From positions 2,733,001-2,797,000 of the forward strand of contig NC_060022.1 in the NCBI RefSeq assembly GCF_021134715.1: a stretch of 64,000 nt of DNA, read 5' to 3'. Below, piece by piece: positions 1 through 64,000 of the stretch. Positions within the stretch are counted from its first letter, which is position 1, and every line of letters starts with the position of its first letter. Under the pieces are notes generated by a model. It was not told the DNA's origin. It ran no database searches and saw only the letters and a list, made by a program, of their open reading frames with translations. The DNA comes from Daphnia pulex (taxonomy: Eukaryota; Arthropoda; Branchiopoda; Diplostraca; Daphniidae). The translations under genes and the position numbers were made by a program.

Positions 1-904
1 ACTTACCCAAAATTGAGGTGTCCATATTGATTTCGAACCGATTAACGGTCCCAATAAACTGTTTGATCGTGCACAACTTGTTGGTTCGGTAGGAGAGATG
101 ACGACTGGCGATCAGGCGAGAAGCAAATTTTGAAGGTGGTCGCCACACTGGCGACAACGTGGCGTAACGGAATACAATTAAACTAAGAGAAGGGACTTGT
201 ATGGAAATCGTCACCAAATTCATATAATATTTCCATGCTGCGTGATTGTCTTTTTATACCAATGATTTCATCGGTCAAAAAACACGAAAGATGTGAAAAA
301 AGATCAAGGACTCCCAAGAATTCGTGCATGTATTATCAAATCATATGTGCTATTTATAGTATCTAATTTCCACCGCTAGATGTCCAAGGGAAGAGAAATC
401 AAACAAAACGAGGGAAAAAATAGAAAATAAAGGGGGTAAAGTATAACCGATTGTCGTATTGTCATATATGCTACACCCCCTTTTCAGTATTCCCCTAATT
501 GGTTTAGTTCATTCGTTGTGTTCTGTTCCGGTTCCGTTGCACCGCGTTTTCTCCAATTTGAAAGTACCCCCTAACTACATACTTCTCCATGGAATTTGTG
601 TAACTCTAAAAATTAAATTAGCATCGCACTAGCCGAAATCAGTTGGCCACTCAGTGAAAAGTGGAAGCTCAATTTAATCCTGTTTTTACAATAGCTATGT
701 ATAACACAAACTTGATCGAGAACATATCCTCCCCCATAGTTACTAGCCTTTTCCTCTTTCCCTAATAGAGGAGGGTACATTTGTCCTTCAATAGAATGAT
801 GCAAACTCATAAGAAAGGGAGGAAGAGGTTGCAAAATTTTCTCCTGTTACTCCCCATCCGACTATTTGAGCCGCTCTAAATAGCTGGATCATTTGTTTTC
901 ACAG
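1..904. other. Upstream region of ITP, no gene seen
   Basis: No credible coding exon was found here. The stretch ends in a splice acceptor (TTCACAG, last base 904) directly before the first coding exon of ITP. At least one 5' untranslated exon of ITP must therefore lie further upstream, perhaps outside the window. Confidence 0.5.
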
Positions 905-1999
905 ATCGAAAAAGCTCTAGGAGAACGAAGAAAACCATGGCCGCAGTGCAGCAGAACGGACGCCAAACACACAGTTCCTACTCCATTCGATCTCTTTTGG
1001 GCCTAACCACTTTATTGGTGGTTTTGCTTGCCATTCTTCCGTATTATCCAACATCGGCCATGTCTGCTTTATCTAGCGGTCATCACTCCTTGTCAAAACG
1101 CTCTTTCTTCGATATCAATTGCAAGGGGCTATACGACAAAAGCATTTTTGCTCGTCTCGACCGCATTTGCCAGGATTGCTACAGTCTCTATCGCGAACCC
1201 GAGCTTCACACACTGTGCAGGTAAATTAGTTTTTGTTTTTTCTCGCCGTTTAATTTTGTCCTTAATTGAACTTGCAACATTTATCGAACAAAGATTCAAC
1301 ACACATTCATTTGTTACGACTGTAAGATTATTAACTATAACGCAAGTGTGTTGCAACTCTGTTATTAGGAAGAATTGTTTCACCACCAACTATTTCAAGG
1401 GCTGCTTAGATGCCTTGCTCATCAACGATGAAAAAGACATTCAAAGAGTGATGAAGGATATTTCAATCATTCACCAGATTCCAATTTAAAAGAGGGCATA
1501 CTGTCCAGGTATAATTAGCCATCCTTCAGCAGCTGGTTTGCCAGTCCATCTTTGCTTTTCGGCATATGTTTAATAACCGGCAAATTATTCGTGGCATCCG
1601 TTTTAGCTTACTCCGCTTTAATATCAACAACTCTTTTTCAAGGCCCAACAAGACTGGTGCCGTATTAATAAGTTTCTATGTGGCTTAACTAACTCGGTAA
1701 CAACTAAGGTATTAGCTGAACTAACTGTCAGATTTAAAAACTGGCTGGTGATTTGCGCATTTGTTTTAACCCACTTTTTAAAAGTGTTAACAATTGGATG
1801 GTGATTGTTTCTGTGTTTCTCTCCGCTCTTCTAGCGCATTCAAATTCTTCGTGCAGTAAAATTAATCGTAGTCGTGTTTTAATGTATATCCAGGTCGGAA
1901 TGTTTTACAACTCCTTTCTTCAAGGCTTGCCTCAAAGTCTTGCTTATGGAGGACCAGGATCCAGATTACTCCGAAATGATCGACAAAATTGGCCGCTAA
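905..1999 (+). CDS. ITP: Ion transport peptide / CHH-family neurohormone, alternatively spliced
   Basis: This gene encodes a secreted neuropeptide of the crustacean hyperglycaemic hormone/ion transport peptide family, which controls ion and water transport and metabolism. A shared exon (ATG 937, donor after 1220) carries a hydrophobic signal segment and a Lys-Arg site (SLSKR) before the mature start SFFDINCKG. It also holds four of the six family cysteines. It ends in phase 2 and fits two alternative exons. Exon 1369-1489 (KNCFTTNYFKGCL, stop TAA) gives a non-amidated ITP-L-type precursor of 134 aa. Exon 1894-1999 (SECFTTPFFKACL, ending DKIGR, stop TAA) gives a 129-aa precursor whose Gly-Arg end is an amidation signal, so the mature peptide should end in Ile-amide. 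Each alternative exon supplies the last two cysteines. Both have good acceptors (TTATTAG and TATCCAG). Confidence 0.93.
1369..1489 (+). CDS. ITP: Alternative 3' coding exon of ITP (ITP-L type)
   Basis: The acceptor ends at 1368. The first base completes an Arg codon left open by the shared exon. The exon encodes KNCFTTNYFKGCLDAL and continues to IHQIPI and TAA at 1487-1489. It has no Gly-Arg or Gly-Lys end, so the peptide would not be amidated. In insects the ITP-L exon lies between the shared exon and the amidated exon, and the order here is the same. Confidence 0.88.
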
Positions 2000-3029
2000 C
2001 GCAACTTTCAAGATAATATCGTGGACAGAGCGCGCGCTTCTCCTCTCTAGATCTTAAACTACTATGTGCATCATCCTATTTATTTGAAATTTCGTCGGCT
2101 GATTTTTTTCGTCTTTGGGCAACAGTGCAAAACACCCCTGAAATTTTTCTCCAGTTCCTTTTCTTCGTGCGCGTAATAACGCACGAAGAATTTTATTTAG
2201 ACAGTCGAAGATGGATAGAACAGTGTAATTGATATCTTAGCAACAGGTTTATGTTTGTCGTAATTCGTCATATCTCTTGGCTGCTTATCTTGTCCCTAAT
2301 TTGCTGCCCTAAAATGAAATCTAGTCTACTCTTCTGAACAATCAAGAGCCTATATATTTGTCACACGTGAAAAGCTAAATCGCGAATATATTTATACATG
2401 AATCTATATTGTTATCAGTGTCCAGCGGGAAATATAAAATCCCGTTCTATTATTCCCCCTTTCAGTGCAATCCCGGAGGAAGTTAATTATACCTTTTAAT
2501 CCTCCATTCCTATTTTCTATAAGTTTCTCTATATTAATGCCTCTTTCTGCTATGTCCAATATATGTACTTGAATGTCCACTGTGTCGGTCATGTTTCTGG
2601 ATATACAAATATACTATTAATCAAGCATGTTACTTAAATATGATAACCAATTTCAGAAACAGAAATGTGAAGAAAATTTACAAACTTTTGGGCGGTAAAC
2701 TAAAATTTGGACAACATCGACTGATGATTCTTTTTAAAGTGCAAGTTGAAGTCATTTTTAATTCTTCCCTCTGGGTTAACATTGCTTATATAACTTCATA
2801 TATAAAGGAAGGACCAACACTTTTAAACTGAGAAACCAAACTGTTTTATCGGGCAACGTACAATACGAGAAACAAGGACGGACATTTTGGAATGTTTCTG
2901 TGTTTCAAAGATAACAGATCAATTTAACTAAAAATAACCAGTTGAAAACATCAAAACTGAAATACGATTATTTGAAAGGAAAAACCGCTAGTACAACGTA
3001 CGAGAAATCTGCGATACTCACCGCGTTAG
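2000..3029. other. Intergenic region between ITP and the coiled-coil gene
   Basis: This contains the ITP 3' untranslated region and the tail of the convergent minus-strand gene. The only distinct structure is a perfect 11-bp inverted repeat at 2161-2190, listed separately. No coding exon could be supported. Confidence 0.45.
2161..2190. repeat. Perfect hairpin (11-bp stem, 8-nt loop)
   Basis: TTCTTCGTGCG at 2161-2171 is the exact reverse complement of CGCACGAAGAA at 2180-2190, with an 8-nt loop between. It lies about 160 bp after the last ITP exon and so may be part of the ITP 3' UTR. Its function is unknown. Confidence 0.7.
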
Positions 3030-4772
3030 TTAAAGAAATTGGTTGGTAAAATCTTTTCCCAAATTCAGTTCCTCTCTCATCCGGTTGTACTTGATTTCTA
3101 GGTTACGTAGCAATTCTTCTTTTTCGATTTGAAATTTAATGCCCAGCATCTTTTTTTTTAGTTCCAAGAGGTTGCGATAGTTCTCGTTGTTCTCAGTGCG
3201 AGATTTCAGTTGTGAATAGTAGAGGTTAAGCTCCAGATCAACAGAAGCACGGTTATAGCGCACTACCATCAATTCCGATTTTTCTTTCTCGATTTGTTCT
3301 AAAGTTTGTTGATACGCAGCATTTTTAGTTTCAAGGTCTTCTTCAGCATCTTGCAAATCTTTTTTAGCATTTTCTAGTTGAGAAACAGCGAGATCACATC
3401 CCTTCACAGCAGCTTCAGCCCTTTTTTCCTTCATAGCTAATGTATTGCGCAGATAATTCTTGAAGTCTCCTTCTTTGGCGGAATTCAACTTTTGTTTGGC
3501 TTCGCTGACGCCCTTTTCTGCAGCAACGGCCTGGGAACGAGCCAAACTTAGGGCGATAACGAATTCTTTTGCGATGTTGGATAAGGAATCTCTTTCTTCT
3601 TTGCATGCGTCGACCAAGCATTGAGTTTGACTAGCTTGGCGTTCAAGTGACTTCAGTAGATCTTCTTTACTTGCTAATAATTCTTTTTCAATGAGCAACT
3701 TTGTTTCCAGCTCAGTTATCTTTAACCTTTTTTGTTCAGAGAGGACTTCATTAAATTCCAACGAATACGAAGTTATCAATTTTTCCAACTCCCTTTCCTC
3801 GGCTCTGAGTCCATCTAATAACTCAACATGTGTGCAGTCTAAAATACAGAAATAGAAATTAGAATTTTAAAAATTAACTTTATTGTTCTGTTAATTAATT
3901 ATTATTTTAGCTAACCTGATTTAGGGTTCCAAGGAGAAGGAACAAGTTTAAAATCAATTATTGGTGAAACGGCTGGATCGTCTAACGAGTTAACTACCCT
4001 GCTGGGGTTCCATTTCACCAGTTGTTGTCGTTGCTGAGAAACATCTAAATTTCGAAAAATGTTCATTAAGAATGGATACACAAATAAAGGGACTTTCGCT
4101 GCATTAGTCTGGCAGTCAACTCCTATCTTTTATAAACTATCATAATCATTGGAACATGAAAATTTGTAGGCCTACAAAGTACAAACCTATATCTCGCCTT
4201 TTGATGGGGGAAATTTTAGAAGTGGGTTTCTGATGGACCTGTTTTTCAATGTTGGTGTTGGATGATACACTCAAAATATTCGTTGCTGCAGTTTTATTGG
4301 CATAATGACTAACAGGTAGCTCATTTTTCTTTGAATTTGAGCTAACATTTCCATTTTCCAACTTCCGAATTTTAGCTGGTTGCAAAATAACAAGAGTACA
4401 CATAAACACTTTGGTTGAAAATTTAAAGTATTCACATTACTTATTACCTGGATTCAACCTGTCAATCCTTTCGGTTTCCTTGTTGCAAATGTTTAATTGT
4501 TTGTTCAATGGAGGCTGATCCTGTTTGAAGCCAACAAAGGACTTACTCAAAACTTCTTCAGATGAATTTTGCACGTTTTCAAGGTATATATGGTCAACTT
4601 TATGGTTTGCATATGGTCTAACACCTTTGGAACAATCAGAACAACACTTCTCAGTATTGCTTTTAGGCTGAAAAAAGATTTCACAATCATAACAATTTCG
4701 TATTTTTCTGCTGCTTGTTGATGTTGACGATCCCTCAACATGATTAGATTTAGATTTCGTTTCCTTGGTCAT
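3030..4772 (-). CDS. Unrecognised zinc-ribbon and coiled-coil protein, downstream copy (gene A)
   Basis: I do not recognise the family. Four exons join in phase 1: 4772-4448, 4375-4187, 4044-3916 and 3838-3030, giving 483 aa. The N-terminus (MTKETKSKS) is basic and Ser-rich. It is followed at about residues 28-50 by CYDC and CCSDC, a Cys-x2-Cys pair arrangement typical of a zinc ribbon or knuckle. The middle is low-complexity and polar. The last exon (about 265 residues) is charged, rich in Glu, Lys and Leu, and predicted coiled coil. The neighbouring upstream gene at 10803-12801 has the same plan and a third-last exon of identical 129-bp length, so the two are tandem duplicates. The start was chosen because it aligns with the start of that paralogue. 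Location and function cannot be told from sequence. Confidence 0.75.
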
Positions 4773-5484
4773 CTCTAAAATTGAAGCAAAATAAGAAGGT
4801 TTAGCGCCGTTTCCACCATTAAATTTCCTATGGATTTAAGTCGCTATCTAGCGGCCATATTCGCAATTGTGTCTAAACTAAATATGTCGGAAGTCGGATT
4901 AATGAATTCTTAATCAGAAAACAAATATTTGTAGCGGAAACAGTGTGCAATACTTAATATTTTTTTTTTCATCGACTTCTTAGTTCTTACATTCTTAAGT
5001 TTGAAGAACACTTCGATTTAAAAATCAACTCAAAACGCGTTTCTGTAGAAGAATATTGGATCGTAAATCATATGGTTAATTCGTTTTCACTACCCCATAA
5101 TCGTCTATGTTTACGCGCCAACGTGAAGAGAAATGTTCCGTCATAGCTTGATCTGATTCGGGGACTCGAGTTAAAACTGGCCAATTCCTGTTGAGCATTT
5201 CACCATTTAAAGTTCATGCGCTTGCCAAAGTGCATACATAAGAATACAATTTACTCATCAGCCAAAGCCAAGGGAGAAACGTTTGTAATTTCAATTCAAC
5301 ATTATTCCTGAGAAAACACAGTTAAGAATCAAACAAAATGGTTTCACATAAACATGAACGCGGAAAAGAGTTACCGTGTTTACGAAGTATTTCCAAATAC
5401 GAAAAATGATTTAATTCAAATCAACCGAAGAACGCGCCAACAAAAAAAATAAATTTCAAAAGTTCGACTGGAAAGCAGCAAAAC
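4773..5484. other. Spacer between the two coiled-coil paralogues
   Basis: This is presumed to hold the promoter and 5' UTR of gene A and the 3' UTR of gene B, both transcribed leftward. No further exon is visible. Confidence 0.4.
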
Positions 5485-5624
5485 TCAAGGTGACAGCGAC
5501 AACATCTGACTTCTTTTTTCTCTTTCCGCGTCTAGATCCTTCTTTTTCAGTACGAGTTTAATTTCAAGGGATTGCTGGAATTCCAATCTTTCCTTTTCCA
5601 GCTTTCTTTCGTGCTCTGAGCATT
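5485..5624 (-). pseudogene. Detached 3' end of coiled-coil gene B, cut off by the DIRS insertion
   Basis: Read on the minus strand this encodes a charged coiled-coil tail (ECSEHERKLEKERLEFQ, ending MLSLSP, stop at 5485-5487). It continues in frame from the codon for Ile at the other side of the retroelement near 10848. Placing the two host flanks side by side gives an uninterrupted reading frame whose last exon would be 851 bp, close to the 809 bp of gene A. The fragment has no start of its own and is now separated from its gene by 5.2 kb. Confidence 0.82.
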
Positions 5625-5653
5625 CAATTGTACTGCGAAATGCATTTCGCCTA

Positions 5654-5762
5654 GACCCTAAGGGTGTAGACCTACATTTATTCAGCTTTTTAAAGAACAA
5701 AAAGAGGGGGGTGTGCTGCCCTTTCCTCTTACCTGCACACGCCCTTTGCCATTCAGACTTAT
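5654..5762 (+). repeat. Left inverted terminal repeat of the DIRS element
   Basis: The 109 bp begin GACCCTAAGGGTG and end CATTCAGACTTAT. They match the reverse complement of 10662-10770 with no difference that I could see by eye. The 29 bp outside it (5625-5653) are repeated in inverted form only in the internal complementary region. Confidence 0.93.
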
Positions 5763-5796
5763 TTCAGCTCGCGTACAGTGCAGTCAGAATTTCAGA

Positions 5797-8700
5797 ATGG
5801 CAGGCCCTAGTGATTTTTATGGTTGGCATAGGCACCAGAGAATGGACCCACGGGCCGTAGGTTTTCGTACTGAACAAGAAGCTAGAGATTGGGCAAATCG
5901 TTCTCGTGATTGGAATGGTCAGCCACGCGACCGTTTTGTTCACTTTGATTATCCAGATAGAGAAAGGTCTCCTCTTCGAAACTATCGAGAGTGGGCTCCC
6001 TCCTTTGACGCTCAACCGCCATTGTTTAATATTCCACCCGTGATTCCACCACCGGCTTTTGACGTTCCTCCGCGTGATCAGTTTTTTCACGGAGACCGGT
6101 TTTATCAAAATGATGTGGGGGATCGACCAAGGGGGCGTGCGAAGGAACGGGGGAATGGCGCCGAGTTTCCGTTAGATGATAGGATCGAAGAAGAAGCCTA
6201 CGTTCGTTTTAGCAAGCTAAGAGACTTGGAAGAAAGAGAGAAGCGGGAGAGCAGACAGGAGGAAGACGAAGAAGATGGCGAGTATCTTGAAGTAGAGGAC
6301 GAAGAGGAAGAAGAGTTAGACGAGGGGGGTCCAAAGCTAGTGGACCGTCCATGGCTACCAAAGGAGCGTACTCCCCAAGCCCCTGCCGCCGGATCTAAGT
6401 CGAAAGGGAAGGCTCTAAAACCAACGCGCGCGGCAGCCGCGGCAGCCACGGCAGGCTCATCCAAAGCAGCCAGTGAATCAGGGGAAGTGACGGCGTTCAT
6501 CCCAACAGCGATTTCAGACGAGATTAGGGTTTGGCTAACGACTGGCCTGTCAACCGACGATTCAAAAGCAATCTCAAAGAAATTTGAGCTCGAGTTTGAG
6601 GACCCGACTTTCTCGATTAAACCGCCTAAGCTCGACGGCTTTATGTTGAGGCATGCTAAAGACAAAGATCGATTGAAAGGGGTTAATGCTTCGGAGGAAG
6701 CGCTTATACAGACTCAGCTTAAAATAATGGACGTTGCCCCACCTCTGTTTGATTTATACGCTAAAGTGTGTGCTCTTGGAGAGGGAGAAACGGTGACGCA
6801 AGCCAAGAATACGGTGCGGGCCGTTTTACAACAGTGGGGTAGAGCGTACTACCACATCACCCAAAGAAGAAGGCGAGCGGTTGTGACATTGGTGGAACCG
6901 ACATATGACTTCATATTGTCAAACCCTGACGCTTTCGCACCGGGAAAGGAGGCAACTGAGCTCCTTTTCACGGACAAATTCTTAGAGACGATGCTCAAGG
7001 AGGCGTCTCAAGACGCCACACTGGCAAGCTCATCGGCGGCTCGAGCGAGGGCTAAGGCAGGTGGAAGAAAGGTAGCAGTGAACCCAGGCCCATCTCAACG
7101 GGTGTTGCGCCCAAGGAGAGAAGCAGCGGCCCAATTTCCCGTTGAAGGGAGGCAGAGTGGTGGGGTCGGAAGAGGACGACCGCCGGGTGCAACTGCTTGG
7201 ACTCGAGGAGGTGAAAGGTATGTTTTCGTCCCTCCTTCTGATCCCATTCAAATTTTACGCAATACTGTTGTGTGTGAAAATGTGGGCGGGCGTATTTTAC
7301 ATTTTGCTAAAATGTGGGAGACTGTTACGGACGATCGTTGGGTCCTAGACAGCGTGTCAAACGGGGTTAAGCTAGATTTTGTAGAAACCCCGAATCAAAC
7401 TAAACTTCCGCGTCCGATAACAATGTCGAAAGAGATGGCAAGCGTTTGCGACCAGGAAGTAAAAGATTTACTTGAGAAGAAAGCCATTGTAGAAATTTCG
7501 AATAGCGGGGAGGATGGGTTTGTCTGTTCTCTATTTGTTATTCCAAAAAAATCGGGCGGTTTTCGCCCGATTGTAAATCTTAAACCACTTAATGTATTCA
7601 TCCGGTATGAACACTTTAAGATGGAAAATCTTGATTCCGCACGCTTCATTTTGAGAGAAGGGGACTGGCTAGCAAAGTTGGATTTAAAAGATGCTTATCT
7701 TACGGTCCCTGTGCACCCCTCCCACCAGAAATATTTGCGTTTCACCTGGAAGGGGCGTATTTTTCAATTTACTTGTCTGGCTTTTGGTTTAGCTCCGGCC
7801 CCGCGGTATTTTACGAAAATTCTAAAAGTAGTGGCGGCTTTTCTGAGAAGGCAGGGCATGCGTCTCATCGTGTATCTGGATGATATATTAATAGTTAATA
7901 CATCAAAAGATAGCACCAAAGCCGATGTAAATAAAGTGGTTGAATTATTACAAAATCTGGGTTTCTTGATCAATTGGGAGAAGTCAATTGTAGAACCGTC
8001 GCAAGTAATAGAGTATCTGGGCTTGGTTATTAATTCGGTAAAACTTTCCTTTTCGCTGCCGTCGGACAAGGCTGCAACCGTTAAGGCCAAATGCGATGCG
8101 GCCCTTGCCAGGAGCAGAATTTCATTGCGAGAGATTGCGTCGATAATGGGCAACTTTACTTGGGCCATACCTACGATACCTTTTGCGCAGTCTCATTTCA
8201 GGAGGATGCAGGCATTCTATATTAAGCAAGCTAGAAAAGTGGGATTTAATTTGAAGTCGGAATGCGTGCTATCGGCGGAAACCAGGGACGACTTAGAATG
8301 GTGGTCCAACAATCTAGGCTTAAAAAGGGAAAAGTTGTTCTTTCCTAGCGTGCCAGATCTGGAGATTTTCTCCGACGCTTCTCTAACAGGCTGGGGAGCG
8401 TATTGTAATAATGTGAGGACGAGGGGCTCATGGACTTTGGAAGATACCAAGAGGCACATTAATGAACTAGAGATGTTAGGCGCGTTATACGCGATTCAAT
8501 CATTCGCGGCGGTATCGGAAAGTATAGCGATAAAAATTTATTTAGACAACGTCACGGCAGTGGCTTATATTAATCACGGCGGGGGTACCAGGTCCAAAGC
8601 GTTGACGCAATTATCAACCACTCTGACAGCTTGGTGTGAGAGCCGGAATATTGCAATCGAAGCGGTTCATTTGAGCGGCAAGCTGAATGTAATTGCTGAC

Positions 8701-9303
8701 GAAGAGTCTCGCGCCGGACCGGATGCAAGCGATTGGAAATTAAATCCATCCGTTTTTTCTCGCGTTCAAAAGATCTGGCCATCAAAAGTTGACCTTTTTG
8801 CGTCCCATTGGAACGCGCAGCTCCCCTCTTTCTTTTCGTGGCGGCCGCAACCGCAAGCGTTGAACACAAATGCCTTTTCAGTTAACTGGAAGGGCCTTTC
8901 GGGGTATCTTTTTCCCCCTTTTGCGCTAATTTTTCAATGTTTGGAAAAAATTAGAAGAGAGAAAGCTGACGTAGTTTTCGTTTGCCCCGTATGGACAGGT
9001 CAGGCCTGGTTCCCGGTGCTACTCGAGCTAGCGTGCGACGTAGTATTTCTTCTTCAGCAGGAGCCGGACCTCCTGACATCGGCACTGAACGAGCCGCACC
9101 CGTTATTAGCATCCAGCGCACTTCACTTGGCCGTTTGGAGACTGTCCGGCGACAGTTGCGTGACAGAGGCTTTTCGTCGAACGTGGTCGACCTTCTTGTG
9201 GCCGGAAATCGACCGACCACCCTCGCAACTTACGATTCCGCATGGCGGAACTGGACACATTGGTGTGTGCGAAGGGATACGGATCCCTTGTCGGCGGATT
9301 TAA
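5797..9303 (+). CDS. DIRS polyprotein: Gag-like region, reverse transcriptase, RNase H
   Basis: The first ATG is at 5797 (MAGPSDFYGWH), giving 1168 aa; the frame is open upstream but without an ATG. The first 450 residues are polar and charged, with an acidic Glu/Asp stretch and an Ala-rich stretch, and are Gag-like. The reverse transcriptase follows, with FVIPKKSGGFRPIVNL, the LAKLDLKDAYL aspartate motif, and the catalytic YLDD at 7873-7884 (residue 693). RNase H begins with IFSDASLTGWGAY (catalytic Asp near residue 860) and includes YLDNVTAVAYIN. The C-terminal part has the VDLFASHWNAQ and FSWRPQP pattern that follows RNase H in DIRS elements. Its last 313 nt overlap the recombinase gene in another frame. 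Confidence 0.95.
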   Translation: MAGPSDFYGWHRHQRMDPRAVGFRTEQEARDWANRSRDWNGQPRDRFVHFDYPDRERSPLRNYREWAPSFDAQPPLFNIPPVIPPPAFDVPPRDQFFHGDRFYQNDVGDRPRGRAKERGNGAEFPLDDRIEEEAYVRFSKLRDLEEREKRESRQEEDEEDGEYLEVEDEEEEELDEGGPKLVDRPWLPKERTPQAPAAGSKSKGKALKPTRAAAAAATAGSSKAASESGEVTAFIPTAISDEIRVWLTTGLSTDDSKAISKKFELEFEDPTFSIKPPKLDGFMLRHAKDKDRLKGVNASEEALIQTQLKIMDVAPPLFDLYAKVCALGEGETVTQAKNTVRAVLQQWGRAYYHITQRRRRAVVTLVEPTYDFILSNPDAFAPGKEATELLFTDKFLETMLKEASQDATLASSSAARARAKAGGRKVAVNPGPSQRVLRPRREAAAQFPVEGRQSGGVGRGRPPGATAWTRGGERYVFVPPSDPIQILRNTVVCENVGGRILHFAKMWETVTDDRWVLDSVSNGVKLDFVETPNQTKLPRPITMSKEMASVCDQEVKDLLEKKAIVEISNSGEDGFVCSLFVIPKKSGGFRPIVNLKPLNVFIRYEHFKMENLDSARFILREGDWLAKLDLKDAYLTVPVHPSHQKYLRFTWKGRIFQFTCLAFGLAPAPRYFTKILKVVAAFLRRQGMRLIVYLDDILIVNTSKDSTKADVNKVVELLQNLGFLINWEKSIVEPSQVIEYLGLVINSVKLSFSLPSDKAATVKAKCDAALARSRISLREIASIMGNFTWAIPTIPFAQSHFRRMQAFYIKQARKVGFNLKSECVLSAETRDDLEWWSNNLGLKREKLFFPSVPDLEIFSDASLTGWGAYCNNVRTRGSWTLEDTKRHINELEMLGALYAIQSFAAVSESIAIKIYLDNVTAVAYINHGGGTRSKALTQLSTTLTAWCESRNIAIEAVHLSGKLNVIADEESRAGPDASDWKLNPSVFSRVQKIWPSKVDLFASHWNAQLPSFFSWRPQPQALNTNAFSVNWKGLSGYLFPPFALIFQCLEKIRREKADVVFVCPVWTGQAWFPVLLELACDVVFLLQQEPDLLTSALNEPHPLLASSALHLAVWRLSGDSCVTEAFRRTWSTFLWPEIDRPPSQLTIPHGGTGHIGVCEGIRIPCRRI

Positions 9304-10091
9304 CCGAGGTTTTGCAGTTCCTCACCGACTTGCTGGCCTCGGGCAAGTCGTATAGCGCAATCAACATTCACCGGTCTATGTTGTCCAGGACCCTGGGGTC
9401 CATCGAAGGCGTTCAGATAGGCGCGCATCCGCTTGTCGTCCGATTAATGAAAGGCTGCTATCACAAGAATCCCCCCAAGCCCAAGTACAACGACATGTGG
9501 GACCCGAGTCAAGTTGTAGAATTTATTAATTCGTTGGGCGAAAACCGACACCTTACCCTGAGCGTCTTAGCTAGTAAATTGGTCACCATGATAGCGTTAG
9601 CTACCTTAATGCGAGCGTCGGAGATAGCGGCAATTGGTTACCGATCCGTCGTCTTCTCAGAAAGAGGGGTAGTATTCTCATTAGATAGGTTACGGAAAGC
9701 ACAGCGGAACGGTCCGCTGCAGTCCTTTTCAATATTAAATGATCCGGATCCGATTTTATGTCCAGTCTTGGCGCTTAAAGAATTTGTGGAACGTACGAAT
9801 CAGTTTAGACGCGAGACAGACGAAGGAAAACTATTTGTTGCACTCATCGCGCCCCATAGGCCGGTCTCAGCCAGTACAGTGAGTCGCTGGATTAAATCGT
9901 TCTTGCAAAAGGCCGGCATAAACACTCGGTGTTTTGGGGCGCATTCCACAAGAGGAGCGGCCGCTTCGAAAGCGGTCAGTGACGGCGTACCGGTGGAGGC
10001 AATCTTGCGAGCCGGAAGTTGGTCAAAAGAAACGACGTTCAATCGATTTTACAATCGAGCGTCGACACAAACGATGTTTGTTCAAAATTAA
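8991..10091 (+). CDS. DIRS tyrosine recombinase
   Basis: This is 366 aa from ATG 8991, in the -1 frame relative to the polyprotein and overlapping its end. It integrates the circular DNA copy of the element. An N-terminal SAM-like DNA-binding part (TLATYDSAWRNWTHWC) precedes the catalytic domain. The catalytic residues are visible: Arg208 in LMRASEIAA, His318 and Arg321 in AHSTRGAAA, and nucleophile Tyr354 in FNRFYNR. The frame is intact. No DDE integrase or aspartic protease is present, as expected for DIRS elements. How translation reaches this frame is not evident from the sequence. Confidence 0.94.
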   Translation: MDRSGLVPGATRASVRRSISSSAGAGPPDIGTERAAPVISIQRTSLGRLETVRRQLRDRGFSSNVVDLLVAGNRPTTLATYDSAWRNWTHWCVRRDTDPLSADLTEVLQFLTDLLASGKSYSAINIHRSMLSRTLGSIEGVQIGAHPLVVRLMKGCYHKNPPKPKYNDMWDPSQVVEFINSLGENRHLTLSVLASKLVTMIALATLMRASEIAAIGYRSVVFSERGVVFSLDRLRKAQRNGPLQSFSILNDPDPILCPVLALKEFVERTNQFRRETDEGKLFVALIAPHRPVSASTVSRWIKSFLQKAGINTRCFGAHSTRGAAASKAVSDGVPVEAILRAGSWSKETTFNRFYNRASTQTMFVQN

Positions 10092-10115
10092 AAATTCATC
10101 ATTGGGCTTTAAAAT

Positions 10116-10242
10116 CACCCTTAGGGTCTAGGCGAAATGCATTTCGCAGTACAATTGGTAAATTACCCGAGGGATCGTTCTACGATCCTGAAGGGTAATT
10201 GAAATTGTATAAGAAATAAATGTAGACGACGACCCTAAGGGT
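10116..10242. repeat. Internal complementary region of the DIRS element, with the stored circle junction
   Basis: The first part (10116-10157) is the reverse complement of the left end (from 5625 inward). The second part (about 10153-10242) is the reverse complement of the right end (10757-10848). They meet at TACAATTGGTAA, which is the left and right element ends joined through a shared AATTG/CAATT. This region is thought to template completion of the ends during reverse transcription and circle formation. Confidence 0.92.
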
Positions 10243-10661
10243 CTGTCTCCCACCCATACCCACCCTGTGTCATCATTTATTTAATTATGATTCATTCAAT
10301 TTTGGAAAAAACGCGTAGAAATCAAACCTTTCGTGGCCGGAAAGCTGGAGGTTATTCTAGAAGCAAGAATAACTAGACTGGCGAGAAAGTAAGAAGGCCC
10401 CATTACGTGTTCAAGTTACGGCAGTTGGCAGAGCTGTCCAGAAGAAGAAGCGCACTATTTTTTGCTGCAACCATTATGTTCATGTTTCTGTGTTTCATGA
10501 TATGTTACCTTGGGATAGAGTTTTTTTACCCTGAAGTCCTCAGGTTTTTTCTCGTATCCCCCTCAAACTGTTATTTGGAAGTTATGTGTGAAATTCTCTC
10601 TGATTATGTTTGATAACATGTAATTGTGTTTGGTTAAAACCCTGTACACGGATCTGTAGCT
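10243..10661. other. Non-coding right part of the DIRS element
   Basis: This is about 420 bp between the internal complementary region and the right terminal repeat. No conserved coding sequence is visible. It is presumably the 3' untranslated part of the element transcript. Confidence 0.5.
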
Positions 10662-10770
10662 ATAAGTCTGAATGGCAAAGGGCGTGTGCAGGTAAGAGGA
10701 AAGGGCAGCACACCCCCCTCTTTTTGTTCTTTAAAAAGCTGAATAAATGTAGGTCTACACCCTTAGGGTC
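10662..10770 (-). repeat. Right inverted terminal repeat of the DIRS element
   Basis: This is the reverse complement of 5654-5762. Outside it the element continues for 78 bp (10771-10848), a longer and different extension from that on the left. Host sequence of gene B resumes immediately after CAATT at 10844-10848. Confidence 0.93.
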
Positions 10771-10802
10771 GTCGTCTACATTTATTTCTTATACAATTTC
10801 AA

Positions 10803-12801
10803 TTACCCTTCAGGATCGTAGAACGATCCCTCGGGTAATTTACCAATTTTGCATTGTATTTCAAGCAACTGCTCCTTGAGTTCGAAGTATTTACAAAAGT
10901 TTTCCAAGTTATTGCCTTGCAGAAGAGACTCCAGTTGTGAATGAGCACGTTTGACTTCTTCATCGGTAGAATTGCAGGTATCGTGCAATGCCATCAGTTC
11001 TGATTTCAACTTTTCGCCTTGCAATAACATTTCGTGATGAACAGCCTCTTTCGATTTAAGGTCCCCTTCTGTTTTCTTCAGATCTTTTTCCGCCTCTTCA
11101 AGTTGGGAAACGGTGTACTTGGCTTTAGCTTCTGCGTCCTTTGCTCTTTCTTCTTTTTTCGCCAAGATGGTGATTAAGTAATTCTTTACAACCTCATCTT
11201 TTGATTCTTCTAATTTCCGTTTGATTTCGTTGACTCCCATTTCAGTTGAATCGCATGACGAACGAGCCAGTTCTACAGCAGCACCGGCTTCTTTTATGTG
11301 GTTGCGCAGCGAATCTCTTTCTTCTGCAAATGCTTCTACTACGCATTGAGACTGGACGACTTTTAATTCGAAGGATTTTACAACACCTTCTTTGTCGAAT
11401 AGCATTTCTTTCTCGGCGGAATGCCTGGATTCTAGTTCAGTTATCCTTTTTTGTACAGAAGAGATTTCATCATAATCCAACTGATATGGAATTAACATCG
11501 TTTTTAGTTCCACTTCTTTGACTCTCAGATCATCCAACTCCAAAGTTGAGAAGTCTAATGTAAAGAAATATAGAAATAGGTAAAGATATGATAAGACTTC
11601 TATTCACTAACCTAACATATGGTTTGAAACATGTTGAGGAACATTTCGGATTGTTAAATGTTCGGGATTATCCAACAATTCCGTACTAGGCTTCTCGCCG
11701 GAACCGCTTGACTTCGACGGTGGCATTGAACGGCATAAATCTAAAAACAAATATAATTTAAACATTAACTTTGCAGATCCAGTCCGTAGCAGCTTTTTTA
11801 AGGCATTCTAAATCATTTCAACAAATTATATTCATATTTCTTTTCAAACATTTTTCACTAACCAGTTTTGCTTAACTGAGTTAATTGATGGAATTCAGAA
11901 GGGCAAGAATCACCAGCCTCATTTTTAAAGCTAGCTATCTGGGATGAAATGGCATTTTCCATGCAAATGACTAATTTATAAAAAACCCAGATGAAAATAC
12001 ATATTTCAAACATAAAACCTTCTTTTTCAGGTCCAGTTTAAGTGTTTACATTTACCTTGATTCTCATCTTCATCATTATTGGATTCATCACAAGACGATG
12101 TAGATAAATCAATAACAGCTAATGGAATACTGTCAGTTGATTTCCTAACAGCTAATGGAATACTGTCAGTTGATTTCCTCAGAATACCAGTACCTGTTGC
12201 TGAGGAACTTTTCCCAATAGCACAGGTTGTTGGTGTTTCAGATCCTAAAGTGGTGCTGCTAGATGAGATATTTTTTATGACTTGAACAGCATCAACTTCT
12301 TTAGTTCTGATTCCTGTGAGTGTTCGCTTTGCAGTTTCCATCGGTAAATTGATATGTGGAACTGAAATGAAAAAGACAGTAATTAAATACAAATTGATTC
12401 ATTTTTTTGGTATGCATGTTATGGTGTGATTATTTTAAATTATGAGCATACTCACTTGCTGAGCGTAAATTCGTCCCTGCGAGGTCAATTAACAAACTGC
12501 CATTGGGAACAGAAAGAATGCCAGGTTGGTTTTTAGGTACCAATTTTATTGGTTCCAATTTCCAAACAGATGGCTTTCTTAGACTTAGACTGGACTGAGA
12601 TTTTTTGTTTCCTAGATTACTTTGATCTACAGCAACAGCGTTTATGGGTTTATCCGCACTACATTTAGTACAAAACTTGTGTTCTTTTGAAATTGGTTGA
12701 TAAACTTGTTCGCAATCATAACAACGAGAAACGGTTTTAGAGGTTCTAGCACGTTTTGCTTGATTAGAACCATGGCTTTCGTCTTTAGAATTTTTAGACA
12801 T
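10803..12801 (-). CDS. Zinc-ribbon and coiled-coil protein, upstream copy (gene B), truncated by the DIRS insertion
   Basis: This is the paralogue of the gene at 3030-4772. Exons in phase 1 are 12801-12456, 12361-12056, 11970-11863, 11740-11612 and 11554 onward. The N-terminus (MSKNSKDESHG) carries CYDC and CTKC, matching the paralogue's Cys pairs. The last exon is coiled coil. Beyond the Ile codon at the insertion site the frame runs into the retroelement and adds 11 foreign residues (starting GKLPEGS) before a stop at 10803. The present product would be about 546 aa and lacks the native tail, which survives at 5485-5624. Exon 2 contains a 33-bp in-frame tandem duplication (RKSTDSIPLAV twice). 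Exon 3 (108 bp) has no counterpart in gene A. Confidence 0.78.
12114..12179 (-). repeat. 33-bp in-frame tandem duplication in gene B exon 2
   Basis: The units 12114-12146 and 12147-12179 are identical and add one extra copy of the 11-residue unit RKSTDSIPLAV without shifting the frame. Confidence 0.9.
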
Positions 12802-15012
12802 TTTGACGGGGAGAAATTTGAAAAAAATTATTGATAGAAAGACTAACAACTTCTTGTTATTACAACTGTAAGACTTTAATGAACATAATCGGATAATCAA
12901 AACGTGGTTGGAACAAATCAAACCAAATGAGAGGGGGAAAAACAACTCTTCTCAAGCTCTCTAGTCTCTACTAACGCTCTTAACATGGCAACAACTCCTA
13001 AAACACCATCTAGTGGTAGCATAAGATATTTTTAGTTCAGCTGTGCGCCATATTTTTTTAATTAAAATTGCATTGAAATATTTCAACAGCAATTTTATAT
13101 AGAATTTTCTTTCCTCTCATTTTTCTGATAATAAGCGGAGAGAAGTGTCGCACACGAACGACGAACCAAACGAAAATGTTGGAATCCTAGAGTGCTAATT
13201 TTCTTTCTCGCTCGCGTGATTAACAAAAGTCCCTGTGCATGTGCGGCCGTTTAGCGACAGAAGGAAAGAAAAAAAAGTAAGGATTTAATTTGTACTGCTT
13301 GCACTCTTGTGTATTATTCAAACAGACCTTTTTGAAATATGTATATTTACTTGAGGCTCTCTGCAGTTGTGTTATAATTATAAACAACCGGAATCATAAA
13401 TCATGGCAACAAATTTCCTGTGGCAATGGAAAAGCTATTTGTTATGCAACACGTCCTGTTTTAAAAAATGCAGTGGCTGTCGATTGACGGGAAAATTTAG
13501 AATTTTCATGTTTCGTTATGTTTCATGATCCACAACAGAGATGGCGCAAAATTATCCTGCGAGTTTTCTAAATCGATTGAGTTGACGAGGACATTTCTTA
13601 TGCTGGATTGGATTACTTGTTTTCGTTGACATTATTATTACGTCATGTTTTTTGTTGTCTTTTGTTTTCTTTTTTTAAGATACCCACCCATTAAACCCAA
13701 ACGCGTTTCTCGAATTTTCCACTTAAGTCTAACTTAATTGTTTCCAAAGTCAGTTGATGCATTTAAATTAGGTGAAACTATTAATCAAATTTGGTTTCAC
13801 CGGCTTTTGAGTCCGACGGATATGCGTAGGCTACGAAAGATTCTTGGATCTCATTTTCGTTTTGCTTTTTATTAGGACGTTAACTCAATTTCTTGGAAGA
13901 GGACTGAGTTACGTGACCGTACCAAAAGTGGCGGTTCTATATCAGAATGGTATGTACATTGCCCTTTTTAAGTGTGAACTGTGTGACGCATCAGCGTCAT
14001 CGTACCAGGCGACTCAACTGTTTCACTCACGTAGACCAACACCCGTTTTGTGTCAACACTATTCCCTACTTATTGACATAATGTTAATACATCAGATAAC
14101 ATTCGGACAACCTGTGCAAGTGAGCCTCTGTTCTGATGCATCGAAAGTACACACACAAACGCTTCTATACCCTTATGTACAGGTGGATCTCAAAGGGATG
14201 CCCGTATGTTTGGACAGACTTAATCAAATAAGACCTTTGACTTGACACGTCGCTCAAATGACATGAGACATTCACAGACTGCTATTACGTAGTAGTACGT
14301 CCCATATAGTCGCCTTCGATTTCCTGGCAGGGCATCCAAGTCCTTGGATCTCCATTTGGTTATCGCGTTTTACATATGCATGGACGTATAGAATAGCTGC
14401 CATATGGGTTATTAACACGTACTGGATGGTCTACAGGGATCGGCTTTCCATTGTGGGACCTTCATCCTCCGCGTCCATTGTTCACGGACGTTAGATTAAT
14501 TATGCAATATCCAATTTCGTCGTCCAAGATGCTGGTAGCCCGTCTCAAGAAGGTCCGCAAAATCCCGTTTTGTCTTGGCGCACAAAACTCGACTACATAC
14601 AGCACACACACACAAGTTGCGTCGTCGAGACTGTCATCGATTGAAAGGCAGACTCTGGTAAGAAGATGCGGCGACGATAAGAAACGGTCGTCGCTATTGA
14701 TTATTGGACTTTTGGCAGAGAGAGAGAGAGAGTTGGAAACTGCTCACGCGATTGCCGATCAAGCGGAATACGTACCCTTCTCAAAGCCCTGTGTGTAGTT
14801 TGGGACGTTTAATTATCCACAATAAAAGAAATAGTAAAAAGGGGAAATCAAATGAGGGATTTCAAGCCATACTACGGCTGATGAAGGACAAATAGTTGTT
14901 GGAGAGATAAAGAAAAAGAGAACTATACACATGACCCGTCGTCCCCAGTGGCAAATGTTAATCGCTAATTCAGCCTTTTAGATTGCCAGACTCAAAACTT
15001 TGCATTTCTTAT

Positions 15013-15084
15013 CGTTCGAATAATGGCGGGAACCCCCTGGCTGTTGTACAGCAGGGGGGTTATTGATTATCAAGTTTTCGAACG
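15013..15084. repeat. Imperfect long hairpin, possible miRNA-like precursor
   Basis: The outer arms CGTTCGAA (15013-15020) and TTCGAACG (15077-15084) are exact complements. Inside them AACCCCCTGGCTG (15031-15043) pairs with CAGCAGGGGGGTT (15049-15061) with one mismatch and one G-T wobble across a short loop. A central internal loop separates the two stems. Length and shape are compatible with a pre-miRNA, but I recognise no known seed. Confidence 0.4.
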
Positions 15085-16100
15085 GTAGACGCTCATCGAC
15101 GCACTAATACGGAAACGTCGAACGGAACACAAACTTTAATTAATAATGGTAGAAATGAAAAGAGAACAATTTAAAAGAAAGAAAAGGATGATAAATAGCT
15201 GCCGGCAGTCAGAAGAACTCGAATAATACAACTGCGCAATAGTTCAAGTTTATTCTTACATTTATGCTATTAAATTTCGATTTGGTCGTTGCATCATATC
15301 TTTTGTGTATTTACCGGAGAACTTCTTATTTTCCTTTTTGTAGCCCGGAGGATTTAATCGGATTCACTTTCCTCTCTTTAAACACGTTGTATTAACATGT
15401 GGCCAACAAGAGAGGATGGAGTACATACGAGAAATCCCTTCTTCTTTCTCGATTATTATAATGCAATCACTTTCTATAGTGATTTCACGCATGCAGAGAA
15501 ATTCCTTTATACGAAAACCTATACTATACATCATATCGTTGTACAGGCATATCCGAGTACACCATTATAAACGACCTTGTCACATTTAAATGCATTGAAT
15601 AAACGAGCAACCGCGTCCGACAACGACACCACTCTCGTTAATAATATCAATGCGCAACTCTCTATTTGGTTTTTGGTTTGAAATTTCTCTTTATTTTCCG
15701 CTCTATTCTTTCAAACGCGGAATGAGTTGAACGAGAAGAATTGTTGCAGGAAGTATATAGCGGAATAAAGACTACTGTGCACGCCTATATTTTTCCCGTC
15801 GTCTATATAGTATAAACATGAAGAGAAAAAAAAGGTTTTGAAGAGCGACACGACGAAACTATTAAAGAAAAGGGGCTGAAATAAAAAGAAAGAGAAGAAA
15901 GCCCATATCTTGTATGTAGTAGAGTGAGAGCGAGCAAGCTATAGACGGCGGCCGGGGAAAGATAAGAGAACTAGGGAAGGAAATAATGGACGTGCGCTTC
16001 GGGACTAAAGATTGAGATCGGGAGTGCCTTGGCAGTACCCGAGTTCTCTTCGCGCGTGTCGGTGCGTTTCCTACCCGCTTCCATCGCCCGTTGCCACGCC

Positions 16101-16123
16101 ACACACACACACACACACACACA
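16101..16123. repeat. AC dinucleotide microsatellite
   Basis: A simple run of CA repeats in the presumed 5' untranslated region of the globin gene. Confidence 0.85.
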
Positions 16124-16434
16124 TCGGCATTTGAATTCCTTTTCAGGTGTTTGCTACTGGATTTATCGATTCTCGCTCATTCGACGAAATCGACTGCATC
16201 GATCAAAACGACAGTTTGAAATTTAAGCGTTTGCCAATATTTTCTTATCGCGTTCAACGATATCAGGTAACATTATTTATCGTCTAATGTTTACACTTTT
16301 GTCGTCTTCCGTCTCTCACATCACGATTATTTCAGTTCTCACGGCGTTTATTTTTACAGCTGCTGCTGTGTATATAAACCAATGTTGAAGTAATGGAATT
16401 GATTGATGGAATTTAATTCTTCTTTTTTGGGCGT

Positions 16435-17391
16435 ATGAACGCAAGAATCACGATGTCGCACACCTCGCCTAATGGCAGCCAACTGCTGGAGGATTTGCAA
16501 AAAGAGCAGCCAGAGACAATAGCGTCCAGTGATGATAATCCGATCGATCCGGTGACTGGTCTCAGCCAGCGGGAAAGGGATTACATACAACAAAGTTGGC
16601 ATCACGTCCGTCAAGACCTCAAAGCTGCGGGGCTGGGCTTCTTTCAAGCGTATGGCACTCGATCTTCTCATCATCTTTTTTTTCTTTTATTTTCTTCATC
16701 TTCTCCTTCATATATTTCAATCATTTCCGGCCGTGCCAGCGGCGCGTTAATAACTGCCGGATATCCTCTTGAACGATCGCGCGGCAAAAAAAGATTTTTT
16801 GAAATTGTTTTTCTTTTAATTTCGCAGGTTTTTCAAGGCTCATCCGGACTATCAGCTAAAGTTTAAAAAGTTCGCCGACGTTCCAGCTGACCAACTGGCC
16901 GATAACAAATCGTTCCTGGTATCAAATTTCGAAAAAAAAAAGTGTTTGTACATACTTAAATAGCTGGAAACTAAAATGCGAATATTGCACAGGTGCATGC
17001 CATGAGTGTTATGAACGCCGTCACAATGGTCGTCGATTCTCTTGATGATATTCCGAAATTGGTGAACGAATTGAAAAACCTTGGCAAGAACCACGGGCGT
17101 CACAATATCAAGACCGAAAACTTTCGGGTACGTACATAGCCTTTCCTATCGTTTAATCAAACAAACACCAGCACCGCCATTCCTGGTTGATTAATTCAAA
17201 ACCCGTGTTGAATATTGCGACAGAATTTGACCGTGGTGCTAGTGGCCTTCCTCGAGAGCGCCCTGGGCCCCCAACTCTTTCCCGAGGATGTCAAGCAAAG
17301 CTGGATAAAAGCGCTGGATGTTGTTGTCAGCGTCGTTGCCACAGGTTTACCGCAACCCTCACCCGATGATGACGCAGGATCGGCCATGTGA
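16435..17391 (+). CDS. Single-domain intracellular globin
   Basis: This is a haem protein of the neuroglobin/cytoglobin/globin-X type rather than a secreted Daphnia haemoglobin, because it has one domain and no signal peptide. Coding exons are 16435 (or ATG 16453)-16649, 16828-16918, 16993-17127 and 17224-17391, giving 202 or 196 aa. Globin landmarks are the helix A pattern LSQRERDYIQQSW, Phe CD1 in LKFKKF, distal His E7 in VHAMSV at the start of exon 3, and proximal His F8 in LGKNHGRH. The first intron is in phase 2 in helix B and the third is in phase 0 after NFR in helix G, matching the conserved B12.2 and G7.0 positions. The extra central intron lies just before the distal His. A 5' UTR intron (16267-16359) is likely. 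The polar N-terminal extension is about 45 residues. Confidence 0.92.
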
Positions 17392-20340
17392 AAGTAAACA
17401 ATAACAACGGAAACTTGCTGCTTTTGTTTTTGTTTAAATTTAGCTTGTTTGGTCATATCGAAAAGGTATACATCCTATAATTCTCTTCCCTCAAGTATTA
17501 TTTGTAATATCATCATTCCTCCTGAATAGACCTACAGTATCTCTGTCTTTTTCTTGATGGAGGCCAATTGTTCGTGAAAAGTATTGATTGATAATACTTG
17601 TGCAACATTTTCTATACAAACAGCATATTTAATAAGAAACTGTTTTATTATACTCTCTCCCATATCTTTCATCTTCTCACACTGTTCAATTGTTTTGGTG
17701 TTGGCCGTTTGCAGCTTCAATCGTCTCGTTTGAACGTTCACCTCATTATCTGTACACTTTCTTCATTTTTATTAGACTATACTTTAATCGAAAGTCGAAT
17801 ACATATTCGTACATAAGCGTTTTTTTTTCCATATTTCATTATCTAATAAATTGACTGGGTTTGACGATTTGCTTCCTCAACACGTGCACAGGTTATTCAA
17901 ATTAAAAATCACGCGTGATTTCGGGCTACTTTTGTGGTTTCAGCGTATGGTGAGGGGGATTTTAAATTTGGAATGAACAAAAAACAAAAAGACAAACATT
18001 ACACGAGATATCATTAGACTGTTTATTTCTTTTAATTATGGGAGCTTGAAACAAACAAAAACAAATTGACGTCATCTTGTTGCGCTTATTTCAATTTCGG
18101 GCGAGTATAGTAGCTGCCTGTGCATTTTGAGCTAGTTGTTAGGCTTGAAAAAGTTGCACACCACCGCGAGATTCAACGGCGGATAGGATCAATACTTGGG
18201 GGAGATCGTCAAAGTTTTAGTTTGAATAATACAATAAAGAAATGACGCATGTTTATCGTGAAAGGCGGAGAAGAAGAAGAAATAACGCCGCGCACAAACA
18301 ATAATTAATGTAATACCGTCTCAACCGGCTGCTGCCATGTAAAAAGTTATGGCTTATAGGAAAGTTTGACTTTATACAACAACCTAAGAACTTTTACGCC
18401 CAATTTCGATTGTGAAAGGTATAACGAACTTTTGCGAGGGTGCGCCCTTTTTGTTATTTTCCAATTTGTTGCGTCACACAATAATTTGGAACAGAGTCAA
18501 CAATGACCTTTTTCTCACGAACGGCCTATAATCGTGTTTCAAAAAAAAAGGATTTGCGTCGTTATTTCTTTGATCACAACGATTTGGCTCTGTTAGAGTG
18601 AGAAAAAAAGAGGACGAAACCACTTGAGTTGATGCCATTTTCTTTGTTTCGTGAAACGAGATGATGGAATTTCCGGCAGCTGATTATACCGAGGCAAAAC
18701 AAAGGGGGGTGTGACGATGACGACCGTATAGCGTGTGCTTTATAGTTCCTATCTAATCAAACAGACGGCACTTGATGAAGAAAGATCAAGGCCTCAACTC
18801 AAAGTGAAACCGGACATGAAAAATCGTGTTTCGTTTGCCCATCACAAAATGCCAAGTGACGTCTAGGAAAACTAATTTCTTTTTAATATTCGAAATGACG
18901 GAAATGGGATTTCCGCATTGAAAGCGCCTGCAGTTCTTGGACGAACTCTCAAAGAGGAAAGCAATTAAGAGGGATAAAGCACTATTGATCACGCTTGAAC
19001 GACAAATAAATCCTAGAGATTTCATGATGTACAAACACACTGGATTCAAGCAACATTCCCATCCATCACTAGTCGCCGTGAAACTCTCAGAGAAGCGGAA
19101 AAAAAAGTTTGAAAATTTGCATTTTCACTAAATAAATCAGTCCCGAATCATTTGAAATAATTCATCACGATTCAAAGGACAAGATTAATGACACGGGTTT
19201 CCATCATTAAATTTTTAATTAATGGTGTATATTGCTTACCGGCTCCTGTCACCCAATTTCCGAAAAAGGAATCATTAATAGATCAGTTTTCACGTATGTA
19301 CATATGGCGAAACAACGAAGGTGAGTGCATAATTGCCTACAACTATGCACAGCTAAGTTTTGTAGGAAGGCTGTATAACTTTATCGAACCGATCTTGTTC
19401 GGGTTTCACGTTGAGGAACACATTGCAAGACAACGTGACCGAACGTGACAAAGGACCTTCGCCAACTTTAGCAGTGTTAACCAAACAGCACGTGTTTTGA
19501 GAGTTGCATGCATTTTGATTGCAACACAAAACCACAAAACTCTCTAGCTGGATAGTTCATGCTGTAATTACCTGCTGCTCTTAATCAGCGTGATAAAACT
19601 GAGATTATACATTTAAAGATAATTCTAAAGAGATTATATAATTAAATATTTACAGACAGATAGCAGTTCAGCTTCAAAACGTCATTTGAATTTCATTACC
19701 CTTGACTTGGAAGCGCTTTCATTCCATTTGTTGGATTCCTATAAACCGACTCCAAAGAAGGTTTTACCACCTCGTTGTCTAGCCGAGTAAGGACACATTT
19801 TTAAAAGATGGCCTCGATGATACGAGAGTTTCTCTAACACAACAAAATGGCCACACAATTTTACTTTTTATTTAATTTTACATAATATACTTGTTAATTT
19901 GCATTTAGTTGAACACAAGACAATTTATTTAAGGAAGTTCGTGTAATATGTAATGGTTCAGCAGTCTCATACGTTTAGTCCGGAGACATGAGGAAAAAGA
20001 GAAAACATTTTTATTATAACAAAAATCTTGTTAGTCAGAGTTGCCTCACGTGGCGACTTGGCTAGTTACCCACAAAGTCGTCTGATGTCTGCCTGTCAAA
20101 TTCAAAATTGAATTCCGTACAGACAGCGAAGCCTTTTCTAGCTTGCATTCAAAATCCTTAGTTTTAAACCGATTAAAAAAAAATTACGATCAAAATTATT
20201 ATCGATCTCAATATCAAACAGATCACAGATGTCTTCATTTTTAAAAGAAAAGATAAAAGTGTTTATTGGTTTACGAAGGCAACCGACAATTTCACAATAA
20301 AGCCTGCAGGGTAAAAAACTAAAATTAAAATGCCAAAAAA
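17392..20340. other. Intergenic region between globin and period
   Basis: About 2.9 kb of AT-rich sequence without a supported exon. Small open frames show no domain or splice partner. It holds the globin 3' UTR and the distal upstream region of period. Confidence 0.45.
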
Positions 20341-20352
20341 ATAAATAATACC

Positions 20353-20397
20353 GGTACGTGTGGAAAGACTCCAGAGCCAAAAACACACACACGTACC
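20353..20397. promoter_or_regulatory. Inverted ACGTG half-sites upstream of period
   Basis: GGTACGTGTG (20353-20362) and CACACGTACC (20388-20397) form a perfect 10-bp inverted repeat. Each arm carries an ACGTG core of the bHLH-PAS type. It lies 52 bp upstream of the canonical E-box, so the region looks like a compact regulatory cluster. Confidence 0.45.
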
Positions 20398-20448
20398 GTG
20401 CATGTTAGCTGTTACAGCACACGTCGCCCGCCCATCCTTCTAGAAGTT

Positions 20449-20466
20449 CACGTGTTTGTTAACGTG
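20449..20466 (+). promoter_or_regulatory. Tandem E-box pair (CACGTG, 6-bp spacer, AACGTG) upstream of period
   Basis: A perfect E-box CACGTG (20449-20454) is followed after TTTGTT by AACGTG (20461-20466). CLOCK/CYCLE(BMAL1) heterodimers bind such E-boxes. A canonical box followed at 6-7 bp by a degenerate one is a known arrangement in clock-controlled vertebrate promoters. A further CACGTG is at 20641-20646. The site lies about 1.9 kb before the ATG, on the promoter side of a likely 5' UTR intron. Confidence 0.65.
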
Positions 20467-20640
20467 AGCCGCGGAGCCCTCTAGTGCCAACAGGCGAGAG
20501 AAAGCCAAAGTACCGGCTTCAACAACACACAACACAGCTAGCCGCCCTGTGTGTATATACTGCTAGTGCGCGTGTGTTACAACAATCCCCGAACGGAAGA
20601 AAAGGGGCAGAGCTTCGACGTGAAAAAAGGGAGAGAGGGC

Positions 20641-20646
20641 CACGTG
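20641..20646 (+). promoter_or_regulatory. Second canonical E-box upstream of period
   Basis: CACGTG about 175 bp downstream of the tandem pair. It could be part of the period promoter or the 5' UTR; the transcription start was not identified. Confidence 0.5.
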
Positions 20647-20766
20647 AGATGGTCCCTTGCAACGTGATCTCGGCTACGACGTTATTCGCCCATGGCCCAA
20701 ACGCCAGCTCTCGTTCCATTTCAGTCGTACTTCGTGTGTTGACCTGTGTGTGTGTTGGCCGTTGAT

Positions 20767-22282
20767 TTAATTCATGAGAAACAAAAGAGACTTTTGGGGC
20801 GATCAGCTAGACTAAAAACCACGTCCTTCAAACTTTGCTGTTATTCCACACTTCATTGATGAAATTTCAGTTGTTGTGAAATTCAGGTTGAAATCCATGT
20901 GAAAGTTATTTTTCAACTTTATCGGTGAGTTTTTGTGACTTTCAGTTGACTCTTCACCGTGTACATGTATTGATTTGTTGTTTGTGGTCTCTGTTCTTTG
21001 ACGTTTGTCAACAGTCGCCATCTCGAACTAGATAGTCCACCATTTAAGAAACCACCCACCATCCAGATTCCCTTTAACATTTCATCCCAAACTAACAAAA
21101 CAGATTTGCATTGATACAATAAATTGGCAACGAAATCAAACCAATGAATTGTCCACATTTTTGTCATCACAGTAAAAACACACTTGTTATTGTTATGATG
21201 AAATTAGGGTTTTAAAAATATTGTTTTAAGTATTGAAATGTTCTGAACTGTTCTGATCTGACAGCAAAAGACCGTGAGCCATTTTTATGTTGCAATCATT
21301 CAACCCAACCAGTAACACAAGTTTTGAGTTTTGTTTCTTGTTACCATTCAAGGCAAGGTAAAATCTTACGTGGTTTATATAATGGCGTCATCATTTCAGC
21401 AGCGTCACGTAAACCCACGCTGCTCACTACCTTCATTTGTATTCCATCCGTTAAATTATAAAATGACGTATCCCCGTTACTTCCATTTTTCATCTTCTCC
21501 CAAGCTTTGTCTTTTACTTTTTGTCAAGTTTTTCCCAGGTCTAAAATTATTTAAATATTTGGAGATTATACATCGGTCTGGTCTGCCTGTCAAGAAATCG
21601 AAAAATAATCTGTAGTTCGTGCAAGCAAAAGCGCACCATCAGTTTGTGCTTTTAGTTAGCCTTGATCTGGGAGTATAGCAGGTAAGAAAATGGTGACCAT
21701 GGTTCCCGTTTTTTTTAAAACCTTTCACAGGTGACTCTATCGGTACAAATTTTGGTTTGCCTTTATATATTTTACTATTTTTCACATTTTGAAATCCAAT
21801 ATATCGATAGTCGATAAAGGAATGCATTGGGTGATATTATTTAATCAGTTTCTCCAGTTTCTGTTCAGGTGTATTCTCTAATGTGACAGCAAACATACTT
21901 TTTATAGAAAACATATAAAGGCAAACGAACATTCTCTTTTATAGACTAAAAATAAGACGATTCTATTATGATACCCATATTTCCTCAATTTTTAATCGGA
22001 ATACTGTGATGTCGATTTCATGGTTCGATTCCTTTCTTGAAACTTGAAAGGTCTCCAATAAAAATAACGTCCCAGATCTCCGCCCACTCAACGTGTTCTA
22101 TCTTTAGTTTTTGTTTTCCCCGAGAACCTACGTAATTACCGGACGTGCGTAATTACTTGTGAATGACTCGGTGACATTTTGAGAAATTAATCAAACAATT
22201 GCACCTTTGTTCCTTCAAACAAACAAAAATGAGCCAAAACTTTTATTTTACCCCTCTGTTTTCTTTCATGTGTGTCTTTACA
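20767..22282. other. Likely 5' UTR intron and promoter-proximal region of period
   Basis: No coding exon was found. The stretch ends at a good acceptor (TTTACAG, last base 22282), 45 bp before the period ATG. An upstream non-coding exon should therefore exist, probably near the E-boxes. Several GTGAGT/GTAAA-like donors occur, and I cannot choose among them. Confidence 0.45.
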
Positions 22283-22327
22283 GAGTCTTTCTACTGAAAG
22301 AGCACCGACAGCTGTCGCCTGTCAAAC

Positions 22328-25300
22328 ATGTCAGAGAATGATGGCAGCAGCAAATCATCTTCAGGACCGTCGAGCGGTTCTTCGCGAATGGATTCAGCCG
22401 GCTCGGCAGCGGGCTCATCGGCTGGCAATTCGCACTCGATTGGAGCCCCTTCTTCCCACGCCGAATCTGATTCTTTCCAACATTCGCACATGTCGTTAAA
22501 AGGGACTTCAAATTGCAACATATCGGCTACTTCCGATTCGGCCTACGGAGGCTCCATATCAAACAGCCAGTCGCAGAGAAGTGGTAGTGGAAGTGGCAGC
22601 CGTAGCAGCAAGTCCCAGATCAGCTCCAATTCGTCCAACAAGTAACTAGTTACAAACATTTCTAAGGTATACATCAAATAATCACAATCTTGTTTTGTTA
22701 TTTTGTAGTGCCGGAGCCCAGCAACCACCAAAGTTACGTAAGGAGAAGGATCCTAAGAAACGCAAATCAAAACAGGCGTCCATACCTCCAGTGCAATCTC
22801 CTGGGCTTACGGTCGACCGACCTGCTTCAGCTGGATCCAATAAAGCCGCCGCCTCGGCAGCCGCTGTTATCTCAGCCACGTCTTTGGCTATGGCCAATGT
22901 TTTTACGGTCGAGGGGGGAGACTTAGTAACGACGAGTGGACCTAGTCCATCCGATTCTACAGGATTCTCAAGTGGCACTGGGGCGTCTATTGGCGGCAGT
23001 ACCGGAATTGCATCGGCGACTAATCGTAATACACGAATAAAGATAGCCAGATCGACTATTGGAATTCGTGGCTTTACTGAATCAAGAGCCGTTCAAGCCG
23101 CAGCTTTGTCCAGGGCGTTGGATTGTCTCAAAGGCACTGGATTGGGTCCAAGTAAAGGTGAGTTCTTTGTTCTTTTTGGAAATATAAAAAAATGCAAATT
23201 GTGCTAATTTCTTTATTTGAAAACAGAATCAATCAGTTCATCAAAGTGTGGAAAAGAGGATGCCACCACATCGTCGTGGAGATCCATTATTGATCCACTG
23301 GAATCGAGTTTGAAAAAAACTTTTGCTCATTTGGAGGAAGTGCCAACTGTCAAATCAAAGGTAAGAATAAGATATTTAAGTTGGCATTGATAAAAATATT
23401 CAAATTTGATTTTTTCTTTTGTTTTTCTAGGAAGCTTTTATCGCGGCTATTAGTTTACAGGATGGGATCGTAGTGTACGTCACACCTTCCCTAACCGAAA
23501 AACTTGGTTATCCCGTTGAGATGTGGTGCGGTCGTTCCCTGCTGGATTTTATCCATCCTAAAGATCGACTCGCTTTCACTAACCAAATCACTTCAAAATT
23601 GTTGGCCAGTTTGGACAAGGACGATTCTTCATCGGGTTATTCGTTTAGTTCAGGTAATAAAAGAGATAACAGTCCATTAAGTAACATAATATGTAATCTT
23701 GGGGATTTTCTATTCAACAGACGAGGGATTATTCCCACGCGGTAGCATGATTGGCAGCTCATCCTCACCACCAAACATGCTCTGCTGTCGACTTCGAATG
23801 TACCGCGGTTTACGCACATCTGGCTTCGGTATCGTGGACAAAAAGACTTCCTACTTGCCTTTTAAGATCATTTTGAACTTGGAGAAGATCACACTACCTC
23901 GTGAATCTCCTGAAAGCCAAAACGAAAAGGAAACGGTTGCAGACGGCTCAGTACCCAAGAATCCCGAAGAAGACGATTCCGATTCGGCCGAGTACTACTT
24001 GTTGGCTTACGCAGTACCAATTTCAACAGCTTACAAAAGTATGTTTTTAATGATGCCCCGAAAATCTTGAAAAGTTTTTAACGATCTATTGATTTTTCTT
24101 TATCGCCAAGATCCAGATGAAAAGAACTCGACGGGAGAATTCGGCTTGCGTCATTCCGCCAACTGTTTATTCAGCGAAGTGGACATGAGCTCCGTGCCCT
24201 ATTTGGGACATCTTCCGCAAGATCTTTTAGGCACTTCAGCACTGGATTTTTACCACCCAAACGATCTGCCCGAGTTGAAAAAGATTTACGATTCCGTGAT
24301 TGGTCGCCAAGGGAAATCGCTCCGCTCTAAACCATACAACTTTCGAGCATTTAATGGGTGTTATGTCCTCCTACAAACGGATTGGACTTGTTTCGTTAAT
24401 CCATGGACCAAAAAGCTCGAGTTTGTAGCCGGACACCATCGAGTACTTAAAGGACCGTCTAATCCTGACGTGTTTGCTAACCCTCCGGAAGGAACAGTTC
24501 CTTTCGTCGATTTGGATCCCACAGCAGCCGAAAACACTAAAAAGCTGCACGCTGAAATATGCACCATTCTAACTGGTAATTTGATTTATGAAATACAGAA
24601 AAAATAGTAATTGATCTTTTTTGTGATGCTTTTTTGAATCAGGTTCAGCCAAACCTCCCCATCAGGCACGTACTTCACACAACAGGGTGGATACGGCGTT
24701 ACTGGAGACGGCAACCCGCCGCCGGAAGAACTTAGCAACGCTGATGGGTTCCTTGATAGACGAAGTGGCCAAAGCAAGGGGGAGTAATTCCTGCGGCAAT
24801 TCGTGTTCAAGCAGTACCTACGCACGTTGCAAACCGCAGTTACACAGCCCAGCTGAAGAGGGCTCATTACTAGGCGACGCTTCGGTAGTGATGGGTGATA
24901 TATCAACTCATGGAGGTTCAGCATTTGATTCCAACAGCGCAGATACTCCACTCTCTTATTCTCTGCTAAACTACAATCAAAATTTAGAGCGGTACTTTCA
25001 AAGCCAGCCTAAAATGATGCCTTCAGATGGTATGAAGAAGCTTTTTTAATAATCCCGTGATTGAGACCTTGTTGTTAAATTTTTCTTTCTTCTTGGTTTT
25101 AGGATCAGGGGAAAGCATTGGTTCGGGGTCAGGTGATTCCAAGCCAGGTAAAAATCAAACTCCAAATATGAGCTCAGAGGAGGAAGGTGGTTGTCTTGGT
25201 ACCGACGACACTTTCTCTGGAACGTTGCCTAGCACTGACAGCCAAAAGCTGAGCAGTTCGAATAGCAACAGCATTAGTAACAGTCGCAGCACCGACAGTC

Positions 25301-27044
25301 AAAATGGCATGCCATATGAAGCTGGATTCAAGGGATTGCCATTAACTAAAGAAGCAATGGCCAGGCACAATGAAGAAATGGAAAAAGAGTTTATGCAACA
25401 GCACAGGTATAAAACGTAATGACAAAAAAGAAAATAATTGCCTATTTCTAAGCTTTTATTAACATTCTTGGTGCATCGCTTGTTCAGAGATCTACGAAAT
25501 CGAAGCACACCAGGCCACAGATGTGGACCACCTCACTGTCGGAAAGATCTACAAGGCGTCAAACGCGGTCAGGCCGCTTCTTGGGAAGAAGGAGGTGCTG
25601 GTGGAAGGCACAAGCATCCACACATGGATGCATTTTGCGCGACGCCTCATTGCTATCAGAATCCGTTGACAGGAGCTGCCACCGGCCCATTCAGTCAGTT
25701 TCAATTTGTTCCGTTTCCAGTTACATTGATGCTTATTTCCTCTTTTTTTCTGTTAATTCTTTCAGATGACTGGGCTTCACTAACGAGCCCTTCATTGATT
25801 CCTTCGAATCTACTTCCTCCGTTTTCCGTGAGTGCGACGATGCCCAATCAACAGTCACCTCTCTTCAGGTTGGTCCTACAAGCCCCTCCCAGTATGTGTT
25901 GCACAAGTATTGATTGCCAGGTTTTTATTTTTATGTCTTGTAGCATTCCTATGACAAATCGAGGGGAAGTTACCAATTCGTTGCCAGCATTTTACCTGGC
26001 TACTTCCGCTGGAGCAACAAGTTCTGGCATCCGGTCGAATAATGGCATGTCCATGGGACCGTCACCGTACATGGTTCAAAATGAACATCATCATCAATCT
26101 CTCGGTCCTGCTTTCTCTCTCCAGCCGTACGCCGCGTATCCCCATGGCGTCATTTATCAACCCGTTATGGTCCCTCCCATGTTGTTTCAACCTGGTTTGG
26201 GCATGATGATGTCCCCGTCACCCTCCATGACGCAGCCTCAATCTTCTCGTCACAGACCTTTCCTTCATCAAAATGTAATTTCAATCAGCAATATAACCAT
26301 AGCAACTGGCCTAGGAAGAAACTAATTAACTTTTTTGTCACCCATTTACAGTATCAAAGCGAGAATCGTCATCGCCAACCCCAACCTTACCGTTTGTCAA
26401 GCGGACATGTGGATAATCCTGTTGCTGGCCCAAGCTATCGGGACGATGGGGCTGCCAACGCCAATTCAATTGAGCAGCAGAACTCTTCATACAGACAACA
26501 GTTTAGAGAAGCGGTGAGACACACTTGTATAAAGATAGCAAAAAGACTGTTGACTGACTTTTCATTATTTCTTTTCGATCGATAGTCTGCAAGTCGACAA
26601 CAAGGAACGGAACAGTATGGTTCGAATCAAGCCCAAAATCAAGCTCAGGCTCCGTCGAACCAACAACGACCAACTTGCAAGAGGATTCCTCCTTGGATGG
26701 AAGCCGTTTCAGTTTCAAACGAACTCGTTTATCAGTACCAGATTCCTGGACGTAACTCGACGGACGTCCTAGAGGCGGATCGTGAGAGGTTACGGTTACT
26801 CCAGCAGCCCGTCATGCTCAACCACCAGCTTATGCAACTTTACACAGAAATGGAAGCAGAACAGCGAAACGGCATCGACTTGGCACTCGACGATAGTGAA
26901 AACAGTATCTCGTCGAGAGATACGGATGAGACGAATCACAGGAGAAGAGAGTTACGTCGACGAAGTAACGATTTTAGACGGACGATGCTTTATGAAGAAA
27001 ATGCACCTTTCCCTCACCCCGAATCATCATCCACAGATGGATGA
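22328..27044 (+). CDS. per: Period circadian clock protein
   Basis: PER is the clock repressor that acts with CRY or TIM to inhibit CLOCK/CYCLE in the nucleus. Thirteen exons agree in phase and give 1284 aa: 22328-22641, 22709-23157, 23227-23360, 23431-23653, 23721-24038, 24111-24575, 24643-25029, 25103-25406, 25488-25693, 25766-25868, 25944-26274, 26352-26513 and 26586-27044. The N-terminus has the PER signature SDSAYGGSISNSQSQRSG, followed by a basic NLS-like stretch (KEKDPKKRKSK). PAS-A begins near AAISLQDGIVVYVTPSL; PAS-B includes VPYLGHLPQDLLGTSALDFYHP. Downstream are RHNEEMEKEFMQQHR, GVKRGQAASWE, and the C-terminal PPWMEAVSVSNELVYQYQ block typical of insect-type PER. No Thr-Gly repeat is present; a short Gly-Ser tract takes that position. 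The 25694-25765 intron uses a weak donor (GTCAGT). Confidence 0.96.
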
Positions 27045-27375
27045 CGAGATCCGATGGACAATTGTGAATGTTACTTGTTTTTATTTGCTAATTTCTCGCG
27101 AACTTATTTTGATTAATTAGAAAGCGTCGCAGATCGAAAGTTCCTTATATATAATTCGATTTAATATTTTTACAACAAAAAAGCCAAAATTATTTTATTG
27201 GCATTGGCTGTAACGCATCAAATCGTATCTACACACAATCATGTTAAAAAAAAACAGAACTTTTCGATTTGTTCTTTCTAGTCTCTGTATAATGTACTGT
27301 GGTAATGGATTCAATACAGAGAATTCACGCGTGTGTTACATAACAGCTTAAAAATGGTGAAAATGTTTATTGAAT

Positions 27376-27381
27376 AATAAA
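27376..27381 (+). terminator. Polyadenylation signal of period
   Basis: AATAAA about 330 bp after the period stop codon, followed by T-rich sequence. Confidence 0.55.
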
Positions 27382-27750
27382 ATGGTTAAATTTTGCTTCG
27401 ACGTTTTATTTGTTTTGTAAACTAAAGTTCGTCATTCTCCAATATCAATGTTGATCAGCTGATTCTCCAAGCGAATGTTTAATCAATTTCCGCTCCTAGC
27501 TACAAAAATAACCTAAAAGAAACTTTAGACTGCCCGAGGCAGATAACCGGAAAGTACCGAAAACAAGTCCCTAGCTAAAGTAAAGTCAGTTAAGCTTTCA
27601 TAGACTGCCAAGAAGGGGGTGTTGATTTGTTGTTCCTGGTTATAATTTCCTATTAATGTTCGTGTCAGAAAAAAAAGAAATTCGTTTAATTTCTTGTGGT
27701 CTAGAAAAGGCAATTTAAAAAGAATTCGAGTTAACTGAAGGAATAAAAAA

Positions 27751-28946
27751 ATGACAGATGACTCGGCAGAACTAGAAAGACAGAAATTGTTGTACCGATT
27801 GCAGCATATCATTCCGCGCAGCTTATCCACGTCGAGTTTTTATAATAACAAACTTCAAATTCCTTCGTCTAATAAGACGTCTGCTGATGGCCCTCAAGAT
27901 GTTGAATTTCAAATGACTTGGGGGAAAGTGGCAGGTAGCAACAGGTTTAAAGTTTGTATTGTATGCCTAGCTAGAACTTGTATCAAGTTTTCAAAGTAAA
28001 TCTGTCAGATACCAATATTTAAAAAACTAATTGTATTTTTCAATGCAGCCAGAATATGGGGCCCACCTGATGGACGTCCAGTGTTCGCTATCCACGGATG
28101 GTTGGATAACGCTGGTACGTTTGATACCTTGATACCTTTATTGCCCAAAGACTTGCGTATAGTTGCTGTCGAAATGCCCGGTCACGGTCTAAGTGATCCC
28201 TTCCCTCCCGATGCCGCCTACAATTTCATGGTACAAAATCAAATTTGAAAAGTAATCATTTTTCATATGATTTTCAAAATATTAAAATATTCTTACAGGA
28301 CTGTCTAGTCGCTATCGAGCGGTTTGCCAAGTACTTTAAATGGGAAAAATTTTCGTTTATTTGCCATAGTCTAGGAGCTACTATGTCTATGATGTATGCC
28401 GGAATTTACCCTGATAAAGTTGACAAACTCGTCCAACTCGACATCGTGCGAGTGGAAACTACCAAACCGGAATCGATTGATTACAGATTACGAAAAACGG
28501 TTGGGAAATTGCTCAAGTACGAGGCTGAAATCATTGCTGGGCCGGAGAAACCTTTCAGTTACGAAGAAGCCATCGAGAAATGTATCGGCGGAACATTTGG
28601 ATCGCTCGATAAAAAAGCCTGTGATATTCTATTCAAACGTGGATTGAAAAAAGTTGAAGGAGGATACGTTTTCCGTCGCGATCGACGTCTGCTAGCCGCC
28701 CCACTATCATTTGCTCCGAAAGAGGATCAACTCATTCTTGCACGCAAAGTCACGGCCGATGTCCTAATTATCAAATGTAGTGATGGACCTGATTTTGAAA
28801 CTGCGGAAAATTCATTGGAACACGTTGAAGCACTCAAGACCAATGCGAAACGTGTTCAATATGTCATAGTGGAAGGCAAGCATCACACTCATCTGACAAA
28901 TCCTGAGCTTGTCGCTCCAATCATCACCGAGTTTTTCAACACCTAA
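27751..28946 (+). CDS. SERHL/kraken-type alpha/beta hydrolase 1
   Basis: A 337-aa serine hydrolase-like protein from exons 27751-27934, 28049-28230 and 28299-28946. Family marks are the oxyanion-hole segment AIHGWLDNAGTFD, GHGLSDPFPPD, and the C-terminal histidine segment EGKHHTHL. The nucleophile elbow reads C-H-S-L-G, with Cys replacing the first Gly of the usual G-x-S-x-G found in the two sister genes at 29735 and 34734. The second intron (after YNFM, phase 0) is absent from both sisters. Substrate is unknown; the family is linked to peroxisomal or detoxifying hydrolases. There is no signal peptide. Confidence 0.88.
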
Positions 28947-29734
28947 AGAGTGAATTCAACAACGGTCAGTTTTCCCTGTTACGACCATTTTTACTTATCT
29001 TTCTTTAATGCACATATTTCACGTTAACATAAATTGTTTTTGTACTAACTTGTAGTACGTTTTCTGAACAGTAATGTGTTAATATGTCTGTTCGTTTCAG
29101 AAACTATAATAATGGGTTTTGTATGTATTATTGGATGACACAAAATAAAATAAAAAATACTTGAGCATGGCGTTTATTATTTTGTGAAAATGATTTATTA
29201 ATATTTCATAATAGCATAGTCATATCATATTATTAGAACAGTTACTGCAGCAACTTACAACGAGATAAATTTACATGGCTGTATAGATCTTGATTTATAT
29301 CTTCTATCGACTATCGGACCAGACAGTGAGTAAGTGACACTGACAGGACAGACGCAGTAAGGTAACAAATATCTAGATATTCAAATGGCAACGCACCGTA
29401 CGCACGGCTCTCGGCCGATAGCACTAGCAGACGCTTTTTGTGATTGTACTTGAGCTTTGAGTTTTCCTGTGTTTGTTTTTGTTTTTGAGATTATGATAAT
29501 AATCAGCATATGAAGTTTTCATATTCATTGTTTGAATAAAGATTGCCCCGCTGGTTTTCTCGCCCTGTTTTCTGTCTTTCTTAAAAGGCAATTAAAGTAT
29601 AGGATTTATAAGTTCAGTAGGTAAGTTTTAGAAATGAGACCATTTCTTTACCTTAACTGAGATCAACATAAACATCAACATAAAATAATATCTCATTATC
29701 AATTTTTACCCAGAGTTAAAAATTGAACACCCAC
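28947..29734. other. Spacer between hydrolases 1 and 2
   Basis: This holds the 3' UTR of hydrolase 1 (AATAAA at 29144-29149) and a likely 5' UTR exon of hydrolase 2. That exon's donor (GTAAGTTT) lies near 29622 and the acceptor near 29712. Confidence 0.5.
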
Positions 29735-30808
29735 ATGGCCAATGATGCAGAAAAATTGCTGTTCCGAATGCAGCATATCATTCCACAGCAACTTTCTTCA
29801 GTTCTGAATGTACATGACAAGGAAACAGTATCATCAAATGTTAATCCAATGGAAATTGAATTCCAAATGACATGGGGGAAAGTAGCTGGTACGTAAAAAC
29901 ACATTTGTTGTAATAGTATACAGATATAAGCATTACATTTTTGTATTTGTGAAATAGCTAAAGTATGGGGACCACCTGATGGACGGCCAGTATTTGCCTT
30001 ACATGGATGGTTGGATAATGCTGCTACCTTTGATGCCTTGATACCTCTTCTGCCACAAAATTTAAGAATAGTTGCTGTGGACACAGCTGGACATGGACTC
30101 AGTGATCATTATCCTCCTGATATTGCCTACAACTTTTTTGATTGCCTTGTTGCAATTGAGAGATTAGCTGGTCTGCTCAAATGGAAAAAGTTCTCATTCC
30201 TTGGCCACTCAATGGGCGCGGCCATGGGGATGCTGTACGCGGGAGTTTTCCCGGAAAAAGTAGATACCCTTGTCTGTCTTGATTTAGCTAGAGCAGAAGT
30301 CACCAGACCAAAAACGGTTGGCTACAGGCTAAGAAAAACCACAGAAAAACTGCTGAAATACGAAGCCGCTATCGTCGCAGGTCCAGAGAAACCATTCAGC
30401 TATGATGCAGCAATCGAAAGAAGTATAACTGGCTCGTTTGGATCACTGGACAAAAATGCGTGTCATCTTCTTTTCAAGCGTGGCCTTAAAAGAGTTGACG
30501 GTGGTCACGTTTTCCGAAGAGATAGAAGATTGATGGCTGCGCCTTTAACCTTAACTCCTAAAGAAGATCAACTCGAAATGGCCAAAGAAGTTACTGCTAA
30601 TGTTTTAGTTATCAAGTTTGCTCAGGGACCAGATTTTGAGAGCCCTGAGAATTTCATGGAGCACGTCAAGACGCTTCAAACCAAAGCCAAGAATGTTCGG
30701 TATGTAGAAGTGGAAGGTGCGCATCACGTTCATCTTACTCATCCAGATCGTATTGCTGCCATTATTTCCGAATTCTTCAATGCTCCAAGTAGTGGCGGCA
30801 TTCCTTGA
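29735..30808 (+). CDS. SERHL/kraken-type alpha/beta hydrolase 2
   Basis: A 334-aa protein from exons 29735-29888 and 29958-30808. It has the canonical nucleophile elbow G-H-S-M-G, the HGWLDNAATFD oxyanion segment, GHGLSDHYPPD, an acidic residue in GPDFESPENF, and the catalytic His in EGAHHVHL. It shares the first phase-1 intron (after VAG) with both sister genes but lacks either second intron, so the rest of the gene is one exon. AATAAA at 30959-30964 is the likely polyadenylation signal. Confidence 0.9.
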
Positions 30809-31502
30809 CCAAGTTCGGTGCAACTAGATTTAGCATCCCCGCCCTCCCAAACGGTAAAAATAACTGTAGTAATATCGCAAACTTACGTGAATCAATAGGG
30901 AAATTGTAATCTCAATTTCCCTTGAGGACCAAATACTGCTAAACTTCTTCCCGAGTGAAATAAAAAGCATAAAAATTGCTTTCACCAATTCTCATTTCTT
31001 ATCATACTATTTGTGCTTTTCGATGGTGGTATAGATTAAAAAAAAATCAAATTAAGTGTATTTAGAAATTTAAACGAGCAATTCATTATGCCAATAAATA
31101 TATTTGTTTAAAGATAATTTTTAAGATTTGCTCATGCAGGTTTTTAAGATGCGCATAAGGGAAAGGATAGATCCTTTTTTCGATCCTTATTCAGCCTTTA
31201 CTTTACAGCTAGTTGTCAACATTCTGCAATAGATGGCAAGATGATAATATTGTGTTTTTGCTTTAGACAACAGACTATACCTGTTTAAACTGTAAAAATC
31301 TGTCACTGTCATTTTGAAAGAGATCGTTACTCGTTATCGGCCGCCTGAGGATTTTGTCTCATTATTTGAGTGATAGCAATTTACACCTTTCCCTTTTTCT
31401 AAACAGATTTGATTACAAACTTGCTGCTTGCTGTAAGGTTTTGTGGAAGGATTCAGGAAAGCTGGACAAAAGCTTTAAGGGGAAATACGTACAACGTTTA
31501 AG
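30809..31502. other. Spacer between hydrolase 2 and the adenosine deaminase-like gene
   Basis: Hydrolase 2 3' UTR followed by the promoter and 5' UTR of the next gene. No additional exon is visible. Confidence 0.45.
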
Positions 31503-33352
31503 ATGCCTGACACAAAAATGTACGATTCGTCTCAAATTATGAATTCCATGCCGAAAGCCGTAAGTCATATACTAACCAAACAATATATTTAAATATTTAA
31601 AAAATGATCTAGAACAAATGTGCACGCGTAGTATACAATGTAGCTTTAACATGACTGTACTAATAGTAATTTCTCATAATCGTTCGTGGTAGTACCTTTA
31701 AGAAAATTGATACCGTATTTTCCGTTTTCCGATGTTGATATAAGAAAGGAGTTATGAATTTCAATTTTGTTTTTTTAAAGGAGAGTTTAACAAAATATTT
31801 TGAATCATCATCTTGTAGGAATTACATGCTCATTTGAATGGTTCGCTGAGCCTATTAACCATACGAAAGTTAATAGATCTAAAATCGTCTCATAATTGTG
31901 AAGACGTGCACAACCTTGAATCAATCATTACAAAATTATGTGACGAAAAACATAATAAAACACTCGATGAGTAATAATAATATTCTCCGTTGAAATACCG
32001 TCCCAAATTGAAATAGTAGTTTTTTTTCTATAGGTGCTTCGAGGTCTTTAAAATAATCCACCAGTTAACTGACAGTGAAAAAAGCATTTACATAGCAACA
32101 GTCGATGTGGTAAAAGAATTTGCCGAAGAAAATGTGCGCTACTTGGAGCTCAGAACCACTCCACGTGCCATTGATGGATCTCTTGACACATATGTAGATG
32201 CCGTAATTAGAGCCATTGAGTAAGTGTATTGGGGTGTGATTTTTGGAATTACTTTCTTTTTATTCATAATTTTTACTAATTTATTCTAGTGATTGTCGTA
32301 AAGAAGAAGTTCCCATCCTTGTTAAATTATTGCTATCAATCGATCGAAGTCGAGGAGTTGAAATAGCCCAAAAAATTGTGGATTTAACCATTTCCCTCGG
32401 ACACGCTCGCAAAGACGTTGTTATCGGACTGGATGTTTCTGGAAATATGGCACAGTCGAATGTTACTGATTATTTCCCGTTGCTTCATAAAATTAAGGAG
32501 GCCGGACTAAAGCTCACTGGTAAAACAAATATTACCAAATAAGTTTTCTTATGGAATAACGTTTTAAAAATAACATAAATTTGATATCTTTCTGATATTT
32601 ACTTAAAGTACATACTGCCGAAATTAGGAATGACGCTGAAACCGAAGCAATTCTGCGATTAAAACCTGATCGAATAGGTCACGGAACTTTTATTTCTCCA
32701 TCGCTGATTGGAAGCCCACATTTACTTGGACTTTTGAAGGAGAACAATATACCAGTGGGTACGCAATCTTTGATTTCTTTTTATGATTATTTGCTAGAAG
32801 CAAGGCATTTGAAGAGAAGACTAAAATTAAAATATCTTCGTTTCAATAATGTTTTGCGCTTAATCGGTTTTCAGAGCTCTGCTTGACTTCCAATATAGTG
32901 TGCAAAACTGTGCCTAGGTACCAAGATCATCATCTAAAGATTTTTCTTGACCACGGCATTCCATTCTGCATTTGTGTAAGTTATTACTTGAATTGGAAAA
33001 CCATTTGCATAGCGAATTCGATTATTTATTTTATGTTATGCTGAATACGGATGTGTGTTAAAGACCGACGACAAGGGCGTGTTCTCAACCAGTCTGAGCC
33101 AAGAATATCTCATCGCTTTTCGGACTTTCAACTTCACCCTTTCATCTGTAATAAGATATTCTTTTAAAATTCGTTTGCAATTAAGTATCATCTAAAAAAA
33201 TTGTTTTACAGATGTGGAGCTTTTCTCGGAAATCGCTGGATTACACGTTTGCTACCGAAAACGAAAAAGAACATTTGAAGAAAATATGGAAGGAATGGGA
33301 GCATGAAAATGTAGATTTGAATTTGGTGAATAGCCAGGAGACAAATGAATGA
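31503..33352 (+). CDS. Adal: Adenosine deaminase-like protein (ADAL/MAPDA, N6-methyl-AMP deaminase type)
   Basis: A zinc hydrolase that removes the amino group from N6-modified AMP or adenosine in the cytosol. Eight exons agree in phase and give 366 aa: 31503-31559, 31819-31970, 32034-32219, 32290-32519, 32609-32758, 32875-32975, 33064-33147 and 33212-33352. Zinc and active-site motifs are present: HAHLNG (metal-binding HxH), VHTAE, RIGHG, and TDDKGVF (the metal-binding Asp pair). The length matches the ADAL subfamily and there is no signal peptide, which excludes the secreted ADGF/CECR1 group. Its place between two members of the hydrolase cluster looks accidental. Confidence 0.92.
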
Positions 33353-34733
33353 AAAGGTGTATGAACCATGTGCAATATAACCAAACTAACCACTAGGTTT
33401 CAAAATCACCTTGAACACAAATGCTACTTTCAGAATTCGAAACACATTTGAATTGTTATGTCAAAAACAAGTTTTTTACTTTTCAGAAATCTAATGAAAT
33501 TGAACGAAGAAAATTATATCATGCAAGCAAAAAGTAAGACCAAAGAGCGTACTTAGACTAGAAAGCAAATTTTAAAAAAACGAGGAAACTAGTTCATATA
33601 AGTAAAAACTGGAGGGCAATAGCAAAACTTAAAGCAGGCCGTTCGGGATTTGATGTAACGCGGTCATGTTTCCAGTTTAATTTAGAGCAAGTGAGCAAGC
33701 AAGCAGGAAAAAAATCTGCTTGCTCACAAACCATTCCAATAATTTTATTTGATAGTTATGTATTTTTCGAGATTTATTTATTATTATATTTTTATTATAT
33801 TGCCTTATATTTTTCTCACAATTTGGCTCATAAATTGCTGTAATTTATTGTGCCCGTTAGATGGAGGGACGTGAGATCCACGAAACAAGTTGGCCGTGTA
33901 GTCGATTTCAAAAGATTTCTCTGCTGTCTGCTGGCAGTGCTTAAACGACCTTTATAAAGTTGGTCTGAAACTCGTTTGTTTATTTCCTACATAGTTGTAC
34001 GAACCGTGACCGGCTATCGTAACTAAAACTATGAGAAACGAGTTCTCAAGACGGCAAGTGATCTCATTCTCAGCAAAATTGCCAGTCTGAAGATCACGTC
34101 AGTGTTTCAACGAGAGCTCTTCTATTTGTAGTGCTGTCAGGATTCGGAGAAGAATAGCATCGATCCAGACGACTCAAGGTAGGCAACAAGATCAAACTAT
34201 TTTCTGCTAGCTTTATCTCTTGTCAAGTAGCTATTTAGTTGCATATCGTCAGCATCTCAGTGTCGATCTGCGTCTAAACCAATGAACAGACTGAACATTT
34301 AGACCTAATAATGTTTTTAGACACAATCCTGTTCAAAGTCAAAATGTTTCTTTTGTTTTGTTACTATGGAGTCTGAAGGTTACGTTTGTTTTTCACTACA
34401 ATCAACGTATCAATTGATTCTTGATCGATTGCCCTTTACATCAGTCTGCATTCTATTTGCCATTGACACCAGGAAGCGATAGTTTTGTCTCCCGGTGGGA
34501 TTTTTTCAGTCATTCGACGTGACAAAGTGCACATTTGAGTGAACTTCGGCATCAGGATTATAATTCTAAATTTTTTAAGCCCGTCGTCGTCCATTGCGAT
34601 TTAGTCGCTCGTTGTAGATATTTCGTCGACCCATCTGGTGAGTTTTTGATTCGCTTCTCCAGAAAAATGCAAAATAGCATTGACGCTTATTATGCATTTT
34701 TTTTTTCAAATCATTTTTTAGAATTGAAAAAAA
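33353..34733. other. Spacer before hydrolase 3, with a likely 5' UTR exon
   Basis: No coding exon. A donor-like site (CTCAAG/GTAGGC) near 34180 and an acceptor at about 34721 just before the hydrolase 3 ATG suggest a 5' UTR intron. A bulged inverted repeat lies at 33691-33727. Confidence 0.45.
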
Positions 34734-35890
34734 ATGGAGAACGAAGCAGAAAAGAAATTTTTTCGTTTGCAACACATCATTCCGAGGAGCCTGTCAGCCG
34801 CTTCCGTGAAAGTTAGTGCTGGTTCATCGCCAATCAGGGAAACCGTGTCGGCAAATGCTAACCCTGAGGAATTCGTCTTCAAAATGACTTATGGAAATGT
34901 AGCAGGTATTCGATGGTTCGTCTTCGTTCATCAAATTTTAAATTCCGTGACGAATTTTCTTTTGTTTTTGAAAAAAAAAGGCAAAATTTGGGGTCCCCCC
35001 GACGGACACCCCGTGTTGGCACTTCACGGCTGGCTAGATAACGCTGGCACTTTTGATACCTTGATACCTCTACTGCCACCAAACTTACGAATAGTTGCTG
35101 TCGACACCGTATAACACACATTTTTTTTGGCTTTAGCTTATGTCTGAAGTTTAACGAACAAAATTTCTAATTTTTTCTTTAGGCCGGACATGGATTGAGT
35201 GACCCTTTTCCTCCTGACATTGCTTATAATTTTGTTGACAGTGTGCTTGGCATCGAACGATTAGCCAGACACTTCAAATGGGACAAATTTTCGTTGATAG
35301 GACACAGTTTGGGCGGTGCCATGGCTATGATGTATGCCGGAATTTACCCAAATAAGGTGGATAAGCTCGTATGTCTCGATGTCGTCCGCGTTATTCCTAC
35401 TAAAACCGAAACGATTCATCTCCGATTGCAAAAAGCGACCCATAAATTGCTCAAGCTAGAAAATGCCATCATTGCAGGTCCGGAAACACCTGTGAGTTAT
35501 GCAATGGCTGTCGAGAGATGCGTTCTTGGGACATTTGGATCCCTTGACGAGAAAGCGTGCGATGTTCTCTTCAAAAGAGGACTGAAGAAGGTCGAAGAAG
35601 ACGGATATGTTTTTACTCGAGATCGACGACTCTTGGCCGCTCCACTGTCGTTCATCGCCAAAGAGCACCAACTCTTTTTAGCTCATAAAGTAACAGCTGA
35701 TGTTTTAATTATCAAATTTTCGGAGGGACCTTATTTTGAGACCCCGGAAGATTATGAAGAACATATTGAAGCACTAAAAACTAGTTCCAAACGTGTTCAA
35801 TATGTCACCGTCGATGGCATGCATCACACTCACCTGAGAAATCCCGAATCCGTTGCCCCAATTATTTCCGATCTTTTCAAAGATCTCTAA
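34734..35890 (+). CDS. SERHL/kraken-type alpha/beta hydrolase 3
   Basis: A 335-aa protein from exons 34734-34905, 34981-35108 and 35183-35890. The nucleophile elbow is G-H-S-L-G, with HGWLDNAGTFD and a C-terminal DGMHHTHL histidine segment. The first intron is shared with the two sister genes. The second intron (after VDT, phase 0, before AGHGLSD) is found only here and lies about 20 codons before the private second intron of hydrolase 1. AATAAA at 35987-35992 follows. Confidence 0.9.
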
Positions 35891-36809
35891 ATGTTTATAT
35901 GTATCATTATAACTCAAATCACTTATTCAGTTTAAATATTGTATATCCATCCTAGTGTAGGACAATTAACTTGGTTCTTATTATCAAATAAATTTTTTTG
36001 TTGGGGGTTGATGAAACAATTGAATTTCAAATTTGGCTTGCAAGAATTTTAATTTTCTCTATTCTTTCCGGTAACTTCTTTTTTAAACTAGAATTTACCG
36101 ACTTGCTTCGGTGTGCGGTGTATTAGGAATCACCGTTTCGCTAAGGTTTTTTTTGAAATCCGAAAAACATTAACTCAAAGATAATTTTTTTTTAAATTCC
36201 AGTTATATTTTTACTATTCTTATTTGTCAATATTACAACTAGAATGTTTACATTTGAAAGAATATGGAATACTGTAAATTTTTTGTTTTGTTTTTATTTT
36301 CTATTATCCTAATCATTATCATGAAATATAATTGATTGGATTCATAGAAAATAATTGCTGTCCAGAAATACTATTCTGATATTTCTGAAAATCAGTAATT
36401 GATTTTTTATATCGAGTAAATCATAAACGTCTCGTGGTATATTATATGTAGGAAGTAATGCTAAATGATCTCTAATCGATTAATAATTCACGGGATCAAT
36501 TTTCAAAGAAATTTGGCTTGTTTCAAGTTATATAGGCCATTATATGCTTTATATGCGATTATAAGAATTGAAGCATATTTATTTATTAGCCTATGTAACT
36601 TGAATAGGTTGCTACTCATATTTTATATTGCCTTATTTCAAATGAAAATTTTATCCCCCCTTGAATTTTAAAGAAAAAGTATTCGATATGCTTAACGTCG
36701 ATACTTATTCTGATCAGCTACTTTTTTTTTCTAAATGTACTTGTAACACTATGTCAAAATATTGTACCAATACGAAATAAGTTGCTGCTCAGAGGAGGCA
36801 CCCGATAGT
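35891..36809. other. Convergent spacer between hydrolase 3 and the TRIM-cyclophilin gene
   Basis: AT-rich 3' UTR sequence of two convergent genes. No exon or repeat of note. Confidence 0.45.
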
Positions 36810-39106
36810 TTAACCAACTATCTTAGCCGAGGCAATGGCAATATGATCTTTGCTACAGTCCATGTAACTTATTGCATCACAAACGGCGAAGCCATCGCAG
36901 ACATAACCGAATACGGTCGACGTTCGATGATTTTCGTTACTTTCTTCTCCAAGGTGAATGCAAAATTCTGTCGAAACAATACTGCATTGCGTTTTTACAT
37001 AGTCGCGTTTTAATCGGAAAAAGATGGCTCCGCGGGTCTTTTTTAAAGGCGAAAGATCCGCCATGTATAATGCTTCCGGTCCTGGAAATTTGCCTCCCAT
37101 GATGTATGTCTTCGGCTTCGACTATAATACAATATTCAATTTTTATAAAATAGGTTTTCTCTGAAAAATTCGGTCATACGGATGACAGTTTAAAGCCTAC
37201 TTGATAAATGACAGTTCCAGGATAAGCGGGTCCTTCGGTAGCTTGACAACTTTGAACAAATTGCTGGCACATGACTGGAGCCAAACTAATGGTAAAAGTC
37301 GGAAAACAAATTATTAATTGTCAATTTCTATTTCTATTCAAACAAAATGGTTGTATACTCCGGTCGAAGTTCAAAGACGATTTTTCCGTACGGCCTTCCA
37401 TTCACGGCTAGGTTAAAGACAACTGTTGTGTTTTTTAATGACACCAACGACGATGCCCTCATTCGTGATGGCCTAACGCTGTAAGTCTCTTGAGAGGTCG
37501 TTTTTAATGGTTGAAATTCTGGGCTTGATAGATTCCAACTCGGTGACAAGGGTTCATTTTGTTTTTGAGTAAGTTTCTCTTGCCTGGTAGTGGTAGGACG
37601 AAACTGGCCAGTTTTATCATAATCCGTTTGCTGACTGCTGGAACATTGATTTGCTAAGGACACATCCGTTTTAGTATATTCAAAAGACTCTGGCCTTAGT
37701 GCTAAATAGGAAGCTGTTCGTGTTAAAGGTTTGCCTATTTTTTTATTTTCAGCTTCTTTTCCCGGAGAGACTTCCAGAAATTTGACTTCTGTTGTGTTTC
37801 GCCTTGCTTTTGTCATTTTCAACTTTCTCTGCATCACAGAAGATTTTGCTGGTGATTCCATTTGAACGCTCAATAGAATCAAAACGAACAGAGAAGTTAA
37901 AATATTCGATTCTTGTTCGTTGGCTCCTTGTGCGGGGAAATTGATTAGGGCACGATTGAACAGAGGAATTGATAGCTTTTCACTGTTTGAATTTTGTACG
38001 TCAACGGAGACCATTGCGTTGCGCATTGAATCGAAATCCGTCGTTTTCTTTTGTTTCAATTCGCTCATCAGTTGATTGTATTCCTGGAATAACCCGTGAA
38101 TATTTTCTCCCGTTTCTTTTTCTTCTAATGGTTTGCTTAATTGATCAGCTACGTCCTGTCAAAATAAGTTGATTGAACTCCGCGTCTACAAAGAAATGAA
38201 TTTATCCGAAAAAAAAAAATAACCGATAAATGATTTTGAATTTTGGTGATGTGATGTTCGGTTTCTTTGGTGCGGGTGTCGATTTGCGCTTCAACAGCTT
38301 GAAGAGCAATTTTTGCGGCTTTCAAAGTCGATTCCATCTATGGGTTGTGGATTATAATTAGGTCTTGGCACTCGCCAAATAGCTGATGCCATGATGGATG
38401 GCTTTTTTTTTACCTCTCGATACTTGACCAAAGACCTATTCCCGTGAGCCTTGCACGTTATTAAAAGCGATTTAAGGTGACTTTCGGCCATCTCTCTTCC
38501 GGTCTCCTCTTCCAAGTCATGCGTATCGTGAATTTTTAAGCAGCTTGTATTTTTCGAAACAGTCGTGTTGCAATTAATGCACCAGTAAAAGTCATTTTTC
38601 GGATTTTTCAGAGACTCAACATCAGGAGTCCTTAATGAAAGGAGCGTGTGAGAAAAACATTTGATTGCGGTTTAATAGATTCATACGTACTCAGCAATAG
38701 CCACAAGGTTTGGATTCTCCAATTGCTTCATTATGTAGAAGTTTGTTTGGAGGCTTTTGTCTAGTTCAGAATTTAATTCCGTATCTTGGGCGCATGTTGG
38801 GCAATTAACAGTTCCGTTGGTTTTACAATTCTTAAAAATCGTTAAGTATAACAATCAGGTTTGAATGAAATTTATTTCCGTTGTAAATCTTTAATTTAAA
38901 AAAAAACCATTTTGCCAGTGGATATTCGCTGTCCGCCGATTGATGGAAAAATTTGAAACAAAATAAAAAATAAAAAAAATGCTAACCTCAAGACATAATA
39001 GACAAAATGTATGGAAGCATTCCAAAAATTTTGGTTTTCTTTTCAGTGTGTCGTATTCTTTTGTGCAGATATCACACTTCGTTGCTGATGATTTCATGGA
39101 CGCCAT
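36810..39106 (-). CDS. TRIM-like protein with C-terminal cyclophilin domain
   Basis: Seven exons agree in phase and give 594 aa: 39106-38987, 38830-38691, 38630-38414, 38337-38224, 38155-37359, 37285-37201 and 37121-36810. Exons 1-2 encode a RING finger (CDIC, then CFHTFCLLC, then NCPTC), the usual E2-binding domain of ubiquitin ligases. Exon 3 encodes a B-box-like cluster (CINC, CLKIHDTHD, CKAHG). Exons 4-5 start with a coiled coil, so the front is a tripartite motif. A long polar linker follows. The end resembles a cyclophilin: VVFNLAVNGRPYGKIVFELRP, CQQFVQSC, YIMGGKFPG and STVFGYVCDGFAVCDAI. The segment matching the isomerase active site is shortened, and the expected Arg, Phe and Gln are not seen, so the domain probably binds rather than isomerises. 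Confidence 0.82.
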
Positions 39107-40266
39107 GACGCAATTGACTTATTTGAAAAGTGAGGGGAAAAAAGACGTTTTTAACGTCCTACTCTTCGAATTATGTTGATTTATCTGTAGGATTTGCTTT
39201 GTTGCATGTACTTCAACGTTTAAAAAGCATCTTGCTGATAGGGGAGGAAAATGAGATAACTTATCTAATCATACTGTGTCGAATAGTCATATCGTGCAAT
39301 CTGTTCAAAAACTAGCCAGTGAACGTAATCGCATAGATATTAAATTTTTTAAACTTCTTTGTGAGCGGGTTGAATAGAAAAAAAAAACCAATTCCGATCT
39401 GGAAAGCAAATGTAATGTCTCATATATAGTTCCGTAACTACACAAACATTGGGCCAAAATGGAGAGAAAATGAATCAGAAGAATAAGACATACAAGACTG
39501 GATGATATTTCGCATGTAATTGTAAAAACGAATAATGGTAACAGGGTCTGGCATTAGGGTTTACCAGTATTATTGTTGTCCCAAGTTTAAATAGTATGAT
39601 GCTCCGATTTCAAGAGAATATTATATGGCTAAACGGGCACCGATACGATACACAGTAAGATACAATTAAGCAATCAAAGCATTTCTTTTTTTTAGCCCAC
39701 GCAACCACGCTGGATTGCGTAAAAAAAGCGTTGCGACAGGTACTTCTTAGTTTTTCATATTATTTCCTTTTCATTGTCTGTGTAATTGCCCCAAACGGTT
39801 ATTGATTGATTGCAACGTCCAAGAATTGTTTGTTTGTTTTTCCAAAATAGATACACTTTAAAACTTATTTACAGGTAGCATACGATTATATATAATATAA
39901 CATTATATACGGACTGTATAATAATATTTAGAAGCCAAAGATTGATGGATAATTATCACATGTAAACCAGACTAAATGTAGAGGCGTTTTGTGTGTGGAT
40001 TTCGCGTAGGTGTCTACATGGACCTTTTTTTAAAAAAGGGCGTGTGGGGAAGGGGGATGGGAATGAAGCGCTGGTACCTTGAAGCGAAGACACATCGAGT
40101 GCCATAAGGCTGCCGAGAAAACATTAGATTAACCAAAATAAATGAGGGGGGGGGGGCATGGTCTGTGATATGGTATTGCACTATCAACGCATTGTTAACC
40201 TTCACCGGATGAAAAATGAAGAAAGATTAGACATACAAACAGACAATACGGTACGTGAGACTACTG
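39107..40266. other. 3' UTR of winged eye homologue and upstream region of the TRIM-like gene
   Basis: No coding exon is supported. It contains an 11-base G run near 40146 and AT-rich sequence. Confidence 0.45.
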
Positions 40267-48985
<8,719 letters not shown>

Positions 48986-50840
48986 GATTATTTTTCCTTC
49001 GCCAAGATGTCTTACGATTGTTTCACGAACAAGTCACGGACGTTGCCCATTGCACCCAACGCTAAAAATACAAAAGAAACGACAAATTAGGTTATTGATC
49101 GATTGCCTAAGATATTCGAACGTCCATCACATCTAAATCAGCCCACGTCAGCGTTCACATCGATCCTTTGCTACAACCAATCCTAGGAGATCAATAGCCA
49201 CACAACGCTAGAAGTTCTCTTTTTATTTTATTTTAAATAATAATAAATAACGGCGCAAAATAAAAAAGTTAATTTGACCTCGTGACTGTGGGTGACGACT
49301 ACTAGAAACATCAGCCGACACAGCAGCAACTGATAACGATATCTCTCCCGGGCAACTGATGTGAAGACTCTCGGCGCGACAATCAAGAGAATATTACGGC
49401 TAAACACACGGGAAAGGTTTTGAGTGAAATCGGATCGGACTCAACCTACAAGCTGGAACGCGAAGCAAGCGGGAAATTCGATCACAGTGAGGGGGTGGCG
49501 GTTGAAAATTGTTCCAAAATATAAATAAAAAAAGATGTTTAAAATATTAAAAGAGAAAACGCCGGGAAAGAGGTCATCAGCAGATGGGAAAATGCATCTC
49601 AACTGAAAATTATATTCATATGCTGCAGCCTGTCTTATCATCGTGTTATTGAGTTTGTTTATGGTAATTGCAAGCAGAAAAACCACCTACGTAAAAAGTT
49701 AGTAGACACGAAGGGATTGGCCTAACAATAGTAAATGTCTTGAGCCATTGCGTCATTCAAGGTAAACGTACAGTTGCAGCAAACATAAATGCCCATGGGA
49801 CACAGGCCAATCAACGTGCTTTCTACGTAATATCATCAGTTGGCGAAAAATCAACTTCAAAACGTGCCTTTGATCTTTGGAAGAAAAATCAAACTTCCAC
49901 TTGACAAGACTAGGAGCTTCTAAAATTTCAAGAGTTTTTCTTACCCGGTAAAAGCCGTCGGAATTGTGGTCAGCTAATAAAGACTAGCGTCAACACGGGG
50001 GCCTAAGATAGTCAGTTCAGCAGGATGAACTACGCCGCAAAAAAAAAGATAGAACTGCGACGGTGCCGTCGCGGAACTTTCCAGGCGGCGTCACTATTAG
50101 CAAACAGTGATCCAACGTTTTCCAAAAGGTGGAAATTCGGTGAATTTTTAGATATTTTCTTCGCTTTCAACACACGACAACACTAAACCGATATCGAACT
50201 GACAGATTTCTGCAATGTCAACTTTGTTTTCACAATCAAAAGTGTTGTTTTGATGAAAATTGTGCCTGGCACCAACAATTTCGACTGAGCGTCACTACGA
50301 AAAAAAAAACAGCACAAACGAACGTAGTTTACTCGTCCGCGTCTCTCAACAGAATGGTTGAACGCGAGTCGAATGCAAGAGAAGAGTCGAGCCCAGTGAC
50401 TCCGCCCTCCAACGAATTGAACCAATGGCAAGAAATGGTTGTTTATCTAGCCCCGCGCAACAAACTCCGCCCAGGGCCTTTTGCAAAAGAGGTGGATTGG
50501 GGGGAGAGAAGGGGGGACCCTTTCATTATTTTTAACCCGTTTTTCTTTTACTCAGCGTCATGGCTCTCTTTTTTGTTGTTATTTTTTAAGCCGCGTGAAT
50601 TTTTATCGGACGGCTGCCGTCTTTCATGCACGCACGAAAACGCCCTATTTCGCGCAGGGAGTTTAAGAGAGAGAGGGGAAAAACGCGCGGGAGCGGATGA
50701 TCAGAGTAACAATACTTCGACTTCCGTTTGCATCGGCTCTTTCAAAGTTTCAATACGACCGAATTCATATCTCGACGAACTGCAGCTTACTAATGTCATA
50801 TTTCATGGTTTTTCTTTATGTTCCAGTTTTTTTATGACCC
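48986..50840. other. 5' region of the winged eye homologue
   Basis: This probably holds 5' UTR exons and the promoter of the minus-strand winged eye homologue. An open frame at 50354-50866 on the plus strand lacks family features and I do not support it as a gene. Confidence 0.4.
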
Positions 50841-51283
50841 CGTCAAACAGGTTTTTTTCTTATTGAAGAAAGGAGACTGCTGCTGCAGCGGGTGTTTCTG
50901 AACTCTCGGTAAGTGTTGAGATGGATTGTAGTTTTCAAACTCTCCCAATTCCGTCACTTTATAAGCTACAACATTTATCTGGATTAGAAATAGTGTTGTC
51001 AAATAACGTTGGAAACTAATTTTTTGAGCATTTCTTGTCTGGGAGGTTCGTTAGTCGCGACAAACTCGGCCAAATTTCCCTTTGGCTTTGACATTTTAAC
51101 CTTCAACAGCGGCAACTGCAGTGAAGACGCTATCTGTGTCTCGTGGCGGCAGAACGAACCTGTGGGCCATCGTGCGTGACTGGGAACTTTTTCGAACCTT
51201 GGTTATTACATACCCTCCAGACACGAAAAAGCAGTCGAGAACGAGAAGAAAGACATCTATACGTCGAAACAACGAACTACGTG
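50841..51283 (+). ncRNA. Possible spliced plus-strand transcript of unknown type
   Basis: Two strong splice signals face each other: a donor CTCTCG/GTAAGT after 50908 and an acceptor CAACAG ending 51109. The exon 51110-51283 closes with CTACGTG/GTAAGT. One frame through the second exon is open, but it has no ATG in either segment. I therefore read this as a non-coding transcript or the 5' untranslated part of a longer one. It runs toward and possibly antisense to the small Maf gene. The left boundary is arbitrary. Confidence 0.3.
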
Positions 51284-51421
51284 GTAAGTACATGATGTAT
51301 TTCTTTCTCGCAAACAGAACCATTCAAGCCCCTTCAAGCCCTTTCGTTTTTGAAACATTCATGAAATTAGATTTAGAAATGTAAGATGTAGTCAGACGGA
51401 GGTAGTTGAAATAGATAAACA

Positions 51422-52055
51422 TTAGTGCAGTGGATCCATTTCTGAAGGCAAAGGAATTTTCTTTTGAAGGGCAAATTTCTGGAGGGCTTCATATTTGCGA
51501 TGAAGGGCTTCAATCTCTTCACGGATCTTGCCATTATCTTCTGCCAGCTTCTCTGTTTCTGAAAGTTCACCAACCTTCTCCTGCTCCAGTTCGTCCTTTT
51601 GCTCTATCCTCTTGATGCGACAGCTAAAAAACAAACACTTGTTAGCTATTTTTATTTTATAGGAAATACCCAACATCAAACACAGTGTGATGTAACAATA
51701 TACCTAGCAGCGTAACCTCTGTTCTTTAAGGTTCTACGGCGTTGCTTCATCCTAACTATCTGTAGAACAGTCTTGTTAAAAATATGCAATGTGTCAGACT
51801 GAAGTTTCTGTTACCTCTTCTCTTGTCAAACCTCTAAGTTTGAGTTGTCTATTCAAGTCTCGAACAGATATGGATACTAACTCATCATCAGAAATACCCA
51901 GACAAGGGGATGGAGACAAAGGTTCCTAAAAGTTACCTCACATTAGTTTTGCATTTAAAAGTAGTAAAACAACAACAAACATTTTGGATTTCATCACTCA
52001 CCAGATCAAATTTGTTGGCATTAGCATTTCTATCTTTCTTGTCACCTTTTTTCAT
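51422..52055 (-). CDS. maf-S: Small Maf bZIP transcription factor
   Basis: A nuclear DNA-binding protein that pairs with CNC-type bZIP factors (CncC/Nrf) on antioxidant-response or MARE sites. Exons 52055-52002, 51925-51815, 51759-51704 and 51623-51422 give 140 aa. The Maf extended homology region is clear (SDDELVSISVRDLNRQLKLR, then GLTREEIVRMKQRRRTLKNR). The basic region GYAASCRIKR follows, with the family-specific Tyr-Ala-x-x-Cys-Arg. A leucine-zipper part comes next and the protein then ends. The short length and lack of an acidic activation domain separate it from large Mafs (traffic jam). The last intron splits the Ser codon inside the basic region. Confidence 0.95.
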
Positions 52056-52723
52056 TTTATTTAAAATTTTCGTTTTTCTAAGGCGAAAAGTGGGAGTTCT
52101 ACGAGGTAGACGTGAAAGAAAAATTTCATCGCAGGTAGAAAACGCGCTGAGTCATTCTCTATCGCGATGTTTTTCTATTCCAGCCATGTTTCGCTTATTT
52201 TGACAAGGCCTTATATAAAGAGAAGGCCGGTTAAACCAGAATATATGTATAGTTACACCGCAACTAGAACCACGTAGCGGTAGGGAAAACAATTCTTGGA
52301 AAAAAAAAATAATTGAAAAACATTGAAAAATGAAGGAGAAAACCGATTTTATTCCCTAGTTCCTCTACTTTTCAGTTTTCACCTTAAAACAAAACGTGCG
52401 CTTTATTAGTAGCTTTATACAAAATATCTATACAGTGTATTTGTAATCTTGTGGAAAACTTACTAAAACTTGCGGACCTACCGAAAGTGACAGTCTATGT
52501 AATAATGAAACAATTAAATGTTAGTTAAAGTTTGTAATAACATAGAAACAACTGGGGGAATAATTTTGGTCGACATAAAACACTAAGATACAGAAAATTA
52601 AAGTTGTAATGCGAGGCGGAGATGAAGTGTCCATCACGCACATCGATTCAGACTTCAAGAGTAGACCATTTCAGCTTTAATCGGGATAAACAATGCGCCA
52701 TATGTGGTAGGTTCTTTTGACAT
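52056..52723. other. Spacer between small Maf and the FAM8A1-like gene
   Basis: Upstream region of small Maf and 3' UTR of the FAM8A1-like gene, both on the minus strand. No exon is visible. Confidence 0.45.
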
Positions 52724-53739
52724 TTATTCGCTTTCAACGACAACTGTTCCACACAATATATCGTATAGAGTACGATTATGTTGAACAACCATTAATGGGA
52801 GGAAAGTGGGAAACAGAATGGCTGTGCCCATATTCTTCAGGAATGCTCGACCTAGAGATCTCCAAAATGTGACTTTCGTTGCAGGTTGCACGAGCACTCG
52901 ATTTTCTCCTGTAAACAAATATAATGTATACATTTTAGCAGGTGTAGTAATGAAGATGTATACATACCAACTGGGATACACTTTGTGCAGGAAATTATAC
53001 TGAGTCCCATTGTTCGTTTTCCTGGAGTGCCACCTTGAAGGGTAAAACAAACTTCATACAGAACTACTAGCAAGCGGTGAATCAGTTCAATAGTTAACAA
53101 ATTGGCAGTAATTGCCATGGCCATTTCATAATCAGCTTCCTCTGTTATTTCTTTTTCTTCAGTTTGGAAAAAACCTGAATCTCTGGAGATTAAATTTTAT
53201 TGTTTGTATTACATAATCCATACTGATTAATAAAAATAAAATTGTGACCTACTCCATATTCCAAGCATCTAGAACTGTTAATGTCACAAAGGCTTTGATG
53301 AAAAACAGTAAACCAAAATCAATCACTTCAGCCAATAAGCGCTTTGAAAGTTTTGGGACTTCAAAAACTCTTCCTAATAAATAAAAAATATTGTTTTAAA
53401 TACTAAGCATGAATCTCGCTAACAAAAATTTTTTGCTTATTAAGAAAATCAAATACCTTCTATGGGAGGTGTTGCCGGAACTGAACCAATTCTAGTAGAT
53501 GGCCTTTGTTGGTGATTGACATTTGTCACTGGCGTTTCAGTTCTAGCCGAAACTGGTGTACTATTGGACAAAGGACGATGTCTACTTTGCATGAAAACTG
53601 AAGGCATTGAATAAGGGAGACATTGTAATGTTTGCCATTGATATGCTTGTCCCAACCAGCTTCTTAGCTGATCGGCATACTCTCCCATTCTTCGGAGTTC
53701 TCCAGCAGAATCTTCAGATTCATTTACACCACTATTCAT
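52724..53739 (-). CDS. FAM8A1: FAM8A1-like RDD-domain membrane protein
   Basis: Exons 53739-53457, 53373-53253, 53182-52968 and 52908-52724 agree in phase and give 267 aa. The N-terminal third is polar (YADQLRSWLGQAYQWQ, then a Ser/Pro/Thr-rich linker). The RDD domain follows, with its conserved Arg (LSKRLLAEVIDFGLLFF) and Asp, two hydrophobic segments, and the TPGKRTMGLSI motif. A last segment has TFWRSLGRAFLKN and RTLYDILCGTVVV. FAM8A1 in vertebrates is an endoplasmic reticulum protein that assembles with the HRD1 ubiquitin ligase complex in ER-associated degradation. The same role here is an inference from family membership. Confidence 0.9.
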
Positions 53740-54212
53740 GATCAAATTCTAAGAAAACCGAAATGTTTTTCACTGTTGTAGGCCAAATTACATAGCCTAC
53801 GTTGATTCCGAAAGAGTTTCAATAACTCAACCACAACAAACCAGAGATATAGAGATACGACACCAAGAAGTATGTCTCCATGACAGCACACCCTACCATC
53901 TAGCGGACAGAAAGCAGTTTATAGGTGGCGCTAGTTATACCGATTGCTGTCTAATACAGCACTTTTTAAGCGGCGTTGGCAACGCTGAATCGCCGATGAG
54001 GAAAGGGGGAAATGGACGAAGAAGACAATTGTTCTCAATTCCTGTGTCAGTTCTCAGTTCTCAGTGTCTCTCAGTTCTCAGTGTCAGTGTCAGTCAATTG
54101 TTAATCAATTCTGGTGTCAGCTGTCAGACTCGAAAGAGATGAGTCAAGTTAGCATCTCCATGGCAACAACTGTTGCGTGTATTTGTCATCAACTGCATTC
54201 TTCCAATCCGTA
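53740..54212. other. Upstream region of the FAM8A1-like gene and start of the YYT array
   Basis: This includes a short degenerate repeat of TCAGTTC/TCAGTGT units at about 54050-54120. The sequence GCAACAACTG and a GTAATCATGG segment near 54215 mark the first decayed member of the YYT array. Confidence 0.5.
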
Positions 54213-54600
54213 ATCATGGGTAAATATTCGTTTTTCTTTTTTTTTATGTAAAGTTTTTAATCAATATGTTTTTGTATGTGTTAAGTGCTAGTTGTAACTG
54301 AAAATTAATGTTAGAATTTTTCATTGTCTAGGTAACTATGGCGTCGTGTGATTTTGGGTGTTGTGTCGTTGACGGCTGGGTTGGCCACTGGTGTACCGAT
54401 GTCTCCTGAGTATGGCGGTATTGCTACGAAGCAACAACATACGCAACGACACCAACAATAGACCAAAGTTCTGCTCCGTCCTTATCTTCCCTTCAATCTT
54501 CGCGCTCATCTAGCTTCTATGCGTTTTATGTTGCTACATAAAACTTGTCTTATTACTCCACTGACAAGTTAGACCACTTCAGTCCGCTGTTACTCTCATG
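54213..54600 (+). pseudogene. Decayed YYT-family gene copy 1
   Basis: A first exon ending ATGG at about 54216-54219 is followed by GTAAAT. An acceptor (TGTCTAG) near 54331 leads into a copy of the family signal-peptide segment (AACTATGGCGTCGTG). A TGA immediately after, plus a frame-shifting length difference, breaks the frame. Its repeat part is short. Confidence 0.6.
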
Positions 54601-55463
54601 GTGAAATGCCCAGGTATCTGAAAAAGTTTTCATTATTTACCAGTAACCTATTAGCTTTAAACTCTGTTTCTGTGTTATGATCCCTCAATGAGACCCTTGT
54701 TCATTGAATGAAGTGTTTCTTACACATATTCTTTTCCTAACTTTCGTGGCTTTATTTTCAGCTTTTGTCTTTGATAATTTTCAGCAGTCTAATTACGTAG
54801 TTTTTAGTTACTTTGCAAGTCCATGTAAATATTTATCGGCAGTAATTGAGAGCTAACTTTTGGGGTGGTACCTTACGACATTTCACCATCAAAACACATT
54901 TGTTAAATTTTTGATGATTGCTTTTTTCATCTACTTTCGGTTTCAAAATTCGTTAATAAGCAGCTTGTAAATATTCACTTGACGCCAAAAAGAACTTAAT
55001 AAAAGAATTCCTCGTCAAATTTGATAAAATTAAATACAATACTAATAGTGATTAACTTTTTTATCCTTAGATTACACATGACTGTTTCTGATAGCTCTTG
55101 ATGGTTCATGCACGTGATCGTTGTCATGATGAATACGAATTAGTGAACAAAAGAATTTTCAAGTTAATTTGTTTTTCATACTGAATTTCCGTAAAACGTG
55201 TCATGGAGTGATGTTGAGGTGGGGTGAGAACGGGAAGTGTTACATAATCATTTGGTATTTATTTTGATATTGATATTGTATACCCATCCCCAGCAACATC
55301 AACCTGCAGAAGGAAAGGCCAGTTTTCACTTTCGGAGGTCACGGAGATCATTACGTAAAACGCGTCATGTGGTGTAGAGGTTGGGTGAGAAAGGGACGTG
55401 TTTCATTATCAAGCAGGTACAATACCCGCAAGGCTTAGAAGGTGAGGGTGAGAAAAAAATTTG

Positions 55464-55498
55464 TATAAAAGGAGAGAGAAAAGGATACAGACATCAGT
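55464..55498 (+). promoter_or_regulatory. TATA box and arthropod initiator, YYT copy 2
   Basis: TATAAAAG (55464-55471) lies about 30 bp before TCAGT (55494-55498), the arthropod initiator consensus. The same arrangement occurs upstream of two further copies. Confidence 0.7.
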
Positions 55499-55499
55499 T

Positions 55500-55915
55500 G
55501 GGTGAGCATCACCGACACGGCAACAACTCCTGTGGACTGCCTGTACCAACTGGCTTCTTCATCACATTACCAGCTCGCAACATTTGGTAAACATTCCGTT
55601 TCTCTACATAGTTTTGTATTATTAAGTCTACTATTGACTATGGGTTAATGTGTCAGTTGCTATTTGATGCTAATGTTTAAATATATAATTTGTCTATTTA
55701 ACTATGGCGTCGTGCTGCTGTTTGGTGTTGTATCGTTGATGGCTGGGTCGACCACTGGTGTACTACATGACAACAATATACGCTTCAGCCAGTTATTACA
55801 CCACCAAGGTTCCAGGGAATACCATCACAGCTTGTGATTTCCAGAGCCACTACACCGATGCCGTGAATTGTAGATTATAGACATCTTATCCTTCAGTTGC
55901 TGCAAGCAGTAAGTG
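55500..55915 (+). pseudogene. Decayed YYT-family gene copy 2
   Basis: The first exon has lost its ATG (reads ATTTG before GTAAAC near 55590). The second exon region begins near 55702 with the family segment ATGGCGTCGTGCTGCTG. It keeps recognisable Tyr-Tyr-Thr codons (ASYYTTKVPG) but carries a shortened hinge and an in-frame stop (AATTGTAGATTATAG). Confidence 0.6.
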
Positions 55916-56830
55916 TGTGTTTTATTCTTTATAGGTTTCAGACCTACAGCATTTGATTGTTTTACTTGGCATGGAAAAAGATACAGGCTTAATGGGTGTT
56001 GTTTTAATCCTCTTGTGTCCTCTACACACTCAATGTCTGGAATTTTTGTTGAATTGTGTATAAGTGCTTCAAGTAGAGAGGGTAGGGACAACATTTTGGC
56101 TTCTTAAGAAAAAAATTTCGTTTAAATTATTTTAAGTGAAGTTCTTCTCAACAAGACATTTAGTCATGTGGGGTTTCGTGTTGGAATTTGTTGGTATAGT
56201 TAAATTTGTGCGGTTCATGGGCTGCTTAACTGAAGCTTATCTTCTGCAAGAATTCATTGGAATAGAAAAATCAATGAAGCAATGTTGACTAACTAGTATC
56301 TGACCGTATGGAGGCCTTTATAGTTTTTACATGTTAAGCTATTTTTTCCATCATTCTCATCTTATTTCTCCAATATCAAATGCTATTTACAAACCGAGTT
56401 TTAAGCTATACCCATGATATTCCTTTTGATATTGGTTGTTGACCTATTGTCTACCCATTCCAATTCCCAGCAACACCAACCAGCAAAAGGAAGTACCAGT
56501 TTGCATGTCCTTCGTTTGCGCTCGAAGGTCACATTGATGTTTAAGTTATTAAACGTGTTATGCAGTGCTGTAGAGGTTGGGAGAGAACGAGAAATGTTTT
56601 GTTACTTAACCATTTGGTATTCATTTTGATTTTTTTTTTTTGTAGACCCATCCTCATCAGCGACGTCAACCTGCAGAAGGATAGGCCAGTTTGCTTCGAA
56701 GGTCACGAAAATCATTACGTAAAACGTGTCGTGTGGTGTAGAGGTTGGGTGAGAAAGGGATCTGTTGCATCTTTATCAAGCAGGTACAATACCCGCAAGG
56801 CTTAAGAGGTGAGGGTGAGAAAAAAATTCG

Positions 56831-56865
56831 TATAAAAGGAGAGAGAAAAGGATACAGACATCAGT
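56831..56865 (+). promoter_or_regulatory. TATA box and arthropod initiator, YYT copy 3
   Basis: TATAAAAG (56831-56838) with TCAGT (56861-56865) 30 bp downstream. The flanking sequence is nearly identical to that around 55464, so it belongs to a duplicated unit of about 1.37 kb. Confidence 0.72.
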
Positions 56866-57190
56866 TGGGTGAGCATCACCGACACGGCAACAACTCCTGT
56901 GGACTGCCTGTACCAACTGGCTTCTTCATCGCATTACCAGCTCGCAACAATTGGTAAACATTCAGTTTCTCTACATAGTGTTTTGTATTACTAAGTCTAC
57001 TATTGACTATTAATGAGTTGATTAAGTTGCTATTGAATATTAATGTTTAAATTTGTCTATTTAACTATGGCGTCGTGCTGCTGTCGGGTGTTGTATCGTT
57101 GATGGCTGGGTCGACCATTGGTGTACCGATGTTTCCAACACCAACTTTCCTACGCCACTGGATTGTTCATCGTTTAACCAGTTCGCAGTT
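56866..57190 (+). pseudogene. Decayed YYT-family gene copy 3
   Basis: The first exon reads CAATTG before GTAAAC, so the start codon is lost. The signal-peptide exon begins near 57061 and is cut short: after GTACCGATG it runs directly into a second first-exon-like segment ending at 57190. The promoter in front of it could nevertheless drive the intact copy that follows. Confidence 0.55.
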
Positions 57191-57520
57191 ATGGGTAATT
57201 TATCAATCCTTCTTTGTTCTATTTATTAATATGCCGGTTATTGAATATTAATATTAATATTTTTAATTGTTCAGTCAACTATGATGTCGTGCTGCTGTCG
57301 GATGTTGTATCGTTGATGGCTGGGTCGACCACTAGTTTGCCAATGTCTTTTGGGCACGGACACCAAACCGCAATGCCGGCGCCCTACTACACAACAACAG
57401 CATACGCTTCAGCCGGTTATTACACCATCAAGGCTCCAGGGAACTACACCACAACTTATGATGTCCAGAGCTACTACACCGACGTCCTGAATTATAGTTA
57501 TCCTTCAGTTGCTGCAAGCA
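57191..57520 (+). CDS. Intact YYT-rich secreted protein, 5' coding part
   Basis: The first coding exon is only ATGG (57191-57194, donor GTAATT). The second is 57275-57520. Together they read MVNYDVVLLSDVVSLMAGS, a signal peptide, then a short hinge and Tyr-Tyr-Thr-rich repeats (APYYTTTAYASAGYYTIK, then NYTTTYDVQSYYTDVL). The exon ends at GCAAGCA/GTAAGT in phase 1. If the donor is not used the frame stays open to 57660. A following exon was not identified, so the C-terminus is unknown. It is the only member of the array whose start and signal exon are undamaged. Tyr-rich repeats suggest an extracellular, possibly cross-linked or adhesive product; this is inference. Confidence 0.6.
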
Positions 57521-57660
57521 GTAAGTGTGTGTTTCTTTTATTCTCTATCGGTTTCAGACCTCCAGCATTTTGTTTTAGTTGGTATAGGGTGAAGCCAGAA
57601 ATGGAAACAGATATGGGTCCAACGGGTGTTGCTTTAAATCTCTCGTGTCTACACACTTAA

Positions 57661-58262
57661 TGTCTGAAATATTTGAATAATTTTATGTGCGTGTTTGATG
57701 TAGAGAGGGGTAGAGACAATATTTTGGCTTAGGAAAAAAGTGCTTTGGACTTATTTCAAGGGAATTCTTCATAACAAGGCATTTCAACATGCGGGGTTTT
57801 GTGTTGGAATGTGTGTGGTTAATGGGCTGCCAAACTTAAGTTTATTTTCTGCAAGAATTCTCTTGAATAGTATAATCCATGAAGCGTTGTTGACTCTTCA
57901 CTAGCACATGACCTTGTGTAAGGACTATGAGTTTTTACATGTTAAGTCATTATTTTATCATTTTCATTTCTCTAATGTCAATTGCTGTTTATAAAGTGAG
58001 ATTTAAGACAAACCATTTGGTGTTCATTTGATATTGGTTGTTGACTTGTTGTATGTAGACCTATTCCAATCCCCAGCAACGTCAACCTGCAGAAGGAAAA
58101 GGCAGTTTGCATGGCTTTCACATTCGGAGGTCGAGGAGATCATTACGTAAAACGTGTCATGTAGTGGTGAAGGGTTGGGTAAAAACGGGGCGTGTTTCAT
58201 AATTATCAAGGAGGTACAACAGCCGCAAGGCTTAAGAGTTGAGTTAGAGTGAGAAAAAGTGG
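57661..58262. other. Spacer between YYT copies
   Basis: This is homologous to the spacers at about 55,920-56,830 and to the sequence before 55464. It includes a conserved stretch (AACGTCAACCTGCAGAAGG near 58079) found upstream of each TATA box, which may be promoter-proximal. Confidence 0.5.
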
Positions 58263-58297
58263 TATAAAAGGAGAGAGAAGAGGCGATAGAGATCAGT
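58263..58297 (+). promoter_or_regulatory. TATA box and arthropod initiator, YYT copy 4
   Basis: TATAAAAG (58263-58270) and TCAGT (58293-58297). This is the third copy of the promoter module, about 1.43 kb after the second. Confidence 0.7.
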
Positions 58298-58765
58298 CGA
58301 GTGAGTATCTCCGACACGGCAACAGCTACAGTTCATTGTTTGTTACCAACTGCATTCTTCGTCGTAATACCAGTTTGAAATTATTTGGTAAATATTCTGT
58401 TTGTTGTTTTACATAGATTTGTGAATCATTTCACATTTGTTTTAATTGTTAATATGCCTGTTATTTAAAATTAATGTCAAATTGTTTACCGTCTATTTTA
58501 CTATAGTGTTGTTCTGCTGCTGCTGGGTGTTGTATTTAGCTGATGGGCCAGGATTCAGACCCAAAACCTAAAAGTAGAGAAGGAAGGTGATAGATCAGTT
58601 GAGTGAGCATCTCCGATCCGGCAACAGTTGCAGCTGCACTCTTCCAATTCTCAATTATAGGTAAATATCATTTTGTTCAACTAGTGTTTTGTGACTATTC
58701 AAATTTTTCCTATTTGTTTGTGTGCCAGTTCTAATTGAATATTGATGTTGATATTTTCATTGTCT
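58298..58765 (+). pseudogene. Truncated YYT-family copies
   Basis: A signal-exon remnant near 58502 (TGTTGTTCTGCTGCTGCTG) breaks off after GGGCCAGG. A second promoter-distal fragment near 58600 ends in a mutated first exon (TATAG before GTAAAT at about 58660). Confidence 0.5.
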
Positions 58766-59160
58766 ACTTAAAGGGCTTTGTGCTGCTGTTGAATGTTGTA
58801 TCGTTGCTGGCTGAGTCGACCACTGGTGTACCGATGTTCCCTGGGTATGGCGGATACCAAGCCGCAACGCTGTTGTCTTACTACACAACAACATAGGTGA
58901 CGACCTGTTACTACACCGGGACTTCCAATGACTACACCGAAAAGGCTGAATATTACACAAGGACGTATGCTACTCCAGTTTACTACACCGAGGAACCTAA
59001 GCATTACTTTGCTCCGAGCTACAACAGAGGCTCCTGTTAAGTACACCACCAACGCATCTGAATGTTATAGATAATCTACGCTGCCCTCAACTACTACACT
59101 GAAGCTTCGAAGTGCTACACCATCAATATACAATCAATAAGCAACGGTAAATATGCTGTT
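58766..59160 (+). pseudogene. Decayed YYT-family copy, short-unit type
   Basis: The signal segment (TTTGTGCTGCTG near 58776) is followed by a long run of YYT-type codons (TTCYYTGTSNDYTEKAEYY, then ATPVYYTEEPKHY). There is an in-frame stop in the early repeat (ACATAGGTG near 58891) and another at TGTTAAG near 59036. Confidence 0.6.
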
Positions 59161-59640
59161 TTACATAATTTGAATTATTCCACATTTTCTCTGATTGTTA
59201 ATTAATAACTGAAAATGATTTATTTTATTTATAGTTATTTGGTGACGTGCTGATGTTTAACTTTTTATTTTTGATGCATATGACCGTTGGTGTAGTGATG
59301 TTTCCTGGGTATGGCGGCTGGCGGGTATTAAACCGCAACGCTTCTGTCTTATTACTCAACAACATACGTAACGAACTGTTACTACACCGGGACTTCCAAC
59401 TACTACAACGAAACAGCAGAATATTACACAACTACGTGTACTACCCCAGTTTACTACACCGAGGAACCTAAGCTTTTTACAAGTTAATAACTCTGCTCCG
59501 AGCTACTACCATACACTCTCAACGCCCACGAGTGTTACAATACAACCTACGCTGCCCCCAACTACTACAATGATGCTCCGAAATATTACACCATCAAGGC
59601 ACAACCAATTCGCAATCTTGGGTATATGTGGTATTTTAAA
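59161..59640 (+). pseudogene. Decayed YYT-family copy, short-unit type
   Basis: A strongly diverged signal segment near 59236 is followed by YYT codons (YYTGTSNYYNETAEYYTTT). The unit ends with a first-exon-like segment (CAATTCGCAATCTTGG near 59620) before an intron-like stretch. Confidence 0.55.
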
Positions 59641-60245
59641 CGAGTTTTGAATTGTTGATAAATTGATTTGACCACTTTTAATTCAAAATCTATTTTCGAA
59701 CTGTTAATTGTTTTAGATTACTAAGGTGTTGTGCTGCTGTTGGGTGTTGTATTGTTGATGGCTGGTCGACCACGAGTGTACCGATGTCTCCTGGGTATGG
59801 TGGTTTTCAAGCACTAGCAGCAATAGAAGAGTACACCACAATGCTGCCTTACTACTTAAAAACGATAACGTATGCAACACCTACTTACAACACTGATGCT
59901 CGTAAATACTGCACCTCCAAGGCTCCAAGAATACTACACGAATATCTACGCTGCTCCGAGGTACTGCACGGAAGTATCAGACCCCGACTAACATCAACAA
60001 GACGTCTGAGTACTACACTGAGGATCTTAAATAGTACACCACCAAAGGTACTAAGTATTATTCTACAAACTACGCTGTTCTGTCTTACTATACTGATGCT
60101 TCGAAATAATATTCTGATCATAGGTACTACACCGAGGCTGCAGTTTATTAAACTACCAAATCGGTCGAGTACCGAGTACCAAGTACTACCCCTTAACCAA
60201 CAACAACTGCCATAATCGGATGAAATGTTCGCAATCATGGGTAAA
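59641..60245 (+). pseudogene. Decayed YYT-family copy, short-unit type
   Basis: An acceptor and a TAA-interrupted signal segment (ATTACTAAGGTG near 59716) are followed by a long degenerate tract of Tyr-Thr codons with several stops. It ends with an intact-looking ATGG/GTAAAT first-exon segment at about 60237-60244. Confidence 0.55.
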
Positions 60246-60612
60246 TATTACATTTTAATTCGAATCGTGAATCAGTGTTATCGTTGTTGTAAAAATGAAT
60301 AGTCATAATTTAAAACTAATGTATACTACATTGTTTATCTTTTAGTTAACTGTCGTGTTGTGCTACTGTTTAGGATGGCATCGTTGGAAGCTGGGTAGAT
60401 TATTGGTGTACTGAGGGTCCTGGATATGGCGTTGTATCACCCACGGCAAAGTGCATCACGTAAACTACATCAAGATTTTTAGGTACTACACCATCAAGGC
60501 ACCGGCACCGGAATACTACACTACGCAAACTGCCCCTGCCTACTAAACCGTGGACCTTAATTACAACAACAACCGGCGACAATTGCACTCTTCCAATTCT
60601 CAATGAAAGGTA
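60246..60612 (+). pseudogene. Decayed YYT-family copy, short-unit type
   Basis: The signal segment near 60346 (AACTGTCGTGTTGTG) is followed by a short repeat tract with stops (CCTACTAAACC near 60538), then a mutated first exon (AAAGGTAAAT near 60607). Confidence 0.5.
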
Positions 60613-61100
60613 AATAATGTTTTGTTCTACAAAATTGTGTGTGTCCATTTAAAGTTTTCTATTTTTTGGTGCGTTGCTTATAATTCAATACTAATGTTCA
60701 TATTTTAATTGTTTAGTTAACTATGGTTTCGTGCTGCTGTTAAGTGTTGTATCGTTGATGGTTGAGTGGACCACTGGTGTATCGATGTTGCCTGTGTATG
60801 GCGGATATTAAACCGCAACACCACTGTCTTGCTACACAACAAAATACGTAAAGACCAGTTGCTACTCTGGGCTTATCTATTGCTGAACCGAAATGGCCGA
60901 AAATTACACATCCACGTATGCTACCTCAGTTTACTACACCGAGGAATTCAAGTGCTACTGTGCTCCGAGAAACGACAGAGCTGTTTACTACACCACCAAC
61001 GCCACAGAATGTTAAACTACAACCTACGCTGCCCACAACTTCACTGAAGCTCCGAAGTACTACACCATCAAGGCACAACCAATTCGCAATCAAGGGTGAA
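60613..61100 (+). pseudogene. Last forward YYT-family copy
   Basis: The signal segment starts near 60718 (AACTATGGTTTCGTGCTG) with a TAA inside it (CTGTTAAGTG). The repeat tract (PVYYTEE-like codons) has further stops. It ends at CAATTCGCAATC near 61092 and passes directly into the pyrimidine-rich repeat. Confidence 0.55.
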
Positions 61101-61129
61101 TATGCTTTGTTAAACTTCTTTTTTTATAT

Positions 61130-61704
61130 TCTAAATCTATTCTTTTCTTTAAATGTTCTTTATGTATTTTGTCTCTTACTATTCTTTATCTCTTTTTCTT
61201 TAAATATTCTTTATCTCTTTTTCTTTAAATATTCTTTTTGTCTCTATTTCTTCAATTATTCTTTTTGTCTTTATCTATTTCTTTAAATATTCTTTTTGTC
61301 TTTATCTATTTCTTTATTCTTTTTGTCTTTATCTATTTCTTTAAATATCCTTTTTGTCCTTTTCTTTAAATATTCTTTTTGTCTTTATCTTTTTTTTTAA
61401 ATATTCTTTTTGTCTTTATCTTTTTCTTTAAATATTCTTTTTGTCTTTATCTTTTTCTTTAAATATTCTTTTTGTCTTTATCTTTTTCTTTAAATATTCT
61501 TTTTGTCTTTATCTTTTTCTTTAAATATTCTTTTTGTCTTTATCTTTTTCTTTAAATATTCTTTTTGTCTTTATCTTTTTCTTTAAATATTCTTTTTGTC
61601 TTTATCTTTTTCTTTAAATATTCTTTTTGTCTTTATCTTTTTCTTTAAATATTCTTTTTGTCTTTATCTTTTTCTTTAAATATTCTTTTTGTCTTTATCT
61701 TTTT
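61130..61704. repeat. 31-bp pyrimidine-rich tandem repeat
   Basis: The unit is of the form CTTTAAATATTCTTTTTGTC plus TTTATCTTTTT. Copies are degenerate at the left and almost identical over about 61371-61704 (roughly ten units). The strand bias is extreme, with T and C on the plus strand. Confidence 0.93.
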
Positions 61705-63434
61705 CTATCTTCCTTCAAATTTCTATCTTCCTTCAAATTTCTATCTTCCTTCAAATTTCTATCTTCCTTCAAATTTCTATCTTCCTTCAAATTTCTATCT
61801 TCCTTCAAATTTCTATCTTCCTTCAAATTTCTATCTTCCTTCAAATTTCTATCTTCCTTCAAATTTCTATCTTCCTTCAAATTTCTATCTTCCTTCAAAT
61901 TTCTATCTTCCTTCAAATTTCTATCTTCCTTCAAATTTCTATCTTCCTTCAAATTTCTATCTTCCTTCAAATTTCTATCTTCCTTCAAATTTCTATCTTC
62001 CTTCAAATTTCTATCTTCCTTCAAATTTCTATCTTCCTTCAAATTTCTATCTTCCTTCAAATTTCTATCTTCCTTCAAATTTCTATCTTCCTTCAAATTT
62101 CTATCTTCCTTCAAATTTCTATCTTCCTTCAAATTTCTATCTTCCTTCAAATTTCTATCTTCCTTCAAATTTCTATCTTCCTTCAAATTTCTATCTTCCT
62201 TCAAATTTCTATCTTCCTTCAAATTTCTATCTTCCTTCAAATTTCTATCTTCCTTCAAATTTCTATCTTCCTTCAAATTTCTATCTTCCTTCAAATTTCT
62301 ATCTTCCTTCAAATTTCTATCTTCCTTCAAATTTCTATCTTCCTTCAAATTTCTATCTTCCTTCAAATTTCTATCTTCCTTCAAATTTCTATCTTCCTTC
62401 AAATTTCTATCTTCCTTCAAATTTCTATCTTCCTTCAAATTTCTATCTTCCTTCAAATTTCTATCTTCCTTCAAATTTCTATCTTCCTTCAAATTTCTAT
62501 CTTCCTTCAAATTTCTATCTTCCTTCAAATTTCTATCTTCCTTCAAATTTCTATCTTCCTTCAAATTTCTATCTTCCTTCAAATTTCTATCTTCCTTCAA
62601 ATTTCTATCTTCCTTCAAATTTCTATCTTCCTTCAAATTTCTATCTTCCTTCAAATTTCTATCTTCCTTCAAATTTCTATCTTCCTTCAAATTTCTATCT
62701 TCCTTCAAATTTCTATCTTCCTTCAAATTTCTATCTTCCTTCAAATTTCTATCTTCCTTCAAATTTCTATCTTCCTTCAAATTTCTATCTTCCTTCAAAT
62801 TTCTATCTTCCTTCAAATTTCTATCTTCCTTCAAATTTCTATCTTCCTTCAAATTTCTATCTTCCTTCAAATTTCTATCTTCCTTCAAATTTCTATCTTC
62901 CTTCAAATTTCTATCTTCCTTCAAATTTCTATCTTCCTTCAAATTTCTATCTTCCTTCAAATTTCTATCTTCCTTCAAATTTCTATCTTCCTTCAAATTT
63001 CTATCTTCCTTCAAATTTCTATCTTCCTTCAAATTTCTATCTTCCTTCAAATTTCTATCTTCCTTCAAATTTCTATCTTCCTTCAAATTTCTATCTTCCT
63101 TCAAATTTCTATCTTCCTTCAAATTTCTATCTTCCTTCAAATTTCTATCTTCCTTCAAATTTCTATCTTCCTTCAAATTTCTATCTTCCTTCAAATTTCT
63201 ATCTTCCTTCAAATTTCTATCTTCCTTCAAATTTCTATCTTCCTTCAAATTTCTATCTTCCTTCAAATTTCTATCTTCCTTCAAATTTCTATCTTCCTTC
63301 AAATTTCTATCTTCCTTCAAATTTCTATCTTCCTTCAAATTTCTATCTTCCTTCAAATTTCTATCTTCCTTCAAATTTCTATCTTCCTTCAAATTTCTAT
63401 CTTCCTTCAAATTTCTATCTTCCTTCAAATTTCT
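61705..63434. repeat. 18-bp satellite array, about 96 near-perfect copies
   Basis: The unit CTATCTTCCTTCAAATTT is repeated head to tail over 1.73 kb with no variant that I could see. Because 18 is a multiple of three and the unit has no stop in several frames, long artificial open frames arise (SSFKFL, YLPSNF and IFLQIS repeats on the plus strand, LKEDRN on the minus strand). None is a gene. Confidence 0.97.
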
Positions 63435-63722
63435 AATGGTTATATTAAAATGGCAATTACAATGATTTTTTTAATTTTTTATAAGTGAATAGGTTTTAAA
63501 AAGTAGGGTTATGGAGTATGATGTATAGTTTATGGCAAAATTGTTACCGGGGTTATTGTTGTAGGATTATTGAAGGTTTTAAAAACAAAAAAATAGTTAC
63601 AGAAAAAAATAAAGACAGAATAGTTAAAGAAGAAGATAAAGACAAATAGAATAGCTAAAGAAAAAGATAAAGACAGATAACAAAGAAACAAAATTAACAC
63701 AACATATTTACTTTTGATTTGG
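63435..63722. other. AT-rich flank with inverted-sense purine repeats
   Basis: Purine-rich units (for example AAAGATAAAGACA near 63670) are the reverse complement of the pyrimidine-rich repeat on the other side of the satellite. No gene is present. Confidence 0.6.
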
Positions 63723-63870
63723 TTACTTGATGGTGTAGTCCTACGGAGCTTCAGTGAAGTTGTGGGCAGCGAAGGTTGTCATTCGGGGGTGTTGATGGTG
63801 TAGTAAACAGCAACCTGTCGTTTCTCGGAGCACAGTAGTACTTGAATTCCTCGGAGTAGTAAACTATGAT
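63723..63870 (-). pseudogene. Inverted fragment of a YYT-family copy
   Basis: Read on the minus strand, this matches the YYT tract at about 60,935-61,080, including CCGAGGAATTCAAGT, GAGAAACGACAG and CCCACAACTTCACTGAAGC. It lies in the opposite orientation and is flanked on both sides by purine-rich repeat. Confidence 0.8.
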
Positions 63871-64000
63871 AAAGATGAAGACAAAAGAAAAATAAAGATA
63901 AATACAAAAAGATAAAGATAAAAAGTAGTTATAGAAAAGATTTAAAAAAAGGATAGTTAAAGAAATTAAGACAAAAAAATAGTTAAAGAAAAAAGACATA

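Follow-up and report, generated by a model that had tools for sequence, protein, structure and literature searches.

The last exon of a Daphnia pulex host gene (gene B) has almost certainly been truncated by the recent integration of a DIRS1-like retrotransposon at an ATT, probably via a circular intermediate. The insertion lies in a 64-kb stretch of contig NC_060022.1 (assembly GCF_021134715.1), referred to here as the window. The features of the element are as follows.

5627 to 10848, plus strand: DIRS1-like retrotransposon, delimited by its terminal repeats, its internal complementary region (ICR) and a 25-element junction census; the shared ATT is counted at both ends
5654 to 5762, plus strand: left inverted terminal repeat, conserved part (109 nt), 100% complementary to 10662 to 10770
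10662 to 10770, minus strand: right inverted terminal repeat, conserved part; the divergent part and right extension then run to 10848
10116 to 10242, plus strand: ICR, reverse-complementary to the joined right and left ends
5797 to 9303, plus strand: gag-pol ORF, with the reverse transcriptase at about 7540 to 8028
8991 to 10091, plus strand: tyrosine recombinase ORF, counted from the first ATG

The element is approximately 5222 bp long, with ATT at each end. These ends are fixed because the element's own internal copy matches its joined right and left ends: the ICR is an exact reverse complement (127/127) of the two, with CAATT counted once, and carries the circle junction ACCAATTGTAC. Both internal complementary matches were detected. 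The initial annotation had placed the element at 5625 to 10848; the right end stands, whereas 5625 takes in two host bases, CA. Its description of a complete element with both genes open is borne out by the terminal repeats, the ICR and the two open ORFs, pol and recombinase, which overlap by about 310 nt.

The element proteins gave Pfam matches to RVT_1 (E 7e-22) for the reverse transcriptase and to Phage_integrase (E 6.7e-12) for the recombinase, and no DDE integrase was found among their Pfam matches. The recombinase aligned with Cre over two stretches (E 0.0016), within which we place the regions of the first catalytic Arg, the His-x-x-Arg motif and the Trp. The gag-pol ORF had a weak Dam-like methyltransferase match (E 0.0063; 16.6 bits against a Pfam cut-off of 28.1) and RNase H-like acidic motifs that were seen by eye, with no Pfam RNase H match at E 0.1; matches in an NCBIfam scan of the element proteins all fell far below cut-off. 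Inverted terminal repeats, overlapping ICRs, a reverse transcriptase and a tyrosine recombinase instead of a DDE integrase are all present, and the circular junction overlap is a 3-bp ATT matching the ends (25 elements), as in DIRS1-like retrotransposons. On its DIRS1-type repeat layout, we provisionally class the element as DIRS1-like rather than Ngaro, PAT or Viper. Searches turned up no relatives of its reverse transcriptase among viral contigs and none of gene B among those of bacteria and archaea, collections ill-suited to a crustacean.

Compared by description only, the element (ATT/ATT ends, ICR at about 40 to 90) resembles DpuDIRS3, a D. pulex DIRS1-like element described as 5195 bp long with ATT/ATT ends, an AAT circular junction, a right extension and an ICR at 38 to 89 (PMC3266345). 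The table in that paper gives DpuDIRS3 no long ORF overlap, unlike the window element.

Gene B is a minus-strand gene of five exons, opposite in orientation to the element. It and its uninterrupted tandem paralogue, gene A, were modeled by eye from the genomic sequence.

12456 to 12801, minus strand: gene B exon 1, read by eye, with two CxxC motifs
12056 to 12361, minus strand: gene B exon 2, read by eye, with a perfect in-frame 33-bp duplication
11863 to 11970, minus strand: gene B exon 3, read by eye
11612 to 11740, minus strand: gene B exon 4, with splice sites and phase judged visually
10803 to 11554, minus strand: gene B last exon, present coding part; host codons, then 13 element-encoded residues and TAA (10805 to 10803)
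5485 to 5625, minus strand: gene B last exon, stranded native 3' end; 46 codons and TGA (5487 to 5485)
10781 to 10786, minus strand: AATAAA within the element, on the strand of gene B, beginning 17 nt beyond the new stop
3030 to 4772, minus strand: gene A, the tandem paralogue without an insertion; its four exons are 4772 to 4448, 4375 to 4187, 4122 to 3916 and 3838 to 3030

The last exons of the two genes are 46% identical (E 7e-42), and gene A was the only other genomic match found for the rest of the gene B last exon. The coiled-coil character of these exons was judged by eye only, and nothing exceeded the cut-off in a Pfam scan of the scanned parts of both genes.

Because DIRS elements leave almost no scar, the pre-insertion gene is legible from the two flanks. 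As the initial annotation had proposed for both the split exon and the readable site, the flanks join into one open minus-strand frame (...EIQCKI/ECSEHERK..., the slash marking the join) that ends at TGA 5487 to 5485, giving a pre-insertion last exon of 851 bp, with the shared bases counted once, against 809 bp in gene A. The empty site would be expected to read ...CAATGCAAAATTGAATGCTC... on the gene's strand. Control analyses led us to demote the openness of the frame as the main evidence: shuffled left flanks were open over 45 codons in 756 of 20,000 trials, 172 of 3,000 random window positions fell within frames of 284 codons or more (the joined frame has 299), and one of nine joins between other copies' left flanks and the window's right flank gave a frame longer than the true one. 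By itself, an open frame is weak evidence. Similarity between the stranded tail and the gene A C terminus is better, yet modest, evidence: the tail scored 41, which 482 of 20,000 shuffles reached, and its other five frames scored 30 or less. No second genomic match to the tail was found at E values up to 10.

The open-frame shuffles (756 of 20,000), together with the modest resemblance of the tail, are what can be said for assigning the exon at 5485 to 5625 to a different gene, with gene B natively ending near the insertion. We consider this extremely improbable, since the tail best matches the paralogue in the expected frame and place, and the 13 present terminal residues (GKLPEGSFYDPEG) are not native, because they fall in the element end that, its last bases excepted, is common to all ten copies of the family. 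Taken together, the boundary set by the ICR, the register shared with the paralogue and the length of the exon make a convincing case for a split exon, and the membership of both flanks in one gene argues against an assembly misjoin.

In its present form, gene B probably encodes a protein of 546 residues instead of 579, the last 46 being swapped for 13 (not the 11 originally counted) from the element's right end. The AATAAA at 10786 to 10781, just within the element, is a probable new polyadenylation signal at which the message would be cleaved and polyadenylated, with transcripts expected to end at about 10,750 to 10,770; position 10,803, where the initial annotation had looked for transcript ends, is where the new stop codon finishes. 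We infer that a truncated protein may be made, with some possible loss of function.

It is very unlikely that the gene is instead preserved by splicing of the element as an intron. Candidate motifs on the host strand do exist, TTG/GTAAAT at the right end and TTTCGCAG/TAC at the left, both just inside the element, and GTAAAT is also the donor of the second intron of gene B. However, splicing from 10,844 to 5,632 leaves 8 extra nucleotides, and the resulting frameshift, with a wrong tail and an early stop, is the reason that we set this explanation aside. In addition, the AATAAA at 10786 sits early in the would-be 5.2-kb intron, and native introns, seven in genes A and B combined, measure 57 to 122 bp.

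The truncating insertion is an ordinary, very recent event involving a kind of element already known. The family has at least 10 copies in the genome, with differing flanks; one copy other than the window element lies in an intron of an ATR-like gene. Eight of ten copies, including the window element, are identical over 5,214 bp, which upholds the earlier view that the event was recent; both frames are open in 10/10, and the family looks active or very recently active. None of the ten sites has a target-site duplication beyond the junction triplet. The anatomy and boundaries of the element, the pre-insertion frame, the paralogue, the ten near-identical copies and the ATT overlap are direct observations; from the known DIRS model, we infer that a circular DNA copy (junction CCAATTGTAC) was probably linked to the host ATT by the tyrosine recombinase, without duplication beyond the shared ATT.

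It is plausible that the insertion allele, read here in a single assembly, is polymorphic. Tyrosine recombinase reactions are reversible in principle, and precise excision would be formally possible. We see only a slight chance that recombinase excision moves the element in and out, switching the allele back and forth between a broken and an intact form. Two DIRS losses are recorded in D. magna lines, their mechanism not established (PMC8594854), and for one D. pulex DIRS family a loss rate of 0.00031 is tabulated in asexual lines (PMC2996953). However, the abstract of the latter paper reports zero losses in asexuals, whereas its table gives a ten-fold lower loss rate there, and the second family had none; the losses, frequent in the D. 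pulex mutation-accumulation lines, fit segregation and are ascribed to that of heterozygous insertions (PMC2996953). Most published Daphnia losses fit segregation. Furthermore, in the accepted model DIRS elements are copied via RNA and circular cDNA (PMC5633606). A 2017 review describes the proposed DIRS-1 replication mechanism as experimentally not fully proven (PMC5633606).

The junction census covered the 10 window-family copies and 26 other DIRS loci of this genome. The latter were hand-picked, as longer rows, from a set of at least 152 recombinase matches that includes the 10 window-family copies and some pieces of a single element. Both ends were obtained for 17 of the 26 but not for nine (C10:7.199, C12:2.421, C1:0.778, C10:9.091, C8:1.755, C10:9.746, C2:8.741, C8:0.894 and C5:1.659). 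Two of the 17 were dropped as atypical: in C10:4.950 the internal copy differs from the ends, which are both AATT, and in C1:1.348 the right end diverges from the internal copy ahead of the triplet. This left 25 elements, whose end pairs were found by their match to the internal copy and are thus biased toward agreement. Left ends were ATT in 25/25 and right ends in 23/25 (A and final T in 25/25, middle T in 23/25), and target-site duplication never went past the junction triplet. We discarded a 5-bp overlap (CAATT), because the first two positions matched the junction in only 6/25 and 13/25 left ends; the second matched in 9/10 window-family copies against 4/15 others. Thus, the short overlap without further duplication that had been claimed at CAATT holds, but only ATT (3 bp) is conserved, and the CA at 5625 to 5626 represents host bases matching by chance.

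The two right-end departures, in family copies L012 and L013, combine a left ATT and a right AAT with an unchanged internal copy. It is possible, though doubtful, that DIRS integration has a fixed polarity, with the crossover between the first and second bases of the terminal triplet; the last two bases would then be circle derived at the left end and target derived at the right end. Among loci with only a right end, C10:9.091 (AGT) is consistent with a fixed crossover point and C1:0.778 has ATT, whereas C12:2.421 departs early, before the triplet, and it and C1:1.348 could be exceptions. In a published table of 28 DIRS elements, the middle base is mismatched in six and the last base in one, all on the right, and the first base in one, on the left (PMC3266345; two rows with 2-bp junctions were left unscored). 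These sides agree with the prediction of this crossover. Symmetric two-strand exchange with unbiased resolution would be expected to give both arrangements; a fixed arrangement, if true, would suggest either exchange of a single strand or resolution with a strand bias. A possible parallel, by analogy alone, is offered by bacterial integrative elements that circularize with strand bias (PMC10214605); these are DNA elements, unlike DIRS.

By description, the window family is like Dpul_D5 and Dpul_D16, D. pulex DIRS elements of low copy number whose frames are intact and whose sites differ between isolates (Rho et al. 2010, PMC2996953); that study relied on transposon display, and the gene-splitting allele is a feature of the window element. 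Fusion of DIRS-derived residues to host proteins, as in gene B, has a precedent in the LAP2alpha domain of TMPO and ZNF451, which derives from the first DIRS ORF and is retained as an alternative isoform (PMC4495291). In gene B, by contrast, the native end gives way to a 13-residue tail read from a terminal repeat, for which there is no hint of a function. The insertion provides a gene-breaking allele that can be dated and tested, probably in a model animal that is clonal. Together, the family's ten near-identical copies and the 25 junctions that could be read amount to a natural experiment, on a small scale, in how the recombinases of DIRS elements cross their target.

A minus-strand host gene (gene B) carries the DIRS retrotransposon in its last exon and adjoins its uninterrupted tandem paralogue (gene A), which has four exons. 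Both genes were modeled by eye, with GT-AG at 7/7 introns. The features are as follows.

12801-12456, minus strand, gene B exon 1
12361-12056, minus strand, gene B exon 2
11970-11863, minus strand, gene B exon 3
11740-11612, minus strand, gene B exon 4
Starting at 11554, minus strand, gene B last exon
5627-10848, complete DIRS1-like retrotransposon with inverted terminal repeats (ITRs), open reading frames (ORFs) and internal complementary region

Genes A and B share 46% identity and were the only members found in the genome searched (133.19 Mb, 13 contigs); Pfam assigned no family at cut-off to the coding parts scanned. Exon 2 of gene B also contains a perfect in-frame 33-bp tandem duplication (12113-12178) that repeats 11 residues.

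The initial annotation described the element as complete, and its anatomy agrees: it has ITRs, a gag-pol ORF with reverse transcriptase, and a tyrosine recombinase ORF that overlaps gag-pol. Since the internal complementary region matches, in reverse complement, the joined right and left ends at 127/127 positions, the DIRS boundaries are fixed independently of the host sequence.

The claim that the element splits the last exon and leaves the pre-insertion site readable was borne out. When the bases common to both ends were counted a single time, the joined flanks gave a last exon of 851 bp, compared with 809 bp in gene A, and restored a protein of 579 residues. The present allele encodes 546 residues, of which the final 13 (GKLPEGSFYDPEG), and not 11 as originally stated, are element encoded; 46 residues of the tail are lost. 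This tail scored 41 against the last 60 residues of gene A, a value reached by 482 of 20,000 shuffles, while the other five frames scored no more than 30; no second match to the tail was found in the genome at E values up to 10. Frame openness alone is weak evidence for the join. Shuffles of the left flank were open in 756 of 20,000 cases, 172 of 3,000 random window positions fell within frames 284 codons long or longer, and one of nine joins of the window right flank to other copies' left flanks was longer than the true frame of 299 codons. On the gene B strand, AATAAA (10786-10781) begins 17 nt beyond the new stop, so a shortened transcript would be the likeliest product; splicing at intron-like motifs at the element ends would leave a frameshift.

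Other features were observed in the window. A crustacean CHH/ion-transport-peptide-type neurohormone gene lies at 949-1990 on the plus strand (Pfam Crust_neurohorm, E 2.4e-18, first part), with two candidate alternative 3' exons seen by eye (about 1370-1490 and 1890-2000). At about 22000-27000 a Period-like clock gene, including a PAS region, and at about 28000-36000 three or more alpha/beta-hydrolase-like genes in tandem were recognized by eye only. At 61702-63435, an 18-bp unit (TTTCTATCTTCCTTCAAA) is repeated 96.3 times with 100% matches, amid strong strand skew and with several reading frames open over long stretches.

The insertion had been called recent, and the genomic copies concur. 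At least 10 copies of this family are present, each with different flanks. Over 5,214 bp, the window copy and seven others are identical, one has a single substitution, and another has six, plus three gap columns. In 10/10 copies, neither ORF is interrupted. The nine closest copies differ by 1 substitution in 46,926 sites, which, assuming a star-like tree and the D. pulex rates quoted in PMC12926508 (2.30e-9 to 4.53e-9 per site per generation), would correspond to about 4,700 to 9,300 generations (95% upper limit, about 26,000 to 52,000). Gene conversion could make the copies appear falsely young.

The reported CAATT overlap, with nothing duplicated beyond it, stands as a short shared sequence but not in its CA part. 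On the left of the ten family insertions, the first base of CAATT is variable and one copy departs at the second, with ATT invariant throughout. We compared 25 elements, comprising the ten family copies and 15 other DIRS elements of the genome; 26 other loci were examined, of which 9 had no complete end pair, and another two that had both ends were set aside as atypical. The left end was ATT in 25/25, and the right end had A in 25/25, the middle T in 23/25 and the last T in 25/25, although ends were matched to the internal copy during pairing, which biases these counts toward agreement. At the left end, the base before ATT agreed with the junction in 13/25 elements and the next base outward in 6/25. 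Thus, the overlap is a 3-bp triplet, as in the DIRS model presented in PMC3266345. Junctions of other DIRS families, where read, mostly had an AATT core in common.

The two middle-base exceptions, family copies L012 and L013, have ATT on the left, AAT on the right and unchanged internal copies, which makes the target the most likely source of the unmatched base. By our own tally, the 28 elements of Table 3 in PMC3266345 (two rows with 2-bp junctions unscored) include six with a mismatch at the middle base and one with a mismatch at the last base, in every case at the right end; one more is mismatched at the first base, at its left end. Middle-base mismatches with both ends known were therefore on the right in 8/8 cases across the two sources, or 9/9 with C10:9.091, a DIRS locus outside the family that yielded only its right end, AGT (for the nine, a two-sided sign test gives 0.004). 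All the listed mismatches would be accounted for by one crossover point placed after the first triplet base. We offer this polarity only as a lead, because the table rows are single annotated elements, C1:1.348 and C12:2.421 are two other loci that may not conform, and the pattern might be biased by mismatch repair.

According to PMC2996953, insertion sites of a D. pulex DIRS family are polymorphic among isolates, and two families show putative somatic gains; polymorphism is therefore likely at gene B, as had been suggested. Removal of copies by recombinase excision is without direct support. In PMC2996953, one family was lost at 4/7 loci thought heterozygous, approximately the segregation expectation, a second showed zero losses, and the abstract states that asexuals never showed losses; however, its Table 3 gives asexual lines a small loss rate (0.00031, versus 0.0028 in sexuals). 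D. magna lines had 0 DIRS gains and 2 losses (PMC8594854).

The genome contains at least 152 recombinase matches, some of them fragments of one element, and several distinct DIRS families; among the matches listed, some have intact reading frames at 45 to 60% identity. Within the window family, L010 (G000:C5:4780700-4788900; one substitution) lies within an approximately 74-bp intron, with splice sites assigned by eye, of a gene for an ATR-like checkpoint kinase that runs in the same direction as the element and matches FAT (E 6.2e-42) and M-HEAT_ATR (E 2e-35). L016 (G000:C3:5913100-5921300), with an identical interior, may interrupt a coding exon close to a splice acceptor; joining its flanks yields a 194-codon frame with an end that appears chitin-binding-like by eye, and Pfam found no family in the right-hand part. 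Two, perhaps three, of the ten copies are therefore inside genes, the seven remaining copies having been checked solely for frames across the empty site.

In conclusion, the insertion reported in gene B is real and was well read, with small corrections, and the split of this gene by a DIRS element adds one more case to a class of events already known.
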